The notes beneath the pieces are model-generated. The model saw only the letters and a program-made list of their open reading frames with translations. It was not told where the DNA came from and searched no databases. From assembly GCF_014207705.1 (NCBI RefSeq), contig NZ_JACHIU010000001.1:806001-870000 (forward strand): a DNA stretch of 64,000 nucleotides. Direction: 5' to 3'. This document shows positions 1 to 64,000 of this stretch, piece after piece. A program made the position numbers and the translations under genes. The DNA is from Sphaerisporangium rubeum. GTDB taxonomy: Bacteria; Actinomycetota; Actinomycetes; Streptosporangiales; Streptosporangiaceae. How positions within the stretch are numbered: the first letter of the stretch is position 1; every line of letters starts with the position of its first letter.

Positions 1-11
1 GAAGGCGGACG

Positions 12-554
12 GTGTCGATGATCGATGCGCAATATCTCGAGTGGTTCAACGAGCAGTTCGATTACGCCGATACCTTGACCTGGTGCACGACCACATCGCT
101 GCATGACGTGCTGGCTGCCTACGACATGCAAGCTGAGCATGCACAACCGGGCCATCTCGACGATCTATACGAGTTCCGCTTATTCGCGGGGCGGCTCGTC
201 CACGGGACGCTCGTCGTCCAGCCAAATGGCTGCCCTACCAGAGAAGCTCTGCTCGCGCTCGCTCAACACGGCCCATGCCTGAGCGTGCAATGGAGTGACA
301 CTGCACCGCCAGGAGTCACCTACCTTGACAAAGGCCAGGTCATCGCCTTCTTCGATCCATTCCATCGGGAATTTCATCCGGTGCCTGACTATGCGAGCGT
401 GGAACGCTGGATCGCTGCCACACCGGCAGGACAGGGAATGTGGGACGAGGATTGGGCTCTAGCCACTATCATCACTGCTGAGGCGCTGTTCCAAGGCGCG
501 GTTGATGAGGAGTGGGTGCAAGCCACGCATACAGCAGTTCCCGAAGACGAATAA
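12..554 (+). CDS. DUF6461-like hypothetical protein
   Basis: A 180-residue acidic soluble protein with no signal peptide or membrane segment. The central part (a strand containing LVVQPNG, then CLSVQW and VIAFFDP) resembles the DUF6461 pattern common in actinomycetes, where a 'VLLEPNG' strand is followed by a sheet ending in 'FEP'. Function unknown. The start is either GTG at 12 or ATG at 18, and no ribosome binding site can be judged because the window begins there. It reads toward the antitoxin/toxin pair, which lies on the opposite strand. The family call is moderate; no activity can be inferred. Confidence 0.6.
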   Translation: MSMIDAQYLEWFNEQFDYADTLTWCTTTSLHDVLAAYDMQAEHAQPGHLDDLYEFRLFAGRLVHGTLVVQPNGCPTREALLALAQHGPCLSVQWSDTAPPGVTYLDKGQVIAFFDPFHREFHPVPDYASVERWIAATPAGQGMWDEDWALATIITAEALFQGAVDEEWVQATHTAVPEDE

Positions 555-582
555 AAGCGCTGGTGTTCTCCTCCAATGCCGT

Positions 583-798
583 TTAGATAGATCCACAACG
601 AGCCGTTTCCTCGCCGGTGCTCGAAGCGAGGCCCAGTGCCGAACGATTCCTCGCGATGTGATCAGGCGCTGGCTTCTCGTCACGCGTCCCCGACCAGCCC
701 GGCAGCTCAAGAAGATGATCGATCTCATGGTTGCGGGTGAAGGCGGTGAGCACCCGGTGGAGCGGCATGGGGACGTTCTCATCCAGCAGCAGCCTCAC
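583..798 (-). pseudogene. Truncated DUF5615/PIN-like toxin
   Basis: The reading frame begins with GTG at 798 and overlaps the end of the DUF433 gene by 20 bases, the usual antitoxin-then-toxin arrangement. Its first 45 residues (LLLDENVP, then a segment with DHLLELPGWSG and DE) match the start of DUF5615 PIN-like toxins, including the first catalytic Asp in LDEN. After about residue 45 the family pattern stops; the protein ends at 71 residues against a usual 105-130, and the second acidic motif (TND-like) is absent. I could not find the missing half in either neighbouring frame, so this looks like a deletion or multiple frameshifts rather than one slip. Probably inactive. Confidence 0.55.
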
Positions 799-1354
799 GC
801 GTTTCCCTGGAGGGCTCGTAGCTGTCGATGTAATCGGCGAAGTCGGCGGCGTCGATCGCGGCCGGGGCCGTGACGGCCGGGTAGTAGTCACGGACGCGCT
901 CGGCCGGAACGCCGTCACGCAACAAGGCCGTCACCTCGTCGTACGGGATGCGCGTGCCGACGATCACGGGGTCCCCGCCGCGGACCGCCGGATCGACGGT
1001 CACGTGCCGGCGTGGACGGAGCAGATCGGGGATGTGCCGGCCATCGCGATAGAAGGGCCGCAGGACGTCGACCGAGTGATGAACGGTGATGTCCGCCTTC
1101 CGCGGTGACGTGCCGCGCAGCCTGACGAAGGTACTGATCGCTACCACGTCGCCGAAGGAATAGAGGACCGGACGCACAGGCGAGATCTGCGGCGTCAGCA
1201 CGGCTTCAAGGCCTGGAGCGGGCCTGCGCCAGTGAGCGAGCTGCCGGAGCGTCGCACCTGACAGCGCCGCGGCGAGGTGGGGACTGTAGGACACGGATCT
1301 CCCTTCGGCCCGGTATGACGTTTTCGGCTCGTCGGAGACGGGTCGCGATCGCAA
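779..1354 (-). CDS. DUF433 family antitoxin-like protein
   Basis: A 191-residue protein with a MerR-like N-terminal region (LRQLAHWRRPAPGL, about residues 36-50) and a C-terminal DUF433 HTH domain (about 110-180) with the signature sequence DPAVRGGDPVIVGTRIP followed by DEVTALLRDGVPAERVRDYYP. Proteins of this build act as antitoxins and autorepressors for DUF5615/VapC45-like toxins. The following gene is such a toxin but is truncated, so this antitoxin may be an orphan survivor. The start is uncertain; a later start near residue 20 (SVSYSPHLAAAL) would also preserve both domains. Confidence 0.7.
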   Translation of the reverse strand: MRSRPVSDEPKTSYRAEGRSVSYSPHLAAALSGATLRQLAHWRRPAPGLEAVLTPQISPVRPVLYSFGDVVAISTFVRLRGTSPRKADITVHHSVDVLRPFYRDGRHIPDLLRPRRHVTVDPAVRGGDPVIVGTRIPYDEVTALLRDGVPAERVRDYYPAVTAPAAIDAADFADYIDSYEPSRETREAAAG

Positions 1355-1370
1355 GGAAGTCGATTTCAGC

Positions 1371-1988
1371 TCAAGGGGAGTTCGGTTCTATCGCCTTGAG
1401 TAATTCGTGCATGTTGGTGGAGGGGTTGTCGTGCGGGAAGGCGGTTTCGTCGCGTTGATGGCGTGCGGCGAGGTCTGCGGCGTTTCGTGCCGCCACGTGG
1501 CGTCGGTCCATGTAGCGGTCGGCGTCGAGGCGCTTTCCTTCCCTGCCGTCGAGTTCGCGGCTCCGGCGTTCGGCGTCCTTGGTGGACATGAACGCGTGCC
1601 GGCGTTCGTGGTGCAGAATCAGCCACAGCTCGAAGCAGGGGTTCGATATGACGAGACGGATGCCGTGCTTCTCGGCTAATCGGATGGCGGGTGCGAGGTT
1701 CGGGTGGTTCTGCGGCCATTCGACGTCGAACACGCACCAGCATTCGTCGACCTCGTCGTCCTGGCTGCGCTCGACCGCGCACTTCACCAGCTCAAGGGGA
1801 ACTCCCCATTCAGGGGCTATCTCTATGTTTATCGCGGTGTTGGCTCGAATGGCGGGGAGGCGCTTCAATGCGCTGATGTAGTCCGGCTCAGAGGCTTTTC
1901 CCTCACAGAATATGACCACCGTCTTGCGTTCCGGACGGGTCGCGGTGGTGCGTTTGAGCCCTTTCGCCGCCGTCCTGCGTGATGGCAT
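1371..1988 (-). CDS. RloB family protein (putative defence nuclease)
   Basis: A 205-residue RloB-domain protein. The N-terminus carries VVIFCEGKASEPDYI (about residues 24-38), matching the acidic EG..TE motif of TOPRIM-like RloB proteins; WCVFDVEW supplies the second acidic motif, and NPCFELWLILHH is the typical RloB middle motif. It starts with ATG at 1988, six bases after the stop of the ATPase gene, so the two are co-transcribed. ATPase plus RloB-type pairs are known from restriction-linked loci and from the AbiL-type abortive infection systems. I infer a phage-defence effector that the ATPase holds in check; the target is unknown. Confidence 0.75.
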   Translation of the reverse strand: MPSRRTAAKGLKRTTATRPERKTVVIFCEGKASEPDYISALKRLPAIRANTAINIEIAPEWGVPLELVKCAVERSQDDEVDECWCVFDVEWPQNHPNLAPAIRLAEKHGIRLVISNPCFELWLILHHERRHAFMSTKDAERRSRELDGREGKRLDADRYMDRRHVAARNAADLAARHQRDETAFPHDNPSTNMHELLKAIEPNSP

Positions 1989-1994
1989 GCCGGA

Positions 1995-3245
1995 TCAGCC
2001 GATCAGTCCAAGAGCGCGTAGGAACTCGGCGCGGTCTACTTCAGGAAGTGCGCCGAAACGGCCTTGCAGGTACGCCTTCTCCAGGTTCTGGGATCTGCGT
2101 ACTCGTTCGCCGGCGAAATCGGCAAGTGCACCTAGGCGGGTCGTACCGTCCGGTCCCTTCTCAGTCAACCAGACCTCATCTCGGTTCAGGTGGTTGAGTA
2201 GACTGGTGTCGTGCGAACTGAAAATCAGTTGTGCGCCTTTGGGGTTGGTGGAAGGTTCATGGAAAAGTCGGATCAGCTCCGTGCACAAGGTTGGATGCAG
2301 GCTCGCGTCCAGTTCGTCGAACAGCAACAGTGATCCAGTCCTCAGAGCGTTCAGAATGGGACCTATCAGGTAGTACCACCTTTGCGTTCCTTCTGATTCC
2401 ATGTGAAAGTCTAGTTCGACATCCTCCTCGCCTTCGGCCTGATGTAGGAGGCGGATATCGCGAGGAAATCCAAGATGAAGTGGCCCAACCGCCACTCCGG
2501 TGATTCCGAGATCAGCCAGCCTCAGTAGAGCCATCGCTTGGCTGCGTCTAGCTCTCTCAACGTTTGATATTGTTGTCTGGTTATCAGTGAAGAGGCCAGC
2601 GAAAAGATTGCGTGTAGCATGCTCGATATGATCGGGAGTGAAAGTGCCGCGTCTTGCCGACACTAATTGTGCCCATAGTCCTTGGATATTGAGTAGTTCG
2701 TGAGTGAAATCCGAAATCAACGGATCATCGAAACGGCGAGCCGCCGAGAGCGCTAGGGTGCGTGTCGACAGCAGGCCGCGTACGCCGGATAGGTTCCCGA
2801 ACCCTCTCTGAAATTTGATGGCGCTGCCGGTTCTCTCGAATACCAGCCTTCGCTTCTTCTTGGGGTAGTGAAATAGGGCCTCATGGTGTATGGCATGGCG
2901 GTCTAGTGTTACGGTATATTCATGCCGTATGCCGGATATGGCGGCGTCAATCGTGAACTCCGTCGTACGTTCCTGGCCGCGAGAAAAGGCGAATGGCTCC
3001 ACGGGGATCTCGTCATCCCAGTAGCGATGCGAGAGTTCAATGCCGGCCACCAGCCATGACAGCGCGTCGAGGACGTTGGACTTGCCGGAGGCGTTCGGGC
3101 CGTAGATGGCGGCTATGGGGAGGAGGCTTTCTCCCAGGTGGGCCATTGGACGGGCCGCGGGGCGGTCTCGGTCGATGGCGACCATTGAGAGTTCGACGGG
3201 GTCGAGTATCGAGCGGAAGTTCGACACTGCGAAGCGGATCAGCAA
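1995..3245 (-). CDS. AAA15/RloA-like ATPase
   Basis: A 416-residue ABC/SMC-like ATPase. The N-terminus FAVSNFRSI is the usual start of RecF/OLD-like ATPases; Walker A is GPNASGKSN (about 49-57), the signature region follows about residue 285, and Walker B is LLLFDELDASLHP (near 305), followed by a SSHD switch sequence. It lacks a TOPRIM nuclease domain; that role appears to be supplied by the RloB protein directly downstream. Families of this architecture sense phage interference and release a nuclease partner. Intact, full length, with its own start ATG at 3245. Confidence 0.8.
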   Translation of the reverse strand: MLIRFAVSNFRSILDPVELSMVAIDRDRPAARPMAHLGESLLPIAAIYGPNASGKSNVLDALSWLVAGIELSHRYWDDEIPVEPFAFSRGQERTTEFTIDAAISGIRHEYTVTLDRHAIHHEALFHYPKKKRRLVFERTGSAIKFQRGFGNLSGVRGLLSTRTLALSAARRFDDPLISDFTHELLNIQGLWAQLVSARRGTFTPDHIEHATRNLFAGLFTDNQTTISNVERARRSQAMALLRLADLGITGVAVGPLHLGFPRDIRLLHQAEGEEDVELDFHMESEGTQRWYYLIGPILNALRTGSLLLFDELDASLHPTLCTELIRLFHEPSTNPKGAQLIFSSHDTSLLNHLNRDEVWLTEKGPDGTTRLGALADFAGERVRRSQNLEKAYLQGRFGALPEVDRAEFLRALGLIG

Positions 3246-3300
3246 CTGTCTCTCCTTCCTGCGTCTTCGCCGTCATCATAGGCGCGATTCCGTCGGATTC

Positions 3301-3600
3301 TCACGAGCGGAGGCCTCTGATCGCATCGGTGGTGTCGGTGGAATGGGGATCTACCGCGTCGTAGGGGGACAGGACGAACCAAAGGGTGGACTGCTCGGGT
3401 TGTTGGGTGAAGCCCCAGTGGGTGGCGAGGGTGCGGATGAGGTGGATGCCTCGGCCGGAGAGGGAGGGGGTGTCGGGGGATTGGGGGTGGAGGGTGGGGA
3501 GGGTTTCCGCGCCGTTGTCGGTGACTTCTATGTGGAGGTCGCCGGTGGGGGTGGTGGTGGCTTTGACGGTGATGGTGGGGGAGTCGGTGTGGACTATGGG
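3301..3600 (-). pseudogene. C-terminal fragment of an ATP-binding anti-sigma kinase-like protein
   Basis: The last ~100 codons of this strand read as the C-terminal half of an HATPase_c_2 protein of the RsbW/SpoIIAB type: ITVKATTTPTG, DLHIEVTDNG (the N/G1-box Asp), then LSGRGIHLIRTLATHWGF and a final strand. The N-terminal helix with the catalytic Glu-Leu-Val-x-Asn box is missing; upstream of about 3600 the frame no longer matches the family and instead lies antisense to the nuclease remnant. The break at about 3598-3601 is therefore a recombination junction between two gene fragments. Not expected to be functional. Confidence 0.6.
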
Positions 3601-4419
3601 CTGCGCCGCTCCGGTGACACGGTGACCGCCGCCTCCCTGCCTACCCGGACGGTGGATCTCACTCTCGCGCGCATCGACGAGCGCTCCAGGTACACCCAAG
3701 CGTCCAATGAGTGTTTCCGGCAGTAGAAGCCGGCCCGTTCCCGGGAACTGCGCCATGCCCGGCTGCTCAGCGAACTGGACGGGAAGCGCGCCGCCGCCGC
3801 CTTCTTCGCCGACCGTGTGATCGTCGTGGAAGGCCATAGCGACCTGGCGTACTTCATGTGGCTGCGTTCCATGGGCCTACTGGACGGGATCGGAGCCAAC
3901 GTCGGGGTGCTGGACGCACACGGCAAGTTCGAACTGCACCGTGCCGCCACGACTCTGTCGCTGTTCCGGATTCCTCACGTGGTGGTCTGGGACGGTGACG
4001 CGCACGGCAGGACAGGTGACGATCTCAAGAAGGTAGCCTGCCGGGACGAGGCGGCATGGCAGGCCCTACGGGCCGCTGCCAACGATCCGCGCTCCACCAC
4101 CGTCGGCGGCATTCGTCTCGCCGGCGCCTTGGAGAAGTGGCTCGGTGTGCACACCGAGCAGGCACCTGCCTGGAAGTCGGGGAGCTTGGTGGCCGAGCTG
4201 GATCAGCATTTTCACGTGCGGGGTAGCTCTGTGAGGGATCGGTCCACGGCTCTTGTAGCCGCGATCGCGGACCTGTTCGACGGAAAGACCGCTGCCGCAC
4301 ACGCTGATGCGGCGATGTTCGCCGATTGCCTTTTCGCTCCACCATTCCCGCAAGCGACCGTCGACTTCGCTGCTGAGCTCGCCTCCCTTCCTATTCTTCA
4401 ATGCCGTTGCCGTCCCTGA
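3601..4419 (+). pseudogene. Remnant of an OLD-family (TOPRIM) nuclease
   Basis: In one frame the sequence reads LRRSGDTVTAASLPTR, then an in-frame TAG at 3724-3726, then ELRHARLLSELDGKRAAAAFFADRVIVVEGHSDLAYF and later HVVVWDGDAHG. VEGHSD and WDGD are the acidic TOPRIM motifs of OLD-family ATP-dependent nucleases. The whole N-terminal ATPase half is absent, the 5' break falls at about 3600 where it abuts the anti-sigma fragment, and the nonsense codon interrupts the rest. An ORF restarting at GTG 3817 gives 200 residues but begins exactly inside the nuclease core. I read it as a dead defence gene. Confidence 0.6.
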
Positions 4420-4420
4420 G

Positions 4421-5287
4421 TTATGCACCTGTCAGGGCTGTGGCGATGACGGAGGGGATCGGGGTGGTGGGTCGGCCGATGAGGGTCGAGAGGTCGCCGG
4501 GGGTGGCGGAGAGTGCGCCGCGGCCTATGGCTTCGTCTGCGTCGGCCAAGGCTTCGGCGAAGGGTTCGGGGAGGCCTACGTTCACCAGGATCTGCTTGTG
4601 TTCCGCGGCGGGGAGTGAGGTGTGGACGACTTTTCGGCCGGACTGGCGGGTGAGTTCTTCGGTGAGTTCCTCGTAGGACCAGGCGGTGTCGCCGCCTAGT
4701 TCGTAGGACTTGGCTTGGTGGCCTTCGGTGGTGAGGACCACGGCGGCGGCTTCGGCATAGTCGGAGCGGGGAGCGGAGGCAACGCGGCTGCCTTCCGGCG
4801 CGTTGGAGATCAGGACGCCGCGGTCCAGGAGGCCGGGGAGGTCGGTCAGGTACATCTCGGTGTACCAGTTGTTTCTCAGGAAGGTGTGGGGGAGGCCGGA
4901 GGCCAGGATCGACTGTTCGGTGGCCTGGTGTTCGCGGGCCAACAGGAAGTCGGCGGTGGGGGAGCCGAAGATGCTGGTGTAGGCGAGGTGTGCCACGTCG
5001 GCCTTTTCGGCGGCGTCGATGACTGTTCGGTGTTGTGCCGCGCGGTTGCCGGGGACGGGGGCCGAGATCAGCAGGACACGGTCGCCGGGGTGGAAGGCGT
5101 CGGTGAAGGTTTCCGGGTGGTCGTAGTCGGCGAGGTGGACGTGTATTCCTCGTGCGGTCAGGTCGGCGGCCTTCTCCTTGTCGCGTGCGATCGCGATGAT
5201 GTCGTCGGCGGGTACGCCGCGGACGAGCAGGTGGGTGATGACCAGGCGGCCGAGGTGGCCGGTGGCGCCGGTGATGACTATGGCCAT
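4421..5287 (-). CDS. NmrA-like NAD(P)H:quinone oxidoreductase (QorB/YtfG type)
   Basis: A 288-residue atypical short-chain dehydrogenase. The N-terminal dinucleotide motif TGATGHLG (7-14) is typical of the NmrA/QorB group, and YTSIFGSPTADFLLAREHQATEQ and LRNNWYTEMY are characteristic of QorB, which reduces quinones with NADPH. Cytoplasmic. It is divergently transcribed from an HxlR regulator across 99 bases, exactly as in qor2/qorR pairs of other actinobacteria, where quinone or diamide stress induces the reductase. Its stop lies next to the end of the nuclease remnant on the other strand. Confidence 0.85.
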   Translation of the reverse strand: MAIVITGATGHLGRLVITHLLVRGVPADDIIAIARDKEKAADLTARGIHVHLADYDHPETFTDAFHPGDRVLLISAPVPGNRAAQHRTVIDAAEKADVAHLAYTSIFGSPTADFLLAREHQATEQSILASGLPHTFLRNNWYTEMYLTDLPGLLDRGVLISNAPEGSRVASAPRSDYAEAAAVVLTTEGHQAKSYELGGDTAWSYEELTEELTRQSGRKVVHTSLPAAEHKQILVNVGLPEPFAEALADADEAIGRGALSATPGDLSTLIGRPTTPIPSVIATALTGA

Positions 5288-5355
5288 GCTTGCCCCCGAT
5301 GAAGGTGTGGTGAGTGTTCGCTCATGCTCACCCTAGGGATGGCACAGGTCTTTTC

Positions 5356-5386
5356 GTAAGTACCCACTTCAGCGTAAGGTACTGCT
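5356..5386. promoter_or_regulatory. Candidate HxlR operator in the divergent promoter
   Basis: A perfect inverted repeat AGTACC (5359-5364) and GGTACT (5378-5383), separated by 13 bases, lies between the reductase and the HxlR regulator and runs up to the regulator start codon. HxlR/DUF24 regulators bind imperfect palindromes of this spacing in their divergent promoters. Operator function is inferred from position and symmetry. Confidence 0.5.
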
Positions 5387-5785
5387 GTGCAGGTAAGTGA
5401 GGACGGGTCCTCCCCGGTGCCGGATGTCAACCGGGCCGCGTGTCCGTCGCGGCTGGTGCTCGAACACGTGACGAGCCGGTGGGGTGTGCTGGTGCTGGCC
5501 GCGTTGCGCGAGCGGTCCTTCCGGTTCAGTGAGCTGCGCAGGCACATCGACGGCGTGAGCGAGAAGATGCTGGCCCAGACCCTGCAGACCCTGGAGCGCG
5601 ACGGGTTCGTCCACCGGGACGCGCGGCCGGTCATCCCGCCTCGTGTCGACTACTCCCTCACGCCGATGGGGTGCGAGGTCGCGGAGCAGGTGTGGGGGCT
5701 GGCGCGCTGGGTGGAGGCCAAGGTGGACGCCATCGGGGTCGCGCGCGAGGCGTACGACCAGAGGCGCGAGCCGCAGGCACGCTGA
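5387..5785 (+). CDS. HxlR family redox-sensing transcriptional regulator
   Basis: A 132-residue winged-helix protein with the HxlR/DUF24 pattern: CPSRLVLEHVTSRWGVLVLAAL, then FRFSELRRHIDGVSEKMLAQTLQTLERDGFVHRD and VDYSLTPMGCEV. The Cys in ACPSR (residue 19) is the conserved sensor cysteine of this family, oxidised by quinones or aldehydes in characterised members such as QorR and YodB. Start GTG 5387 is preceded by AAGGT. It probably represses the divergent QorB-like gene and itself through the inverted repeat between them. Confidence 0.85.
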   Translation: MQVSEDGSSPVPDVNRAACPSRLVLEHVTSRWGVLVLAALRERSFRFSELRRHIDGVSEKMLAQTLQTLERDGFVHRDARPVIPPRVDYSLTPMGCEVAEQVWGLARWVEAKVDAIGVAREAYDQRREPQAR

Positions 5786-5985
5786 GAGCCTTCCCGCACG
5801 CTTGGTGGAAAGAGGAGTTCTCACCCCGGCCGGAGTGGCTTTTCCGGCCCGGTCCCCGCCGGCACGGCGTACGTCCTCGGGGCAAGCGAGCGCACAACCC
5901 TCGACAAAGGAATCGCCGATCGACGCTCACCACCTCTGACCAGGGAAAGCAATAAGATCGCCGTATTCCCCCGGTGGTGAGACCC

Positions 5986-6462
5986 ATGACAACCGACGCG
6001 GCGGGAGCACTTGCGGTGATCAGTGAAGCAGCACCCTCGAAGTTGACGGCGACCCTGGTGGCACTCCTCGCCCTCACCCTCCTCACAGCCTGCTCCACCA
6101 CAACCCCGCCACCGGACAAGCCCGCCACCCCCCAGGCCAACCCTCCCGCCGCCATCCCCCGGCACCCCATCCCCACCAAGATCGCCAACAACCCCGGCAT
6201 CCGCGACAGAGTGACCCAGACCAAATGCGCCGCCATCCCCGGCGGCTGGTCCGCCGCCGGCACCGCCACCAACCCCGGCGACCATCCCGTGACCTACAAA
6301 ATCATCGTCCACTTCACCACCACGCACGCCACAACCCTCGACTACGCACAAACCCGAGTGACCGTCCCCCCAGGCAAGACCGCCACCTGGACCGCCGAAA
6401 AACACTTCACCCCCCAACCCCACATGCTCTGCCCCATGCCAGGCATCAGCATCGTCAGCTGA
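5986..6462 (+). CDS. Secreted lipoprotein of unknown function
   Basis: A small exported protein with a lipobox: the hydrophobic stretch LVALLALTLL ends in TAC followed by STTTPP, so Cys should be acylated. A Pro-rich linker follows, then a ~90-residue beta domain with two further Cys (TKCAAIP and MLCPMP). The middle, WSAAGTATNPGDHPVTYKI, looks like a FxLYD/immunoglobulin-like 'G.v.N.gd....y.v.v.f' domain seen in actinobacterial lipoproteins. GTG 5974 is an alternative start; ATG 5986 follows GGTGAG. No clear operon partner. Confidence 0.6.
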   Translation: MTTDAAGALAVISEAAPSKLTATLVALLALTLLTACSTTTPPPDKPATPQANPPAAIPRHPIPTKIANNPGIRDRVTQTKCAAIPGGWSAAGTATNPGDHPVTYKIIVHFTTTHATTLDYAQTRVTVPPGKTATWTAEKHFTPQPHMLCPMPGISIVS

Positions 6463-6540
6463 CACACAGAAGGCACAGCCAAGCGCTTTCCCACGGAGGT
6501 TCCCGTCCTCCGCATGCCGACGAGGTCATCGCGGGTGGGG

Positions 6541-7800
6541 TCAGGCGGAGTAGACGTGGTCGCTGATGAGGCGGGCCGCGCCTACTATGCCGGCGGATTC
6601 CTCCAGTTCGGAGAGGATGATGGGGAGGTTGCCGGTGGCGAGGGGGAGGGAGCGGCGGTAGACGACGCTTCGTATCTCGGCCAGGAGGACGTGGCCGAGG
6701 CGGGCCACTCCGCCGGCGATGATGACCAGGCCGGGGTTGAAGAAGCTCACCAGGCCGGCGAGGACCTGGCCTACTCGGCGGCCGCCGTCGCGGATGAGTT
6801 GGATGGCGGCGGGGTCGCCTTGGGTGGCGGCGGAGGCGACGTCCTCGGCGGTGAGGGTGCCGGTGGCGGCGAGGCGTTCGGCCAGGTAGGGGGAGGCGCC
6901 GGAGCGGGCCGCTATCTGGGCCTGGGCCGCCAGCGCGGCGCCGCCGAAGTAGGCTTCCAGGCAGCCGGTGTTTCCGCAGGCGCACACGGGGCCGAGTTCG
7001 TCCACGCGGATGTGGCCGATGTCGCCGGCGCTGCCTGAGACGCCACGGTAGATCTTGCCGTCCACCACTATGCCGCAGCCGATGCCGGTGCCGATCTTGA
7101 CCAGGAGGAAGTCGTCGACCTGTCTGGCGAGGCCGGCGTGCAGTTCGCCGAGTGCCATGATGTTGACGTCGTTGTCGAGCATGGCGGGACAGCCGAGTTC
7201 GTGGCTGATGGCCTCGCGCATGGGGTAGCGGTCCCAGCCCGGCATGATCGGGGGGACGACGGGGACGCCTTCCGCGAAGTTGACGGGGCCGGGTACGCCG
7301 ATGCCGGCGCCGTGGAGCTGGGTGAACAGGCCCTGTTCGCGGAGTTTGGCGGTAAGGGTGAGCACGCGGTCGAGTACGTGGGCCGGGCCGGACCTGATGT
7401 CGCAGGGCTCGCTCATGTGGCCGAGCACGGTGAGCTCGCCGTCGGTCACGGCCACGTCGACGGAGGTGGCGCCGATGTCGATGCCGGCGAAGCGGATGTC
7501 GCGCGACAGGCGCACCTGGCCGGAGCGGCGGCCACCACGGGAGGCCGCGAGGCCGTCGGACTCGATGAGGCCGATCTTCATGAGGCGGTCGAGTTCGGCG
7601 TTGAGCTTCGATCTCGACATGCGCCACGGCGCCATGCGCCGCGAGTGGGGGTAGGCCGATCCGGAGGTCGGCATGGGGGAACCCGCGGGGGTGGCGGGTT
7701 CGGCGGTGATGTCCGCGAGCTCGGCCCGCGAGCGTGGTCCGTCCTGCAGCAGGCGCAGCAGCGCCGCCTGGTGCGGGGTCTCCGGCCGGTTCGTCTTCAC
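6541..7800 (-). CDS. ROK family transcriptional regulator with interrupted HTH
   Basis: A ROK (repressor, ORF, kinase) protein: N-terminal winged helix, ROK core with GIDIGATSVDVAV (phosphate-loop) and the zinc motif CACGNTGCLE, and the GIGVPGP motif. It closely parallels the divergent ROK gene at 8448. Compared with it, about 28 residues (rich in Pro, Ser, Arg) are inserted between RAELAD and MSRSKLNAEL, i.e. in the turn of the HTH. Start GTG 7800 is chosen because GAGGAG precedes it; an upstream start at 7863 is possible. Likely senses a sugar or sugar phosphate. Confidence 0.8.
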   Translation of the reverse strand: MKTNRPETPHQAALLRLLQDGPRSRAELADITAEPATPAGSPMPTSGSAYPHSRRMAPWRMSRSKLNAELDRLMKIGLIESDGLAASRGGRRSGQVRLSRDIRFAGIDIGATSVDVAVTDGELTVLGHMSEPCDIRSGPAHVLDRVLTLTAKLREQGLFTQLHGAGIGVPGPVNFAEGVPVVPPIMPGWDRYPMREAISHELGCPAMLDNDVNIMALGELHAGLARQVDDFLLVKIGTGIGCGIVVDGKIYRGVSGSAGDIGHIRVDELGPVCACGNTGCLEAYFGGAALAAQAQIAARSGASPYLAERLAATGTLTAEDVASAATQGDPAAIQLIRDGGRRVGQVLAGLVSFFNPGLVIIAGGVARLGHVLLAEIRSVVYRRSLPLATGNLPIILSELEESAGIVGAARLISDHVYSA

Positions 7801-8447
7801 CCACCACTCCTCGACACGGCGCCTGATCGGTGCGGCCGTTTCAGTGGAACGTACCGCGATCACGTCGCGCCTGTGAAGTGCTTCTACCGATTTACGGCAT
7901 GTTTTCGTTGAATTAATAAAAAGTGAGGCTTGTGGGGGGCTGTGACGCTCCGGGGTCGAGTGTGGCGATCTGGTGGTAACGCCTGCTGAACGCCGGTGTT
8001 ACGTGGGATCCAGCGTGGTGTCCGGGTCGGGTGGTGGGTCGAATGTTTTGCTGGGATCGGCAGAACTTCTGTTCAAAGTGAGAGATTGGGGCTACTCTCG
8101 CGGGAAAAGTGCTACGGGTACGTGTCGTGTCTCGCCGTGACGGCGCCGGGACGGCCGCGCTCGGTGCTTCGGGCTGCCGCGCCGCCACGGGTCCGCGCGT
8201 CCGGGGGCTGAGGTGTGGTTGGAGTCCGGTGCCGCCGGTGACCGGGTCGTTCTCGTGGCGTCCGCCGTGGGCCTGTTCCTGGTTTGACTGCTAAGTCCGA
8301 CAAACCAGACAACTAGCAACTTTCGCCTAGACAAGACAAAAGTTAAGAAGCGTGCGGCGTAACATCTAGACAGTCTGTCCGTAACATTCTACTGTTCGAT
8401 CGTAACAAGCCGCGCATCGGACAAAAGTGTGCAAGAGGTGCAGCGAT
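7801..8447. promoter_or_regulatory. Divergent promoter region between two ROK regulators
   Basis: No credible gene in these ~650 bases. The part from 8280 to 8420 is AT-richer than its surroundings and holds a short palindrome GACAG-T-CTGTC (8369-8379) about 70 bases before the second ROK gene. It probably contains promoters for both regulators and their operators. ORFs here are short and have non-coding composition. Confidence 0.5.
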
Positions 8448-9617
8448 TTGAGACCGAAGCACCGCATACTCCGCCTTTTACGCGATGAGGGACCCCTGTC
8501 AAGGGCGGAGCTCGGCGACCGGCTCGCACTCTCCCGGTCGCGCGTGGTCGCGGAACTCGAGCACCTGATCGCCGGTGACCTCGTCCAGGAGGCGGGATCG
8601 GCGGCCTCGCGCGGCGGACGGCGCTCCACTCTCGTCGAGCTGCACTCCGATCTCCGGTTCGCCGGCATCGACCTCGGCGTCACCTCGATCGACCTTGAGA
8701 TCACCAACGGCCGCCTGGAACCGGTCGCGGCCGTCCGGGAGCCGGCCGACATCAGGTCGGGCCCGAAGACCGTGCTCGGCCGGGTCGACGCGATCTTGGC
8801 AGAACTACGGTCGGACGGCGCGTACGCGAGGCTGAGCGGCATCGGCATCGGCGTGCCGGGTCCGGTGAGCTTCCGCGACGGTGTGCCGGCGTCCCCGCCG
8901 ATCATGCCGGGCTGGGACGGTTACCCGGTACGCGAACTGCTGGCGCGCAAGCACAGCTGTCCGGTGGTCGTCGACAACGACGTCAACATCATGGCGATGG
9001 GGGAGCGCTACGCCGGTGTCGCGCGTTCGGCCGACGACGTGCTCTTCGTCAAGATCGGCAGCGGTGTCGGCTGCGGCATCTTCATCGGCGGTGAGCTGTA
9101 CCGGGGGCCGGACGGCTGCGCGGGGGACATCGGCCACATCCAGGTGGAGACCGACGACCCGGTCTGCAGCTGTGGTCACATCGGCTGCCTGGAGGCCCTG
9201 TTCAGCGGCATCGCGCTGGAGCGGGACGCCACGGCGGCCGGCCGTTCGGGACAGTCGCTCGCGCTGGCCGAGCGGCTGGCCGCCAGAGGCACGGTGACGG
9301 CGAGGGACGTGGCCGAGTGCGCCGCCGGTGGCGACACCATCGCGACCCGGCTCATCCGGGACGGCGGAGGCCGGCTCGGCAGCGTGCTGGCCGGTCTGGT
9401 CAGCTTCATCAACCCGTCGATGATCGTGATCGGCGGCGGCCTCACCGGCCTCGGTCACGTGCTGCTCGGGGAGATCCGCAGCGCGGTCTATCGCCGTTCA
9501 CTGCCGCTGGCCACCGGCAACCTGCCGGTCGTGCTGTCGGAGCTCGGCCCACGCGCGGGTGTGGCGGGGGCCGGCTTCCTCGCCAGCGATCTGGCGTTCG
9601 CCGAGGCGGCCTCATGA
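8448..9617 (+). CDS. ROK family transcriptional regulator
   Basis: About 390 residues. Intact winged helix at the N-terminus (SRAELGDRLALSRSRVVAELEHL), then the ROK sugar-kinase fold with FAGIDLGVTSIDLEI, GIGIGVPGPVSF, VVDNDVNIMAMGE and the zinc-binding CSCGHIGCLE. TTG 8448 is chosen because AAGAGGTG lies eight bases upstream; GTG 8427 in the same frame has no such site. It points toward the secreted sugar dehydrogenase and ThuA genes, so it may control them and respond to their sugar product. ROK proteins with an HTH are regulators rather than kinases. Confidence 0.82.
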   Translation: MRPKHRILRLLRDEGPLSRAELGDRLALSRSRVVAELEHLIAGDLVQEAGSAASRGGRRSTLVELHSDLRFAGIDLGVTSIDLEITNGRLEPVAAVREPADIRSGPKTVLGRVDAILAELRSDGAYARLSGIGIGVPGPVSFRDGVPASPPIMPGWDGYPVRELLARKHSCPVVVDNDVNIMAMGERYAGVARSADDVLFVKIGSGVGCGIFIGGELYRGPDGCAGDIGHIQVETDDPVCSCGHIGCLEALFSGIALERDATAAGRSGQSLALAERLAARGTVTARDVAECAAGGDTIATRLIRDGGGRLGSVLAGLVSFINPSMIVIGGGLTGLGHVLLGEIRSAVYRRSLPLATGNLPVVLSELGPRAGVAGAGFLASDLAFAEAAS

Positions 9618-10080
9618 CCGCGCGGCGTCCGGTGCGACGTCCCCTGCGCACCGGCGCCGTGCGGATCGGTTTCAGGGGGAAAGCGTGGCCCGCGGGAGGG
9701 ACGCCGACCATCCCGCGGGTCCGGCCCCGCTCACCGTTACGGCGGAGGCCGCCGGGTGCCGACGGTACCGGCACCCTGTGGGTACCGACTCCGCCGCGCG
9801 GTGAGCGGGGCACCTTGCGGTGTCCCGCTCACCGTTGCTCTCGCTGACGGCTGTGGCGGCCCCACCACAGGCTTCTCACCATTGGTGCAGAACTATCGGC
9901 ACTGCCACCAAAAGTATGGACAGTGCAATCTAAAAGCTCCTACTGTGTCGCTCAGCACAGCCCATGTTTCACCCTCGTTTCCAATCGGCGTGGAGACGGG
10001 GACGGTGGCCGTGATCACCCCCCATGGCTCCGGCGCGACGGCGCGCGCCCTGCCTGGCACATCAGTCAGGAAGGGACAAC
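9618..10080. promoter_or_regulatory. Intergenic region: terminator and promoter of the sugar dehydrogenase gene
   Basis: No gene is supported here. The left half holds a strong hairpin (listed separately). The right half is AT-richer and carries an inverted repeat GCACTG (9899-9904) / CAGTGC (9921-9926) that could be an operator for the downstream secreted sugar dehydrogenase. The start codon at 10081 is preceded by AGGAAGGGAC. Confidence 0.45.
9799..9834 (+). terminator. Strong hairpin after the ROK gene
   Basis: Arms CGGTGAGCGGG (9799-9809) and CCCGCTCACCG (9824-9834) pair perfectly, and inside them CACC/GGTG pair around a TTGC loop. No long T-run follows, so it is a terminator-like or processing hairpin typical of GC-rich actinomycetes. 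Confidence 0.6.
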
Positions 10081-12927
10081 ATGAATCCGCACCGCTACCC
10101 CCGCCGATGGCGGGCGATCGGGGCAGCCTTATCCCTCGTGGCAGCGAGCGTCACCGCTGTCACGTCAACGGTCGTGACGGCCGCGCCGGCACAGGCGCAC
10201 CCCGTCAACGCGAACGAGTTCCAGCAAGTCACCCTCGCCAAAGGCGTGAGCGCGACGGGGGAGCCGATGTCACTCGCCGTGCTGCCGGACCGGTCGGTCC
10301 TGCACACCGCACGCGACGGCACACTCCGGCGTACGGACGCGACCGGTGTCACCAAGCAGATCGCGAAACTCAGCGTGTACTCGCACGACGAGGAAGGCCT
10401 GCAAGGCGTCGGGGTGGACCCCGGGTTCGCCACCAACCGGTACATCTACCTGTACTACGCGCCGCCGCTCAGCACCCCCGCCGGTGACGCGCCGGCGACC
10501 GGGACGTCCGCCACCTGGACCACCTGGACCGGCGTCAACCGGCTGTCGCGTTTCACGCTCAACGCCGACTTCACGGTCAACATGAGCAGCCAGGTCAACG
10601 TCCTCGACGTGCCGGCCAACCGCGGCATCTGTTGCCACGTCGGCGGCGACATCGACTTCGACGCGGCCGGGAACCTCTACCTGTCCACCGGGGACGACAC
10701 CAACCCGTTCGAGTCCGCCGGTTACTCCCCGCTCGACGAGCGCACCGAGCGCAACCCCGCCTACGACGCGCAGCGCAGCGCCGGCAACACCAACGACCTG
10801 CGTGGCAAGATCCTCCGGATCAAGGTGAACGCCAACGGGACGTACTCGATCCCGTCCGGCAACCTCTTCGCGCCGGGAACGGCGAACACCCGGCCCGAGA
10901 TCTACGCGATGGGTTTCCGCAACCCGTTCCGCCTGAGCGTCGACAAGGCCACCGGCGTCGTCTACGTCGGCGACTACGGCCCCGACGCCGGCACCACCGA
11001 CTCCGGCCGCGGCCCCTCGGGTCAGGTGGAGTTCAACCGGATCACGAGCCCCGGCAACTACGGCTGGCCGTACTGCACCGGCTCCAACAGCACCAGCGAG
11101 ACCTACAACGAGTGGAACTTCGCGACCAACAGCACCGGCGCGAAGTTCAACTGCGCCGGCGGCCCGACGAACAACTCGTTCCGCAACACCGGCCTGCAGA
11201 CCCTGCCGGCCGCGCGCGCGGCCTGGATACGGTACGGCGGCGACGCCGGCACCCCGTCGGCGTTCGGCGGCGGCAGCGAGTCGCCGATGGGTGGCCCGGT
11301 GTACCGGTACGACGCCGCGAACCCCTCGGCCACCAAGTGGCCGCAGTCGTTCGACGGCATGTACTTCGCCGGTGAGTTCGGCCGCGGCTGGATCAAGCCG
11401 ATCCACGTCAACAGTGACGGCACCCCCGGCACGATCGACACGTTCCCGTGGAACGGCAAGCAGGTCATGGACATGACCTTCGGCCCCGACGGCTCGCTGT
11501 ACGTGCTGGACTACGGCACCGGGTACTTCAACGGCGACGCGAACTCGGCCCTGTACCGGTACGACTACGTCGGCGGCGGCAACCGGGCCCCGACCGCGGT
11601 CGCGGCGGCCAGCAGGACGTCCGGCGCGGCGCCGCTCGCGGTGACCTTCTCCTCCGCCGGCTCCAGCGACCCCGACGGCGACCCCATCACCTACGCGTGG
11701 GACTTCGGCGACCAGACCACCTCGACCGCGGCGAACCCCACCAAGACCTACACCGCGAACGGCACCTACACCGCGCGACTGACGGTGCGCGACACCGCAG
11801 GCGCCACCGGTACCGCGAGCGTCACCATCACGGTCGGCAACACGGTGCCGACGGTGACGATCAACGCGCCGCCGGCCGGACAGCTCGCGTCGTTCGGTGA
11901 CACCGTGCCGTGGAGCGTGACCGTCACCGACCCCGAGGACGGCCAGATCGACTGCTCGCGCGTCACGATGGCGTACGTCATCGGTCACGACCAGCACGCG
12001 CACCACATCACCTCGCAGACCGGCTGCTCGGGAAGCATCACTTTGCCGCCGGACGGTGAGCACGACGACGCGGCGAACCTCTTCCCGATCTTCGACGCGT
12101 CCTACACCGACAAGGGTGGCCTGACCGGCAGGTCGCAGAGCATCCTGCAGCTCAGGAAGCGCCAGGCCGAGCACTACCGGACCGCGTCCGGCGTGACCCT
12201 GTTCAGCAAGACCACCGCCGAGGGTGGCCGGACCGTCGGTGACATCCACAACGGCGACTGGATCCAGTTCGACCCGTACCGCCTCACCAACGTGACGTCG
12301 TTCAGCGCACGGGTCTCCTCGGCCGGTGCCGGCGGCACGGTGCAGATCCGCACCGGTTCCCCGACGGGGACCGTGCTCGGCTCCGCGACGGTGACGCCGA
12401 CCGGTTCGTGGGAAACGTTCACCAACGTCACCGGCGCGGTGAACGGCGCCGCCGCCACCGGCACGTCGCTGTACGTCACCTTCGCCGGCTCCGGAACCGG
12501 CGCGCTGTTCGACCTGGACAGCTTCACGTTCACCACCGGCACAGCGCCGGCGGCGGGGACGATCAAGGGCCTCGGCGGCAAGTGCCTGGACGTACGTGGC
12601 GCCGCCTCCGCCGACGGCACGCAGATCCAGATCTACACCTGCAACGGCACCGCCGCGCAGACCTGGACAAGAAGCGGCCAGACCTTCCGTGCGTACGGCA
12701 AATGTCTGGACGTGTCCGGCGCGAGCACCGCAGACGGCGCTAAAGTCCAGCTCTATACCTGTAACGGTACAAACGCGCAGAATTGGACCGTCAACGCCGA
12801 CGGGACGATCCGCAGTGTGAACTCCGGCAAGTGCCTCGACGTGACCGGCGGCAACACGGCGGACAGCACGCCGGTACAGCAGATGACCTGTACCGCTGCC
12901 GCCAACCAGAAGTGGACCCTGTCGTGA
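10081..12927 (+). CDS. Secreted GSDH-type sugar dehydrogenase with PKD, CBM6-like and ricin domains
   Basis: A 948-residue exported enzyme. Signal peptide 1-39 (cleavage after AQA). Residues ~45-500 form a six-bladed glucose/sorbosone dehydrogenase propeller (SLAVLPDRSVLHTARDG, EGLQGVGVDPGFATNRYIYLYY, RGKILRI, YAMGFRNPFRL, GNYGWPYC). A PKD domain follows (~501-587), then a linker with HDQHAHH, a CBM6-like domain (~695-820) and a C-terminal ricin-type lectin with three QxW repeats (~827-948). Such enzymes oxidise sugars outside the cell, often with PQQ; no PQQ synthesis genes are in this window. Followed 17 bases later by the ThuA gene, so they are one unit. Confidence 0.85.
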   Translation: MNPHRYPRRWRAIGAALSLVAASVTAVTSTVVTAAPAQAHPVNANEFQQVTLAKGVSATGEPMSLAVLPDRSVLHTARDGTLRRTDATGVTKQIAKLSVYSHDEEGLQGVGVDPGFATNRYIYLYYAPPLSTPAGDAPATGTSATWTTWTGVNRLSRFTLNADFTVNMSSQVNVLDVPANRGICCHVGGDIDFDAAGNLYLSTGDDTNPFESAGYSPLDERTERNPAYDAQRSAGNTNDLRGKILRIKVNANGTYSIPSGNLFAPGTANTRPEIYAMGFRNPFRLSVDKATGVVYVGDYGPDAGTTDSGRGPSGQVEFNRITSPGNYGWPYCTGSNSTSETYNEWNFATNSTGAKFNCAGGPTNNSFRNTGLQTLPAARAAWIRYGGDAGTPSAFGGGSESPMGGPVYRYDAANPSATKWPQSFDGMYFAGEFGRGWIKPIHVNSDGTPGTIDTFPWNGKQVMDMTFGPDGSLYVLDYGTGYFNGDANSALYRYDYVGGGNRAPTAVAAASRTSGAAPLAVTFSSAGSSDPDGDPITYAWDFGDQTTSTAANPTKTYTANGTYTARLTVRDTAGATGTASVTITVGNTVPTVTINAPPAGQLASFGDTVPWSVTVTDPEDGQIDCSRVTMAYVIGHDQHAHHITSQTGCSGSITLPPDGEHDDAANLFPIFDASYTDKGGLTGRSQSILQLRKRQAEHYRTASGVTLFSKTTAEGGRTVGDIHNGDWIQFDPYRLTNVTSFSARVSSAGAGGTVQIRTGSPTGTVLGSATVTPTGSWETFTNVTGAVNGAAATGTSLYVTFAGSGTGALFDLDSFTFTTGTAPAAGTIKGLGGKCLDVRGAASADGTQIQIYTCNGTAAQTWTRSGQTFRAYGKCLDVSGASTADGAKVQLYTCNGTNAQNWTVNADGTIRSVNSGKCLDVTGGNTADSTPVQQMTCTAAANQKWTLS

Positions 12928-12944
12928 CCCCCCGGAGAGGACCG

Positions 12945-14651
12945 ATGCGCAGACTCCTGTCAGGCGTGAGCGCCGCGCTGGCACTCGCCGCGTCCGTGCT
13001 CCACGCGGCACCGGCCCTGGCCGCCGACGCGCCGTACGACGTCCTGGTGTTCTCCAAGACCGCCGGGTTCCGGCACGACGCGATCCCGGCCGGCATCCAG
13101 GCGATCCAGCAGCTCGGCGCGGCCAACAGCTTCACGGTGACCGCCACCGAGGACGCCGCGGCGTTCACCACGGGGAACCTCGCGCAGTACGAGGCCGTGG
13201 TGTTCCTCAACACGACCGGGGACGTGCTCAACGCGGCGCAGCAGACCGCGTTCGAGTCCTACGTCCGAGGCGGCGGCGGTTACGTGGGTGTGCACGCCGC
13301 CGCCGACACCGAGTACGACTGGTCGTTCTACGGCCAGCTCGTGGGCGCGTACTTCGCGAGCCACCCGGCGATCCAGCAGGCCGGCTCCAGGACCGAGAAC
13401 CGCGCGCACCCGGCGACGGCGCACCTGCCGCAGACGTGGACGCGCACCGACGAGCTGTACAACTACCGCACCAACCCGCGGTCCACGGCGCGGGTGCTGG
13501 CGACGCTGACCGAGTCCACCTACTCCGGCGGTTCCATGGGGTCCGACCACCCGATCACGTGGTGCAAGACCATCGACGCCGGCCGGTCGTTCTACACCGG
13601 GTTCGGCCACACCCAGGCGTCGTACGGCGAGACGGCGTTCCGCAGCCAGCTCCTCGGCGGCATCCGGTACGCCGCCAAGCGCGCCAAGGCGGACTGCCGT
13701 CCCGAGACCGGGTACACCGCGATCTACGACGGCGCCACCGCCGGCTGGTCGCAGTCCGGCCCCGGGTCGTTCACCAACAGCGACGCGACGCTCACCTCCG
13801 TCGGCGGCATGGGCCTGTACTGGTACAGCGCCAAGCAGTACGCCGCCGGCTACTCACTGAAGGCGGACTGGCGTGTCACCGGGGACAGCAACTCCGGGGT
13901 GTTCGTCGGCTTCCCCAACCCCGGCGGCGACCCCAACGTCGCGGTCAACCAGGGGTACGAGATCCAGATCGACGCCACCGACTCGGCGGACCGCACCACC
14001 GGCTCGATCTACTCCTTCAAGTCGGCCGACATCGCGGCACGTGACGCCGCGCTGAACCCGCCGGGTGAGTGGAACACCTTCGAGATCCTCGTCGAGGGTC
14101 AGCGGCTGCGCGTGTACCTCAACGGCTCGCTGATCAACGACTTCACCAACACCGACCCGAACCGCAACCTCGACGGCTACGTCGGCCTGCAGAACCACAG
14201 CTCGGCCGACCAGGTCGCGTTCCGCAACGTCCGCGTCAAGGAGCTCGGTTCGCAGCCCCCCGCGGCGAACCTGGCGCTGAACAGGCCGGCGACGGCGTCG
14301 AGCACCGAGTCGGCCGCCTACCCGGCGTCGTACGCGGTGGACGCCTCGGCGTCGACCCGCTGGTCGAGCGCGTTCGCAGACCCCCAGTGGATCCAGGTGG
14401 ACCTCGGTGCCACGTACACCGTGACCCGGGTCCGGCTGGTGTGGGAGGCCGCGTACGCCACGGCGTACCAGATCCAGACCTCGGCCAACGGCTCCTCGTG
14501 GTCGACGGCCAGGTCCGTCACCGGCGGAAACGGCGGTGAGGACGACATCACCGGACTGAGTTCCTCCACCCGGTACGTACGCATGTACGGCACGGCCAGA
14601 GGGACACCGTACGGCTACTCATTGTTCACCTTCGAGGTCTACGGCGGCTGA
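12945..14651 (+). CDS. Secreted ThuA / DUF1080 (3-keto-disaccharide hydrolase-like) / F5-8C protein
   Basis: A 568-residue exported protein. Signal peptide 1-26 (cleavage after ALA). ThuA domain ~30-250 (LVFSKTAGFRHDAI, YVGVHAAADTEYDW, GGSMGSDHPITWC, RSFYTGFGH). DUF1080 concanavalin-like domain ~255-435 (TAIYDGATAGWSQ, GYEIQIDA, WNTFEILVEGQRLRVYLNG); this family includes 3-keto-disaccharide hydrolases. A discoidin/F5-8C carbohydrate-binding module ends it (~440-568). Start ATG 12945 has GGAGAGGA upstream. Together with the preceding dehydrogenase it suggests extracellular oxidation of a glycoside followed by cleavage of the keto-sugar. Confidence 0.83.
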   Translation: MRRLLSGVSAALALAASVLHAAPALAADAPYDVLVFSKTAGFRHDAIPAGIQAIQQLGAANSFTVTATEDAAAFTTGNLAQYEAVVFLNTTGDVLNAAQQTAFESYVRGGGGYVGVHAAADTEYDWSFYGQLVGAYFASHPAIQQAGSRTENRAHPATAHLPQTWTRTDELYNYRTNPRSTARVLATLTESTYSGGSMGSDHPITWCKTIDAGRSFYTGFGHTQASYGETAFRSQLLGGIRYAAKRAKADCRPETGYTAIYDGATAGWSQSGPGSFTNSDATLTSVGGMGLYWYSAKQYAAGYSLKADWRVTGDSNSGVFVGFPNPGGDPNVAVNQGYEIQIDATDSADRTTGSIYSFKSADIAARDAALNPPGEWNTFEILVEGQRLRVYLNGSLINDFTNTDPNRNLDGYVGLQNHSSADQVAFRNVRVKELGSQPPAANLALNRPATASSTESAAYPASYAVDASASTRWSSAFADPQWIQVDLGATYTVTRVRLVWEAAYATAYQIQTSANGSSWSTARSVTGGNGGEDDITGLSSSTRYVRMYGTARGTPYGYSLFTFEVYGG

Positions 14652-14655
14652 GCGA

Positions 14656-14694
14656 CCGGGCCGGCCGGGAGGTCCCCCCTCCTGGCCGGCCCGG
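14656..14694 (+). terminator. Hairpin terminator after the ThuA gene
   Basis: CCGGGCCGGCC (14656-14666) pairs with GGCCGGCCCGG (14684-14694), and GGGAGG/CCTCCT extends the stem inside. It separates the secreted sugar pair from the ebo-like operon starting at 14748. Confidence 0.65.
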
Positions 14695-14747
14695 CCTGAT
14701 CCGTCGCGACCACCGCACAGCACAGAAAAAAAGGCAAGGGAGATTTC

Positions 14748-15887
14748 ATGGCAACCGGCATCTGGTTGATCGGAGCGCGGGGATCGGTCGCGGTGACCGG
14801 CCTCGTCGGGGCGGCGGCGCTGAGAGCGGGGCTCGCCGAACCGCTCGGGTGCGTCACCGAGCTGCCCGAGCTGCGCTCCCCGGCTCTGCCCGCCCTCGCC
14901 GATCTCGTCTTCGGTGGCCACGACGTGGCGGACACGCCACTGGTCAAGAAGGCCGAGTCCCTGGTGGCGGCCGGGGTGCTGCCGGCCGGGATCACCGCGG
15001 CGCTCGGCGACGAGCTCGCCGCCGCGGAGCGGGAACTGCGGCCGGTGCCGGTGGCCGGCACGCAGGCCGACACGGCCCGCCTGATCGCCGCCGACATCGA
15101 GGACTTCCGGCGGCGGCACGACCTCGAACGCGTCGTGGTGGTCAACGTCGCCTCCACCGAGCCGGCCGTGGCGCCGCACCCCGGCCACACCGACCCGGCG
15201 TCCCTCGCCGAAGCCCTCGCCTCCACCGACACGGTGCTGCCGGCGAGCTCGCTGAACGCCTACGCCGCCTTCACCGCGGGCTGTCCCTTCGTCGACTTCA
15301 CGCCGTCCACCGGGACCCGCCTGCCGGCGCTGGCCGAGCTGGCCCTCCAGGCCGGGGTGCCGTACGCCGGGAACGACGGCAAGACCGGTGAGACGCTGGT
15401 GAAGTCGGTGCTCGCGCCGATGTTCGCCATGCGCCACCTGCGGGTGCGCACGTGGTCGGGGACCAACCTGCTCGGCGGCGGCGACGGCGCCACCCTCGCC
15501 GACCCGGCGGCCAACGCCGCCAAGACCGCGAGCAAGCAGCGGGTGCTGTCGGAGACCCTCGGGTACCGGCCGGAAGGCACCAGCCTGATCCAGTACGTCG
15601 ACGACATCGGCGACTTCAAGACCGCGTGGGACCTCATCACGTTCTCGGGGTTCCTCGGCACCACCATGCGGATGGACTTCACCTGGCACGGCTGCGACTC
15701 GGCGCTCGCCGCACCGCTGGTGCTGGACCTCGCGCGGCTCACCGCCGCCGCGCACGCCGCCGGCCGGTCCGGGCCGCTCACCGAGCTGGCGTTCTTCTTC
15801 AAGGACCCGCTGGGGGACGTGCCGCACGCGCTGCACGAGCAGTGGGCCGCGCTGACCGGGTTCGTCCGGGGGCTGTCCGATGTTTGA
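14748..15887 (+). CDS. Inositol-3-phosphate synthase family protein (first gene of ebo-like operon)
   Basis: A 379-residue NAD-dependent cyclase-type protein. The Rossmann start GIWLIGARGSVA, the NVASTEPA and SSLNAYAAFTAGCPFVDFTPS segments, and GNDGKTGETLVKSVLAPMF (Lys-rich catalytic loop) are all features of the myo-inositol-1-phosphate synthase family. In characterised ebo clusters the cyclase position is taken by EboD, a 3-dehydroquinate-synthase-like enzyme; here a different NAD-dependent sugar-phosphate cyclase heads the operon. Whether it makes inositol phosphate or another carbocycle is open. Start ATG with GGGAG upstream; the next gene overlaps its end by eight bases. Confidence 0.75.
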   Translation: MATGIWLIGARGSVAVTGLVGAAALRAGLAEPLGCVTELPELRSPALPALADLVFGGHDVADTPLVKKAESLVAAGVLPAGITAALGDELAAAERELRPVPVAGTQADTARLIAADIEDFRRRHDLERVVVVNVASTEPAVAPHPGHTDPASLAEALASTDTVLPASSLNAYAAFTAGCPFVDFTPSTGTRLPALAELALQAGVPYAGNDGKTGETLVKSVLAPMFAMRHLRVRTWSGTNLLGGGDGATLADPAANAAKTASKQRVLSETLGYRPEGTSLIQYVDDIGDFKTAWDLITFSGFLGTTMRMDFTWHGCDSALAAPLVLDLARLTAAAHAAGRSGPLTELAFFFKDPLGDVPHALHEQWAALTGFVRGLSDV

Positions 15888-16746
15888 GCGCACCAAGCGG
15901 CGCGGGCCTGACTGGCGAGCGCTCGCGGAACTGGTGCGTGCTCCCGCCGCGCTGTCGGTCCCCGGTGACACGGTGGCCGGGGCCGCGGCGTCCGGTGCGC
16001 TCGGCCGGGCCACCCCCGGCCTGATCGCGGCGTCGGTGTGCCTGTACTGGGGCGGGATGGCCGCCAACGACTGGGCCGACCGGGAGCTCGACGCCGTCGA
16101 GCGGCCCGAGCGGCCCATCCCGTCCGGAAGGATCACCGCGCGGCAGGCACTCGGCGTGGCGGCCGGGCTCACCGCCGTCGGCACGGGGCTCGCGCTGCTC
16201 GCGGGGGGACGCCGCGCCGCCGCGGTCGCGTTGCCGCTGGCCGGCGCCGTGTGGGCCTATGACCTGCGGGCCAAGAACACACCGTTCGGGCCCGCCGTGA
16301 TGGCCGCGTGCCGGGGGCTTGACGTGCTGCTCGGCGCCTCCCCCGGCCGTACGGTGGAGGCGGTCCCGGCGGCGCTCACCGTGGCCGCGCACACCTACAC
16401 CGTCACCGAGCTCTCGCGGCGCGAGGTCAGCGGCGCCAACGCCACGCTCCCCAAGGTCACGCTCGCCGGTACGGCCGCCGTCGCCGCGTCGGCGGCGGGA
16501 CGGCGGCCGGGACCGGCCGCCGCGCTGGCCCTGTGGTACGCCACCCGGTACGGCGCCGCGCAGGTGGACGCCGTCGCCGACCCCTCGCCTGGCCGCATCC
16601 GCGCGGCCGTCGGGGCCGGCATCACGGGGCTGCCGTTGCTGCAGGGTGCGCTGACGGCCCGCGCCGGGTCGCCGGTCGCGGGGCTCGCCGTGGCCGCCGC
16701 GGCGCCGCTCGGCCGGCGGCTGGCCAAGGTGGTGTCGCCGACGTGA
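15880..16746 (+). CDS. eboC: UbiA-type prenyltransferase-like membrane protein (EboC)
   Basis: A 288-residue multi-pass membrane protein with the UbiA signature NDWADRELD (Asn63-Asp71, NDxxDxxxD) and a second, shortened Asp motif at YDLRAKN; around seven to nine hydrophobic segments. SCO-type EboC proteins have this form. It would attach or move a prenyl or polyprenyl-phosphate-linked group at the membrane. The start ATG lies inside the preceding gene, and its stop overlaps the next start (GTGA at 16743), showing translational coupling. Substrate unknown. Confidence 0.8.
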   Translation: MFERTKRRGPDWRALAELVRAPAALSVPGDTVAGAAASGALGRATPGLIAASVCLYWGGMAANDWADRELDAVERPERPIPSGRITARQALGVAAGLTAVGTGLALLAGGRRAAAVALPLAGAVWAYDLRAKNTPFGPAVMAACRGLDVLLGASPGRTVEAVPAALTVAAHTYTVTELSRREVSGANATLPKVTLAGTAAVAASAAGRRPGPAAALALWYATRYGAAQVDAVADPSPGRIRAAVGAGITGLPLLQGALTARAGSPVAGLAVAAAAPLGRRLAKVVSPT

Positions 16747-17609
16747 CCGTCCGCTTCGGGTACGGCACCAACGGCTTCACCAACCACCGGCTGCCTGAGG
16801 CGCTGGCCGTGCTGGCCGACCTCGGGTACGAAGGCGTCGCGCTGACCCTCGACACCGGACACCTGGACCCGTTCGCGCCGGGCCTCGCCAAGCGCACCGC
16901 CGAGGTGGCGACGCTGCTCGGCCGGCACGGGCTGTCGGTGGTGATCGAGACCGGCGCGCGGTACCTCATGGACCCGTGGCGCAAGCACGCGCCGACGCTG
17001 CTGGACGACGACCCGGCGCGCCGCCTCGAATACCTGCGCCGCGCGGTGCGCGTCGGCGCCGACCTCGGCGCCGAGGCGGTGTCGTTCTGGTCGGGGGTGG
17101 CCCCGCCTGGCGTGCCGGACGTCTGGGAACGGCTGGTGCGCGGGTGCGCCGAGATCGTGGAGACCGCCGAGCTGGCCGGGGTGACGCTCGGGTTCGAACC
17201 GGAACCCGGCATGCTGGTCGCCGACATCGAGGGCTGGCGCCGGCTGCACGCCGCGCTCGGCTGTCCGCCGCATTTCGGCATCACGCTCGACATCGGCCAC
17301 TGCCGCTGCCTGGAGCCGCTGCCGGTCCCCGAGTGCGTCGAGGAGGTCGCGGCCCACCTGGTGAACGTGCAGATCGACGACATGCGCCGCGGGGTGCACG
17401 AGCACCTGGAGTTCGGCACCGGTGAGATCGACTTCCCGCCGGTGCTCGCCGCGCTGAGCGCCGCCAGGTACCGCGGCCTGGTGGCCGTGGAACTGCCACG
17501 CCACGCGCACGACGCGCCGGGGGTGGCGTCCCGTTCCATCGACTTCCTGCGCCAGGCGGCCAAGCAGGCGGCCGGCGCTCACGACGACCGAGACGAGGAC
17601 CGATGGTGA
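16743..17609 (+). CDS. Sugar phosphate isomerase/epimerase-family TIM barrel protein
   Basis: A 288-residue xylose-isomerase-like TIM barrel: FGYGTNGFTNHRLPEALAVLADLGYEGVALTLD, later GFEPEPGMLV (metal Glu), GITLDIGHC (Asp/His ligands), VQIDDM and VAVELPRHAHDA. Predicted divalent-metal isomerase or epimerase acting on a sugar or polyol. Start GTG 16743 overlaps the EboC stop by four bases and is preferred over upstream starts inside that gene. It resembles but does not replace the second barrel protein (EboE) later in the operon, so this operon has two such enzymes. Confidence 0.78.
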   Translation: MTVRFGYGTNGFTNHRLPEALAVLADLGYEGVALTLDTGHLDPFAPGLAKRTAEVATLLGRHGLSVVIETGARYLMDPWRKHAPTLLDDDPARRLEYLRRAVRVGADLGAEAVSFWSGVAPPGVPDVWERLVRGCAEIVETAELAGVTLGFEPEPGMLVADIEGWRRLHAALGCPPHFGITLDIGHCRCLEPLPVPECVEEVAAHLVNVQIDDMRRGVHEHLEFGTGEIDFPPVLAALSAARYRGLVAVELPRHAHDAPGVASRSIDFLRQAAKQAAGAHDDRDEDRW

Positions 17610-18211
17610 CCCTTGACGACCTGCGTGCCGCGCTGGCGGACAACGGCTCGCTCGCCGAGGACGGGTGGCTCGCCGGGGCCCTCGGCGTCGTGGCGGCCGA
17701 CCCGAGCGCGCTCGGCGGCCTGTTCCCCGCGGTCGGCAGACGCTGCGGACGCGGGCCGCTGCCGGGGGTGCCGGGCTGGACGGTCGATGAGGCGGCGCGG
17801 ACCCTGCTGCTCGCCGCGCTGCCGCCGGACGTGCTCGCCGGCGAGGTGGACGACGTCTACCGGTACGGCGACGCCGCCGAGAAGCTCGCCGTGCTGCGCG
17901 CGCTGCCGCTGCTGCCGGTCGGCGACACGGCCGTGTCGCTGCTGCACGACGCGCTGCGCACCAACGACACCAGGCTCGTCACGGCGGCGCTCGGCCCGTA
18001 CGCCACCCGCCTCGACGACGCGGCCTGGCGGCAGGGGATCCTCAAGTGCGTGTTCATGGGGGTGCCGCTGGCCGACGTGCACGGGGTGACCGAGCGCGCG
18101 GACGCGAGTCTCGCCGCGATGCTCGACGCCTTCGCGCGGGAGCGCCGCGCGGCGGGCCGTGAGGTCCCCGCCGACGCGCTCGCCGTTCTGGAACACGCCA
18201 AGGAGAACTGA
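17603..18211 (+). CDS. eboA: EboA-family protein
   Basis: A 202-residue, almost wholly helical soluble protein with the EboA pattern: WTVDEAARTLLLAALP, YRYGDAAEKLAVLRALPLLP, DTAVSLLHDALRTNDTRLVTAALGPYATRLDD, and WRQGILKCVFMGVPLADVHGV. The alpha-helical repeat suggests a scaffold for the EboB and EboC proteins rather than an enzyme; that role is inference. The start overlaps the preceding stop by seven bases and its stop shares a base with the next start. Confidence 0.8.
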   Translation: MVTLDDLRAALADNGSLAEDGWLAGALGVVAADPSALGGLFPAVGRRCGRGPLPGVPGWTVDEAARTLLLAALPPDVLAGEVDDVYRYGDAAEKLAVLRALPLLPVGDTAVSLLHDALRTNDTRLVTAALGPYATRLDDAAWRQGILKCVFMGVPLADVHGVTERADASLAAMLDAFARERRAAGREVPADALAVLEHAKEN

Positions 18212-19062
18212 TGCGAATCTTCGATCCACATATCCACATGACGTCCCGCACCACCGACGACTACGAGAAGATGGCGGCGGCCGGGGTGAAGGCGGTGGTG
18301 GAGCCGGCCTTCTGGCTCGGTCAGCCCCGCACCGGCCCTGGTTCCTTCACCGACTACTTCGACTCGCTGGTCGGCTGGGAACCGTTCCGCGCCGCGCAGT
18401 TCGGGGTGAAACATCACGCCACGATCGCCTTGAACCCCAAGGAGGCGAACGACCCCCGCTGTCGTCCCGTGCTCGACCTGCTGCCGCGCTATCTGGCCAA
18501 GGACGGCGTGGTCGCGGTCGGCGAGGTCGGGTACGACTCGATGACGCCGGAGGAAGACGAGGTCTTCGCCGCGCAGCTCGCGCTCGCCATCGACCACGAC
18601 CTGCCGGCGATGGTGCACACCCCGCACCGCGAGAAGGCGCGCGGTGTCGAGCGCAGCATCGACGTCATCGCCGAGTCCGGCATCGACCCCGGCCGTGTGG
18701 TCCTGGACCACCTCAACGAGGTCACCGTGGCCCGCGCCAAGGACGCCGGCCTGTGGATGGGGTTCTCGATCTACCCCGACACCAAGATGTCGCCGCCGCG
18801 CATGGTGAAGATCATGCGTGAGTACGGCCTGGAGCGGGTGCTGGTCAACTCGGCCGCCGACTGGGGCCGGTCGGACCCGCTGCTGACCCGGACGACCGCC
18901 GACGCGATGCTCGCCGACGGCTACACCGAGGACGACGTGGACCTCGTCCTGTGGCGCAACCCCGTGGAGTTCTACAGCCAGTCGGGACGGCTCGACCTGT
19001 CCGACACCGGCACCGGGGACGCCACGTTCGCCGGCAACTCGATCCTGCGTGGCGGAAGCTGA
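18211..19062 (+). CDS. eboB: TatD-like metal-dependent hydrolase (EboB)
   Basis: A 283-residue amidohydrolase-fold protein of the TatD group. It begins RIFDPHIHM (His-x-His metal site), has VAVGEVGYDS (metal Glu), MVHTPHREK, VVLDHLNE, and NSAADWG (final Asp). Unlike nuclease-type TatD proteins, EboB members are linked to ebo metabolite export. It follows EboA with a one-base stop/start overlap. Cytoplasmic; no signal peptide. The substrate is unknown. Confidence 0.82.
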   Translation: MRIFDPHIHMTSRTTDDYEKMAAAGVKAVVEPAFWLGQPRTGPGSFTDYFDSLVGWEPFRAAQFGVKHHATIALNPKEANDPRCRPVLDLLPRYLAKDGVVAVGEVGYDSMTPEEDEVFAAQLALAIDHDLPAMVHTPHREKARGVERSIDVIAESGIDPGRVVLDHLNEVTVARAKDAGLWMGFSIYPDTKMSPPRMVKIMREYGLERVLVNSAADWGRSDPLLTRTTADAMLADGYTEDDVDLVLWRNPVEFYSQSGRLDLSDTGTGDATFAGNSILRGGS

Positions 19063-20168
19063 TGCACCTGAGTTACTGCACCAACGTGCACCCCGCCGAG
19101 GACCTGGCCGGCATCGTCACGCAGCTCGACACCTACGCCGTCCCCGTGCGGGAACGGCTGGAGTCGGACGTGCTCGGCCTCGGGTTGTGGCTGGCGGCGC
19201 CGGTGGCGGCCGAGCTGGCGGCCGACCAGGACGCGCGCCGCCGCCTGCGGCGCGAGCTGGACGCGCGCGGCCTCGAAGTGGTGACGCTCAACGGTTTCCC
19301 CTACAGCGCCTTCCAGGCCCCCGTCGTCAAGCACGCCGTCTACCACCCCGACTGGACGACGCGGGAACGCCTCACCTACACCCTGGACCTGGCCCGCGTG
19401 CTCGCCGACCTCATGCCGGACGACGCCGCACGCGGCTCGATCTCCACGCTGCCGCTCGCCTGGCGCGAGCCGTGGGACGCCGAGCGCGCGGACGCCGCGT
19501 ACCGCAACCTGGACGAGCTGGCGCGCGGCCTCGCCGGGATCGCCGCGACCACCGGCCGCACGATCCGCGTGGCCTTCGAACCGGAACCCGGCTGCGTCAT
19601 CGAGAACACCACGCAGGCCGCCGGGCTGCTGTCCGGCGTGGACACCGAATGGCTCGGCGTGTGCCTGGACCTCGCGCACCTGGCCTGCGCCTGGGAGGAC
19701 CCGGCCGCCGCGCTCGGCCGGCTGCGCGCCGCCGGGCTCCAGGTGGTCAAGGTGCAGCTCTCGGCGGCCCTGGAGGCGGCCGACCCGGTGGCGGCCCGCG
19801 ACGTGCTCGCGTCGTACGCCGAGCCGCGGTTCCTGCACCAGACCCGGTCGGCCTTCGACGTCGCGGCCGACGACCTGGACGAGGCGCTGGAACGCGGGCT
19901 GCCGGGCCCGTGGCGCGTGCACTACCACGTGCCGCTGCACGCCGAGCCGGTCGCGCCGCTCACCTCGACGGCGCCGGTGCTCCAGGCCGCCGTACGCGAA
20001 CTGCTCGCCGGGCCGGAACCGGCCTGCGACCACTTCGACGTGGAGACCTACACATGGGGTGTGCTCCCCCCGGAGCAACGACCCCAGGATGCCGCCGGTC
20101 TGGCGGCCGGCATCGCGGCCGAGATGGCCTTCGCTCGTTCCCTGCTCGCCACGGAGGTGGCCCGTTGA
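19062..20168 (+). CDS. eboE: EboE-type TIM-barrel protein
   Basis: A 368-residue xylose-isomerase-like barrel with the EboE N-terminus MHLSYCTNVHPAEDLAGIVTQL, followed by VTLNGFPYSAFQ, VKHAVYHPDWTTRERLTYT, VAFEPEPGCVIENT and CLDLAHLAC. These are diagnostic of 'metabolite traffic protein EboE'. Start ATG 19062 shares a base with the preceding TGA. In cyanobacteria the ebo genes are needed to move precursor molecules to the periplasm; the biochemical role of EboE is not established. Confidence 0.85.
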   Translation: MHLSYCTNVHPAEDLAGIVTQLDTYAVPVRERLESDVLGLGLWLAAPVAAELAADQDARRRLRRELDARGLEVVTLNGFPYSAFQAPVVKHAVYHPDWTTRERLTYTLDLARVLADLMPDDAARGSISTLPLAWREPWDAERADAAYRNLDELARGLAGIAATTGRTIRVAFEPEPGCVIENTTQAAGLLSGVDTEWLGVCLDLAHLACAWEDPAAALGRLRAAGLQVVKVQLSAALEAADPVAARDVLASYAEPRFLHQTRSAFDVAADDLDEALERGLPGPWRVHYHVPLHAEPVAPLTSTAPVLQAAVRELLAGPEPACDHFDVETYTWGVLPPEQRPQDAAGLAAGIAAEMAFARSLLATEVAR

Positions 20169-21544
20169 GTCCGTTGGTGGTCCTCGATGTCGTCGGTCTC
20201 ACGCCGCGGCTGCTCGAACACATGCCGAAGCTGCGCAAGGTGGCCGAGCAGGGTTTCCAGGCGCCGCTCGGCACCGTGCTCCCCGCCGTCACGTGCTCGG
20301 TCCAGTCGACGTTCCTGACCGGTGAGACCCCGGCGGGACACGGCATCGTCGGCAACGGGTGGTACTTCCGCGACCTCGGCGAGGTGCTGCTGTGGCGCCA
20401 GCACAACGCGCTCGTCGGCGGCGACAAACTGTGGGACGCGGTGCGCCGCCTCGACCCCGGCTACACCGTGGCCAACATCTGCTGGTGGTACGCCATGGGG
20501 GCCGACGTCGACTGGACGGTCACCCCGAGGCCCATCTACTACGCCGACGGCCGCAAGGAACCGGACTGCTACACCGACCCCCCCGAGCTGCACGACGAGC
20601 TGACCGCCGCGCTCGGCCCGTTCCCCCTGTTCACCTACTGGGGTCCGACGGCCGCCATGCCGTCGTCCCGGTGGATCTGCCGTGCCGCCGAACAGATCAT
20701 GGCGACGCACAACCCGGACCTGACCCTGGTCTACGTCCCCCACCTCGACTACGACCTGCAGCGGTTCGGCCCCTCGCGTTCCGAGGCCGACACCGCGGCG
20801 GCCGAGCTGGACGAGGTGCTCGCGCCGCTGCTGGACGCCGCCGCGGCGCGCGGCGCGACCGTGGTCGTGCTGTCGGAGTACGGCATCACCGACGTCAGCC
20901 GGCCGGTGGGGATCAACCGGGCCCTGCGCGCGGAGGGCCTGCTGAAGGTCTACCGCCAGGACGGCATGGAGTACCTGGACCCCTGGACGTCCCGGGCCTT
21001 CGCCGTCGCCGACCACCAGATCGCGCACGTCTACGTGCGCGACCCCGGGGACATCCCGGCCGTGGCCAAGCTGTGCGCCGCGCTGCCAGGCGTCGCCGAG
21101 GTCCTCGACGAGGAAGGCAAGGCCGCGAACGGCCTGGACCATCCGCGCTCCGGTGAGCTGGTCCTGGTCGCCGACCCCGACGCGTGGTTCACCTACTACT
21201 ACTGGCTGGACGACGCTGCGGCCCCCGACTTCGCGCGACTGGTGGAGATCCACCGCAAGCCCGGCTACGACCCCGCCGAGCTGTTCTTCGACCCCGCCGC
21301 GCCGCTGGCCGCCAAGCGCCGCGCGGCGACCGCGCTGGCCCGCAAGAAGCTCGGCATGCGCTACATGATGAGCGTGGTCGGCCTCGACGCGGGAGCCCAC
21401 GCCGTGCGGGGGTCCCACGGCCGCCTCCCCGCCGACCCCGCCGACGCTCCGGTGCTGCTGTGCTCGGACCCTTCGGCGGCGCGGCCGGAGTTCGCGGCCA
21501 CGGACGTGAAGGACTTCCTGTTGTCCCTCACCGGCCGGTCGTGA
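20165..21544 (+). CDS. eboF: Alkaline phosphatase/phosphodiesterase-superfamily protein (EboF)
   Basis: A 459-residue nucleotide pyrophosphatase/phosphodiesterase-like enzyme. Metal and nucleophile motifs: VVLDVVGLT (Asp), AVTCSVQSTFLTGETPAGHGIVGNGWYF (catalytic Thr in TCS), PHLDYDLQRFGP, VVVLSEYGITDV and DHQIAHVY. No signal peptide, so it acts in the cytoplasm. Start TTG 20165 overlaps the EboE stop by four bases, making it the last gene of the coupled operon. It would hydrolyse a phosphate mono- or diester, perhaps the product of the operon cyclase. Confidence 0.83.
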   Translation: MSPLVVLDVVGLTPRLLEHMPKLRKVAEQGFQAPLGTVLPAVTCSVQSTFLTGETPAGHGIVGNGWYFRDLGEVLLWRQHNALVGGDKLWDAVRRLDPGYTVANICWWYAMGADVDWTVTPRPIYYADGRKEPDCYTDPPELHDELTAALGPFPLFTYWGPTAAMPSSRWICRAAEQIMATHNPDLTLVYVPHLDYDLQRFGPSRSEADTAAAELDEVLAPLLDAAAARGATVVVLSEYGITDVSRPVGINRALRAEGLLKVYRQDGMEYLDPWTSRAFAVADHQIAHVYVRDPGDIPAVAKLCAALPGVAEVLDEEGKAANGLDHPRSGELVLVADPDAWFTYYYWLDDAAAPDFARLVEIHRKPGYDPAELFFDPAAPLAAKRRAATALARKKLGMRYMMSVVGLDAGAHAVRGSHGRLPADPADAPVLLCSDPSAARPEFAATDVKDFLLSLTGRS

Positions 21545-21583
21545 CCAGGGCCCGGCGCGGAAGCTGACCAAGGCGGCCGGAAC

Positions 21584-22807
21584 TCAGGCCTCGTCGGGCC
21601 GGAGTTCCGGCGGCCGCGGAGCGTCGATCTGCCGCCAGGTTCTCCTGCCGACGAGCGGCACCAGCGTGGTGACGAAACAGAGCACCGCCGTGAGCACGAT
21701 CAGCGGCGTGAACCCCAGCACTCCGATCCCCAGTCCTGCGAGCAGACTCCCGAGCGGCATCCCCGCGAACGCCGCACCCGTCGCCACGCCGAACACCCGC
21801 GCGTGCAGGCGCTCCGGCACCCGGTCGTACATCACCGCGCTGATGATCGGATTGGCCGCGGCGAGCCCCAGCCCCGCCACGAACATCACCGCGGTGACGA
21901 ACACCACCGAGTCGCTGAGCGCGAGCGCGAGGAACCGCGGCGCTCCCCCCACCACGAACCCCACGGTCAGCACCGCGAGCTTCGGCACGCGGTGCGCGTA
22001 CGCGACCAGTCCCGCGTTCCCCGCCAGGGCCCCGAGCGCGAAGGCCCCGCTGCACAGCCCGAGCGCGACCGGCGACCCCACCACCTGCCGGGCCCAGACC
22101 GGGATGTAGACCGACAGCGCCGCCGTGTCGAACAGGTTGATCGCGAACATCATGAGCACGATGGCGAGGATCAGCCGGTCCCGCCGCAGGTGGTCGACCC
22201 CGTTCGCCAGCGCCGTCAGGTACGGCTCCCGCTCGGCCGCCACCCCCCGCGTCCGCACCGTCCCCGCGATGAGCCCGGCGCACAGCAGGAACGACACCGC
22301 GTCCAGCAGGATCACCCCGGGAGCCCCCAGCCACACGATGAGCACCCCGGCCACCGGGCCTCCCACCAGCGCGCCGAACCGCGCCACCCCGTCGTACAGC
22401 GCCGTGGCCCGCGTCAGCTCAAGACCGCTTCCCTCCACCGCCGCCGGCAGCAACACCCGTTTGGCGATGTCACTGACCCCGCGCGCGGCCCCGACGACCA
22501 CGACCAGGCCCCCGAGCACCCCGATTCCCCGGTGGTACAGGAACGGGATCGCCACCATCGCCGCGAAACTCACCAGGTCGGCGAGCACGGAAGCCCGCCG
22601 CGCGCCGATCCGGTCCACCACCGGGGCCCCGAAACTCCCCGCCACCACGTACGGAACCGTCTCCAGGGCCGCGACGACCCCCGTCAGCGCCGCACTTCCC
22701 GTCGTCGTCAGCACCAGCCACGGCAACGCCACCAGCGACATACGGCTACCGGTGATCGAGACCGCCTCGGCGGCCAGGTAACCCGCCAACGCGGTACGAC
22801 GCCCCAT
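21584..22807 (-). CDS. MFS transporter
   Basis: About 407 residues with twelve predicted membrane segments; MFS_3/DHA-like exporter pattern with VDRIGARRASVLADLVSF (loop 2-3 motif) and VARFGALVGGPVAGVLI. ATG 22807 is chosen because GGAAGAGG lies just upstream; GTG 22825 is an alternative. It runs convergently to the ebo-like operon, ending 39 bases from EboF, and is not obviously part of it. Substrate unknown, probably drug or metabolite efflux. Confidence 0.82.
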   Translation of the reverse strand: MGRRTALAGYLAAEAVSITGSRMSLVALPWLVLTTTGSAALTGVVAALETVPYVVAGSFGAPVVDRIGARRASVLADLVSFAAMVAIPFLYHRGIGVLGGLVVVVGAARGVSDIAKRVLLPAAVEGSGLELTRATALYDGVARFGALVGGPVAGVLIVWLGAPGVILLDAVSFLLCAGLIAGTVRTRGVAAEREPYLTALANGVDHLRRDRLILAIVLMMFAINLFDTAALSVYIPVWARQVVGSPVALGLCSGAFALGALAGNAGLVAYAHRVPKLAVLTVGFVVGGAPRFLALALSDSVVFVTAVMFVAGLGLAAANPIISAVMYDRVPERLHARVFGVATGAAFAGMPLGSLLAGLGIGVLGFTPLIVLTAVLCFVTTLVPLVGRRTWRQIDAPRPPELRPDEA

Positions 22808-22961
22808 CCGAGCCTCTTCCGTCACGGTCTTGTGCGAGTCCGTGCGATTCTGAGTCGCTCAGCGGGACTTAAACCTACTCAACGGATGAACACCCCGACC
22901 GTCACATCGCCGTACCCGAGCACACCACCGCGCGCGACGGTGGTGTGCTCGGCTCACGTGC

Positions 22962-23441
22962 TCAGTTGAACGGATTGTCGGCGGTCCAGGAACGGGTCCG
23001 TGAGTTGTACTGGTTACCCGGGTAGAACCACCCGGCCGTCACGTCGAAACGGACATTGGCCACCACACCGCCGTGGGTCACCTCGGCGGAGTAGAGGATC
23101 ACCTGCTGGCACCCCGGAGTGGACGTCGTGCCGGCGTACGACCCCCAGAGGTAGGTCGAGCCGTTGACGACGATCTGCAGGTTCGGCGACGGATACGCAC
23201 TCTGCCAGCACATCGCCAGCGAGTACCTGAACTTCGTGTTCCCGTCGTCGAACGCCACCGTCCCGTCGAGCCGGGCCAGCGCCTGGGTGGGGCCGGTGTT
23301 CGAGTTCACCTGCACGTACACCGGCTGGTCGGAGCCGTACGTCGCGTGCGCGGGGGTGACGGGAAGGAGTCCGGCCGCGAGCACCGAGATCGCCACAGCG
23401 ATCCATCTCAGCGCGCGGAGAGCCGCATGACGTGCTGGCAA
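22962..23441 (-). CDS. Small secreted protein of unknown function
   Basis: A 159-residue exported protein. Residues 1-33 form a signal peptide (basic start, ALRWIAVAISVLAAGLLP, cleavage after AHA). The mature part has two Cys (AMCWQ and PGCQQ), likely a disulfide, and is rich in Tyr, Asn, Ser and Thr like small extracellular beta-sheet domains. No recognised family. TTG 23441 with GAGGTG upstream is the best start I see, but it is uncertain. No operon partner. Confidence 0.6.
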   Translation of the reverse strand: MPARHAALRALRWIAVAISVLAAGLLPVTPAHATYGSDQPVYVQVNSNTGPTQALARLDGTVAFDDGNTKFRYSLAMCWQSAYPSPNLQIVVNGSTYLWGSYAGTTSTPGCQQVILYSAEVTHGGVVANVRFDVTAGWFYPGNQYNSRTRSWTADNPFN

Positions 23442-23985
23442 TTCGCACCTCGTCTCTCGGGATGTGCGTGGAACGCAGGGAGCGCCACCGGAAGATAGGC
23501 CCCGGGATCACCGGCCGTCCAGCGGCCTTGTGAGAAACCGGTGTTTCGGTCGGACACCGAGCGCGCACCCTGAGTTCTTTCACCTCCCGCGACCGGCGGC
23601 GACGAGCGGATCCGGCGACGGAGCACGGTCCGAAACATGTGCCGATCGCAATGAAATTTCATATCGAATTCTCTGTTCCGGCCCGGTGAGAAACGTTCTC
23701 CACGCGTGTCGCGCGCCTCCGGGTGGCACTGCTTCACGGTCCTTCTCCGGCCGGCTCGGCGGGTCGGACCTGACGACTGTTCACGTCAGAATTCTGTGGA
23801 ATGTGATGTCAAAGTTTTCTGAGTGGCGGCGGTCTTGGTTCGGCATAGTGCGATAACCGACATATCGGATGCCCGGAATGGTGATGGATGTCGGTATCGA
23901 TGCGCACTTCGCGGGAAAGTCGAGGGAACATACGGCCAGAAGGCGAAAATTGTCAGCCAATGAGCTGAAGATGATGCTGTGTCCG

Positions 23986-24000
23986 TCTCATCTGATGAGA
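23986..24000. promoter_or_regulatory. Perfect palindrome, candidate repressor operator
   Basis: TCTCATC-T-GATGAGA is a perfect 7-1-7 inverted repeat about 200 bases upstream of the first cluster gene. The size fits a TetR- or GntR-type operator. No regulator gene is in the cluster itself, so the cognate protein is unknown. Confidence 0.4.
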
Positions 24001-24034
24001 AGATTCTGTTGCCGCGTCAATCACTGCGCTAACG

Positions 24035-24056
24035 TCGACGCGGTACCGACGCGGTA
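24035..24056 (+). promoter_or_regulatory. Direct repeat with 11-base period, SARP-like site
   Basis: CGACGCGGTA occurs at 24036-24045 and again at 24047-24056, one helical turn apart. Viewed as heptamers it reads TCGACGC-4 bases-CCGACGC, the layout bound by SARP activators ahead of antibiotic genes. AT-rich sequence suited to a -10 element follows. Inference from pattern and position. Confidence 0.4.
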
Positions 24057-24193
24057 AGCGAATTTGTTCGATTAAAAGTCCCCTGTTGTCTTTTGGGCGT
24101 CGATGGGGATGCCCTCGCCGAGGAAGAACCGGGCGGCCGGACCACCGGACGCACGTCATACAAATCCTTTTTGTTTCGGTGAGGTTTCAGGTA

Positions 24194-25486
24194 GTGGTAC
24201 AACCGGCGATGATTCGCGCTCCATTGACCTTCGGGCAGCTCTCCCTGTGGCGGTCCATCCAGGGACTGTCACCGGAGGCGTGCAACCTTCCACAGACATG
24301 GACCGTTCCCGACGGCGTGAGCCTCGCCTCGGTCGAGGAGGCGCTCGCGGCGCTGGAGGATCGTCACGAGTCACTGCGCACCCGCTACGAGCCCGACGGG
24401 GAGCACGACCTGGTGCAGGCCGTGTGGCCGGCCGCGCCTGTCCGCCTGGACACGGTCGAGGCGGACGGCGACGCGGACCAGGTGGCGCAGGCGGTCACCG
24501 AGCGGGCCGGGGCCGAGGCCTTCGAGCTCGCCAAGGACCGGCCCTGGCGCGCGTGCGCCGTCACCGCGCGGGGAGCCCCGGTCCTGCTGGTCATCTGCTT
24601 CCACCACATCGCCGTCGACGCGTGGGCCATCAACCAGTTGCGGCAGGAGTTCCTGCTGCTGGTGGACGGACTGCGCCTGACCGAACCCGCGCCGAACGGC
24701 CGCGACCTCGCCGCCGAGCAGTGGTCGGCGGCCAGGGAACGGCGGCGCACGGCCGCGCGCAGGTTCTGGACCGGCGTCTTCGAGCAGGCACCCCCGATGG
24801 AGCGGGACCACGGCCTGGACGCGCCGGACGGGCCGCGGCCCCTGTCCACCCGCTGGGCCAGGCTCGGCTCCAAAGAGGCGGCCGACGCCGCCGGCCGGAT
24901 CGCCGGCCGGCTGGAGGTCTCGCTGCCGTCGGTCGCGCTCGCCGCGTTCTGCCTGGCGCTGCACCGCCGCACCGGCCGTGACCGGCTGCTGGTCGCCGTC
25001 TACGCGCACAACCGCAGCGACCCGCGATGGGAGACGCTGGTCGCCGCGCAGAACCAGATCGTCCCGCTGCTGGTCGAGCCACGGGACGGGGAGGACTTCG
25101 GCGAGCTGGTGCGCCGCGTCCACTGGGACTCGGTCCGGTCCTACCGGCACAGCGCGTACAACGTGGACGACGTGCTGGAGGCCGGCCGCGCCTACGGCTA
25201 CCGCGGCTCGGTGAACGGCTCCTTCGCGGGATCGGTCAGCGGCTTCTTCCGCTACTTCTTCAACTACCTCGGCGCTTACCAGGAGGAACACACCTCCGTG
25301 GACGAGGAGATCCGCACCGGCACCGTGGGACGCAACATCGGCGCTCCGCTCTACCTGCAGGTGCAGGCAGGAGAGGCACTGACCTGCACCCTGCGCGAGA
25401 ACTCGACCGGCACCGGTTACGACGAGGTCACCGGGTTGCTCCTGCTCATGCGCGACATCCTGGTCGCCGCCGCGGGCCCGGAGTAG
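24194..25486 (+). CDS. Stand-alone condensation-domain protein
   Basis: A 430-residue protein that is a single NRPS-type condensation domain: TFGQLSLW near the start, then the catalytic HHIAVDAW (about 137-144; HHxxxDx with Ala in place of the usual Gly), and RWARLGSKEA, FCLALHRRTGRDRLLVAVYAHNR. No adenylation or carrier domain. GTG 24194 is chosen because GGTGAGG lies nine bases upstream; ATG 24209 is an alternative. It would join a carrier-bound acyl group to an amine or alcohol, presumably using the ACP-like protein encoded at 29364. First gene of the cluster. Confidence 0.82.
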   Translation: MVQPAMIRAPLTFGQLSLWRSIQGLSPEACNLPQTWTVPDGVSLASVEEALAALEDRHESLRTRYEPDGEHDLVQAVWPAAPVRLDTVEADGDADQVAQAVTERAGAEAFELAKDRPWRACAVTARGAPVLLVICFHHIAVDAWAINQLRQEFLLLVDGLRLTEPAPNGRDLAAEQWSAARERRRTAARRFWTGVFEQAPPMERDHGLDAPDGPRPLSTRWARLGSKEAADAAGRIAGRLEVSLPSVALAAFCLALHRRTGRDRLLVAVYAHNRSDPRWETLVAAQNQIVPLLVEPRDGEDFGELVRRVHWDSVRSYRHSAYNVDDVLEAGRAYGYRGSVNGSFAGSVSGFFRYFFNYLGAYQEEHTSVDEEIRTGTVGRNIGAPLYLQVQAGEALTCTLRENSTGTGYDEVTGLLLLMRDILVAAAGPE

Positions 25487-25551
25487 GCCGCGACCCGCGC
25501 TCACCCCGGCGGCCCTGCCGGATCGTCGCCTGTGAACCATTGGGGGTCCCG

Positions 25552-28023
25552 TTGCCAGGCCACATCATCGTCATCCACCGGTGGACCGACCGTTACGCCG
25601 ACTACGCGTCGTACACCGACCACGGCGCGCGCCGCGTCAGCTACGTGACGACCGCGCGCGCCGCCGGGTCGTTACCGGAGCGGGCCGCGGCGGTGCGGAC
25701 CGTGCCGAGCACCGAGGACGGCAAGGAGGTGCGGGCCGCCGTGGCCTCGCTGATCGAGGAGTGCGGCCGGCCGGACCGGATCGTCGCGCTCCACGAGGTC
25801 GACCTCGACATCGTGGCCGAGTTGCGGGGAGAGCTCGGCGTCCCCGGCGAGACCTCCGAGGAGCTCGCGCCGTTCCGCGACAAGCTGGTCATGGCCCGGC
25901 GGCTCGCCGAGGCCGCGATCCCCGTGCCGGCCACCGAGCCCGCGCCGGACCGCGCGGCGGTGGCCGCGTTCGCCGCGGCCCACGGCTGGCCGGTGCTGGT
26001 GAAACCGGTGCGCGGCACCGCCAGCGCCGGGGTGACCCGCCTCGGCTCACCCGAGGACCTCGACGCGTACGTCTTCCCGCGTGACATGCCGATGCTGGTG
26101 CAGCCGTACCTGCCGCACGACATCCTGCACGTGGACGGCGTGGCCACGGGATCGGGTCTGGGTGCCTGGCAGGTGTCCCGCTACGTCAACACCTGCCTGG
26201 AGTTCACCGAGGGGACGGCGCTCGGCTCGGTCGAGCTGGACGACCCCCGGCTGACCGAGGCCGTCGGCGTGTTCACGGCGCGTGTCGTGCGCGCGTTGTC
26301 CGCCGGTCCGTGGGTGTTCCACCTGGAACTGTTCCTGTCGGGGACGCCTGAGCAACCGGAGCTGCGGGTCCTTGAGGTCGGTGCGCGGCCGGGTGGCGCC
26401 GAGGTCCCGTTCGTGTGGAAGGAAGTGCACGGCGTCGACCTGATGGCCGCCGCGTTCGCGCTCCAGATGGGGGAACCCCTGCCGCGGGAGTGCCTGGCCT
26501 CGGCCGGGACCGAGCGCGGCGGCTGGCTGCTCGTGCCGACCCCGGTGACCCGGCCGTGCCGGGTCGTCGCGGCGGGACGGCGCGGCGACGGCCGGCCCCT
26601 GGACGGCGGGGACGGCGGCCCGTACGCCTCGCGGGTGCCGGTGGTGGGCCGCACGCTGGCCGACCTTCCCGGTTACGAGCACTCCGGCGCGCGGTTCCGG
26701 TTCCGTGGCCGGGACACCGCCGAGGTGGAGGCGGCGATCCGCCGCACGATCGACGAGTTCGACTTCCGCTGCACCCCCATCGACCCGGACGCTCCGGCGC
26801 GGGTCGTCGTGGTCGGCAGCGGCGGCCGGCCGTACCGGGAGTACGCGTTCGCCGACGCGGCGGCCCGCTGCGAGGTGGCGCTGGCCGGCCTCGCCGAACC
26901 CACCTGGCAACTGGCGTACCTGACCGGCCACCGCAGTGTCCCGGACGCCGGCGTGGACGCGCTGACCCGCGCCGTGGGGGAGTGCGTCGCCGGCACGCCG
27001 GGCCGTACCGGCGTCTTCACCTGGGACGAGGTGCTGCTGGAGTCGACCGCCGCCGTCGCGGCGCGGCTCGGGCTGCCGCACATGTCGCCGGCCGCGGCGC
27101 GCAACTGCCGCGACAAGCTGGCGACCCGCCGGCTGCTCGCCGAGGCCGGTCTCCCCGCGGTGCGGTACGCGCACGTGCGGGACGAGGACGAGGCGCTGCG
27201 CGCGGCGGACGCCATCGGCTACCCGGTGGTCGTCAAGCCGCGGTCGCTCGCCGGCAGCGTCGGCGTGGTGATCGCGCAGGACGCCGGCGACCTGCGCCGC
27301 GTCCACCACCACGCGGCCGAGGCGGCCTACCCGGGCCTGGACCCCCTGGACGGCCTGCTGCTCGAGGAGTTCCTGTCCGGGCCGGAGATCAGTGTCGACG
27401 CCGCCGTGCACGACGGCGACGCGCGCCTGGTGAACGTGGCACGCAAACGGCTGGGGTTCGACCCGTTCTTCGAGGAGGTCGGCCACCTCGTCTCGCCGTG
27501 GCGGCACGAGCCGTGGGCCGATGAGCTCACCGACCTGCTGACCGAGGCGCACCGCGCGCTCGGCGTGCGGACCGGCGTCACCCACGCCGAGGTGCGCCTC
27601 ACCCCGGCCGGGCCGCGGCTGGTCGAGCTGAACGGCCGCCTCGGCGGCGACTTCATCCCCCGCCTCGGCAAACTGGCGACCGGCGTCGACCTGACCGCCG
27701 TCGCGGTGGACCTCGCGCTCGGCCTGCGGCCCGAGCTGCGACAGGCGCGCGACGTCTGCGCCGAGGTGCGGTTCCTGTACCCGCCACGGGACTGCGTGGT
27801 CGGTTCGCTGGACGTGTCCGCCGCCACGGCCGTACCCGGCGTGGTGGACGTGGTGCCGCTCGCCGCGCCGGGGACCCGCCTGCTGCTGCCGCCGCGCGGC
27901 GTGGTGCCGCGCCTCGCGGCCGTGATCGTCACCGGGGACACCCCCGATGACTGCCGCCGGACGCTGGACGAGGCGTCGGCGCTGGTGCGTTCGGAGATCG
28001 AGCCGGCAGGGGAGGCCGCGTGA
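25552..28023 (+). CDS. Tandem ATP-grasp ligase (two fused carboxylate-amine ligase units)
   Basis: An 823-residue fusion of two ATP-grasp units. Unit 1 (~1-400): RDKLVMARRLAEAAIPVP, nucleotide-binding PVLVKPVRGTASAGV (~148), metal motif LEVGARPGGAEV (~275). Unit 2 (~415-820): NCRDKLATRRLLAEAGLPAV, PVVVKPRSLAGSVGV (~558), LLLEEFLSGPEISVDA and LVELNGRLGGDFIP (~693). Both keep ATP and Mg residues, unlike fusions where one half is dead. Each unit should form an acyl phosphate and couple it to an amine, so the protein could build a short peptide or pseudopeptide without an NRPS. TTG 25552 follows a GGGGG site; its stop overlaps the MFS start. Confidence 0.8.
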   Translation: MPGHIIVIHRWTDRYADYASYTDHGARRVSYVTTARAAGSLPERAAAVRTVPSTEDGKEVRAAVASLIEECGRPDRIVALHEVDLDIVAELRGELGVPGETSEELAPFRDKLVMARRLAEAAIPVPATEPAPDRAAVAAFAAAHGWPVLVKPVRGTASAGVTRLGSPEDLDAYVFPRDMPMLVQPYLPHDILHVDGVATGSGLGAWQVSRYVNTCLEFTEGTALGSVELDDPRLTEAVGVFTARVVRALSAGPWVFHLELFLSGTPEQPELRVLEVGARPGGAEVPFVWKEVHGVDLMAAAFALQMGEPLPRECLASAGTERGGWLLVPTPVTRPCRVVAAGRRGDGRPLDGGDGGPYASRVPVVGRTLADLPGYEHSGARFRFRGRDTAEVEAAIRRTIDEFDFRCTPIDPDAPARVVVVGSGGRPYREYAFADAAARCEVALAGLAEPTWQLAYLTGHRSVPDAGVDALTRAVGECVAGTPGRTGVFTWDEVLLESTAAVAARLGLPHMSPAAARNCRDKLATRRLLAEAGLPAVRYAHVRDEDEALRAADAIGYPVVVKPRSLAGSVGVVIAQDAGDLRRVHHHAAEAAYPGLDPLDGLLLEEFLSGPEISVDAAVHDGDARLVNVARKRLGFDPFFEEVGHLVSPWRHEPWADELTDLLTEAHRALGVRTGVTHAEVRLTPAGPRLVELNGRLGGDFIPRLGKLATGVDLTAVAVDLALGLRPELRQARDVCAEVRFLYPPRDCVVGSLDVSAATAVPGVVDVVPLAAPGTRLLLPPRGVVPRLAAVIVTGDTPDDCRRTLDEASALVRSEIEPAGEAA

Positions 28024-29300
28024 ACGCCAAGGGGAGCGCGCTGCGGCGCCTGCTGAGCAGTTACGTCCTGCCGGACCGGGACGGCCGCCTCACCGTGGCC
28101 GCCGTCGTGATCTACGCGACCGGCAGCGGCCTGTACCTGGCCGGCGGCACCGTCTTCCTCGTCAAGGGGGTCGGGCTGAGCACGGCCGAGGTCGGCACCG
28201 GCCTCACCGTCGCGGGGCTCGCCGGGTTCCTCACCACCGTGCCGGTGAGCATGCTGGCCAGGCGCTTCGGGCCGCTGCAACTGCTGCGCATGGTCCAGGT
28301 CTGGCGGGCCACGTGGCTCGCGGCATTGGCCTTCGCCGACAACTTCTGGACCTTCACCCTCTTCGCCTCGCTCTTCATGATCTCGCAGGGCCCGGTGCTC
28401 CCCATGGTGCAGCTCGTGGTCGGGGCCATCGCCGGTGACCGTGACCAGACCAAGTCGCTCGGGGTCATCGGCTCGGTGTCCAACGTCGGCATGTGCCTCG
28501 GCGCGCTGGCCGCCGCGCCGTTCCTCAGCCTCGGCGGCATCTGGATGCTCCGCTCGATGCTGCTGCTCGGCGCGTTGTGCTGCCTCGCGTCCGCCGGGCT
28601 GTTCGGCCTGCTCCGCGTCGACGTGACCGCACCCGTGGACCGGCCGGCCCGCTGGCACAGCGGCTTGCTGCCGGTCCTGCGCGACGGACGCTACCTCGCG
28701 TTGACCACCGTGAACGGCGTGCTGTTCCTGCACACCGTGCTGTTCGGCATCGGCCTGCCGCTGTGGCTCGTGCAGTCCACCGACGCGCCTCCCGGCCTGC
28801 TCAGCGCGCTGATCACGGTGAACACGGTGATGGCCATCGCCTTGCAGGTGCACTTCGCCAAACGCGTCAACGACTCACGCGGCGGCACCAGGGCCCTGCG
28901 CGGCGCCGGTGTCACGCTCGCCGCCTCCAGCCTGGTCCTCGTGGCCTCGTCGTACTCGGCGGCCTGGCTCACGATCACCCTGCTTGTCGTCGCCACCATT
29001 CTGCTGACCTGCGGTGAGATGCTCCAGGCGGTCGGCGGCTGGGAACTGTCGTACCGGCACGCGCCGCCGGCGCTGCGCACCGAGTACCTGTCGGTGTTCG
29101 CGCTCGGCGGGGCCGCCGTCGGCATCGCGGGCCCGGCGCTGCTGGCCCTGGTCCTCAGCCTGCGCACCGGCGGCATGGTCGGCCTCGCCGTCCTGTTCCT
29201 GCTCGCCGCGGCCGCCGCCACGGTGGTCGGCGCCAGGCTGCGGCACGCCGAACCGGACCCGGTGCGGCAACCGGAGCCCGGCGAGGCCGCCGCGGTGTAA
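28020..29300 (+). CDS. MFS transporter (probable product exporter)
   Basis: A 426-residue, twelve-segment MFS protein: YATGSGLYLAGGTVFLVKGVGLS, PVSMLARRFGPLQLL, MISQGPVLPMVQLVVGAIAGDRDQ. GTG 28020 overlaps the ATP-grasp stop by four bases, so the two are coupled. An MFS exporter directly after an ATP-grasp ligase is a common arrangement for dipeptide-type antibiotics, where it gives export and self-protection. Product assignment is inferred from position only. Confidence 0.82.
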   Translation: MNAKGSALRRLLSSYVLPDRDGRLTVAAVVIYATGSGLYLAGGTVFLVKGVGLSTAEVGTGLTVAGLAGFLTTVPVSMLARRFGPLQLLRMVQVWRATWLAALAFADNFWTFTLFASLFMISQGPVLPMVQLVVGAIAGDRDQTKSLGVIGSVSNVGMCLGALAAAPFLSLGGIWMLRSMLLLGALCCLASAGLFGLLRVDVTAPVDRPARWHSGLLPVLRDGRYLALTTVNGVLFLHTVLFGIGLPLWLVQSTDAPPGLLSALITVNTVMAIALQVHFAKRVNDSRGGTRALRGAGVTLAASSLVLVASSYSAAWLTITLLVVATILLTCGEMLQAVGGWELSYRHAPPALRTEYLSVFALGGAAVGIAGPALLALVLSLRTGGMVGLAVLFLLAAAAATVVGARLRHAEPDPVRQPEPGEAAAV

Positions 29301-29363
29301 GCGGCGGGCCCGCGCCTGCTCAGGCCGGTCCGAAGTCCAGGCCCACACAGAAAGGCGATTGTC

Positions 29364-29705
29364 ATGCACGACCAACTGCTCGGGTTGATCACCGGCGTCG
29401 TCGAGGAGCTCAACGAACGCAGGACCGAGAAGATCCCGACCGAGAACCTGCTCGGCGTGATGCTGTACGGCGACCAGGGGGTGTTCGACTCCATGCACCT
29501 GGTCAACTTCCTGGCACGGGTGGAGGAGGAACTGGAGGACGAGTACGACGTCGAGATCTCGCTGACCTCGGAGAAGGCCGTCTCCCGCCGGGTGAGCCCG
29601 TTCAGCAGCGTCCGGCGGCTGATCGACTTCATCGACGAGGAGATGCGGCTCGCCGGGGACGAGGCGGACGCGCCGGCCGCCGAGCCGGTGCGGCTCGGCG
29701 GCTGA
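29364..29705 (+). CDS. Acyl-carrier-protein-like protein
   Basis: A 113-residue acidic, helical protein. GVFDSMHLVNFLARVEEELEDEYDVEI has the carrier-protein DS motif followed by the hydrophobic helix, so Ser in FDSM is the expected phosphopantetheine site; the C-terminal helix is SSVRRLIDFIDEEM. It lacks the classic GxDS, having VFDS, and is longer at the N-terminus than housekeeping ACPs. AGAAAGG precedes ATG 29364. Probable carrier loaded by the acyl ligase at 30450 and read by the condensation protein. Confidence 0.75.
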   Translation: MHDQLLGLITGVVEELNERRTEKIPTENLLGVMLYGDQGVFDSMHLVNFLARVEEELEDEYDVEISLTSEKAVSRRVSPFSSVRRLIDFIDEEMRLAGDEADAPAAEPVRLGG

Positions 29706-29753
29706 GCCGATGACCACCAGAGAAGTGGCGGACGGGGCGGGTCGCGGCACTCC

Positions 29754-30449
29754 ATGATCATCATGATCACCGGTACGCGGACCGGTATCGGCAAGGCCCT
29801 GGCCGAGCACTTCCTCGGCCGCGGCCACCAGGTCGTCGGGTGCAGCCGCAGGCCGTCCGCCATCGACCATCCCGGCTACCGCCACCACGAGGTGGACATC
29901 ACCGACAGCGCGGGGATCAAGGCGATGTGCCGGGCCGTACGGCGCGAGCACGGGTACCTCGACGCGGTGGTCAACAACGCCGGCACGGCGACCATGAACC
30001 ACTTCATGATGACCCCCGAGGACGCCGCTCGGCGGATCTTCGACGTCAACTTCTTCGCCGTGCTCAACTGCTGCCGCGAGAGCGTCAAGCTGCTGCAGAA
30101 GAGCAGCGGGTCCCCGGCGATACTCAACGTCTCCACCGTCGCCGTGCCGTGGGCCCTCGCCGGTCAGCTCGTCTACTCGGCCAGCAAGAGCGCCGTCGAA
30201 CAGCTCACGCGGGTGATGAGCAAAGAGGTCGCCGACCTCGGCATCAGGGTCAACGGCATCGGCCTGCCGCCGGTCCACACCGTCCTCACCAGGACCGTGC
30301 CGAAGGAGAAGATCGACGCGCTGGTCGGACGGCAGACGTTCAAACGCATGTGCACCATGGCCGACATCACCGGGCCGGTCGAGTTCCTGATCTCACCGGA
30401 GTCCTCGTTCGTCACCGGGGAGACGCTTTTTCTTGGGGGGGTTCACTGA
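29754..30449 (+). CDS. SDR family NAD(P)-dependent oxidoreductase
   Basis: A 231-residue classical short-chain dehydrogenase: TGTRTGIGKALAEHF (TGxxxGIG), NNAGTA (66-80 region), NVSTVAV, and the catalytic YSASKSAVEQL (YxxxK) with an upstream Ser. The C-terminus VEFLISPESSFVTGETLFLGG is typical. It would reduce or oxidise a keto/hydroxy group on a carrier-bound or free intermediate. Its TGA is directly followed by the ATG of the acyl ligase, so they are coupled. Confidence 0.85.
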   Translation: MIIMITGTRTGIGKALAEHFLGRGHQVVGCSRRPSAIDHPGYRHHEVDITDSAGIKAMCRAVRREHGYLDAVVNNAGTATMNHFMMTPEDAARRIFDVNFFAVLNCCRESVKLLQKSSGSPAILNVSTVAVPWALAGQLVYSASKSAVEQLTRVMSKEVADLGIRVNGIGLPPVHTVLTRTVPKEKIDALVGRQTFKRMCTMADITGPVEFLISPESSFVTGETLFLGGVH

Positions 30450-31808
30450 ATGCGGGACGCGATACTCGCGAGGTTCGACGAGCTCGGCGACCGCGCCGCG
30501 GTCGTCGAGAAGGACACGACGTACAGCTACCGGCAACTGGCGGACGAGACGCGGCGCCTCGGAACGGTCCTGCGCGAGCACGGCGTGGCGCCGCATGACG
30601 TCGTGGTGCTCAACGGCGACTTCTCCTTCACGGCGATCGCCGCGCTGCTGGCGCTGTACATCGACCGCAACGTGCTGGTCCCCGTGGTGACCCTCACCGA
30701 CGCCGTGCTCGCCACCGTCACCAGGGCCTGCGCGCCGCGGTTCGTGCTGCGGACGGCGGCCGGAGCGCGGATCGAGGAGATCCCCGGAATCCCGGCCGCC
30801 GGCGCCTACGACCCACTCGTCGCCGCCGGCACGTCCGGCCTCGTCCTGCTGAGCAGCGGCAGCACCGGCGAACCCAAGGCGATCCTGCACGACCTCGACG
30901 CCATCGTGGCCGAGAAGCTCGGCACACGGACCCGCGCCGCGGGCCGTCCGGCGAACATCCTGATGTTCCTGCTCTTCGACCACATCGGCGGGCTCAACTC
31001 GCTGCTCGGCGTGCTGCGCATGGGGGGCACCGCGATCGTTCCGGAGCGCCGCACGCCGGACGAGATCTGCGCGCTCATCGAGAAGCACCGGATCAGGCTG
31101 CTGCCGACCAGCCCGACGTTCCTCAACCTCATCATGATCGGCGGCTACCACCGCGAGTACGACCTGAGCAGCCTGCGCCTGATCACCTACGGCACCGAGC
31201 CGATGCCGCAGGAACTGCTGACCAGGGTCAACGCGGCGTTCCCCAAGGTCAGGCTGCTGCAGACGTTCGGCACCAGCGAGACCGGCATCTCGACGACCAC
31301 CAGCGAGTCCTCACGCAGCACGTACTTCCGCATCGACGACGCCAACGTCCGGTACCGCGTCGTCGACGGCGAGCTGCAGCTCAAGAGCCGCACCCAGTTC
31401 CTCGGCTACCTCAACTACCCGAGCGACGCGCTCACCGAGGACGGCTGGTTCCGCACCGGCGACCTCGTCGAGCAGAACGCCGACGGCTACATGACCGTCA
31501 AGGGTCGCGCCAAGGAGCTCATCAACGTCGGCGGCGAGAAGGTGCTGCCGCTGGAACTGGAGTCCATCCTGCTCGGCAGCCCTCTCATCGACGACTGCGT
31601 CGTGTACGGCAGGCCGAACGCCATCACCGGCCAGTCGGTGTGCGTGGACGTCAAACCGCGCGGCGAGATGACCAGAGCCGAGGTCCGCAGGCACGTGACC
31701 GAGTTCCTGACCGGCAGGGTCGAGCCGTTCAAGATCCCCACCAAGGTCAACCTGATCGACTCGGTCACCGTCTCCGAGCGGTTCAAGAAGAAGAGGGCAC
31801 TGCCATGA
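30450..31808 (+). CDS. AMP-dependent acyl ligase
   Basis: A 452-residue ANL-superfamily enzyme. P-loop LLSSGSTGEPKAI (~132-144), LITYGTEPMP, TFGTSETG, WFRTGDLVEQNADGYMTVKGRAKELINVGGEKV. The C-terminal subdomain ends at SERFKKKRALP, just past the catalytic-Lys region. Related enzymes adenylate a carboxylic acid and load it on CoA or a carrier; here the adjacent ACP-like protein is the likely acceptor. The stop overlaps the next start by four bases. Confidence 0.84.
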   Translation: MRDAILARFDELGDRAAVVEKDTTYSYRQLADETRRLGTVLREHGVAPHDVVVLNGDFSFTAIAALLALYIDRNVLVPVVTLTDAVLATVTRACAPRFVLRTAAGARIEEIPGIPAAGAYDPLVAAGTSGLVLLSSGSTGEPKAILHDLDAIVAEKLGTRTRAAGRPANILMFLLFDHIGGLNSLLGVLRMGGTAIVPERRTPDEICALIEKHRIRLLPTSPTFLNLIMIGGYHREYDLSSLRLITYGTEPMPQELLTRVNAAFPKVRLLQTFGTSETGISTTTSESSRSTYFRIDDANVRYRVVDGELQLKSRTQFLGYLNYPSDALTEDGWFRTGDLVEQNADGYMTVKGRAKELINVGGEKVLPLELESILLGSPLIDDCVVYGRPNAITGQSVCVDVKPRGEMTRAEVRRHVTEFLTGRVEPFKIPTKVNLIDSVTVSERFKKKRALP

Positions 31809-32437
31809 GCACCGGTCTCGTCGTGATCGGAGCGGGGACGTTCGCGGTCGAGGTGACCCGCTACCTCGACGACCTCGTGGCGGCCGGCCACGACTCCTGC
31901 CGCGTGGCGGGCCACCTCGCGGTGGCGGACGAGCCGGTGCACGTACCGGCCGCCGCGCTGGAGAAGTCCGCACCCGAGCCCGGCACCCGCGTCGTGCTCG
32001 CCGTCGCCGACCCGGTGCGGCGGCGCGAGCTGATCGACGGCCTGATCACCGAGCGCGGACTGGACGCCGTCGACGTCGTCCACCCCGCCGCCAGGGTCGA
32101 TCCGGCCCAGCTCCTCGGCCCCGGCAACATCATCGGCCCCGACAGCTACATCGGCGCGGAAGCGGTGCTCGGCGGCTTCAACGTCGTCCACTACCACTGC
32201 TCCATCGGCCACCACTCGCGGGCCGGCTCCAACAACTTCTTCGCGCCGAACTTCCACTGCGGCGCCGGCGTGCGGATCGGCGACGACAACTTCTTCGGCC
32301 TGAGCTGCACCGTCGCACCTGGGGTGGACACCGGGAGCCGCAACAGGTTCCAGGCCGGCATCACCCTGTTCGAGGACGCGCCGAGCGGCCACTCCTACCT
32401 GGTCCCCAGTCGCATCAAGTCGATCAAGACGTCCTGA
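31805..32437 (+). CDS. NeuD-like left-handed beta-helix acyltransferase
   Basis: A 210-residue protein with an N-terminal Rossmann-like domain (VVIGAGTFAVEVTRYLDDL) and a C-terminal hexapeptide-repeat domain (PGNIIGPDSYIGAEAVLGGFNVVHYHCSIGHHSRAGSNNFFAPNFHCGAGVRIGDDNFFG). This is the layout of NeuD/PglD O- or N-acetyltransferases; the conserved His near HHSRAG is the catalytic base. In this setting it may transfer an acyl group to the product or an amino-sugar-like building block. ATG 31805 overlaps the ligase stop. Confidence 0.8.
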   Translation: MSTGLVVIGAGTFAVEVTRYLDDLVAAGHDSCRVAGHLAVADEPVHVPAAALEKSAPEPGTRVVLAVADPVRRRELIDGLITERGLDAVDVVHPAARVDPAQLLGPGNIIGPDSYIGAEAVLGGFNVVHYHCSIGHHSRAGSNNFFAPNFHCGAGVRIGDDNFFGLSCTVAPGVDTGSRNRFQAGITLFEDAPSGHSYLVPSRIKSIKTS

Positions 32438-32451
32438 GGAAGGTCCAACTG

Positions 32452-34167
32452 ATGAAGCGAGCCAAGGTCACCGTGATCGGCGCGGGACCCGCGGGCTGTG
32501 TGGCGGCACTGACGCTCCACAAGCTCGGCCACGAGGTCGAGGTGTACGAGAAGGGCCACTTCCCCCGGTACCGGATCGGCGAGTCGTTCCTGCCGGGAAC
32601 GCTGTCGATCCTCAACCGGCTGGGACTCCAGGAGAAGATCGACGCCGCGGGTTTCGTGAAGAAGCCGTCGGCGACGTTCCTGTGGGGCCAGGACCAGGCC
32701 CCCTGGACGTTCTCGTTCTCCACCCCGAAGACCGCCTCATGGGTCTTCGACCACGCCATTCAAGTCAAGCGCGAGGAGTTCGACGCGCTCCTGCTGGACG
32801 AGGTACGCGAACGCGGCATCCCCGTCTTCGAAGGCACCGCCGTGACCGAGGTGGACGTGTCGGCCCGCGACCACGTCTCACTCGTCGTACGGCAGGGTGA
32901 CGTCTCCCGCGCGGTCGAGAGCGACTTCGTCATCGACGCCGGCGGCGCCGGCAGCCCGCTGGCGCGGCAGCTCAAGGTGCGCCGCTACGACGAGTTCTAC
33001 AAGAACTTCGCGGTGTGGTCCTACTTCAGGTGCGAGGAGCCGTTCGAGGGCGACCTCAAGGGGACCACGTTCTCGATCACCTTCGAGGACGGCTGGGTCT
33101 GGATGATCCCCCTCAAAGGCGACATCTACAGCGTCGGCCTGGTGGTCGACCGCTCCAAGGCGAGCGAGGTCAAGGAACTCGGCCCCGAGCGCTTCTACCG
33201 CGAGAACCTCGCCAAGGCCGTCCGCGCCACCGCCATACTCGGGGACGCGGAGATGATCGACGAGGTGCGCATCGTCCACGACTGGTCCTACGACTCCGAG
33301 TGGTTCTCGGCCGGCCCGTACTTCCTGTGCGGCGACGCGGCGTGCTTCACCGACCCGCTGTTCTCTCAAGGCGTGCACCTCGCCACGCAGTCCGCGGTGT
33401 CCGCCGCGTCCGCGATCGACCGGATCGCTCGGCACGAGGACGAACGCGACGCCGTGCACGCGTGGTACAACCGCAGCTACCGCGAGACCTACGAGCAGTA
33501 CCACGAGTTCCTCGCCTCGTTCTACACCTTCGCCTCCTTCACCGAGCCGGAGTCGGAGTTCTGGCTCAGGCGCAGGATCAGCGAGTCCGACGACGCCAGG
33601 CTGACCCGCCGCCGGTGGTTCGACCGGCTGGTCCAGGACGACCCGGAGAACCCGTCCGCGTCGGTCGCCGACTTCCGGGACCGCGCCTCGACGATGATCG
33701 CCATCGGCAGGCACCAGCGTAAGGAACTGAGCGACGAGTTCTCGGAGAAGGAGCTCACCTTCGCGCGGGTCCGCTGGATCAGCGACCTCACCAAGCAGCT
33801 CAACCGCATCACCCGGCTCAAGTGGACCGGTCACGAGGTGCGCCTCGACCCGTACTACAAGGTCGAGCCACTGAGCTTCCGCCTGGAACGCAAGCACGTG
33901 CTGGCCAACGAGGACGGCCTCGACATGATCAAGTTCCCGGTGGAGGAGGAGCACCGGGAGATCTTCCAGGCCATCTCCAAGGAGGCCGTCGGCTACAAGA
34001 CGCTGATCAAACAGCTCAACGACGCCGGTCTGCAGGAGGTCGGCTCGCAGATCGTCATCCGCCTGATGGAGGCCGGCCTGCTCAGCGGCTACGACAAGCA
34101 CGACAGACGCGTCCACATCCAGGACCGGCTCCGTTTCGACGGCGTCGGCGTCGAGTACGAGGTCTGA
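32452..34167 (+). CDS. Flavin-dependent halogenase-family enzyme
   Basis: A 571-residue FAD enzyme. GAGPAG (10-15) binds FAD, GESFLPGTL follows, then Lys70/Lys71 in FVKKPSATFLWG at the place of the halogenase active-site Lys, GWVWMIP (214-220) matching the WxWxIP halogenase motif, and GDAACFTDPLFSQGVHLATQ near 290-310. These support a FADH2-dependent halogenase or close monooxygenase. About 150 residues beyond the usual fold contain FRLERKHVLAN, then YKTLIKQLNDAGL...IRLMEAGLLSG, a winged-helix-like tail. Substrate may be free or carrier-bound. No flavin reductase is in the cluster. Confidence 0.78.
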   Translation: MKRAKVTVIGAGPAGCVAALTLHKLGHEVEVYEKGHFPRYRIGESFLPGTLSILNRLGLQEKIDAAGFVKKPSATFLWGQDQAPWTFSFSTPKTASWVFDHAIQVKREEFDALLLDEVRERGIPVFEGTAVTEVDVSARDHVSLVVRQGDVSRAVESDFVIDAGGAGSPLARQLKVRRYDEFYKNFAVWSYFRCEEPFEGDLKGTTFSITFEDGWVWMIPLKGDIYSVGLVVDRSKASEVKELGPERFYRENLAKAVRATAILGDAEMIDEVRIVHDWSYDSEWFSAGPYFLCGDAACFTDPLFSQGVHLATQSAVSAASAIDRIARHEDERDAVHAWYNRSYRETYEQYHEFLASFYTFASFTEPESEFWLRRRISESDDARLTRRRWFDRLVQDDPENPSASVADFRDRASTMIAIGRHQRKELSDEFSEKELTFARVRWISDLTKQLNRITRLKWTGHEVRLDPYYKVEPLSFRLERKHVLANEDGLDMIKFPVEEEHREIFQAISKEAVGYKTLIKQLNDAGLQEVGSQIVIRLMEAGLLSGYDKHDRRVHIQDRLRFDGVGVEYEV

Positions 34168-34170
34168 CCC

Positions 34171-34707
34171 ATGTCCCCGACCTTGGTGTTCCTCGCCGGC
34201 ATCGACAACTCCGGCCCCGGCCACTGGCAGGCCGTCTGGCACTCCCGCGTCCCCGGCTCGGTCTGGGTGGAGCACGGCTCCTGGGACGCGCCGGTGCGTG
34301 ACGTGTGGGTGCGCGAACTCGACGAGGCCCTGCGTGCCGTCCAGGGCCCGAAGTTCCTCGTCGCGCACAGCCTCGGCTGCACGCTGGTCACCGAATGGGC
34401 CGCGCGGCACAAGGACGACGACGTCACCGGCGCGTTCCTGGTCGCCGTACCGGACGTCCACGGTCCGAACTTCCCCCCGCAGGCCGTGGGGTTCGGCACC
34501 CCAGAACCCCGGCGTCTCCCCTTCGCGTCGGTCGTGGTCGCCAGCGAGGACGACCCCTACGGCTCCCTGCCGTACGCCACCGAGACCGCCGCGATCCTCG
34601 GCGCCACCTTGGTGAACGTCGGCCCCAGGGGTCACATCAACGCCGCCTCGGGCCTCGGTGACTGGTCCGAGGGCTGGGACCTGCTCACCGGCGCCTTACC
34701 CCGCTGA
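34171..34707 (+). CDS. RBBP9/YdeN-type serine hydrolase
   Basis: A 178-residue small alpha/beta hydrolase with the RBBP9-like pattern FLAGIDNSGPGHWQAVW, nucleophile AHSLGC (Ser near 66), SEDDPYGS (acid) and GHINAASGLGDW (His). It starts three bases after the halogenase-family gene, so it belongs to the cluster. Possible roles are release of the carrier-bound product, removal of a masking acyl group, or editing; I cannot choose among them. Confidence 0.82.
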   Translation: MSPTLVFLAGIDNSGPGHWQAVWHSRVPGSVWVEHGSWDAPVRDVWVRELDEALRAVQGPKFLVAHSLGCTLVTEWAARHKDDDVTGAFLVAVPDVHGPNFPPQAVGFGTPEPRRLPFASVVVASEDDPYGSLPYATETAAILGATLVNVGPRGHINAASGLGDWSEGWDLLTGALPR

Positions 34708-34780
34708 CCAGGCGAACCCAGAGCCGCGTCGTTCCGATCCCGGCGTGAATGCGCCGGGCCGGCGCGACCTGGCCTCTGCC

Positions 34781-34821
34781 GGGGTGTGTCAAAAAAGCTG
34801 AATCAGGCATTGACACACCCC
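34781..34821. terminator. Perfect 12-bp inverted repeat between the cluster and the GH64 gene
   Basis: GGGGTGTGTCAA (34781-34792) and TTGACACACCCC (34810-34821) are exact reverse complements around a 17-base loop. It can form a terminator-like stem after the cluster, but its right arm includes TTGACA, a consensus -35 element for the next gene, so it may also regulate. Confidence 0.55.
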
Positions 34822-34848
34822 GGTCCGGACATGTGCACTCTCATGCGA

Positions 34849-34860
34849 GAGAGCGCTCTC
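34849..34860. promoter_or_regulatory. LacI-family (CelR/CebR-like) operator upstream of GH64
   Basis: GAGAGC-GCTCTC is a perfect 12-base palindrome with the GCGC centre typical of LacI-family regulators of glucan use in actinomycetes (CebR/CelR class). It lies 45-50 bases before the glucanase start. Operator role is inferred. Confidence 0.6.
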
Positions 34861-34911
34861 CACACTGCCGCCACCCAGTGGCGCACCCCCTCGTGAGGAG
34901 AAGCCGTGCAC

Positions 34912-36282
34912 ATGTCCCCGATCCCCGTCCCCCCACCCGGCACGAAAGGCCGCTCGTCCCCCCTCCTCCCCACCCTCGTCGCGCTGATCCTTGCGCTGAC
35001 CTGCATGGTCGTCCTGCCGGCCCCGTCCCGCGCCGCCGCCTGCGGCACGGCCGACGCCGCGCTCGGCAGGCCCGCCACCGCGTCATCCACCGAGAACGCG
35101 ACCTTCCCCGCCTCGGCCGCCGTGGACGGCGACGCCGGAACGCGCTGGTCGAGCGCGTTCGCCGACCCCCAGTGGATCCAGGTGGACCTCGGCTCCGTCC
35201 AGTCCGTCTGCCAGGTCGTGCTGAGCTGGGAGGCCGCCTACGCGCGCGCCTTCCGTATCGAGGTGTCGGGAAACGGTAGCTCCTGGACCTCGATCTACTC
35301 CACGACCACCGGCACCGGCGGCACCCAGACCCTCGGCGTCACCGGCTCCGGCCGCTACCTGCGCGTGTACGGCACCACCCGCGCCACCGTCTACGGCTAC
35401 TCGCTGTGGAGCCTCACCGTGCGCACCGACGGCACCGGCCCGACGCCGACCCCGACCCCGCCGGACGCGTTCTGGGGCGACACCTCCTCCATCCCCGCCG
35501 CGCGCAACGTCGTCATGCTGAAGATCCTCAACCGCACCAACGGCCGGTACCCGGACTCGCAGGTCTACTGGAGCTACAACGGCCAGGTGCGCTCGATCGC
35601 CGAACAGCCGTACTTCGACATGCCGGCCAACACCGCGGGCCGCATGTACTTCTACGTCGGTTCGCCGAACAGCCAGTACTACGACTTCATCGAGTTCACC
35701 GTCGGCCCCGCGGTGTTCAACGGCAACACCACCCGCGTGGACGCCTTCGGCCTGAAGCTCGCCATGCGGCTGCACGCGCGCGACGGCTACGACGTGGCCG
35801 TGGGGGAGGACTACGCGACCTTCGCCGAGTCCCGTGAGGCGACGTTCCAGCGGTTCGTCAATGAGGTCCCCGCCGAGTTCAAGCCCCTGGCCCAGGTGCA
35901 GGCCCCGTACCGCATCCCCGCACCGGGCAACGCCGCGATCTTCCAGCCCGGGGGCCAGTACGCGAACTACTTCACCGGCTACGCCGCGCAGAACGGCGTC
36001 AACGCCACCACCGCGCAGGTGACCGGCTGCGCCGGCCCCCTCTCACAGTCCCCCAAACTGTGCGCCGCGCTCAACCGCCACGTCGCCGGCCTCTCCGACG
36101 CGCAACAGTCCGACCCGTCCCAGTACTACAAGGCGGCCCCCGCCAACCACTACGCCAGGTTCTGGCACGACCACGCGCTCGGGAAACGCGCCTACGGCTT
36201 CCCCTATGACGACTACGCCGACCAGTCCTCCTTCATCTCCCACGCCAATCCCCAGTACCTGCTGATCGCCGTGGGCTGGTAA
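34912..36282 (+). CDS. Secreted GH64 beta-1,3-glucanase with F5/8C module
   Basis: A 456-residue exported enzyme. Signal peptide ~1-38 (TLVALILALTCMVVLPAPSRAAA). An F5/8 type C (discoidin) module at ~40-170 is followed by a short Pro/Thr linker (GPTPTPTPPDAFW) and a glycoside hydrolase family 64 domain to the end: FNGNTTRVDAFGLKLAMRLHARDG, ESREATFQRFVNEVPAEFK, GAFxG-like and FWHDHALGKRAYGFPYDDYADQSSFISHANPQYLLIAVGW, the last being diagnostic. It hydrolyses laminarin-type and fungal-wall beta-1,3-glucans. GTG 34906 is an alternative start; GAGGAGA precedes both. Confidence 0.85.
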   Translation: MSPIPVPPPGTKGRSSPLLPTLVALILALTCMVVLPAPSRAAACGTADAALGRPATASSTENATFPASAAVDGDAGTRWSSAFADPQWIQVDLGSVQSVCQVVLSWEAAYARAFRIEVSGNGSSWTSIYSTTTGTGGTQTLGVTGSGRYLRVYGTTRATVYGYSLWSLTVRTDGTGPTPTPTPPDAFWGDTSSIPAARNVVMLKILNRTNGRYPDSQVYWSYNGQVRSIAEQPYFDMPANTAGRMYFYVGSPNSQYYDFIEFTVGPAVFNGNTTRVDAFGLKLAMRLHARDGYDVAVGEDYATFAESREATFQRFVNEVPAEFKPLAQVQAPYRIPAPGNAAIFQPGGQYANYFTGYAAQNGVNATTAQVTGCAGPLSQSPKLCAALNRHVAGLSDAQQSDPSQYYKAAPANHYARFWHDHALGKRAYGFPYDDYADQSSFISHANPQYLLIAVGW

Positions 36283-36295
36283 CCCCCGTCTCCGC

Positions 36296-36336
36296 GCCGA
36301 TCACCGGGGAGGCGAGGCGCCTCCCCGGTGATCGGC
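36296..36336. terminator. Strong terminator hairpin after GH64
   Basis: GCCGATCACCGGGGAGGCG (36296-36314) and its exact complement (36318-36336) form a 19-bp stem with a three-base loop right after the glucanase stop. No T-run follows. Confidence 0.75.
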
Positions 36337-36484
36337 AGGCAGGTGAACAAGAGCCGGCGACCGCTCCGGCCGTCGGAACTCCGCACCCCCGGCCCTCGTC
36401 CGGGACCCTCTGTCACTGAGGAGACAGGGGAAAGTCTCCGCGCTGCGACTGGGACGAAGAGCCGACGGTTCGTACGTTCCAGAC

Positions 36485-36949
36485 ATGCCGAGATTCAGTG
36501 TGCGACCGCAGCTGCGCAGGTTGAGTGACGGCAGTGTGACCATGGTGCGGGACCACTTCCGAGGCAATCCGTCCCCCGCGGCGGCCATCGGACTCGGCGC
36601 GGCGGTCCTGGTGGTGCTGGTCATCTTGGGGATCATCTTCCTGTGGCCGAGCTCACCGGAGCCGCCGGCGGTGTCCGTGGCCCCCGTCGCGGCGGCGCCG
36701 GCCGGCCAGGCGGGCCAGTCCGCGCGGCTGGCGACGTCCCTGCGTGACGCACGGGAAGAGTCGGGGATGTCGCTGGAGCGAGCCGCGGCCCAAGCGGACC
36801 TGTCACAAGAGACGCTCTCCCGCTTCGAGCGCGGCACGCTGCTGCCGAATGCCCGCGAACTCGACGCACTCTGCGAGGCGTACGAGGTCACCCCGGAGGT
36901 CCGGAACGAACTCATGGACCTCCAGTGGACGGCCGCCGGCTCTCGCTGA
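36485..36949 (+). CDS. Membrane-anchored HTH (XRE-like) protein
   Basis: A 154-residue protein with an N-terminal basic segment, one hydrophobic helix (~32-54, AAIGLGAAVLVVLVILGIIFLW), an Ala/Pro linker, and a C-terminal Cro/C1-type HTH (~80-145: LRDAREESGMSLERAAAQADLSQETLSRFERGTLLPNARELDALCEAYEV). The order is the reverse of RodZ, whose HTH precedes the membrane span. Topology by the positive-inside rule is unclear: the RVRPQLRR start is basic, which would put the HTH outside unless the span acts as a reverse anchor. Start not firm. Confidence 0.6.
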   Translation: MPRFSVRPQLRRLSDGSVTMVRDHFRGNPSPAAAIGLGAAVLVVLVILGIIFLWPSSPEPPAVSVAPVAAAPAGQAGQSARLATSLRDAREESGMSLERAAAQADLSQETLSRFERGTLLPNARELDALCEAYEVTPEVRNELMDLQWTAAGSR

Positions 36950-36950
36950 C

Positions 36951-37895
36951 TCACGAACCACGCCGATCCAGTTCCCCGCGGAGCAGTTCCGCCTGCCGCC
37001 GCAGGTGGTCGAGCATGACTGTGGCCGCAGGCGTCAGGGTGGGGGCCTCGGGCAGTGTCACGCCGACCGAGCGTCGTACGGACGTGAGCGGCACCGGCAG
37101 TTCCGCCAGCCGGTCGTCGGTCGTGACGAGCAGCGCGGGAAGCGCGGCGATCATGTCGGTCGCCAGGAGCAGTGAGCGGATCGTCAGGATGGAGGTGCAC
37201 TCGACACGGTTCTCCGGCATCGGCAGCCCGTGGCGCCGGAACACCTGCTCGAGCTCGTGTCTCAGCGCGGTCTGTTCGAGCGGGACGATCCATGGATGGC
37301 CGAGCAGTTCCGGCAGCGTGCGCGCCTGCCGAGCGGGATGTCCGGCACGGGCCACCAGCAGGGTGGGTTCGTCGTAGAGGGGGATCTGGCGCAGACCGGG
37401 CCGGTTCTCTATGGGGTTGAGCCGGCCGAGGATCAGGTCGGCGCCGCCGTCGGCCAGCCGGGGGACGAGTGAGTCGAAGGTGCCTTCCACGACGATCACC
37501 GTGATGCCGGGACGCTCGGCCTTCAGCGCGGCGATCGAGCGGGGCAGCAGCACGTTGGTCGCGGCCAGGAGGGTGCCGACGGTGACGGTGCCGGTCTCGC
37601 CGTCCGCCAGGCCGGCGATCCGGGCACCCGCGCGGCGCAGTTCCGCCTGTACGGCCCGCGCGTGGTCGATGAAGGCCTCGCCGAAGAGGGTGGGGGTGAC
37701 CCCACGCGGGCCGCGATGGAAGAGCTCGACCCCGAGGATCTGCTCCACCTCACGCAGCCCGCGCGTCACGGCGGGCTGCGCCAGACGCAGGTGCTCGGCG
37801 GCGCGCAGGACGCCGCCCTGCTCGGCGATCGTCGTCACCAGCACCAGGTGCCTGAGCTTCAGGCGGCCGCTCAGCAGATCCAACGCGTGCGACAT
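36951..37895 (-). CDS. LysR family transcriptional regulator
   Basis: About 314 residues. N-terminal winged helix (LKLRHLVLVTTIAEQGGVLRAAEHLRLAQPAVTRGLREVEQILGVELFHRGPRGVTPT) followed by a type-2 periplasmic-like effector domain (VTVGTLLAATNVLLPRSI, GADLILGRLN, EPTLLVARAGHP). It resembles the GbpR/PcaQ group. ATG 37895 is used; GTG 37898 is adjacent. It is divergent from the 3-hydroxyanthranilate operon, and the shared 200-base region holds two nested inverted repeats, so it is the likely activator responding to a pathway intermediate. Confidence 0.87.
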   Translation of the reverse strand: MSHALDLLSGRLKLRHLVLVTTIAEQGGVLRAAEHLRLAQPAVTRGLREVEQILGVELFHRGPRGVTPTLFGEAFIDHARAVQAELRRAGARIAGLADGETGTVTVGTLLAATNVLLPRSIAALKAERPGITVIVVEGTFDSLVPRLADGGADLILGRLNPIENRPGLRQIPLYDEPTLLVARAGHPARQARTLPELLGHPWIVPLEQTALRHELEQVFRRHGLPMPENRVECTSILTIRSLLLATDMIAALPALLVTTDDRLAELPVPLTSVRRSVGVTLPEAPTLTPAATVMLDHLRRQAELLRGELDRRGS

Positions 37896-38019
37896 CACCG
37901 GCTCATCATATAAGCCGATAATTCACTGCTTACTTTGATATATCAACGCGAGTGACGGTGAGCCGCCGATCGGCCCGTGGACGGCGAGGATGCGGCTCAG
38001 GCGTGACGATCGAACAGCT

Positions 38020-38075
38020 TGACATAACAGAATCGCTATACCGAGCAACACGAGCGGTATTAGACTGTTATGTCA
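38020..38075. promoter_or_regulatory. Nested inverted repeats in the LysR/aminomuconate promoter
   Basis: Outer arms TGACATAACAG (38020-38030) and CTGTTATGTCA (38065-38075) are exact complements 34 bases apart. Inside them ATACCG (38038-38043) and CGGTAT (38055-38060) form a second pair with the ATAC-N15-GTAT outline of LysR boxes. A TTGACA -35-like element overlaps the left outer arm. Confidence 0.6.
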
Positions 38076-38096
38076 GACCGCTGCACAATGGCGGCC

Positions 38097-39530
38097 ATGA
38101 AGCCCGCGCACTACGTCAACGGCGTCTTCACGACGACGGGAGCGGCCTTTCCGCTCATCTCACCCATCGACGGAAGCCGGCTGGGAGTCGTTCCCGAAGC
38201 GCCACGTGACGTCGTGGACGCGGCGGTGCGGGCCGCGAGATCGGCGATCGCCGGTCCCTGGGGACGCACCTCCGTCGAGGAGCGGTGCGTGTTCCTGCGC
38301 CGGATCGCCGACGGCATCGAGGCCCGCTTCGACGCGTTCGTCGACGCGGAGGTCGCCGACACCGGCAAGCCGCGCGAGTTGGCCTCGACGGTGGACATCC
38401 CGCGCGCGATCGGCAACTTCCGCGCCTACGCCGACCTCGCCTACGGCCGTCCGGAACGGGCCTACCCCACCACCGTCCCCGGGTGGAGCGGCAGCGGCCA
38501 GGCGCTCAACTACACGGTCCGCCGTCCCCTCGGCGTCGTCGCGATCATCTCCCCGTGGAACCTGCCGCTGCTCCTGCTCACCTGGAAGGTCGCACCCGCG
38601 CTCGCCGCGGGGAACACGATCGTGGCCAAGCCGTCGGAGGAGACGCCGTCCACCGCGACCCTGCTCGCCGGTGTTATCGACGAGGCCGGGCTGCCGGCCG
38701 GCGTCTTCAACCTCGTCCACGGACACGGCGCGGACGCGGCGGGGGAGCACCTCACCTCCCACCCCGGCGTCGACGCGATCGCCTTCACCGGCGCGTCCGC
38801 CACCGGCGCCGCCATCATGCGCCACGCGGCCGACCACGTCACCCCGGTCTCCTTCGAGCTCGGCGGCAAGAATCCCGCGCTCGTGTTCGCCGACGCCGAC
38901 CTCACCGAGGCGGTCGAGGGGACCGTGCGGTCGAGCTTCACCCACTCGGGCCAGATCTGCCTGTGCACCGAGCGCGTCTACGTGCAGCGGCCCGTCTTCG
39001 AGGAGTTCGTCGCCGCACTGGCCGAGCGCACCCGCGCGCTGACGGACTACGGGCCCATGATCTCGGCGGAGCACCGCGACAAGGTCCTGTCCTACTACCG
39101 CCTCGGTGTCGAGGAAGGGGCCACGGTCGTCACCGGCGGCGGCGTGCCGGTCTTCGGCGACGAACGCGACGGCGGGTTCTTCGTCGAGCCGACCATCCTC
39201 ACCGGGCTGCCGGAGAGCGCCAGGACCGTCCGGGAGGAGATCTTCGGGCCCGTGTGCCACGTGGCGCCGTTCGACGACGAGGACGAGGCCGTCCGCCTGG
39301 CCAACGACAGCCGGTACGGCCTGGCCGCGACGGTGTGGACCACCGACCTGTCGCGCGCGCACCGCGTGGCGCCGCGCGTCGAGGCGGGGATCGTCTGGGT
39401 CAACTGCTGGAACCTGCGCGATCTCCGTACGCCTTTCGGAGGTGTGAAGGCGTCCGGCATCGGCCGTGAGGGAGGCGAGTACTCGCTCGACTTCTTCTCC
39501 GAGCCCGTCAACGTGTGCGTGAAGATTTGA
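38097..39530 (+). CDS. nbaE: 2-aminomuconic 6-semialdehyde dehydrogenase
   Basis: A 477-residue aldehyde dehydrogenase: IISPWNLPLLLLTWKVAPALAAGNTIVAKPSEETPSTA, FTGASATGA, FELGGKNPALVFADAD (catalytic Glu) and SGQICLCTERVYV (catalytic Cys). Closest in kind to hydroxymuconic/aminomuconic semialdehyde dehydrogenases; the presence of all other 3-hydroxyanthranilate pathway genes in the same operon points to oxidation of 2-aminomuconic semialdehyde to 2-aminomuconate with NAD. ATG 38097 is chosen because the ATG at 38070 lies inside a regulatory repeat arm; no good ribosome binding site is visible. Confidence 0.82.
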   Translation: MKPAHYVNGVFTTTGAAFPLISPIDGSRLGVVPEAPRDVVDAAVRAARSAIAGPWGRTSVEERCVFLRRIADGIEARFDAFVDAEVADTGKPRELASTVDIPRAIGNFRAYADLAYGRPERAYPTTVPGWSGSGQALNYTVRRPLGVVAIISPWNLPLLLLTWKVAPALAAGNTIVAKPSEETPSTATLLAGVIDEAGLPAGVFNLVHGHGADAAGEHLTSHPGVDAIAFTGASATGAAIMRHAADHVTPVSFELGGKNPALVFADADLTEAVEGTVRSSFTHSGQICLCTERVYVQRPVFEEFVAALAERTRALTDYGPMISAEHRDKVLSYYRLGVEEGATVVTGGGVPVFGDERDGGFFVEPTILTGLPESARTVREEIFGPVCHVAPFDDEDEAVRLANDSRYGLAATVWTTDLSRAHRVAPRVEAGIVWVNCWNLRDLRTPFGGVKASGIGREGGEYSLDFFSEPVNVCVKI

Positions 39531-39538
39531 GGCCCGCT

Positions 39539-40345
39539 GTGAAAGACAACCACCAGGCCGCCGCGGCGCGACTGCTGGAGGCGTACGCCTCCGGCCGTCC
39601 GTGCGAACCGGTGCGTGACCTGATCGACGGCGTGGACGACGCCTACGCCGTGCAGAACCTCGTCACCGAGCGGTGGCTGGCACAGAGGCGGCGGCCGGCC
39701 GGTCGCAAGATCGGGCTCACCAGCGTCGCGGCGCAGCGGCGGTTCGGCGCGGCCTCGCCGGACTCCGGCGTGCTCTTCGCCGACATGGCCGTGCCGGACG
39801 GCGCGGAGATCCCGGCCGGCACGCTTCTGCGGCCACTCGTGGAGGCGGAGGTCGCGATCGTGCTCGAACGCGACCTGACGTACGAACGGCACACGGTGGC
39901 CGACGTGATCCGCGCGACGGCCTTCGCGCTGCCGGCGATCGAGATCGCCGACAGCCGCATCCGCGACTGGGATCTCACCTTCACCGACACCGTCGCCGAC
40001 AACGCCTCGGCTGGCAGGTACGTCCTCGGCACCCGGCCGGTGCCGCTGCGTGACGCCGATCTGCGGATGGCCGGGATGGTCATCGAGCGGCGCGGCGAGC
40101 AGGTGTCGACCGGGATCGGCGCGAACTGCCTCGGCCACCCCCTCCACACGGTGGTGTGGCTGGCCGACACGCTGGTCGGGTCCGGCCAGCCGCTGCGAGC
40201 CGGGGACACCGTGCTGACCGGAGCGCTCGGCCCCGTCGTCCCGGCCGAGGCCGGTGACGTGTTCGAAGCGCGCATCGACGGGCTCGGCGACGTGCGCGTC
40301 GCGTTCGCCGGCCACGAAGGCCCCGCTCTGGAGGAGGAAGCGTGA
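39539..40345 (+). CDS. nbaH: 2-oxopent-4-enoate hydratase
   Basis: A 268-residue member of the fumarylacetoacetate-hydrolase-like hydratase/decarboxylase family: RKIGLTSVAAQRRFGAASPDSGVLFADM, LLRPLVEAEVAIVLERDL (metal Glu pair), ALPAIEIADSRIRDW and DNASAGRYVLG. It adds water to 2-oxopent-4-enoate to give 4-hydroxy-2-oxovalerate. GTG 39539 is chosen, eight bases after the dehydrogenase stop. Its end overlaps the next gene by four bases. Confidence 0.83.
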   Translation: MKDNHQAAAARLLEAYASGRPCEPVRDLIDGVDDAYAVQNLVTERWLAQRRRPAGRKIGLTSVAAQRRFGAASPDSGVLFADMAVPDGAEIPAGTLLRPLVEAEVAIVLERDLTYERHTVADVIRATAFALPAIEIADSRIRDWDLTFTDTVADNASAGRYVLGTRPVPLRDADLRMAGMVIERRGEQVSTGIGANCLGHPLHTVVWLADTLVGSGQPLRAGDTVLTGALGPVVPAEAGDVFEARIDGLGDVRVAFAGHEGPALEEEA

Positions 40346-41084
40346 ATCCGCGCCTGGAGCAGTTCGCCGAGATCCTGGACGAGGCGACGTCGCGCCGTCG
40401 AGCCGTTCCCCGGCTCACCGGAACCGCCGAACTCGACGTACCCGCCGCGTACGAGGTGCAGCGAGCGCTGATCGAGCGGCGGCTGGCGCGCGGTGAGTCG
40501 CTCATCGGCGTCAAGATGGGGTTCACCAGCCGCGCCAAGATGGTCCAGATGGGCATCGACGACGTCATCTGGGGCCGGCTCACCGACGCCATGCTGATCG
40601 AGTCCAAGGTGGACACCGCCGGCCTGATCCATCCGCGCATCGAGCCGGAGATCGCGTTCCTGCTCGACCGGCCGGTGCGCACCCCCGCCGACGCGGTGGC
40701 GGCCGTCGGCGGGATCGCCGTGGGCTACGAGGTGCTCGACTCCCGCTATGAGGGCTTCAGCTTCGCGCTGGAGGACGTCATCGCGGACAACGCCTCAGCC
40801 GCCGGCTTCGGGCTCGGTCCCTGGCACGCGCCACGGGACGTCCGCAACGTCGGCCTGCTCCTGGAGATCGACGGCCGTCCCGTCGCGAGCGGCTCGTCGG
40901 CGGCCATCCTCGGCGATCCGGTGCGGTCACTGGTCGCCGCCGCTCGCCTGGCCGCCGCCGCCGGGATCGAGCTACGGCCGGGCTGGGTCGTCCTCGCCGG
41001 CGCCGCCACGGCGGCCGTCCCGCTTCCCGCCGGCGCGCACGTCCGCGTCCGCGCCGCGGGGCTCGGTCAGGTGGAGGTGACGAC

Positions 41085-41088
<4 letters not shown>
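40342..41088 (+). CDS. nbaG: 4-oxalocrotonate (2-oxo-3-hexenedioate) decarboxylase
   Basis: A 248-residue paralogue of the hydratase. [34 protein letters not shown] is typical of the decarboxylase branch (DmpH-like), followed by [17 protein letters not shown] (metal ligands) and [24 protein letters not shown]. It removes CO2 from 2-oxo-3-hexenedioate; hydratase and decarboxylase of this kind usually form a complex that passes the unstable dienol product directly. Adjacent, overlapping genes fit this. Confidence 0.84.
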
Positions 41089-43059
<1,971 letters not shown>

Positions 43060-43124
43060 CCGGGACGTCACCTCGCGGACCGTTCCCGGCCAGGCCGCCG
43101 ATGAGAAGGCCGGTGCCTGGACGC

Positions 43125-44480
43125 TCATGAGTTCGTCTCCTTCTCGCCGGTGGCGCGTGACGTGAGCCCGGCCCGGCTCAGGATGTCCTCGTGAGCCGCC
43201 GTCGCCTCCGCGCGGAGACGGGGCAGGTCGACGCCGGCCAGGGCCCCGCCGCGCTTGCGGATCTCGCCGGCGACCAGCACGGTGTCGACGTCGGCCCGGT
43301 CGGCCGAGGTGACGACGGTGGCCGCCGGGTCGCGCAGGGGGAGGGTGCGGATCGAGTCGGTCCGGACCAGGACGATGTCGGCGGCCTTGCCGGGGGTGAG
43401 GGAGCCGGTGCGGTCGCCGAGGCCGCAGGCTCTGGCGCCGTCGACGGTGGCGAGGCGCAGGACGTCGCGGTGGGTGAGGGCCGGGGTGAAGGGGGCCTCC
43501 GGGTCCTCCGGCAGGGCTTCCGCGCGGCCGAGGGCGAGGGCCATCCGCACCTGGGTGAACATGTCGCCGGGTGAGGTGGTGACCGTGTCGACGCTGAGCG
43601 TGGGGGCCACGCCGTGAGCGAGCATCGCGGTGATCCGCGGCAGGCCGTGGCCCATCACCAGCTCGACGTACGGCGCGATCGACACCGTGCCGCCGGAGTC
43701 GGCGATCATGGCGATCTCGTCGTCGGCGGTGGTCGTGCAGTGGATGAACGTCGTGTTCTCGCCGAGCAGGCCGAGCCGGTGCAGGGTGCGGACAGGGTGG
43801 CCGGTCGCGCCGCCGGAGCGCATCGCGGTGTGCACCGAGACGCGCACATCGAGCTCGCGGGAGAGACCCCAGTCGCGTACGGCGACCTCGTCGACCACGT
43901 TGCCGGGCTGGCGGAGCGCGAGCGCCATCGTGAGCAGCCCGTCGTCGGAGGGGAAGTGCTCGGCCCTGATCCGGCGCGCGTCGGCCGGGTGGTCGAGCTC
44001 GCTGCGGTACCACCACTGGCCGCCGGCAGGCATGCCGTGCGCGTACATGGCCCGGATGCCGGCCTGCCGCAGGCCCTCGATGGCGCCGTCGGCGTGGTCG
44101 GGGGTCTCGCTCGGCGACCAGTCGACCATGGTCGTGATGCCGGCGTCGAGCGCGTCGAGGGCGCCGACGTAGTTCCCGAGCCGCATCAGCTCGGGGGTGT
44201 AGGCCGGGGCGACGCTGTTGAAGATGGTGCTCATGAACTCGCCGAGCGTGCAGCTCGGCAGCAGTCCGCGGACCAGTGACTGGTAGGTGTGCCGGTGGGT
44301 GTCGACGAAGCCGGGAAGCACGACGGTGCCGGTCGCGTCGACGATCTCCGCGTCGTCGGCGGGCAGGCCGGGGCCGATCTCGGCGATCCGTCCGTCCACC
44401 ACCAGGACGTCGCCGTCGACGTCACCGAGCGCGGGGTCCATCGTCACCACGTGGCCGCCGCGGATCAGCAGTCGGCTCAT
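43125..44480 (-). CDS. Amidohydrolase (AtzB/guanine-deaminase-like)
   Basis: A 451-residue cytoplasmic amidohydrolase of the TrzN/AtzB/8-oxoguanine deaminase type: PGFVDTHRHTYQSLVRG (HxH), FIHCTTT (His), HGVAPTLSVDTVTT (Asp), and GACGLGDRTGSLTPGKAADIVLV near the end. It should hydrolyse a C-N bond of an amino- or amide-bearing ring. Last gene of the transporter operon; its ATG overlaps the preceding stop. Substrate unknown; it lies tail to tail with the hydroxyanthranilate operon but on the other strand and need not be related. Confidence 0.82.
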   Translation of the reverse strand: MSRLLIRGGHVVTMDPALGDVDGDVLVVDGRIAEIGPGLPADDAEIVDATGTVVLPGFVDTHRHTYQSLVRGLLPSCTLGEFMSTIFNSVAPAYTPELMRLGNYVGALDALDAGITTMVDWSPSETPDHADGAIEGLRQAGIRAMYAHGMPAGGQWWYRSELDHPADARRIRAEHFPSDDGLLTMALALRQPGNVVDEVAVRDWGLSRELDVRVSVHTAMRSGGATGHPVRTLHRLGLLGENTTFIHCTTTADDEIAMIADSGGTVSIAPYVELVMGHGLPRITAMLAHGVAPTLSVDTVTTSPGDMFTQVRMALALGRAEALPEDPEAPFTPALTHRDVLRLATVDGARACGLGDRTGSLTPGKAADIVLVRTDSIRTLPLRDPAATVVTSADRADVDTVLVAGEIRKRGGALAGVDLPRLRAEATAAHEDILSRAGLTSRATGEKETNS

Positions 44481-46099
44481 CGGCCCTCCTCCAGGATGGC
44501 GGCGAGTTCGCCGCTCGCGTGCACGGGCCGGCCGCCGAGCAGGGTCAGCTCCGACTCCAAGGTGAGAATCGTGTCCACATCGACGGTGAAGTAGTCGTCG
44601 GAGAGCACCGCGAGGTCGGCGCGGAAGCCCGGATCGAGCGCGCCGATCTCGCGCTCGGCGAAGCAGTTCCAGGCGCTGCCACGGGTGTACAGGCGCAGCG
44701 CCTCGTCACGGTCGAGCAGGTTCTCGTCCGCGACGATCCGGTCGCCGCCGATGGTGCGGCCGGTCAGGTAGAAGTGGAGCGAGGTGAACGGGTCGTAGGA
44801 CGCGCCGCGCATCGCGTCGGTGCCGGCGCTCACCGGCACCCCTGCGTCCAGCAGAGCCCGCAGCGGCGGCGCGTCGCGAACCCGTTCCGCGCCGAACGCG
44901 CCTGCCAGCTGGTCGCCGAGGAACCGCAGCAGGCTCTGGGTGAGCACGCCGAGCCCGAGCGCGCGGACGCGGCCCACCTGTGCGGCGTCGATCATCTCGC
45001 CGTGCACGATGCCCCAGCGCAGCGGCGCCAGCGGGTACCTCGCGTTCACCTGCTCGCAGGCCGCGATGACGGTCTCGATCACCTCGGGACGGTGCGCGTG
45101 CATCTGCACCGGCCAGCCGCCGGCCGCCAGGTCGGTGAAGACACGGACCAGTTCGGCCCGGTCGGCGTCGGTCACGTCCACGCGGGTGTGCACCCGGTCG
45201 TGCAGGCCGTACAGGACGACCTCGCCGAAGCCGAGCAGCCGGAGCGTGCCGCTGCCGTGGCGGGGACGGCCGTAGCGCAGGTATCCGGCGATCTCCTCGG
45301 CCTCGCGGCCACGCGCCGACGCGTGCACGGTCAGGAACGTGCGGACGGTCAGCTCACCGCGCCGGTCCACCTCGTACACGGCCTGGTAGACGTCAGGGCC
45401 GGTGTTCACGCCGCCGCCGTCGATCAGCGAGGTCACGGCGAAGCGGTTGAGGTCACGGGAGAGCCTGGCGGTGGAGGCGATCTGGTCGTCCAGCGTCTCC
45501 TTGGGCAGCCGCGCGTAGAGCCATTTGCAGCCCTCCATACCCAGCACCCGGCCGGTCGGCCGGCCCTCGTCGTCCCACTCGAACAGGTGCGGGCCGGCCG
45601 CGTGCGCGGTCTCGGGGGTGAGGCCGGCGGCGCGCATGCCGGCGGTGTTGACCTGGGCCCAGTCGTACATCATCTGCACGAAGACCGGACGTTCCGGCGC
45701 GACCGCGTCCAGTTCGGCGCGGCCCGGCCCCCGGCCTTCGGGGAACTGGCGTTCGTGCCAGCCGCCGATCACCAGCACCCACTCACCCGGCGGCCGTGAG
45801 ACCGCCGCCTCGGCGATCGTGCGCAGGCCCTCGGCCAGGCTGGGACAGCGTTCCCAGCGCAGCTCCGCGTTCCAGGTGAGCCCGGCCCGGACGAAATGGA
45901 TGTGGTTGTCCACCAGGCCGGGGATCACGCACCGTCCCCCGAGATCCACCACCCGGGTCTCGGAGCCGGCGTACCGGCGGATCTCGTCGGTGCTCCCGGC
46001 CGCGAGCACCCGGCCGGCGCGGACGGCGAGCGCGGCCACCCGGGGGCCGCCGGCGCTGGTGGTGATGTCCCCGTCGACCAGGATCAGATCGGCCGTCAT
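44477..46099 (-). CDS. YtcJ-like amidohydrolase
   Basis: A 540-residue amidohydrolase-3 protein: PGLVDNHIHFVRAGL (HxH), VLVIGGWHERQFPEGRGPGRAELDAVAPERPVFVQ (YtcJ hallmark), SLIDGGGVNTGPDVYQ, MHAHRPEVIETVI, IVHGEM and VSAGTDAMRG. Relatives hydrolyse N-substituted amides such as formamides. No signal peptide. It overlaps the LVIVD gene stop by four bases. With the second amidohydrolase it suggests stepwise hydrolysis of an imported amide- or nitrogen-ring compound. Confidence 0.83.
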   Translation of the reverse strand: MTADLILVDGDITTSAGGPRVAALAVRAGRVLAAGSTDEIRRYAGSETRVVDLGGRCVIPGLVDNHIHFVRAGLTWNAELRWERCPSLAEGLRTIAEAAVSRPPGEWVLVIGGWHERQFPEGRGPGRAELDAVAPERPVFVQMMYDWAQVNTAGMRAAGLTPETAHAAGPHLFEWDDEGRPTGRVLGMEGCKWLYARLPKETLDDQIASTARLSRDLNRFAVTSLIDGGGVNTGPDVYQAVYEVDRRGELTVRTFLTVHASARGREAEEIAGYLRYGRPRHGSGTLRLLGFGEVVLYGLHDRVHTRVDVTDADRAELVRVFTDLAAGGWPVQMHAHRPEVIETVIAACEQVNARYPLAPLRWGIVHGEMIDAAQVGRVRALGLGVLTQSLLRFLGDQLAGAFGAERVRDAPPLRALLDAGVPVSAGTDAMRGASYDPFTSLHFYLTGRTIGGDRIVADENLLDRDEALRLYTRGSAWNCFAEREIGALDPGFRADLAVLSDDYFTVDVDTILTLESELTLLGGRPVHASGELAAILEEGR

Positions 46100-47586
46100 C
46101 GCGCCACCCGAGGCTCACCCAGCAGCGGGCTGGTCAGCAGGTACATCCCGGAGTTGGTGAAGGCCCAGACCAGGCGGCGGTCCCACTCGACGAAGATGCT
46201 CTCGGTCGGCACCAGGTAGGAACGCGGGTTGTCCAGCTCGTCGGTCATCCGGGGCACGAAGTACCCGGCCTGCGCCGGGTTGCGGATGTCGGTGAGGTCG
46301 AACATCTGGACGCCGGCGTTGCCGAAGGAGTACAGCGTGAGATCGGGATCGGCCGTGCCGGGGTGAGCGTTCGACCCGAACCTCTTCGGCCCGAACTTGC
46401 CGCGGCGGAACACGAAGTCCTGGTACGGCGCGCCGGGTGGCGGGAGCGGCCGGGGGAACGTCGCCACGATGCGCGGGTCGGTGGGGTCCCGGACGTCGAC
46501 CACATAGATGTCCTTGTACGGCTCGTACCCGTCCTCGTTCATCGGGCCGCCGTTCACGAACACCACGCCTCTGCCGGTCACCCGGCTGGTGTCCACCACG
46601 TCGCCTTCGATGCCGGCCCAGCTGTGCGGCAGCTCCAGCGCGCCGGCCACCCGGGGCCGGCTCGGGTCGGCGAGATCGAGCACGTGCAGGCCGAGGCCCC
46701 CCATGACCGCGTAGCCGTACCTGCCGCCGCGGTCCAGGGGGACCGGCACCGACATGGGCACACGTGCGCCGATCCAGGATGTCCGGTTGCCGTGCCGGCT
46801 CCACGCCTGGTAGGCGGCGGTCTCGCCGATCCGCTGGCCGGGTACCCACCACGTGGACACCAGCTCGGGGTGCGCCGGGTCCGTCATGTCGTAGACGAGC
46901 TGGGCCGGCGCGTACGGGTAGGTGGCGAACTCCTGGTTGACGAACGTGTCGTCGGGGGCGGCGGCGATGAACATGTACCGGCCGCCGTCGTAGACGGGGG
47001 TGTCCACGCCGCCGGACCCCTGATGGATCCCGGTGGCGGGGTCGACCGGGCCGGTCGGCACCTCGGCCAGCAGCTTCCACTCGGTGGGACCCGTCAGCTC
47101 GTAGACCCGGAACCCGCGGAAGCCGGGTACCGACATCAGCCGGGGCAGCACGGCGGGATCGGCGTACTTGTCGGAGTCGGGACCGTAGGTGCGCGGCACC
47201 TCGAAGCACTGCACCATGATCCAGGCGCCGAGACGCGCGTTGTACGCGATCGCCGCCGCGCCGAACTCACCCTCATCCGGGTCGTACCGCTTCTCCAGCA
47301 CCAGGTCGCGAGCCGTCGGGTCGGTGATGTCGTAGACGTTGAGCGCCTGCCGGTAGTAGTGGAACATGTAGCGCCGTCCACCCATGTCGACGACGTTCTG
47401 CCAGGTGTGGGTCAGCCGCACGACCGTCGGCCAGCGGGCCTCCACCGTCATGTTCGAGGCGTACTCGCGGTCCTCCAGGTGGTCCAGGCTCTGCGGCAGC
47501 GGACGTGGTCCGTTCACGTACGGTGTGCTCTCCGGGTGGACGAAGAGCCCGCGCTGTTCGTCCCACCCGTAGTCGGTCGTGGTCAA
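46096..47586 (-). CDS. LVIVD-repeat beta-propeller protein
   Basis: A 496-residue protein of repeated short beta units: LNVYDITDPTARDLVLE, QLVYDMTDPAHPELVSTWW, LHVLDLADPSRPRVAGALELP, IYVVDVRDPTDPRIVATFP and VQMFDLTDIRNPAQAGYFVP, i.e. five LVIVD-type repeats of a propeller. No signal peptide, so cytoplasmic despite resemblance to secreted propellers. Family role unknown; it may bind the substrate or partner with the amidohydrolases. TTG 47586 follows GAGGGG. Confidence 0.72.
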   Translation of the reverse strand: MTTTDYGWDEQRGLFVHPESTPYVNGPRPLPQSLDHLEDREYASNMTVEARWPTVVRLTHTWQNVVDMGGRRYMFHYYRQALNVYDITDPTARDLVLEKRYDPDEGEFGAAAIAYNARLGAWIMVQCFEVPRTYGPDSDKYADPAVLPRLMSVPGFRGFRVYELTGPTEWKLLAEVPTGPVDPATGIHQGSGGVDTPVYDGGRYMFIAAAPDDTFVNQEFATYPYAPAQLVYDMTDPAHPELVSTWWVPGQRIGETAAYQAWSRHGNRTSWIGARVPMSVPVPLDRGGRYGYAVMGGLGLHVLDLADPSRPRVAGALELPHSWAGIEGDVVDTSRVTGRGVVFVNGGPMNEDGYEPYKDIYVVDVRDPTDPRIVATFPRPLPPPGAPYQDFVFRRGKFGPKRFGSNAHPGTADPDLTLYSFGNAGVQMFDLTDIRNPAQAGYFVPRMTDELDNPRSYLVPTESIFVEWDRRLVWAFTNSGMYLLTSPLLGEPRVAR

Positions 47587-47598
47587 CGTGCATCCCCT

Positions 47599-48315
47599 CT
47601 ACTGTGGGCCGGTCACGCTCATCAAGGCGCGGACGCGTTCGCGGTCGCCGCGGAAGCCGGCGGGATCGGTGCGCCAGGCGATCTCCCCCTTGACCATCAC
47701 CGCGACGTGGTCGGCGAGGCCGAGGGCCAGGCGGACGTTCTGCTCGACGAGCAGGACGGTGATGCCGTCGTCGCGCAGTGCGCGGACCACGTCGGCGACC
47801 TGGGCCACCACCATCGGGGAGAGCCCGTCGGACGGCTCGTCGAGCAGCAGCAGGCGCGGGTTGGTGAGCAGCGCTCTGCCGATGGCCAGCATCTGCTGCT
47901 CGCCGCCGGAGAGCTGGTCACCCCGGTTGCCGCGGCGTTCCTTGAGCCGCGGCAGCACCTCGTAGATCCGCTCCAGCGTCCAGGGTCCCGGCCGGTTGCG
48001 GCGTACGGCGATGCGGAGGTTCTCCTCGACGGTCAGCGGGCCGAACACCCGCCGGCCCTGGGGCACCAGCGCGATCCCGGCGGCGGCGATGGTGTCGGTC
48101 CGCGCGCCGGTGAGGTCACGTCCGGCGAACGTGACGCTGCCCGCGTACGCGCGGACCAGCCCGATCACCGACATGACCAGGGTCGACTTGCCGACCCCGT
48201 TCCGGCCGAGCACCGCGAGCACGGTGCCTTCCTCGACGGCCACGTCGACACCCTGGAGCACCGCGCTCCCGTCGTATCCGGCGCGCAGGCCGCGCACCTC
48301 GAGCAGCGGGCTCAC
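47599..48315 (-). CDS. livF: Branched-chain amino acid-type ABC transporter ATPase LivF
   Basis: A 238-residue ABC ATPase: Walker A GRNGVGKS, FGPLTVEENLRIAVRR (LivF-specific), signature LSGGEQQML, Walker B LLLLDEPSDGLSPM. GTG 48315 overlaps the LivG stop by four bases. Energises uptake together with LivG, LivH and LivM. HAAT-family transporters import not only amino acids but also amides, urea and aromatic acids, so substrate is not fixed by the family. Confidence 0.88.
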   Translation of the reverse strand: MSPLLEVRGLRAGYDGSAVLQGVDVAVEEGTVLAVLGRNGVGKSTLVMSVIGLVRAYAGSVTFAGRDLTGARTDTIAAAGIALVPQGRRVFGPLTVEENLRIAVRRNRPGPWTLERIYEVLPRLKERRGNRGDQLSGGEQQMLAIGRALLTNPRLLLLDEPSDGLSPMVVAQVADVVRALRDDGITVLLVEQNVRLALGLADHVAVMVKGEIAWRTDPAGFRGDRERVRALMSVTGPQ

Positions 48316-49085
48316 TCGATCTCCTCCAGGTCGTCGTCGGTGGCCGACCACGACAGGTACGCGTCCTGGACCGCCGGGTCGGCCGACACCTCGGCCGGCG
48401 CGCCGGTGGCCAGCAGGCGGCCGTGGTGCAGCACGGAGATGTCGGTCGCCAGGCTGAACACGACGTCCAGGTCGTGCTCGACGATGATCACCGTCAGCTC
48501 GTCGGGGAGGGCCTTGACCAGCTCGACGAAGTCGGCAGACTCGGTCGCCGACATGCCGGCCGTCGGCTCGTCCAGCAGCAGCAGCCGGGGCCGCGCCGCC
48601 AGCGCCAGCGCCAGTTCCAGTTGCCGTCGCTCGCCGTGGGAGAGCGAGGAGACCAGGTCGCCGCTCCGCTCGGCCAGGCCGACCGCGGCGAGCGCCTCGC
48701 GGGCCGCGGCGGTCCGGTCGGGGTAGCGGCCGGCGCCGCGCCACCACACGGTGCCGATGCCCTGCACCCGCTGCGCGGCGAGGGCGACGTTCTCGGCCAC
48801 CGTCAACGGCATGAAGACGCTGGAGTGCTGGTAGGTCTGCGCGATGCGCATCCGGGCCCGGCGCGGCTGTGAGCGGCGGGTGATGTCCTCACCGAAGTAC
48901 CTGATCCGGCCACCGGTGGGGCGGATCTCGCCGGAGAGCAGCTTGAACATCGTGGACTTGCCCGCGCCGTTGGGGCCGATCAGCGCGTGCCTGGCCCCGG
49001 CCCGTACGGTCAGCGTCACGTCGTCGACCGCGCGCAGCGCGCCGTACGCACGCGTGAGGCCGTCCACCTGGAGTGCGGCGGTCAT
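48312..49085 (-). CDS. livG: ABC transporter ATPase LivG
   Basis: A 257-residue ABC ATPase: Walker A GPNGAGKS, the LivG-type RIAQTYQHSSVFMPLTVAENVALAAQ, signature LSHGERRQLELALALA, Walker B LLLLDEPTAGMS, and switch His in VEHDLDVVFSLA. ATG 49085 overlaps the LivM stop. Partner of LivF. Confidence 0.88.
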   Translation of the reverse strand: MTAALQVDGLTRAYGALRAVDDVTLTVRAGARHALIGPNGAGKSTMFKLLSGEIRPTGGRIRYFGEDITRRSQPRRARMRIAQTYQHSSVFMPLTVAENVALAAQRVQGIGTVWWRGAGRYPDRTAAAREALAAVGLAERSGDLVSSLSHGERRQLELALALAARPRLLLLDEPTAGMSATESADFVELVKALPDELTVIIVEHDLDVVFSLATDISVLHHGRLLATGAPAEVSADPAVQDAYLSWSATDDDLEEIE

Positions 49086-50038
49086 GTCGCGTGCCTCCGT
49101 CGCAGGGGGTTGCGGATCCCGGCGAAGCCGTCCGGCAGCGCGTAGACCACCACCACGAGCACCACGCCGAGCACGAACGGGCCGAGACCCTGCATGGAGA
49201 TGGGCAGCATGTTCTGCACGACGATGATCAGCGCGGAGCCGGCCACCGCACCCCAGAGGCTCTGCGACCCGCCGACGATCAGCGCGAGCAGCGCCAGCGC
49301 CGAGGTGTGGAAGCTCATGTCGGACGGGGAGATGAACAGCGTCTGGGTCACCCACAGCGAACCGGCGATGCCGGCGATCGCGCCGCTGGCGGTGAACGCC
49401 GCGTACTTGTAGAGACCGGTGCTGTAGCCGAGGGCCCGCATCCGCGGCTCGTTGTCGCGTACGCCGAGCAGCGCGCGGCCGAACGGCGAGCGGATGATCA
49501 GCGCGATGAGTGCCGCCATCAGGAGCACGACGCCGGCGATGTACCAGTACACGACGGCGACGTGCCGCAGCTCGGCGCCGGGCCACAGCGTGAGCACGGG
49601 GATGTTGGCGAGGCCGTCGGAGCCGCCGGTGAGGGTGACCCTGGCGATGGCCACCAGGGCGAGCAGTTCGCCGATGGCCAGGGTGAGCATGAGCAGGTAC
49701 GTGCCTTTGACCCGGACGAGCAGCCAGCCGGTGGCGGCGGCGACCAGCCCCCCGGCCACCGCCGCGATCACCAGCAGCGTGGGTGCGCTGGTGGTCAGCC
49801 GGTCGGCCAGCAACCCGGTCGCGTAGCCGCCGACACCGAAGAATCCGGCCTGGCCGATGGTCGGCATCCCGGCGATCCCCATCAGCAGGACGATGCTCAT
49901 CACCATCAGGGAGAAGGCCAGGATCTGGGTGAAGGTGGACACGGCGTACGGGCCGAGCAGGAACGGCGGCGCGGCGGCGACCAGCACGAGCAGTGGTGGG
50001 GCGAGCGCTCGCGCCGGCGTGCGCTGGAGGAAGGTCAT
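49082..50038 (-). CDS. livM: ABC transporter permease LivM
   Basis: A 318-residue permease with eight to nine membrane segments. Family pattern: SLMVMSIVLLMGIAGMPTIGQAGFFGVGGYATGLL, GTYLLMLTLAIGELLALVA and the ATPase-contact loop SPFGRALLGVRDNEPRMRALGYSTGLYKYAAFTASGAIAG. Start ATG 50038; overlaps LivH by four bases. Confidence 0.88.
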   Translation of the reverse strand: MTFLQRTPARALAPPLLVLVAAAPPFLLGPYAVSTFTQILAFSLMVMSIVLLMGIAGMPTIGQAGFFGVGGYATGLLADRLTTSAPTLLVIAAVAGGLVAAATGWLLVRVKGTYLLMLTLAIGELLALVAIARVTLTGGSDGLANIPVLTLWPGAELRHVAVVYWYIAGVVLLMAALIALIIRSPFGRALLGVRDNEPRMRALGYSTGLYKYAAFTASGAIAGIAGSLWVTQTLFISPSDMSFHTSALALLALIVGGSQSLWGAVAGSALIIVVQNMLPISMQGLGPFVLGVVLVVVVYALPDGFAGIRNPLRRRHAT

Positions 50039-50931
50039 GCGGTCGCCTCCGCTCGGTTGAGGAGGCCGTGCGGACGCACGACCAGGATGAGCGCCATCGC
50101 GCCGAAGATGAGGAAGGGAGCGACCTCCGGCGCGAGGGCCGTCCCGAGGGTCTGCACCTGGCCGATCAGCAGGCCGCCGATCAGCGCGCCGCGGGCCGAG
50201 CCCATTCCGCCGATGACCACCACGACCAGCGCGATGAGCAGGACGTGGCCGTCCAGTCCCGGCCCCGCGCCGAGCAGCGGTCCGCCGAGGACTCCGGCCA
50301 CCACGGCCAGCGCGGAACCGGCCGCGAGCACGCCGTAGAGGATCTTGCGGGTGTCGATGCCGAGCGTGCGGACGATGTCGGCGTCGGCGACGATGGCCCG
50401 CACGACGGCGCCGGTCATGGTGCGTTCCAGGATCACCTCGGCCAGGACGGCGATGACCAGACCGAAGCCGATCAGCACCAGCCGGTACACGGGGTAGGGG
50501 TCGCCGAAGAGCGTGACGCCGCCGTCCAGGCCGGCCGGGGCGGGCACCGAGCGCACGTCCGCGCCGAAGACCCAGAGCAGCAGGCTGGACCCGGCCATCG
50601 AGATGCCGAGGGTGAGCAGCGCCTCGGCCATGTGGCCGCGCCGGGCCAGCGGCCGGGTGACCGCGGTCAGCCCGACCCCGGCCACGGCGCCGAGGGCCAG
50701 CGCGACGCTGAGCGCCAGCACCCACGACAGCCACGCGCCGCCGGGAGCCACCAGCACGGCGGCGGCGTAGGCGCCGGCCAGGAAAAACGTGCCGTGCGCC
50801 AGATTCAGCAGGTTGAGCATGCCGAACACGAGTGACAGGCCGATGGCCAGCGTGTAGAGCAGGAGCCCGTACGCCAGTCCGTTGATCACCGTGATGAGGT
50901 TGGCGTCGAACCATTGTGTCGCCGCGGACAC
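50035..50931 (-). CDS. livH: ABC transporter permease LivH
   Basis: A 298-residue permease: VINGLAYGLLLYTLAIGLSLVFGMLNLLNLAHGTFFLAGAYAA is the LivH signature, with RRGHMAEALLTLG, TMTGAVVRAIVADADIVRTLGIDTRKI (coupling loop) and GGMGSARGALIGGLLIG. GTG 50931 is preceded by GGGAGGAA. First permease of the operon. Confidence 0.88.
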   Translation of the reverse strand: MSAATQWFDANLITVINGLAYGLLLYTLAIGLSLVFGMLNLLNLAHGTFFLAGAYAAAVLVAPGGAWLSWVLALSVALALGAVAGVGLTAVTRPLARRGHMAEALLTLGISMAGSSLLLWVFGADVRSVPAPAGLDGGVTLFGDPYPVYRLVLIGFGLVIAVLAEVILERTMTGAVVRAIVADADIVRTLGIDTRKILYGVLAAGSALAVVAGVLGGPLLGAGPGLDGHVLLIALVVVVIGGMGSARGALIGGLLIGQVQTLGTALAPEVAPFLIFGAMALILVVRPHGLLNRAEATA

Positions 50932-50998
50932 GTTCCTCCCTTCGGGGTGGATGCCGGGTGGCGGCGCGTCCGTGCCGGACGCGCCGCCTGTGGCGCTT

Positions 50999-52192
50999 TC
51001 AGGACTTCTTGCCGTCGCTGGAGTAGACGCCGAGGACCTCGATCACCTCGTCGGTCATGACGCCGCCGTTCTCGGTGGCCCGCCGCAGGTAGATGGTCTG
51101 GGTGGGTGCCTGGAAGCTGTCGAAGCGCCAGGTGCCGCGTGGCGTCTCGATGTCTCCCACCTGGCCGAGCGCCGCGTTGATGGCCTCGCCGGTGACCGCG
51201 CCGCCGCCGATCGACGCGATCGCCTTGTCCAGGACGGCGGCGGAGGCGTATTGCGCCTCGGAGTACACCGAGGGCTGGGCCTTGTGCTTGGCGGCGTACG
51301 CCTCGACGAACTCCTTGTTCGCGGGGGAGTCGATGCGAGGGCTGTAGATCGAGTTGGTCAGCACCCCGGCGGCGGCCGGGCCCTGAGCGGCGAGGTTGCC
51401 TTCGGTCAGCGCCTGGTTGCCGTAGAGGGTGGCCTTGGTGTTGAGGCCGAACTGAGCGTATTGAGTGACGAACTTGGCGGCCTCCGCGCCGGCGTAGAAC
51501 GCGTACACCGCGGCGGCCTTGCTCTTCTGGATCTCCGACAGGTAGGGCTGGTAGTCCTGGGTGGTGCCGAACGGCGTGAACGTGGTGCCGGCGACCTTGA
51601 CCCCGCCGGATTCCAGCCCGCTCTTGACGGCCTCGATGATGTCGCGGCCCTGCTTGTAGTCGGCGCCGATCAGGTAGACCGGCTTGTCCTTCGCCTGGGC
51701 CACCAGGTAGTCGACGATGGAGGTGTTCATCATCGGGTTGGTCCAGCCGACCCGCCACCAGTACGGGTTGTCGGAGACCTGGCCGGTGGACACCACCGGG
51801 ATCTTCGCGTCCGAGAAGACCGTGGCCACGCCGACGGCGGTCGCGCTGTTCACGATGCCGGTGACCGCGGCCACCTGCTCCTGCTGTACGAGCCGCCGCG
51901 CGGCGGCCGTGCCGGTCTGCGGCGTGCTGCCTTCGTCCACGGTCACGAGGTCGACCTCGCGGCCGCCGAGCTTTCCGTCGTGCTTGTCGAGGTAGATCTG
52001 CATCGCGCGCTCGAGGTCGGTGCCGATCGAGGCGTAGACGCCGGACTTCGGCACCATGAACCCGATCTTGACCGGATCGTCCTTGTCGGTGGACCCGGTG
52101 GTCCCGCCACCCGCGACCGTGCTGCCGCCGCAGCCCGCGAGGGTGAGTGCGAGCGCGGCGGCGATCGCCGTGATGGCTGCTCTGCCTGTCAT
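50999..52192 (-). CDS. ABC transporter substrate-binding lipoprotein
   Basis: A 397-residue lipoprotein: signal ITAIAAALALTLAGC with the lipobox Cys, then a Leu/Ile/Val-type periplasmic binding fold (KIGFMVPKSGVYASIGTDLERAMQIYL, AAAVTGIVNSATAVGVATVFSDAKIPVVSTGQ, YLIGADYKQGRDIIEAVKSGLESGGVKVAGTTFTPFGTTQDYQPYLSEIQKSKA). ATG 52192 is chosen because AAGGAG lies eight bases upstream, giving a proper short n-region; GTG 52219 would not. First gene of the eight-gene operon; a candidate GntR site lies 145 bases upstream. Confidence 0.88.
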   Translation of the reverse strand: MTGRAAITAIAAALALTLAGCGGSTVAGGGTTGSTDKDDPVKIGFMVPKSGVYASIGTDLERAMQIYLDKHDGKLGGREVDLVTVDEGSTPQTGTAAARRLVQQEQVAAVTGIVNSATAVGVATVFSDAKIPVVSTGQVSDNPYWWRVGWTNPMMNTSIVDYLVAQAKDKPVYLIGADYKQGRDIIEAVKSGLESGGVKVAGTTFTPFGTTQDYQPYLSEIQKSKAAAVYAFYAGAEAAKFVTQYAQFGLNTKATLYGNQALTEGNLAAQGPAAAGVLTNSIYSPRIDSPANKEFVEAYAAKHKAQPSVYSEAQYASAAVLDKAIASIGGGAVTGEAINAALGQVGDIETPRGTWRFDSFQAPTQTIYLRRATENGGVMTDEVIEVLGVYSSDGKKS

Positions 52193-52320
52193 ACCGCCAA
52201 CTCCTTGCGCTGTGGACACCGCCGGACCCCCGATACGGACGACCCGGTGGCCGCGCTCGCAACGATGTCTGTTTTCTACTGGTTTCGCAGGATTTGTAGC
52301 AACCCTACGGTGAGTATTTT

Positions 52321-52347
52321 TGGCCTAGTGGCCATCTGGCATAGCCA
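52321..52347. promoter_or_regulatory. Candidate FCD/GntR operator upstream of the transporter operon
   Basis: Contains TGGCATAGCCA (52337-52347), flanked by A/T runs, next to TGGCC-TAGT-GGCCA (52321-52334). Read on the minus strand, it shares TGGCTATGCC with the palindrome before the transketolase genes at 56439-56448. A common regulator is inferred. Confidence 0.5.
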
Positions 52348-52413
52348 ATTTTTAGACTGCTGAACATGGCCCGGCTGTGTCAAGACCGGGAACCGCTCTT
52401 TATCAAGCCGTAG

Positions 52414-53289
52414 CTACCGCTGGTCCCGCAGACCCGCGTTGGCCGCCTGCACCTCGTAGAGGGCCAGGAAGTCGTCGTCGCGGTGGCCCTGGCCGATCGC
52501 GGCCTGGATGAGCTGATGCACCAGACTCGCCACCGGCATCGGCACCTCGTGCGTGCGCGCGGCACCGAGCCCGAGATCGAAGTCCTTGCGCAGCAGCTCG
52601 GTCGTGAAGGTCGGCCGCCAGTCCCGTTCCACCAGGTCCGGCGTACGCCGGCGGACCCACTCGGACGCGAGCACCGTGCCGTTGAGGAACTCCAGGAACG
52701 CGGCCCGGTCCACGCCGCCCTTCTCGGCCAGTGTCACCACCTCGACCAGCGACTCCACCATCATCCCCAGATAGAGGTTGTGGCAGACCTTCACCAGACG
52801 GCTCACCTCGCCGGGGCCCGCGTACACCGCGGTCTGGCCGATCGTCTCCAGCAGCGGCCGGACCCGGTCGAAGCTCTCCCGATCACCCGACGCCACCAGC
52901 GACGCGCCACCGGCCGCGACCACATGAGGGTTCCCGCTCACCGGTGCCGCGACGAAACCCACCCCGCGCGCGGCCGACTCGGCACGTGCGCGCGCCGACG
53001 CCTCGGCCGAGACGGTCGAGCAGTCCACCACCGTGCCGGGCAGGTTCTCCCCCGAATAGAGGCGGGCCAGCACCTCGCGCAGGTCGTCGGAGGTCGAGAC
53101 CATGACGAACACCACGTCGCAGCCGCCGAGGTCGGTCACCTCGCCGGCGACCGTCGCGCCGCGCGGCACCAGCGCCTCCGCCTTGGCCCGGGTCCGGTTC
53201 CAGACGCGCACCGCGCGTCCGGCGTCCAGCAGGCGGCCGGCCATCGCCGCACCCATCCGTCCCGCGCCGATCCAGCCGATCTCCGTCAT
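52414..53289 (-). CDS. 3-hydroxyisobutyrate dehydrogenase-family oxidoreductase
   Basis: A 291-residue beta-hydroxyacid dehydrogenase: IGWIGAGRMGAAMAGRLL (GxGxxG), VVDCSTVSAEASARA, FVAAPVSGNPHVVAAGGASLVASG (substrate-binding PVSG), and KVCHNLYLGMMVESLVEVVTLAEKGG with the catalytic Lys. Oxidises a 3-hydroxy acid or reduces a semialdehyde with NAD(P). ATG 53289 follows GGAGGAACG. Last of the four-gene transketolase operon. Confidence 0.85.
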   Translation of the reverse strand: MTEIGWIGAGRMGAAMAGRLLDAGRAVRVWNRTRAKAEALVPRGATVAGEVTDLGGCDVVFVMVSTSDDLREVLARLYSGENLPGTVVDCSTVSAEASARARAESAARGVGFVAAPVSGNPHVVAAGGASLVASGDRESFDRVRPLLETIGQTAVYAGPGEVSRLVKVCHNLYLGMMVESLVEVVTLAEKGGVDRAAFLEFLNGTVLASEWVRRRTPDLVERDWRPTFTTELLRKDFDLGLGAARTHEVPMPVASLVHQLIQAAIGQGHRDDDFLALYEVQAANAGLRDQR

Positions 53290-53314
53290 CGTTCCTCCAC
53301 TCACTTTTCTCCTC

Positions 53315-54607
53315 TCACAGCAGGTCGGCGCCTGGGGTGTACCGGATACCCGCCACGTACAGCTGGTCGGCGGGGAACCGGGTCAGCAACTGGCAGCCGT
53401 CCGCCGTCACCACGACCTCCTCCTCGATCCGCGCGGCCGCGCTGCCGTCAGGCGTCGGCCAGTACGTCTCGATGGCGAAGACCATCCCCTCGTGCAGCGT
53501 CACCGGATGCTCGAAGGAGTGGTAACGGCTCATCAGCGGCCGCTCCCAGTTGGACAGGCCGAGCCCGTGGCAGTACTGGAGCCCGAACGCCTCCTCCTCG
53601 GAGGCGTACCCGAATTCCTGAGCGGCGGGAAAGTGCCGGACCACGTCGGCCGAGGTCGCCCCCGGACGGATCTCGGCGATCGCGTTGTCCATGAACTCCC
53701 TGGCCACCCGGTAGGCGGCCACCTGCGCAGAGGTGGCCCCGCCGACGTTGAACGTCCGGTAGTAGCAGGTCCGGTAGCCGTTGAACGAGTGGATGATGTC
53801 GAAGTACGCCGTGTCGCCGGGCCGGATCAGGCGGTCGGAGAAGACGTGCGGGTGCGGGCTGCACCGGCCGCCTGAGATGGAGTTGACCGCCTCCACCTCC
53901 TCTGAGCCGTGCTCGTAGAGGTAGCGGTTGACCAGGGCCACACAGTCGTTCTCGCGGATCCCCGGCCGCAGGGTGCGGAACAGCTCCTCGTAGGCCCCGT
54001 CGACCAGGCCGGCCGAGTGGTCCAGCAAGGCGATCTCGTCGGCGGTCTTGATCGCGCGGACGTCCTGCATGAACGAGTGGCCGTCCACGATGGACAGCCC
54101 GGCCGCCTCCAGAGCGCGCAGCATCGGCAACTCGACCACGTCGGCGCCGATGGGCTCGCCGGCCAGGCCGTGGTCGCGAAGCAACTGCGCGATCCTGGCC
54201 GCGTTGCCGCGCTCGACGCCGACCTCCTCCGGGATCGAGCCACGCCAGCTGGACAGACCCGCCTGCCAGCTGTCCTTGCCGAACCACGGCGCGTACTGCT
54301 GGTGGGTGCGCGCGGCCGAGCCGATGTCCCACAGGATCGGGTCGCGGCCGCGCATCACCAGTGCGCACCGGAAAAGTTTGTCCCGGGCCCAGTTCCCGAT
54401 GTGCGTGCCGGTCGTGTAGCGGATGTTGTTCATGTCGAACAGGACCAGGGCTCCGAGGTCGGACCGCTCGAACGCGTCCTGCACCTTCGCGAGGCGTTCC
54501 CTGCGCAGCCGGTCGAAGTTGACCCGTTCCTCCCAGTCGACACCCATGGTGGCCCCCAGGGAGGCGATCGAGCCGGTCCCCACCGGGGGAGCGTAGAAGT
54601 TGGTCAC
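53315..54607 (-). CDS. DddP-like M24 (Xaa-Pro peptidase fold) protein
   Basis: A 430-residue M24 protein. N-terminal creatinase-like domain with LFDMNNIRYTTGTHIGNWARDK, then the pita-bread domain. Metal ligands Asp270, His347, Glu380 and Glu395/396 are recognisable, but the second Asp of the usual D-x10-D pair is Cys281 (GYRTCYYRTF in place of GYxSDxTRT). From memory this block and WARDK resemble DddP, an M24 protein that cleaves dimethylsulfoniopropionate, so a lyase rather than peptidase role is possible. GTG 54607 has AGGAGG upstream. Confidence 0.75.
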   Translation of the reverse strand: MTNFYAPPVGTGSIASLGATMGVDWEERVNFDRLRRERLAKVQDAFERSDLGALVLFDMNNIRYTTGTHIGNWARDKLFRCALVMRGRDPILWDIGSAARTHQQYAPWFGKDSWQAGLSSWRGSIPEEVGVERGNAARIAQLLRDHGLAGEPIGADVVELPMLRALEAAGLSIVDGHSFMQDVRAIKTADEIALLDHSAGLVDGAYEELFRTLRPGIRENDCVALVNRYLYEHGSEEVEAVNSISGGRCSPHPHVFSDRLIRPGDTAYFDIIHSFNGYRTCYYRTFNVGGATSAQVAAYRVAREFMDNAIAEIRPGATSADVVRHFPAAQEFGYASEEEAFGLQYCHGLGLSNWERPLMSRYHSFEHPVTLHEGMVFAIETYWPTPDGSAAARIEEEVVVTADGCQLLTRFPADQLYVAGIRYTPGADLL

Positions 54608-54620
54608 AGGGCCTCCTGGT

Positions 54621-55625
54621 TCAGACGGGGGAGTACTCGCCGACGGCGGCGGGACTGGTCGGCGCGACCGGCGTGGGGCCGCCGGGACCGAGCGCCGTCC
54701 ACACCGCGTCGATGATGGACTGGGTGGTCAGGTCGTAGGTCTGGAAGAGGTGGTGCGCGGTCAGCGCGCCTTCGGCGAAGGTGTCGCGCAGGCCGACCCG
54801 GCGCAGCCGCGCTCCCGACCCCGCCTCGGCCAGCGCCTCGGCGACGGCCGAGCCGAGACCGCCGACGACCGTATGGTTCTCCGCGGTCACCACGGCGCGC
54901 GCTCCGGCCGCGGCGTCCACCACCGTGGCGGCGTCCAGCGGCTTGACCACGGGGACATGCAGCAGGCCGCAGTCGATCCCGGCGTCGGCGAGCACGTCCG
55001 CGGCCACCACGGCGGCAGGCAGCATCATGCCGTTGGCGATGATCACCGCATCGCGGCCGCCGTGCAGCCGCTGAGCGCGGCTCAGCGAGAACTCGTACCC
55101 GTCGTCGAAGATGACGGGGATCTCGCCGCGCTTGAGGCGCAGGTAGACCGGTCCCGGGTGGTCCAGGATGGCCGGTACGACCTGCCGGATCTCGGTGGCG
55201 TCGGCGGCGTCGACGACCGTCATGTTGGGCAGCGCGCGCATCAGCGCCACGTCCTCGACGGCCTGGTGGCTGGGGCCGCCGGGGCTGGAGACGCCTGGCA
55301 TGAAGCCGACGATGCGCACCGGCAGGTTCGGGTACGCGACCGCGTTGACGATCTGGTCGAAGGGCCGCCGCGTGGCGAAGACGCCGAACGTGTGCACGAA
55401 CGGCACGTGTCCTGCCCTGGCCAGGGCTCCGGCGATGCCGATCATGTTGGCCTCGGCCATGCCGACATTGACGAAGCGGTCCGGCAGCTCGTCGCGGAAC
55501 AGGTCCACCTCGCACTGGCGGGTCAGGTCCCCCGACAGGCAGACGATCCGCTCGTCGGCGCGGGCCAGCTCCAGCAGCGCGGTGCCGTACGGCTTCAGGA
55601 CGGTGGGATACGGCGGTCTACGCAA
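54621..55625 (-). CDS. Transketolase C-terminal subunit
   Basis: A 334-residue protein equal to the pyrimidine-binding and C-terminal domains of transketolase/DXS-like enzymes: LSGDLTRQCEVDLFRDELPDRFVNVGMAEANMIGIAGALARAG (catalytic Glu in GMAEANM), PSHQAVEDVALMRALPNMTVV, and VVTAENHTVVGGLGSAVAEAL. It needs the N-terminal subunit encoded just upstream. TTG 55625 has GGAGG six bases before it and overlaps that gene by eight bases. Confidence 0.86.
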   Translation of the reverse strand: MRRPPYPTVLKPYGTALLELARADERIVCLSGDLTRQCEVDLFRDELPDRFVNVGMAEANMIGIAGALARAGHVPFVHTFGVFATRRPFDQIVNAVAYPNLPVRIVGFMPGVSSPGGPSHQAVEDVALMRALPNMTVVDAADATEIRQVVPAILDHPGPVYLRLKRGEIPVIFDDGYEFSLSRAQRLHGGRDAVIIANGMMLPAAVVAADVLADAGIDCGLLHVPVVKPLDAATVVDAAAGARAVVTAENHTVVGGLGSAVAEALAEAGSGARLRRVGLRDTFAEGALTAHHLFQTYDLTTQSIIDAVWTALGPGGPTPVAPTSPAAVGEYSPV

Positions 55626-56418
55626 GGCGGGCCTCCAACTCGGTGGCGGCCCGTTCGGCCAGCTCCTGCGGGAGCTTGACGAAGTGACCGTCGGTGCCGT
55701 CCGGCAGGCAGCTCAAGCCGGTGGTGGTGGACGTGCGGGCGATCACGACGGCGGGCCGGCCGGCGGCGACGGCCGCGTCGAGCGCGGTCGCCAGCGCCTC
55801 GGTGTCGTGGCCGTCCACGTCCTCGGCGTGCCACCCGAACGCTCGCCACTTGCCGGCGATCGGCTCGATGGTGGTGATCTCCGTGACCGGCCCGTCCACC
55901 TGGGAGTCGTTGGCGTCCACGATGGCGATCAGGTTGTCCAGCCCGTGGTGCGCGGCGAACATGGCCGCCTCCCAGACCTGGCCCTCCTCCAGCTCGCCGT
56001 CGCTGACGAGCACCACCGTGCGGGCCTCGGCCCGGCCCCGCAGACGGTCGGAGAGCGCGAAGCCGACCGCACCGGACAGGCCCTGTCCCAGTGATCCGCA
56101 GGTCAGGTCGATCGACGGCGAGCGTTCCGTGCCGATCGCCTCCAGGTGCGAGCCGTCGTGGCCGTAGGTCGCGAGCGTGGCCGGATCGAGCAGGCCGCAC
56201 TCGGCCGCGGCCGCGAAGGCCCCGATCACGTAGTGGCCGGGTGAGATCACGATGCGGTCCAGGCCGGGGCGGTACACCCCGCTGTACACGGTCGCGAGGA
56301 TCTCGGCCGAGGACAGCGCCTGCCCTAGGTAGCCAAGCCCGTGCGCCGCCACCATCCGCACCGCGCGCAGGCGGATGCGGTCGGCGAGCACGGCGGGTGA
56401 CTCGGGTTTCAGGTCCAT
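55618..56418 (-). CDS. Transketolase N-terminal (thiamine pyrophosphate-binding) subunit
   Basis: A 266-residue protein with the TPP/Mg motif VLVSDGELEEGQVWEAAMFAAHHGLDNLIAIVDANDSQVDGP (GDG...N class; here SDGE...DAND) and LTCGSLGQGLSGAVGFALSDRLRG, plus the N-terminal RRMVAAHGLGYLGQALSSAEILA-like helix. Split transketolases of this type often act in dedicated sugar or sulfonate catabolism rather than the pentose pathway. First gene of its operon, divergent from the GntR regulator. Confidence 0.86.
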   Translation of the reverse strand: MDLKPESPAVLADRIRLRAVRMVAAHGLGYLGQALSSAEILATVYSGVYRPGLDRIVISPGHYVIGAFAAAAECGLLDPATLATYGHDGSHLEAIGTERSPSIDLTCGSLGQGLSGAVGFALSDRLRGRAEARTVVLVSDGELEEGQVWEAAMFAAHHGLDNLIAIVDANDSQVDGPVTEITTIEPIAGKWRAFGWHAEDVDGHDTEALATALDAAVAAGRPAVVIARTSTTTGLSCLPDGTDGHFVKLPQELAERAATELEARLA

Positions 56419-56433
56419 GCTACTCTCTAGTGG

Positions 56434-56454
56434 TAAAGTGGCTATGCCGCTTTA
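56434..56454. promoter_or_regulatory. Near-perfect palindrome, FCD/GntR operator
   Basis: TAAAGTGGC (56434-56442), a TAT centre, and GCCGCTTTA (56446-56454) match at eight of nine pairs. It sits 16 bases before the transketolase start and 110 before the GntR gene, where it could control both. Confidence 0.6.
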
Positions 56455-56564
56455 GTAGAAACACAGAAGTGCACGCCGCGTCAACCCCTCCTTCCGGCGG
56501 GTCGACGGCATGCGTACGCTGTCCTAGGTCTCACGGAAACGACCCCCGGAACTGGAGGAATCGC

Positions 56565-57341
56565 ATGGCGCCGGCGGGACAGGAACCCGGTTCACGCCCT
56601 CGCGATGTCGTGCAGCTCGGTGCCGTACGGACCGTGTCGACCAGCCGGCTGGCCGATGACGTCGCCGAGCAGATCCGGCAGCTCATCATCGCCAAGGACA
56701 TCGCCGAGGGTGCGCGGCTGCCGTCCGAGCGACATCTCGCCGAGATGTTCGGCGCCAGCAGGCCGATCGTCAGCCAGGCTCTGCGCACGCTCTCCCTGAT
56801 GGGCCTGGTCGAGATCAAGCAGGGCTCGGGTGCGTACGTGATGCGCCGCCCCGAGTCAGGCATCGCCGCCTCGGTCAACCTGATGCTCGACCTCGACAAG
56901 CCGTCCCTGTCACATCTGGTCGACCTGCGGCTGTGGCTGGAGACGCTGGGAGCGACAGAAGGTCTCCGCCACCCGGACACCGACCTGGCCGAGGTGCGGT
57001 CGGCGTTGCAGCGGCTCAAGGAGAGCATGGCCCACGGCACCTCGGCGTGGATCGCCGCCGACACGGTCTTCCACGCCGCGGTCGTGCGGACCTCCGGCAA
57101 CCCGTTCCTGACCTCGATCTACGAGGCCATCCACACCGCGGTCATCTCCTACGAGTACCACGACTGGGTCAACCGGGACCTGATCCCCGACTGGCTGCTC
57201 CCCGACCACGCCGACGCGCAGATGGCCATCCACAAGCCCATCCTGGACGGCATGGCCGCGGGCGACGACGCGGCGACCCGCGCCGCGATCCGGCACCACC
57301 ATGAGGTGATGCTCGAGCACATCGAGCGCAGCCGCCGCTAG
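56565..57341 (+). CDS. FCD-domain GntR family regulator
   Basis: A 258-residue FadR-subfamily regulator. Winged helix ~25-95 (DDVAEQIRQLIIAKDIAEGARLPSERHLAEMFGASRPIVSQALRTLSLMGLVEIKQGSGAYV) and an all-helical FCD effector domain ~100-250 with metal-type residues (LRLWLETLGA, ADTVFHAAVVRTSGNPFL, AIRHHHEVMLEHI). ATG 56565 follows GGAGGA. Divergent from the transketolase operon; its likely operator motif recurs before the ABC transporter operon, making it the probable master repressor of the 43-57 kb locus. Confidence 0.87.
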   Translation: MAPAGQEPGSRPRDVVQLGAVRTVSTSRLADDVAEQIRQLIIAKDIAEGARLPSERHLAEMFGASRPIVSQALRTLSLMGLVEIKQGSGAYVMRRPESGIAASVNLMLDLDKPSLSHLVDLRLWLETLGATEGLRHPDTDLAEVRSALQRLKESMAHGTSAWIAADTVFHAAVVRTSGNPFLTSIYEAIHTAVISYEYHDWVNRDLIPDWLLPDHADAQMAIHKPILDGMAAGDDAATRAAIRHHHEVMLEHIERSRR

Positions 57342-57377
57342 GGGGCCGTGGCCGAACTCACGTGGCGGACGGACATT

Positions 57378-57415
57378 CGAGGGCCTGACCGCCGTCTCCG
57401 GCGATCAGGCCCTCG
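57378..57415. terminator. Hairpin between convergent GntR and hydrolase genes
   Basis: A 17-bp stem with one mismatch: 57378-57394 (CGAGGGCCTGACCGCCG) pairs with 57399-57415 around TCTC. It can serve both convergent genes. Confidence 0.65.
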
Positions 57416-57475
57416 ACCTGCGAACTCCGAGCCGGGGTGGCGGGACTGGTCACCGCCTGCCGGGAGACGTCCGGG

Positions 57476-58165
57476 TCAGCCGGCGGTGGCGGCCTGCTTG
57501 ATCACATCGGCGACGGCCTGCGGCCGGGAGATGTAGACGGCGTGACTGCCGGTGGCCTCGGTCACGGTGGCGCCGGCGCGTTCGGCCATGCTGCGCTGGA
57601 GCGGCGGGGGGATCGTCCGGTCCTCGGTGGCGATCAGGTACCAGGTGGGCTTGACGCGCCAGGCGGGTTCGGTGACCACGCCACCGGCGGCGCCGAAGCC
57701 CCAGGGCACCTGGGAGTCGGCCATGAACGCGGCCAGCCCGGCAGGCAGGTCACCGGCGAAGGCGCCGTGGAACGCGTCACGTTCGATGGCCAGGAACCCC
57801 TCGCTCACCGGCAGGATCGGCGGCGGCGGAGACCCCGGCGCCGGTTCGGGGATGAGCGTCTGCACCGACTCTCCCTTGTCTGGGGCGAACGCCGTGACGT
57901 AGACCAGCGCCGACACCTTCGGGTGCGTACCGGCCTCACTGATGACCGCGCCGCCGTAGGAATGGCCGACGAGCACGGTGGGCCCGTCCTGGACGTCCAG
58001 GACCCGCCGGACGACCTCGGCGTCCTCCTCCAGCGTCACCGTGGGGTTCTGGGTCACGCTGACCCGGTAACCGTCCTGTGTGAGCAGGTCGTAGACCCCC
58101 TGCCAGCCCGACCCGTCGACGAAAGCGCCGTGCACGAGCACGACGTTGACCGCAGCGGAACTCAT
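57476..58165 (-). CDS. Alpha/beta hydrolase
   Basis: A 229-residue hydrolase of the EstA/salicylate-esterase-like group: VVLVHGAFVDGSGWQGVYDLL, nucleophile VGHSYGGAVI (Ser), VYVTAFAPDKGES, TEDRTIPP (Asp) and GSHAVYISRP (His). ATG 58165 is chosen because GGGAGGAAG lies just upstream; longer forms would read through the tRNA gene. Cytoplasmic. Such proteins are often annotated as pyrethroid or aryl esterases; the true substrate is unknown. Confidence 0.82.
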   Translation of the reverse strand: MSSAAVNVVLVHGAFVDGSGWQGVYDLLTQDGYRVSVTQNPTVTLEEDAEVVRRVLDVQDGPTVLVGHSYGGAVISEAGTHPKVSALVYVTAFAPDKGESVQTLIPEPAPGSPPPPILPVSEGFLAIERDAFHGAFAGDLPAGLAAFMADSQVPWGFGAAGGVVTEPAWRVKPTWYLIATEDRTIPPPLQRSMAERAGATVTEATGSHAVYISRPQAVADVIKQAATAG

Positions 58166-58316
58166 GATGCTTCCTCCCGGCATACCGAAGTGACGCGGAC
58201 ATGACCGGAACCTCGACGGCCACCCGCAGGCACCCGCACGCCGGCCGGTCACATCGCCGTTCACCTCGGAAGCGTAGGAGCGGGCACTGCATAAGCATTG
58301 ACCAAGAACTGAAGCC

Positions 58317-58336
58317 GCACGGTTCGAACCGTGCGC
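58317..58336. repeat. 20-base perfect palindrome
   Basis: CGCACGGTTC-GAACCGTGCG is self-complementary over 20 bases. Its centre GGTTCGAACC looks like a tRNA T-arm, but no other tRNA parts surround it. It lies between the hydrolase gene and the tRNA; an operator for the hydrolase is possible. Confidence 0.4.
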
Positions 58337-58381
58337 GCCGGATCCGGGGACAACCGTGACGCCACGGCCACAGAGACCAAA

Positions 58382-58412
58382 AAGGCCACTCGCGGCGATC
58401 GCGAGTGGCCTT
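58382..58412 (-). terminator. Intrinsic terminator of tRNA-Pro
   Basis: A 12-bp stem, AAGGCCACTCGC (58382-58393) with GCGAGTGGCCTT (58401-58412), seven-base loop, followed on the minus strand by a T-run (the A-run at 58379-58383 on the plus strand). It lies ten bases past the tRNA 3' end. Confidence 0.8.
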
Positions 58413-58421
58413 CCCACTGGG

Positions 58422-58495
58422 TCGGGGTGGCGGGATTTGAACCCACGGCCTCTTCGTCCCGAACGAAGCGCGCTGCCAAGCTGCGCTACACCCCG
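58422..58495 (-). tRNA. tRNA-Pro (CGG anticodon)
   Basis: On the minus strand the cloverleaf starts CGGGGTG and its acceptor partner CACCCCG ends the gene with discriminator A. The anticodon arm is CTTCG-TTCGGGA-CGAAG, giving anticodon CGG for proline; the T-arm contains GGTTCAAATCC. CCA is not encoded. Length 74. Confidence 0.93.
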
Positions 58496-58527
58496 GTGCA
58501 CAGGCGGTTGCTTGTGCTTCGCTGAGT

Positions 58528-59454
58528 CTAGCGGACTTTGGTGGGTGTCGGGTACGGCTGGGGGCGGCGGGGGAGGAGGGTGAGGAGGGTGGCTTCGGGG
58601 GGGCAGGAGAAGCGGGCGGGGGCGGTGGGGGAGGTGCCGAGGCCGGCGGAGACGTGGAGCCAGGCGGTGTCGTGGCGGCTCAGGCCCTTCACGCGTTTGC
58701 GGTCGATGCCGCAGTTGGTGACGAGGGCTCCGTAGAAGGGGACGCAGAGCTGGCCGCCGTGGGTGTGGCCGGCGAGGAGGAGCTGGTAGCCGTCGTTGGC
58801 GAAGAGGGTGAGGTTCCTCGGCTCGGGGGAGTGCATGACGCCTAGGCGGAGGTCGGCGTCCGCAGGCGCGGGGCCGGCTATGTCCTCGTAGCGGTCCCGG
58901 TTGATGTGGGAGTCGTGGAGGCCGCCTACGTGGACGTCGAGGTCGCCTACCTTGAGGCGGGTCGTGGTGTTGTTCATGTCGTGCCAGCCGGCGGAGGTCA
59001 TGCTCTCGCCGAGCTCGGTCCACGGGAGGTTGGGGATGTGCTGGCGGCGGTCGGTCCTGGAGGTGCGCCAGAGGTAGCGTGCGGGGTTCTTCCACCTCGG
59101 GGCGTACAGGTCGTTGGAGCCGTAGACGAACAGGCCGGGGCGGGCCAGGAGGGGCTCGACGGCGCGGAGGTACGCGGGGACGGCGTCGGGGTGGGCCAGG
59201 GTGTCGCCGGTGTTGACGACCAGGTCGGGGTTGAGCGCGTCCAGGGAGCGGACCCAGTTGATCAGGCGGGTGCGGCCCGGCGTCAGGTGGAGGTCGGTGA
59301 TCTGGAGGATGCGCACGGGTCGTTGCCCTGGGTCGAGCACCGGGACGTCGAAGCGGCGCAGTCGGAACCAGTTGCGCTCGATCACCGACGCGTAGCCGAG
59401 ACCGGCCACGCCGAGGCCGAGGAGGGACAGGGGTACCGCGGCAGCTTTCCTCAC
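58528..59454 (-). CDS. Metallophosphoesterase (YkuE-like), membrane-anchored
   Basis: A 308-residue protein with an N-terminal hydrophobic helix ([20 protein letters not shown]) and a calcineurin-like domain: ITDLHLTPG (DxH), [10 protein letters not shown] (GD), YGSNDLYAP (the GNHD motif, here GSND), MHSPEP and [15 protein letters not shown]. The Asn-His pair of GNHD is changed to Asn-Asp, as in the YkuE/lipid-A-like subgroup. It sits beside PBP and YqeY genes and likely works in envelope phospholipid or wall-precursor turnover. Confidence 0.84.
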
Positions 59455-59561
59455 CTGTTCATCATGCCCGAGGCAGGGCTGTCGCGCCTCCTCGCGTCCG
59501 CATCCGGGTGTCTGCGGACGACGGTCTCCCCGGCCTCGCCGGAGGCGGCAAGATGGGGGTC

Positions 59562-60017
59562 ATGACTTCTCTGAAGGACACGTTGAAGGCGGATCTGACG
59601 ACCGCCATGAAGGCGCGGGACGAGATCCGCACCCGCACGTTGCGCATGGCCCTGGCCGCGGTGAGCACCGAGGAGGTCGCTGGCAAGGAGGCCCGCGCGC
59701 TGTCGGACGACGAGATCGTCAAGGTGCTGACCAAGGAGGCCAAGAAGCGCCGCGAGGCGTCGGAGGCGTTCGCCGGTGCCGGCCGGGCCGAGCAGGCGCA
59801 GGCCGAGCTGGACGAGCAGGCCGTGCTGGAGGCGTACCTGCCGGCGCAGCTCAGCGACGAGGAGCTGAACCGCCTCGTGGAGGAGGCCATCGCCGAGAGC
59901 GGCGCCGAGGGGCCGAAGGCCATGGGCCAGGTCATGAAGATCCTCAACCCGAAGGTCGCGGGCCGCGCCGAAGGCGGCCGGGTGGCGCAGGCCGTCCGGG
60001 GGAAGCTGGCGGGCTGA
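59562..60017 (+). CDS. GatB/YqeY domain-containing protein
   Basis: A 151-residue helical YqeY protein: LKADLTTAMKARDEIRTRTLRMALAAVSTEEVAGKEARALSDDEIVKVLTKEAKKRREASEAF and the C-terminal EGPKAMGQVMKILNPKVAGRAEGGRVAQAVRGKL. It resembles the tail domain of GatB, which contacts tRNA, so a tRNA-related role is usually proposed but not proven. ATG 59562 with GGGGG upstream is preferred. Commonly adjacent to a metallophosphoesterase in actinomycetes, as here. Confidence 0.88.
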   Translation: MTSLKDTLKADLTTAMKARDEIRTRTLRMALAAVSTEEVAGKEARALSDDEIVKVLTKEAKKRREASEAFAGAGRAEQAQAELDEQAVLEAYLPAQLSDEELNRLVEEAIAESGAEGPKAMGQVMKILNPKVAGRAEGGRVAQAVRGKLAG

Positions 60018-60203
60018 GAGGGTTTCCGGCTGATCGCCGTAGGAGCGGCGCCGGATTCGCCGTACACCATCCCACCGCGTCGGCGCCGGTTTCGGTTCGC
60101 CTGGTCGGAGGCGGGGTCGGGTGGCCGGTCTGAGCGGTGCCGTGCGGGCTTCTGCCGCCGGTGGGGGTGAGGCGGGGCCGCCGGGCAGGCGGCCCCGGGG
60201 TGG

Positions 60204-62456
60204 TCATGTGGTGCGGTGGACCAAGGGGACGGCGGGGGTGGCGGGGGTGTCGTCGCCGCCGGGGCCGGCTTCGCCTTGGCCAGGGGGGCGGTTGTCGGGG
60301 GTGTTCCGGTTGGCGGGGTCGCGGGGGTCCGGCGGGTTGTCAGGGGAGAACGGGCCGCCGTCGGGGGTCTTGTCCTTCGGGGGCTTCGGTGCGCAGCCGG
60401 TGGAGCAGCCGCCGAAGCGGCCCATGTCCGGGGACACGAAGGATGACGGGTCGATGCCGGACAGGGCCTTCAGCATCGTCGCCTTCCAGATCTGGCCGGA
60501 GATGGTGGCGCCGAACACTTCGCCGTAGGTGGTGCCGCCGATGGTCACGCCGCGCAGGGGGTGGGTGGCCGAGCCGCGGGGGTCGCCGAGGCTGACGGCG
60601 GAGGCGAGGTCGGGGGTGTAGCCGGCGAACCACGCGGTCATGGAGCCGTCGGTGGTGCCGGTCTTGCCCGCGGCGTCCCGGCCGATGCCGCCGACGCCGG
60701 ACATGGTGCCCTTGGTGAAGACGCCGGACAGGATGTGGTTGACCGCGTCCGCGACCTCCTCTTCGAGCACCTGCTTGCAGGTCGGCTTGAAGGTGGTGGC
60801 CTTGCCGTCCCGGTCGGTGATCTGGGTGATCGCCATCGGCGCGCAGTACTGGCCGCGGGCCGCCAGCGTGGCGTACGAGCTCGCGACCGTCACCGGGTCC
60901 ATCTCGTTGACGCCGAGGGTGAAGGTCTCGACCTCACGCAGCTTCTGGCCGTCGGCACGCTGGATGCCCATGTCCTTGGCGGTCTTGACCACGTCGCACA
61001 GGCCGACCTTCTGCTGGAGCTTCAGGAAGAACGTGTTGACCGAACCCCAGGTGCCGGTCTGCAGGGTCTTGAAGCCGCCGCTGCTCTCGGAGGAGTTGTG
61101 CACGTCCCAGCCGGGGTCGCCGACGCCTTGGCCCTTGCAGTTCTTGAAGTCGCCGTAGCCGTTGGCCCGGAAGGTCGCGCCGGAGGCGATGCCGTCCCCG
61201 AACTTCATGCCTTCCTTGAGCGCCGTGGTGAGCGTGAAGACCTTGAACGTGGACCCGGCCTGGAAACCGGCGCCGCCGCCGTGCGCGACGTCGGCCACGA
61301 GGTTGTAGTTGGACTCGTTCTTCTTCTTGCTGCTGCCGAACTTGCGGCTGGCGGCCATGGCCTTGATGGCGCCGGTGCCGGGCTCGACGAGGGCCTGCGC
61401 CGCGACGGGCTTGTCGGAGGCGTGCACCCACTTCTTGATGGCCTGGTCGGCGGCCTTCTGCATCTTGGTGTCGAGAGTGGTCTTGATCGTCAGGCCACCG
61501 CGGTTGAGGAACTCACGCCGGGCCTTCTGCGACTTGCCGAACTGCTTGTCGTTGAGGATCTCCTGCTGCACGTACAGGCAGAAGTACGGGTAGTCGCTCT
61601 GCTCGCAGCCGCCGGGGATGGGGATGTCCTTGAAGACGAGCTTCTTGGCCTTGGCCTCCTCGGCCTGCTCCGGGGTGATCTTCTTGAGCTCGGCCATGCG
61701 GTCGAGAACGGTGTTCCGTCTCATCAGCAGCGCCGCGCGGTACTTCTTGCCGAGGTTCGGGTCGGTGGCGTTGGGGTTCTGCACGGCGCCGGCCAGCGTG
61801 GCGGCCTGTTCGAGGTTGAGCTCGGAGGCCGGCTTGTCGAAGAAGCGCTTGGAGGCGGCCTGGATGCCGTACGCGCTGGCGCCGAAGTAGGCGATGTTGA
61901 GGTACCGCTCCAGGATCTGGTCCTTGGTGTACTTCTCCTCGACGGCCAAGGCGTACCGCAGCTCGTTGAGCTTGCGCGGCACGGTCGGCGCGAGTGCCGC
62001 CTGGCGCTCCTCGTCGGTCTCGGCCTTGTTCAGCAGCACCTGCTTGACGTACTGCTGGGTGATCGACGAGCCGCCCTGCGACACGCCGCCTTGCTGGAAG
62101 TTCTTCATGGCGGCGCGGAGGGTGCCTTCAAGGTCGAGTGCGCCGTGCTGGTAAAAGCGGAAGTCCTCGATGGCGATGATCGCTTCACGCATGATCGGCG
62201 CGACCTTCGACAAGGGCACGGACTCGCGATTCTGGTAGTAGAACTTCGCGATCACCTTGTTCTTGGCGTCGCGGATCTCGGTGACCTCAGGCAGGGGAGG
62301 TTCCTGTAGATCTTCCGGCTTCAGGTTCAAGGCGTCCGTGGCGCCTTTGACGCTGTATCCCGCGCCGCCGACGGCGGGCAACGCGATGGCCGCCATCAGC
62401 ACACCCGCCGCGACGGCGGCACCGATGAGGCGCACGAGGTTGAAGATGACCGACAC
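60204..62456 (-). CDS. Class A penicillin-binding protein (transglycosylase/transpeptidase)
   Basis: About 750 residues. One N-terminal membrane anchor (VRLIGAAVAAGVLMAAIALPAVGG), a GT51 glycosyltransferase domain (AIEDFRFYQHGALDLEGTLRAAMKNFQQGGVSQGGSSITQQYVKQVLL...RKLNELRYALAVEEKYTKDQILERYLNIAYFG) and a transpeptidase domain with GSTFKVF (SxxK), GSVN (SxN) and AAGKTGTTDGSM (KTG). The C-terminus is a Pro/Asp/Gly-rich tail. Polymerises and cross-links peptidoglycan outside the membrane. GTG 62456 has AAAGG upstream; GTG 62480 is an alternative. Divergent from WblA, as in the ponA/whiB4 neighbourhood. Confidence 0.9.
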   Translation of the reverse strand: MSVIFNLVRLIGAAVAAGVLMAAIALPAVGGAGYSVKGATDALNLKPEDLQEPPLPEVTEIRDAKNKVIAKFYYQNRESVPLSKVAPIMREAIIAIEDFRFYQHGALDLEGTLRAAMKNFQQGGVSQGGSSITQQYVKQVLLNKAETDEERQAALAPTVPRKLNELRYALAVEEKYTKDQILERYLNIAYFGASAYGIQAASKRFFDKPASELNLEQAATLAGAVQNPNATDPNLGKKYRAALLMRRNTVLDRMAELKKITPEQAEEAKAKKLVFKDIPIPGGCEQSDYPYFCLYVQQEILNDKQFGKSQKARREFLNRGGLTIKTTLDTKMQKAADQAIKKWVHASDKPVAAQALVEPGTGAIKAMAASRKFGSSKKKNESNYNLVADVAHGGGAGFQAGSTFKVFTLTTALKEGMKFGDGIASGATFRANGYGDFKNCKGQGVGDPGWDVHNSSESSGGFKTLQTGTWGSVNTFFLKLQQKVGLCDVVKTAKDMGIQRADGQKLREVETFTLGVNEMDPVTVASSYATLAARGQYCAPMAITQITDRDGKATTFKPTCKQVLEEEVADAVNHILSGVFTKGTMSGVGGIGRDAAGKTGTTDGSMTAWFAGYTPDLASAVSLGDPRGSATHPLRGVTIGGTTYGEVFGATISGQIWKATMLKALSGIDPSSFVSPDMGRFGGCSTGCAPKPPKDKTPDGGPFSPDNPPDPRDPANRNTPDNRPPGQGEAGPGGDDTPATPAVPLVHRTT

Positions 62457-62748
62457 CGGGCCTTTGCCGTGAGCTTGCACGTGACCAGGGTATGCCGAAC
62501 TGCTGACGTAATAGGTACCCAAAGTCCAATTCTGCGTGACTCGCAGGTGCCCCGGGAGGGGGAGGACTAGTCATTCCCGGCCACATGGCCTGACATGACC
62601 ATGTGGGAAATTGACCCGCCCGGGGTCTGTCGTGGCGATCGTCTCGTTGCGTACGTTCTCCTCTGCGGCAACTGAATAAGGAGGCTCGACGCCCGCGCCC
62701 GTCGGCCGCCAAGTGACGACTGACCACCTATAGGGGAGTGGGGTCGAA

Positions 62749-63045
62749 ATGTGGATCACGGATTGGACCTCCCGTGCCGCCTGTCGAGGTGCGGATCCTG
62801 ACGCGTTGTTCGTGCAGGGTGCCGCACAGAACAGGGCGAAGCTCATCTGCCGAGGATGCCCGGTCCGTACGGAGTGTCTTGCGGACGCTCTGGACAATCG
62901 CATCGAGTTCGGAGTCTGGGGCGGCATGACCGAGCGTGAGCGGCGAGCGCTGCTCAGGCGTCGGCCGGATGTCACATCGTGGCGAGACCTGTTGGAGCTC
63001 GCCAAGGAAGAGTACGAGCGGACCAACGAGTTGATCGCCGGCTGA
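62749..63045 (+). CDS. wblA: WhiB family iron-sulfur regulator WblA
   Basis: A 98-residue WhiB protein. Cluster cysteines Cys12, Cys34, Cys37 and Cys43 (CxxC at 34-37) and the GVWGGMTERERRALLRR turn and basic segment. The location between a class A PBP and an ArsA-like ATPase matches the Streptomyces wblA and mycobacterial whiB4 loci. WblA represses antibiotic genes and promotes sporulation in Streptomyces; here that is inferred by synteny. Iron-sulfur cluster senses oxygen or redox state. Confidence 0.87.
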   Translation: MWITDWTSRAACRGADPDALFVQGAAQNRAKLICRGCPVRTECLADALDNRIEFGVWGGMTERERRALLRRRPDVTSWRDLLELAKEEYERTNELIAG

Positions 63046-63134
63046 GTCCGGCGGGCCGAGGCGGGTCGCCTCCGGCCCGTGACCCGAGTGTGTGACGCCA
63101 GTCGTCACCTGTCTATGACGATCATCGCGGATCG

Positions 63135-64000
63135 TCACGCCGTGAGGAGTTCGCCGATCCTGCGCAGCCCGTCCAGGTCGTGCACATCCTCCGGCATCGC
63201 GAGCACCTGGGTGATCGGCACAGTGGGGTGTGCCGACGCGAAATGTTCCTGTTCCCGGTGCTCGCGCGCGGCGAGTTGCATACGGCCGGCGTGCAGCCGC
63301 AGCACGGCGGCCGTGAGCTCGTGTCCGCCGCGTGCCTCCAGGTCCTCGGCGGCCGCGGCGCTTCGCGCGGCCGAGAGGGCAGGGGCCGGGGACGCGTGGA
63401 CCCGGTTGATCACCAGCCCGGCCAGGGGCATGCCTTCCTCGGCCAGGCGTTCCACGAAGTACGAGGCCTCTCGCATGGCGTCCCGCTCCGGCGCGGCCAC
63501 CACCACGAAGGCCGTGCCGGGAGCCTGGAGCAGCTTGTACGTCTGCTCGGCCCGCTGGCGGAACCCGCCGAAGACCGCGTCGAGCGCGCCGACGAACGTC
63601 TGGATGTCCTTGAGGAACTGTGCGCCGAGGATCTTGGTCATCGCACCGGCGACCAGTCCGAATCCGGCGTTGAGCAGTTTGAACGCGCTGCGTCCCCCGG
63701 CTTTGGCCGGCGCCATCAAGATCCTGATGAGGCGGCCGTCGAGGAACCTGCCGAGGCGGTCCGGCGCGTCGAGGAAGTCCAGCGCCGAGCGGGACGGCGG
63801 CGTGTCGACGATGATCAGATCCCAGTCGCCGGTCCGCCGGAGCTGGCCGAGCTTCTCCATCGCCATGTACTCCTGCGTGCCGGAGAAGCTCGACGACAGC
63901 GACTGGTAGAACGGGTTCTCCAGGATCTGCCGGGCCCGCATCGGGTCGGCGTGCGCCTCGATGATCTCGTCGAAGGTCCGCTTCATGTCGAGCATCATGG
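63135..64000 (-). CDS. ArsA/GET3-like ATPase, 5' end outside window
   Basis: The C-terminal ~287 residues of an anion-pump-type ATPase, open to the right edge. MLDMKRTFDEIIEAH, WDLIIVDTPPSRSALDFLDAP (switch II DTPP) and FVVVAAPERDAMREASYFVERLAEEGMPLAGLVINRVH are family features; the P-loop lies beyond the window. In other actinomycetes two such genes in tandem sit next to wblA/whiB4, so another may follow. It ends convergently to WblA, 89 bases away. Role in tail-anchored protein or redox stress is unproven. Confidence 0.87.
   Translation of the reverse strand, partial: MMLDMKRTFDEIIEAHADPMRARQILENPFYQSLSSSFSGTQEYMAMEKLGQLRRTGDWDLIIVDTPPSRSALDFLDAPDRLGRFLDGRLIRILMAPAKAGGRSAFKLLNAGFGLVAGAMTKILGAQFLKDIQTFVGALDAVFGGFRQRAEQTYKLLQAPGTAFVVVAAPERDAMREASYFVERLAEEGMPLAGLVINRVHASPAPALSAARSAAAAEDLEARGGHELTAAVLRLHAGRMQLAAREHREQEHFASAHPTVPITQVLAMPEDVHDLDGLRRIGELLTA

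Follow-up and report, generated by a model that had tools for sequence, protein, structure and literature searches.

The operon and its surroundings

The window analysed here is a stretch of 64,000 nucleotides from the genome of Sphaerisporangium rubeum (contig NZ_JACHIU010000001.1, positions 806,001 to 870,000). It contains seven ebo-type genes on the forward strand, at 14748-21544, in the order MIPS-C-ISO-A-B-E-F (Table 1), where MIPS denotes a myo-inositol-1-phosphate-synthase-like protein and ISO a xylose-isomerase-like protein. All six gene junctions are stop/start overlaps, of 1–8 bases, which suggests that the genes are clustered as one transcription unit, as the first-pass annotation had proposed. 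Of 17 further actinobacterial loci that were examined, nearly all have this gene order, which is thus not due to chance; in two of them, ISO and EboA are fused.

Table 1 Features of the S. rubeum ebo operon and the region upstream of it. Positions are those of the window.
Feature	Position	Strand	Basis and remarks
Predicted secreted glucose/sorbosone-dehydrogenase beta-propeller with PKD, CBM6 and ricin-lectin domains	10024..12927	+	PF07995, PF18911, PF03422, PF00652
ThuA + 3-keto-disaccharide-hydrolase + F5/8 type C protein	12945..14651	+	PF06283, PF06439, PF00754
G+C-rich hairpin, 17-bp	14656..14694	+	Between ThuA gene and operon; no T-run
Shine-Dalgarno-like AAGGGAG	14736..14742	+	5' of gene 1; from sequence
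Gene 1, MIPS-like	14748-15887	+	PF07994 170 bits, PF01658 102 bits
Gene 2, EboC-type UbiA prenyltransferase (NCBIfam SCO3242 family)	15880-16746	+	NF045897 371 bits (cut-off 260)
Gene 3, ISO, xylose-isomerase-like TIM-barrel isomerase/epimerase	16743-17609	+	PF01261 124 bits
Gene 4, EboA	17603-18211	+	NF035938 161 bits (cut-off 50)
Gene 5, EboB, TatD-like metallo-hydrolase	18211-19062	+	PF01026 50 bits
Gene 6, EboE, TIM-barrel protein	19062-20168	+	NF035939 425 bits (cut-off 250)
Gene 7, EboF, type I phosphodiesterase/nucleotide-pyrophosphatase family	20165-21544	+	PF01663 (Phosphodiest) 215 bits

An extension of the operon upstream, to take in the ThuA and dehydrogenase genes, was considered and not adopted, because a gap of 96 bases containing the 17-bp hairpin lies between. 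The hairpin has a fold z of -3.4, and an equally stable fold was found in none of 200 shuffled sequences; it is possibly the point at which transcription of the upstream genes would end. A scan for consensus promoters and terminators found nothing, and so no T-tailed terminator. The dehydrogenase gene is probably outside the transcript of the operon. It is worth adding that the ThuA/dehydrogenase neighbourhood is conserved despite the gap and the hairpin, with ThuA also close to the ebo locus in 6 of the 17 other actinobacterial cases.

Components shared with other ebo clusters

Five of the seven genes correspond to members of the six-gene ebo set (eboA-F). EboE (gene 6) is clearly identified by its curated model. 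EboA (gene 4) is recognised by NF035938, while the stricter EboA_family model gives it 90 bits against a cut-off of 320. Its AlphaFold2 model (pLDDT 97) is helical throughout, with no significant match in the PDB (best E 0.32) and a weak similarity to HEAT-like helical repeats; EboA is probably a scaffold. Gene 2 represents EboC through the sister family NF045897. Against the strict EboC model, NF035940, it scores 140 bits, under the cut-off of 250, yet this is its second-best family, and the ND..D...D motif, invariant across EboC relatives, is intact. Its nearest relative of solved structure is DGGGP synthase. The only EboC relative to have been assayed farnesylated quinolines in vitro, not cyclitols (PMC9235831).

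EboB and EboF have no curated Ebo model, and were assigned by position and by BLAST against annotated ebo clusters. EboB is 65–81% identical to the TatD gene at the same operon place in other actinobacteria, and BLAST and tree analysis tie it to EboB proteins from the ebo clusters of bacteria that have EboD. EboF is 58–84% identical to EboF in other actinobacterial clusters, and groups with other EboF. The first-pass annotation assigned the operon to ebo, to be withdrawn if the proteins fell outside the ebo families; the scores of EboE, of the EboA domain and of the prenyltransferase of EboC type lie firmly within ebo-related families, and the assignment stands. NCBI already names parts of such clusters, namely eboE, the EboA domain and the SCO3242-family prenyltransferase.

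The sixth member, EboD, is lacking. A search for EboD elsewhere in the S. rubeum genome found only aroB and a cyclase resembling EEVS (C1:599163-600263); the latter was rejected as EboD because it scores 201 bits of the 333 required by the EboD model NF004852. The absence of EboD had not been noticed in the first-pass annotation.

Genes 1 and 3

Gene 1 contains both Pfam MIPS domains. The nearest solved structure is the MIPS of Archaeoglobus fulgidus (1U1I, E 1.4e-69), with which it is homologous over its whole length. The seven catalytic aspartates and lysines checked against this enzyme (D210, D246, K259, K263, K291, D317 and K352) are kept in gene 1, and in all of the ebo relatives tested. 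Gene 1 belongs to the same superfamily as the mycothiol-type INO1 of actinobacteria, but it is not that enzyme: it scores 28 bits against TIGR03450 (cut-off 638), and the genome has a separate INO1 at C1:65951-67000 (686 bits). A more distant relative, 6k96, is a 'five-membered-cyclitol-phosphate synthase', from which it follows that MIPS homologues can have another activity.

Gene 3 (ISO) has the invariant residues E152, D183, H186 and E250. ISO occurs only alongside MIPS, and the MIPS+ISO pair is also present in a YcaO cluster unrelated to ebo.

Distribution of the two forms

The first-pass annotation described an ebo operon with a new first gene and an added isomerase. Both genes are there, but they are not extras, as they occupy the place that EboD has elsewhere; nor is the arrangement unusual. 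The ebo operon is carried by 71 of 297 sampled Actinomycetes genomes, and all 71 of them have this MIPS. EboE is found in 76 of the sampled Actinomycetes genomes, with PF07994 also present in 71; the remaining five have a lone EboE gene only. At 69 of 79 EboE places, MIPS lies 2.6–5.7 kb away (Fisher p about 1e-59). The clusters L024, L209 (partial), L212 and L037 have no intact adjacent MIPS, with a MIPS elsewhere in the genome for L024, L209 and L212. Judged from these genomes, the seven-gene form is the standard actinobacterial ebo type, and not a rare one.

EboD is above the NF004852 cut-off in none of the 297 sampled Actinomycetota genomes, and none was found in MIPS-type ebo loci; neither MIPS nor ISO is found in any of 67 EboD-type loci (those with EboD and EboE) of other phyla. 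The existence of the operon, and the replacement of EboD by a MIPS-type enzyme, are well supported. Tree support for one common origin of the ebo MIPS of actinobacteria is weak (40).

Outside Actinomycetes, the evidence for the MIPS-type form comes from a few haloarchaeal plasmids, which carry a related cluster, and from a single replicon of Gemmatirosa (Gemmatimonadota). In Gemmatirosa, MIPS and ISO occur together with EboB and EboF that branch inside the EboD-type families: EboB groups with EboD-type proteins of Herpetosiphon and Deinococcus (support 100), and EboF with one from Rokubacteria (support 94). On this one replicon no EboD was found. The presence of MIPS and ISO beside EboD-type EboB and EboF implies that more than one swap has taken place.

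Proposed pathway

On the basis of these observations, we propose that gene 1 stands in for EboD, and consider it reasonably likely that the operon is a MIPS-type ebo variant, in which another kind of ring formation would lead to a prenylated cyclitol. EboD itself is a cyclase of the dehydroquinate-synthase kind, with sedoheptulose 7-phosphate as its presumed substrate. In its place, the MIPS-like enzyme would form an inositol-type cyclitol phosphate from a hexose 6-phosphate, with glucose 6-phosphate the probable substrate, by an NAD+-dependent, redox-neutral cyclisation, and so replace the ring formation carried out by EboD in other phyla. ISO would isomerise or epimerise the cyclitol or its precursor, with MIPS and ISO together as the substitute for EboD. 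EboC, as a membrane prenyltransferase, would then attach a prenyl chain; the closest enzyme of solved structure forms a prenyl ether on a glycerol phosphate. Modification or dephosphorylation of the intermediate may fall to EboB, EboE and EboF, and EboA is the probable scaffold of the membrane complex. From these steps we would expect a small prenyl-cyclitol lipid that acts at the membrane or across it, in line with what the Nostoc ebo mutants suggest. The substrates, the product and the membrane or export role of the S. rubeum operon are what we infer from the gene content. The ring made by EboD is probably C7 and free of phosphate, and that made by MIPS C6 and phosphorylated, so that the two routes need not arrive at matching products. 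The suggestion of the first-pass annotation that the exported or modified metabolite differs from other ebo products is plausible, given that the ring-forming step differs.

An alternative is that MIPS and ISO have accessory roles, either providing additional inositol or tailoring the product, with an unchanged ebo core whose EboD step has been lost or is supplied by another cyclase. S. rubeum does have another sugar-phosphate cyclase and a canonical INO1. However, that cyclase is the one under the EboD cut-off, and it lies about 220 kb away. An optional accessory also fits poorly with a MIPS that is universal among cluster-bearing Actinomycetes and absent from EboD-type loci, and with the swap pattern in Gemmatirosa, and we regard this explanation as unlikely. 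To a similar degree, we doubt that the product is an archaeal-like, inositol-containing isoprenoid ether lipid, made by an EboC acting in the manner of DGGGP synthase on inositol phosphate, and serving as a membrane lipid rather than as an export carrier or secreted metabolite. The nearest solved relatives of both EboC and MIPS, and the related clusters in haloarchaea, point in this direction. Against it, known ether-lipid routes have no place for EboB, EboE and EboF, the operon has no CDP-alcohol phosphatidyltransferase, and a membrane-lipid role leaves the scytonemin-export phenotype (PMC6282210) unexplained.

The neighbouring genes raise the further idea that the operon acts in sugar breakdown jointly with the secreted dehydrogenase and the ThuA/3-keto-disaccharide hydrolase, making MIPS and the TIM barrels catabolic. 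Genes of the glucose/sorbosone-dehydrogenase family have a density of about 20–28 per Mb in ebo loci, compared with roughly 1–2 per Mb genome-wide, an enrichment of about ten-fold or more that is seen at EboD-type and MIPS-type loci alike, and the haloarchaeal clusters are flanked by ThuA, 3-keto-disaccharide-hydrolase-type or Gfo/Idh genes. However, every cluster has a committed membrane prenyltransferase, which argues for biosynthesis, such neighbours are missing at about half of the actinobacterial loci, and between ThuA and gene 1 there is the strong hairpin. We consider this the least likely of the explanations.

What appears to be new is the meaning of genes 1 and 3, that is, MIPS and ISO in the place of EboD. 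The ebo operon received its name in 2016, and the cyclitol half of the isoprenoid-cyclitol idea about its product had rested on EboD; this idea gains independent support from the exchange of EboD for an unrelated enzyme that also forms a cyclitol. More tentatively, and with somewhat less than even confidence, we hypothesise that EboD and MIPS+ISO are non-homologous, interchangeable ring modules of one widespread pathway, with representatives in cyanobacteria, plastids, actinobacteria and halophilic archaea, that its product is a prenylated cyclitol lipid carrying or processing compounds across the membrane, and that an undescribed archaeal MIPS-type form exists. The MIPS-type variant offers a testable first step, with glucose 6-phosphate as a common substrate, in genetically tractable Streptomyces. 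It also suggests that the roles of haloarchaeal MIPS paralogues merit re-examination.

Comparison with known systems

The A. fulgidus MIPS is a housekeeping enzyme of lipid or solute synthesis found outside any ebo operon, unlike gene 1. The six-gene ebo operon was described from eustigmatophyte plastids, Bacteroidetes, cyanobacteria and others (Yurchenko et al. 2016, PMC5133447), and an isoprenoid-cyclitol product was put forward there as a hypothesis. The S. rubeum operon shares with it EboA, EboB, EboC, EboE and EboF in a tight operon with a membrane prenyltransferase core, and differs in having MIPS-like and ISO genes, no EboD, and the order MIPS-C-ISO-A-B-E-F. In Nostoc punctiforme, the ebo cluster has five genes (eboA, B, C, E and F) with eboD outside it, all of the ebo mutants lost scytonemin, and transport of a precursor to the periplasm was proposed (PMC6282210). 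The likeness to S. rubeum lies in this five-gene set; however, eboD is kept nearby in Nostoc, MIPS and ISO are not described there, and the S. rubeum locus has no scytonemin genes.

In the open-access literature, the word 'inositol' is absent from the main ebo papers, and SCO3240-3243 of Streptomyces coelicolor are mentioned only in transcriptome papers. SCO3242 ('putative transferase') and SCO3243 ('myo-inositol phosphate synthase') are listed with the CDA cluster in a paper that draws no link to ebo (PMC3610822). These are, by their annotation, a prenyltransferase-family gene and a MIPS gene with consecutive numbers, as in the pairing seen here, and it is from SCO3242 that the NCBI prenyltransferase family of gene 2 takes its name.

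Organisation of the operon

The first-pass annotation claimed a single seven-gene ebo-like operon, and both its coordinates and that reading are right: in a complete actinomycete genome of 7.5 Mb, of which the window is C1:806001-870000, seven plus-strand genes follow one another without a gap, and all six junctions overlap, by 1–8 bases. A ThuA-family gene lies upstream, 96 bases from the operon start with a 17-bp hairpin in between, and the 3' end faces a convergent transporter gene.

Features referred to in the text (window positions; other sequences as named)
Location	Feature	Observation
14748-21544 (+)	ebo-like operon	MIPS, EboC-type, ISO, EboA, EboB, EboE, EboF
21584-22825	MFS transporter gene	convergent with operon
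24146-28023	stand-alone NRPS condensation-domain protein, then double ATP-grasp ligase (LAL_C2 domain)	beside operon and MFS exporter; apparently a small peptide biosynthetic cluster
34906-36282	second ThuA-like region	60% identity over 121 aa to operon-adjoining ThuA gene
G000:C1:599163-600263 (L003, L038), window's contig	second sugar-phosphate cyclase, 416 aa	curated cut-offs exclude both AroB and EboD
G000:C1:7340262-7340933 (L027), same contig	shorter EboE-like paralogue, conserved	169-192 bits, first 242 of 379 positions
L043:8971-10149, Streptomyces plasmid	lone EboE gene	within type II polyketide cluster
L183:622-15103, Haladaptatus	ebo-like cluster	flanks: DUF1080, Gfo/Idh/MocA, mannonate dehydratase, further isomerase genes
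L170:7872-17050 and L171:7818-16519, Roseomonas and Hymenobacter plasmids	YcaO cluster	MIPS, ISO, Gfo/Idh/MocA, YcaO, PIG-L deacetylase; GT4 glycosyltransferase in addition in Roseomonas

EboE (425 bits, cut-off 250) and the EboA domain (161 bits, cut-off 50) both pass their curated models, and EboA is predicted with confidence to be helical (pLDDT 97). The EboC-type prenyltransferase scores 371 bits against the SCO3242 family (cut-off 260) and 140 against strict EboC (cut-off 250), and its nearest solved relative is digeranylgeranylglyceryl phosphate synthase. EboB (TatD) and EboF (type I phosphodiesterase) were assigned by Pfam, BLAST and gene order in annotated clusters. The first gene encodes a myo-inositol-1-phosphate-synthase-like protein (MIPS), with an Archaeoglobus enzyme as its top solved-structure match (E 1.4e-69) and only 1e-5 against the mycothiol-type INO1 structure 1GR0. 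MIPS retains its catalytic residues at each of the seven positions checked, and the prenyltransferase motifs are likewise intact. The third gene product (ISO) is a xylose-isomerase-like TIM barrel, whose invariant Glu-Asp-His-Glu set probably binds metal.

MIPS in the place of EboD

The published ebo operon includes EboD, a sugar-phosphate cyclase (PMC5133447). EboD from annotated ebo clusters scores 544–571 bits on profile NF004852 (cut-off 333); the best non-AroB cyclase in the window's genome reaches 201, and none of 297 sampled Actinomycetota genomes has an EboD above the cut-off. In the same sample, a PF07994-type MIPS is close by in all 13 genomes with EboE over its cut-off. A second set of 297 Actinomycetes genomes, a few of them shared with the first, includes 76 in which EboE passes; 71 of these have MIPS, which lies 2.6–5.7 kb from EboE at 69 of 79 EboE places, and PF07994 occurs without EboE in just two genomes. 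Fisher's test gives p of about 1e-59, a descriptive value only, since the genomes are related and hence not independent. Nine genomes have no adjoining MIPS: in five, EboE stands alone, away from any ebo cluster; in two, a contig ends within the operon; in one, the MIPS at the usual position is partial and a full copy lies elsewhere; and one has a cluster lacking MIPS and ISO, with MIPS elsewhere in the genome. On inspection of these exceptions, then, no sampled Actinomycetes genome that has a real ebo cluster lacks this MIPS. Two untidy cases are L024, an additional cluster lacking MIPS in a genome whose other cluster has it, and L037, a degraded cluster from another class.

The window's genome encodes a further cyclase, perhaps EEVS-like, which suggests a separate cyclitol pathway. 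The shorter EboE-like paralogue, here outside any ebo cluster, recurs at similar places in about ten genomes of the same family.

Secreted-type glucose/sorbosone-dehydrogenase β-propeller genes number 20 per Mb at EboD-type loci and 28 per Mb at actinobacterial loci (BLAST), against roughly 1–2 per Mb genome-wide (Pfam search, 30 genomes), an approximate enrichment given the differing methods and that the 30 genomes were partly picked for such neighbours. An extracytoplasmic sugar-oxidising protein may thus be a frequent companion of the ebo pathway; at the dehydrogenase's position, a cluster on a Streptomyces plasmid has a ScyD/ScyE-family protein.

Distribution in other phyla and archaea

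The comparison covered plasmid loci and the 80 non-actinobacterial EboE loci that best matched an alphaproteobacterial query among 84,980 genomes, a set that under-samples phyla distant from that query. EboD and EboE occur together at 67 of these loci, all of which lack MIPS and ISO; conversely, EboD is missing from every MIPS locus compared.

A Gemmatirosa (Gemmatimonadota) replicon carries ISO, MIPS, EboC, EboF and EboB, with EboE divergent. Its EboB and EboF both lie far from their actinobacterial counterparts: EboB, 74% identical to the Herpetosiphon protein, falls with support 100 among EboD-type proteins of Herpetosiphon and Deinococcus, and EboF joins an EboD-type protein from Rokubacteria with support 94. 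A search confined to that replicon found no EboD; MIPS and ISO therefore sit in an EboD-type background. From these sequence groupings, EboD appears to have been swapped for MIPS and ISO more than once.

Plasmids of Halocatena, Halobaculum and Natronococcus encode a MIPS 43–45% identical to that of the window, EboF-like and TatD/EboB-like (41–45%) proteins, and two ISO-like proteins. For their UbiA protein EboC is the best family where scanned, at 178–197 bits (below the cut-off of 250), far above other UbiA families except the sister family SCO3242. These plasmid clusters lack EboA and any clear EboE, and so count as ebo-like rather than as full ebo operons. Haladaptatus has an ebo-like cluster with no MIPS nearby, and Halomarina (L169) a MIPS of the haloarchaeal-cluster type outside any such cluster. 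The 2016 study reported ebo in seven bacterial phyla, with no mention of archaea in the sections consulted (PMC5133447).

MIPS and ISO (46% identity for ISO) are paired again in an unrelated, conserved cluster that contains YcaO, in Roseomonas and Hymenobacter, and this recurrence lends support to a functional link between the two. In content the cluster recalls a mycothiol-like pathway that includes YcaO.

Possible function and comparison with known systems

We propose that MIPS would form a cyclitol phosphate by cyclising a hexose phosphate, that ISO may adjust this intermediate and that EboC may attach a prenyl chain to it; EboB, EboE and EboF would complete the product, with EboA assembling the complex. 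The product may act at the membrane, as Nostoc mutants point to membrane-level action (PMC6282210). An isoprenoid-cyclitol was proposed in 2016, its cyclitol half resting on EboD (PMC5133447), and the proposal gains independent support because an unrelated cyclitol-forming enzyme stands in EboD's place. Against a prenyl-cyclitol stands the in vitro farnesylation of quinolines by a flavobacterial EboC (PMC9235831), as does the absence of any known Ebo product.

Operons of this type are common and some of their parts already have NCBI names; S. coelicolor SCO3242/SCO3243, too, were listed earlier as a transferase and MIPS in the CDA region (PMC3610822). The open-access literature searched contains no report of the MIPS–ebo link, its mutual exclusion with EboD, or the archaeal form. 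ISO–EboA fusions at L035 and L126 match the actinobacterial fusions of EboA to an isomerase-like domain noted in the 2016 study (PMC5133447). Since EboD was sought and is absent, the operon is not classed as a canonical six-gene ebo operon, from which it differs in having MIPS and ISO instead.

Follow-up and report, generated by a model that had tools for sequence, protein, structure and literature searches.

The window analysed here, a stretch of 64,000 nucleotides from Sphaerisporangium rubeum, carries a condensation domain, an ATP-grasp ligase and a halogenase within a single group of nine genes at positions 24194-34707, and the locus raises the question of what such a combination could make. 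The earlier note on this DNA had proposed a small acylated, possibly halogenated peptide-like product and had recognised no described pathway in the gene set. Both proposals are examined below, first through the halogenase and its neighbours and then through the two enzymes that set this cluster apart.

Layout and gene content of the cluster

Nine open reading frames, all on the plus strand, lie at 24194-34707 at the positions given in the earlier note, and the compact one-strand cluster described there is real. The host genome is a single contig of 7.5 Mb. Third-position GC is 0.93-0.96 in the nine frames, which have a strong coding composition, and seven of the nine proteins exceed the curated cut-off of a Pfam or NCBIfam family. 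As the earlier note had observed, the cluster contains no NRPS or PKS module. Its genes are as follows:

24194..25486, plus strand: stand-alone condensation (C) domain, 430 aa; Pfam Condensation, E 1.3e-35; GTG start at 24194 or ATG start at 24209
25552..28023, plus strand: tandem ATP-grasp ligase with two homologous halves; ATP-grasp_4 and LAL_C2; probable TTG start at 25552
28020..29300, plus strand: MFS transporter, probable exporter; MFS_1, E 6.1e-19
29364..29705, plus strand: CmlM-type acyl carrier protein, 113 aa, with invariant Ser43; orthologs and model alignment
29754..30449, plus strand: CmlJ-type short-chain dehydrogenase (SDR); adh_short_C2, E 7.9e-41; TGxxxGIG and YxxxK motifs
30450..31808, plus strand: CmlK-type AMP-forming acyl ligase; AMP-binding, E 3.8e-40
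31805..32437, plus strand: NeuD-like left-handed beta-helix acyltransferase; TIGR03570, E 3e-25, below cut-off
32452..34167, plus strand: CmlS flavin-dependent halogenase, 571 aa, Asp277 conserved; NF033113, 1079.6 bits
34171..34707, plus strand: small alpha/beta serine hydrolase; Ser_hydrolase PF06821, E 9.2e-48

With the starts first assigned, intergenic gaps range from -4 to 63 bases, in keeping with genes described as mostly overlapping or closely spaced. The first junction calls for a correction. The ATP-grasp frame is open from 25483 and beyond, and the protein starts in four orthologs at what is here residue 24 (frame counted from 25483), a site that the gene caller also picks. The gene thus probably starts at TTG 25552, which would place it 65 bases after the C gene, with the pair not overlapping.

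The chloramphenicol-type block and its occurrence in other genomes

The assignment of the eighth protein to the flavin halogenase family was correct in kind but too general, since the protein matches the CmlS equivalog NF033113 at 1079.6 bits against a cut-off of 900. Solved CmlS (3i3l) scored 942.8 bits over halogenase residues 1-571, the whole length of the protein. Asp277, which we take to be the residue covalently bound to FAD in CmlS, is kept in the window halogenase, where HDWSYD at 276-281 aligns with QDWSYD of CmlS. The portion of a review available to us describes the CmlS flavin as covalently attached and malonyl-CoA as the substrate proposed for the enzyme (PMC8407142).

In chloramphenicol clusters, cmlM (carrier), cmlJ (SDR), cmlK (ligase) and cmlS (halogenase) are consecutive genes; they were assigned to dichloroacetylation partly by elimination, and their roles were called obscure in 2014 (PMC4249514, in the part available to us). 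The window shows the order cmlM-J-K-S with the NeuD-like gene inserted ahead of cmlS. Judged by sequence, the four window genes are orthologs of this block and form a chloramphenicol-type dichloroacylation cassette. Since the four genes are orthologous to cmlM-J-K-S, and since the NeuD-like and hydrolase genes travel with the block elsewhere, the acyl group is probably dichloroacetyl or a near relative. By the same analogy, chlorination probably acts on the acyl group and not on the peptide.

The CmlJ-type protein has the SDR motifs TGxxxGIG and YxxxK, and the carrier and acyl ligase recognised in the earlier note are borne out by the AMP-binding match of the ligase and by a carrier model that lies closest to acyl carrier proteins. 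The carrier itself matches no Pfam or NCBIfam family, but its Ser43 is invariant in 19 aligned rows (the window together with 18 of the 24 locus rows that had gene calls). Its AF2 model (pLDDT 76) predicts the helical fold of an ACP, with Ser opening helix 2. In VIA-align, acyl carrier proteins ranked first, with Z to 9.8 at about 2 A over about 80 residues, although for helical bundles a Z below about 13 may arise by chance. Neither Foldseek with the model, at E 0.001, nor a profile search with the carrier against PDB sequences returned a match. The NeuD-like protein scored 89 bits with TIGR03570, under the cut-off of 160.8; its PDB match is the perosamine N-acetyltransferase 4ea7 (E 3.1e-11), and one His of its GHH aligns with a His of 4ea7.

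Related CmlS loci were collected by scanning one genome per bacterial or archaeal species with the halogenase as single query, a search that finds close relatives only. It returned 28 loci in 26 strains. For three of them (L031, L038 and L040), tblastn and inspection of open reading frames took the place of GC-rich-model gene calls, which were of low quality there. Carrier, SDR and ligase accompanied CmlS in all 28 (tblastn), with identities of 53-92% for the SDR and 50-85% for the ligase. This constancy bears on a reading of the cluster as the source of an ordinary acylated small peptide whose peptide part is chlorinated by an unrelated route. An acyl ligase, a carrier and a C domain are also used in lipo-initiation, as that reading would have it, but the ligase, carrier and SDR here have as orthologs the genes that stand beside CmlS in every locus, and we regard this reading as improbable.

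Four of the 28 loci, all from other genomes, carry this nine-gene set with its order unchanged: Rhizohabitans arisaemae, Microbispora oryzae, Actinocrinis puniceicyclus and Kitasatospora sp. SolWspMP-SS2h. Protein identities between the window and these four loci are 57-92% in the best segments; MFS orthologs are present in all four (62-87%), and C domain orthologs were found in four of the 28 CmlS loci (59-81%). The nine genes, which the earlier note had left to be sought elsewhere, thus do occur together in other genomes, and on this comparison they form one conserved unit rather than a chance association. Among the window genes outside 24194-34707, two (47599-49085) gave weak matches of 29-38% in two of the four loci, and all the others gave no match in the four loci at E 1e-4. 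Because only these two distant genes match, and weakly, the boundaries of the set are sharp. Wider boundaries were rejected, as the flanking genes are not conserved in the other nine-gene loci. Upstream, at 14748-21544, the window carries in a row inositol-phosphate synthase-like, UbiA, two TIM-barrel, TatD-like and phosphodiesterase genes, an arrangement that presumably resembles an Ebo-type operon.

The five nine-gene halogenases fall in one starred set of six rows in the CmlS tree, together with a long-branched Rathayibacter protein. CmlS was above cut-off in three of 341 Streptosporangiaceae genomes, the window's own included (the proteins of the other two fit those of Rhizohabitans arisaemae and Microbispora oryzae), and in none of 10 other genomes of the genus; the C domain was found at E 1e-80 or better in four of 345 genomes of the order, again counting its own; and among 394 genomes sampled evenly from the class, a whole-length tandem ATP-grasp protein at E 1e-110 was found only in its own genome, three others matching one half. 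A search of a plasmid collection gave one match (43.5%), which covered just the second half of the ATP-grasp protein. A plasmid origin of the nine-gene set was rejected, the lone match being to half of one protein.

With cmlM-J-K-S homologues present, the locus might be taken for a chloramphenicol cluster or its remnant. The remaining names, CmlP, CmlA, CmlH and CmlI, were assigned from gene order in Micromonospora sp. ATCC 39149 (L039) and, for CmlP, from its A and reductase-like domains; that gene order matches the one in S. venezuelae (PMC4249514, in the part available to us). All four are absent from the window and from the four other nine-gene loci. In the host genome, the sole CmlA match was partial (38%, E 8.6e-9) and lay at another site on the chromosome, and a search for CmlH and CmlI, run there without a positive control, found nothing. 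A chloramphenicol cluster was rejected on these missing core genes and is, in our judgement, extremely improbable.

The last gene of the cluster suggests another alternative. A hydrolase lies next to CmlS in nine of the 28 loci, namely the four nine-gene loci and five in which the cassette stands beside a FeeM-like GNAT; one of the latter (L018) ends before the FeeM gene. This proximity would suit cryptic chlorination, in which the chlorinated acyl group serves as an activated intermediate, is converted by the hydrolase or by some other enzyme, and leaves no chlorine in the exported product. Cryptic halogenation is reported for another pathway in the available part of the largimycin paper. However, chloramphenicol retains its dichloroacetyl group and its four cassette genes do not otherwise differ from those here, and we consider it unlikely that the chlorine is lost.

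Condensation domain, ATP-grasp ligase and exchanged putative N-acyltransferases

The stand-alone C domain of the earlier note was confirmed: the protein matches PF00668 at 123.4 bits against a gathering score of 30.6, and its HHxxxD motif, HHIAVD at residue 137, is invariant in five rows. Its best solved relative is 4znm, annotated as 'C-domain type II peptide synthetase', which is likewise stand-alone (E 1e-15) and which we take to be SgcC5 of the C-1027 pathway.

Equally sound was the description of a tandem ATP-grasp ligase. The C-terminal half matches ATP-grasp_4 (E 6.2e-24) and LAL_C2 (E 3.4e-11), with the L-amino acid ligase BL00235 (3vot) as best PDB match. Taken alone, the N-terminal half matches no Pfam family, yet it is homologous to the C-terminal half (hhalign probability 99.4, E 2e-21). 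The motifs EVGARPGG at 298 and ELNGRLGG at 715 (frame from 25483) mark the two halves and are kept in orthologs, and E298, G300 and R302 of the first half are invariant in eight rows. Because EVGARPGG resembles the EVGARIGG of BL00235 in the alignment of BL00235 with the C-terminal half, both halves may be active.

Members of the ligase's family appear beside the cassette a second time. Four loci (L026, L028, L035 and L041) combine the cassette with CmlH and a single ATP-grasp protein that is 40-42% identical to the C-terminal half, which by homology is a second pairing of the cassette with the family of the tandem ligase. Relatives of single ATP-grasp halves also lie in other pathways and gave no pointer to the product of the window cluster; one (L049) adjoins a carbamoyltransferase and a TauD-type oxygenase, and another (L050) adjoins aminotransferases and a tryptophan dioxygenase-like gene.

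When the 28 loci were compared for putative N-acyltransferases, exactly one was found in 24 loci and two were found in none, counts that describe a pattern among related loci rather than independent trials. The transferase is a C domain in four loci, a FeeM-like GNAT in five, an EctA-like GNAT in four and CmlH in 11; the family names FeeM-like and EctA-like were taken from single members. None of the four types was found in L018, L031, L038 or L040, absence being judged within at most 10 kb to either side of CmlS; the L018 stretch stops right behind the hydrolase, and an NRPS that includes a C domain is present in L031. NeuD is present in 15 of the 28 loci (the four nine-gene, five FeeM-type and four EctA-type loci, plus L036 and L038), and there is no overlap with the 11 that carry CmlH. 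CmlJ is kept in all 15 NeuD loci and in the window, and no CmlP was seen there in the stretches examined, which argues that CmlJ serves the predicted dichloroacyl branch.

CmlH matches no Pfam family, and a profile search of PDB sequences with it returned nothing. An AF2 model of the Micromonospora protein (pLDDT 56) gave 190 Foldseek matches in the PDB at E 0.001 or better, at TM-scores of 0.26-0.37 and rmsd over 12 A; among the best 50 of these 190, NRPS condensation, epimerization and X domains lead. VIA-align gave Z to 10.3 with C/E/X-type domains at about 11 A rmsd, and superposed the second half of CmlH on E2 acyltransferase cores at 3.3-4.4 A. Two CmlH residues, H137 and D141, do not vary in an alignment of 10 of the 11 loci (L026, cut by the locus edge, was left out). 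They fall opposite the HHxxxD region of the window C domain, in an alignment to which hhalign assigns a probability of only 0.8%. We regard a C-domain fold for CmlH as likely but unproven.

Other genes stand beside the cassette in several loci. In L021, L023, L024 and L025 the CmlS cassette stands beside an EctA-like diaminobutyrate acetyltransferase (in L025, TIGR02406 at 121.2 bits against a cut-off of 120.6), hinting at dichloroacylated diaminobutyrate or a chlorinated relative of ectoine. In Rathayibacter tanaceti (L036, 3389-5418), SbnA- and SbnB-type 2,3-diaminopropionate genes, both above NCBIfam cut-offs, lie near the cassette, suggesting diaminopropionate as acceptor. The Pseudomonas piscis cassette (L040, 6995-13106) adjoins a methyltransferase and two MaoC-like dehydratases. 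A FeeM-type cassette with NeuD and hydrolase is carried at 8057-15680 of L051, from pT136b, a plasmid of the root-nodule Rhizobium sp. T136 typed as conjugative; identities are 51% (carrier), 55% (SDR), 53% (ligase), 38% (NeuD), 64% (CmlS), 51% (hydrolase) and 39% (GNAT). CmlS is present on two further Rhizobium plasmids.

These exchanges could be explained if cmlM-J-K-S, usually with NeuD outside chloramphenicol loci, were a portable dichloroacylation cassette plugged into a C domain with tandem ATP-grasp ligase, a FeeM-like or EctA-like transferase, or CmlH as a disguised C domain, across Actinomycetota, a Pseudomonas and Rhizobium plasmids typed as conjugative. Dichloroacylated products would then be an overlooked class, with the window as its ATP-grasp peptide branch. 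We see the case for this broader picture as evenly balanced.

One genome of the same family (G334, 92% complete) bears on the choice of transferase in the window. It carries the C domain (62-63%) and the tandem ATP-grasp ligase (68-70%) with motifs kept, together with a further single L-amino acid ligase alongside (L057, 9338-14869). Its best CmlS match reaches 33%, and a search for a CmlM-type carrier, which had no positive control there, found none. The C domain and ligase can thus occur apart from the cassette, and the C domain may draw on a different donor. The dichloroacyl group could accordingly be placed by the NeuD-like protein, with the C domain and tandem ligase as a self-contained peptide-building pair joined to the cassette, and the distribution of NeuD fits such a role, since it is present in nine-gene, FeeM-type and EctA-type loci and also in L036 and L038, but never in the 11 CmlH loci. 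On the other hand, NeuD occurs with three different putative amine acyltransferases, which makes a shared step before transfer more likely. C domains should in general require a donor bound to a carrier, and the sole carrier of the window cluster is CmlM-like. We find transfer by NeuD doubtful, though the strongest of the alternatives. Because G334 separates the pair from the cassette, we have moderate confidence that the C domain is the dichloroacyl transferase, and we retain the NeuD-like protein as an alternative.

Proposed pathway and closest known systems

The gene identities, the synteny, the conserved catalytic motifs and the conservation of the cassette are direct observations. From them we infer the substrates, the step order, the product and what the NeuD-like protein, the SDR and the hydrolase do, as follows. 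The CmlK-like ligase would load the acyl group onto the CmlM-like carrier, the CmlJ-like SDR would set its oxidation state and CmlS would dichlorinate it; any carbon-carbon trimming, editing or release would fall to the NeuD-like transferase, the serine hydrolase or both. The tandem ATP-grasp ligase would use ATP, but no carrier, to couple two or three free amino acids; the C domain would shift the dichloroacyl group from carrier to amine, and the MFS protein would export the product. Our preferred reading, which we hold with somewhat better than even confidence, is therefore that the cluster may make and export a small peptide bearing an N-dichloroacyl cap placed by the C domain; the cap is most likely dichloroacetyl, a group carried over by analogy from chloramphenicol. 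The product is probably an undescribed small peptide with a chlorinated cap. The acylated, possibly halogenated peptide of the earlier note is partly supported in this way, but the dichloroacylation origin of the acyl group had been missed.

The view that the gene set matches no described pathway needs a similar amendment. No dichloroacetyl-peptide pathway, and none that joins ATP-grasp to a CmlS cassette, was found in the literature searched, which included few subscription papers, and the part of PMC13055916 available to us does not treat the nine-gene cluster. Yet four of the genes are cmlM-J-K-S orthologs, and one half of the set is that branch of a classic antibiotic pathway which is least well understood. 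What is new here is that the known dichloroacylation branch appears to be wired to a different, presumably carrier-free peptide assembly. The comparison isolates a minimal gene set for the dichloroacetyl branch of chloramphenicol, proposes a fold for CmlH, the predicted transferase, and makes several different clusters available for testing the branch. It also points to unexplored chlorinated small peptides in Streptosporangiaceae and other actinomycetes.

Among known systems, the chloramphenicol clusters of Streptomyces venezuelae and Micromonospora sp. ATCC 39149 have cmlM, J, K and S in the same relative order as the window, and the window CmlS is 68-71% identical to those of seven cml-type loci. 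Unlike them, the window is without CmlA, CmlP, CmlH and CmlI and adds the NeuD-like protein, the hydrolase, the C domain and the tandem ATP-grasp ligase. The C-terminal half of that ligase aligns with the ATP-grasp dipeptide ligases BL00235 and BacD and shares their ATP-grasp and LAL_C2 domains, but the window enzyme has two ATP-grasp halves per chain, the first too divergent for Pfam. The C domain is free-standing like 4znm, its best but weak solved-structure match; in contrast to 4znm, its partner would be a CmlM-type ACP. Finally, the FeeM-type CmlS loci, including Rhizobium sp. T136 pT136b, share six genes with the window (carrier, SDR, ligase, NeuD, CmlS and serine hydrolase), whereas the C domain and tandem ATP-grasp ligase are absent there and a GNAT resembling N-acyl amino acid synthases is present.
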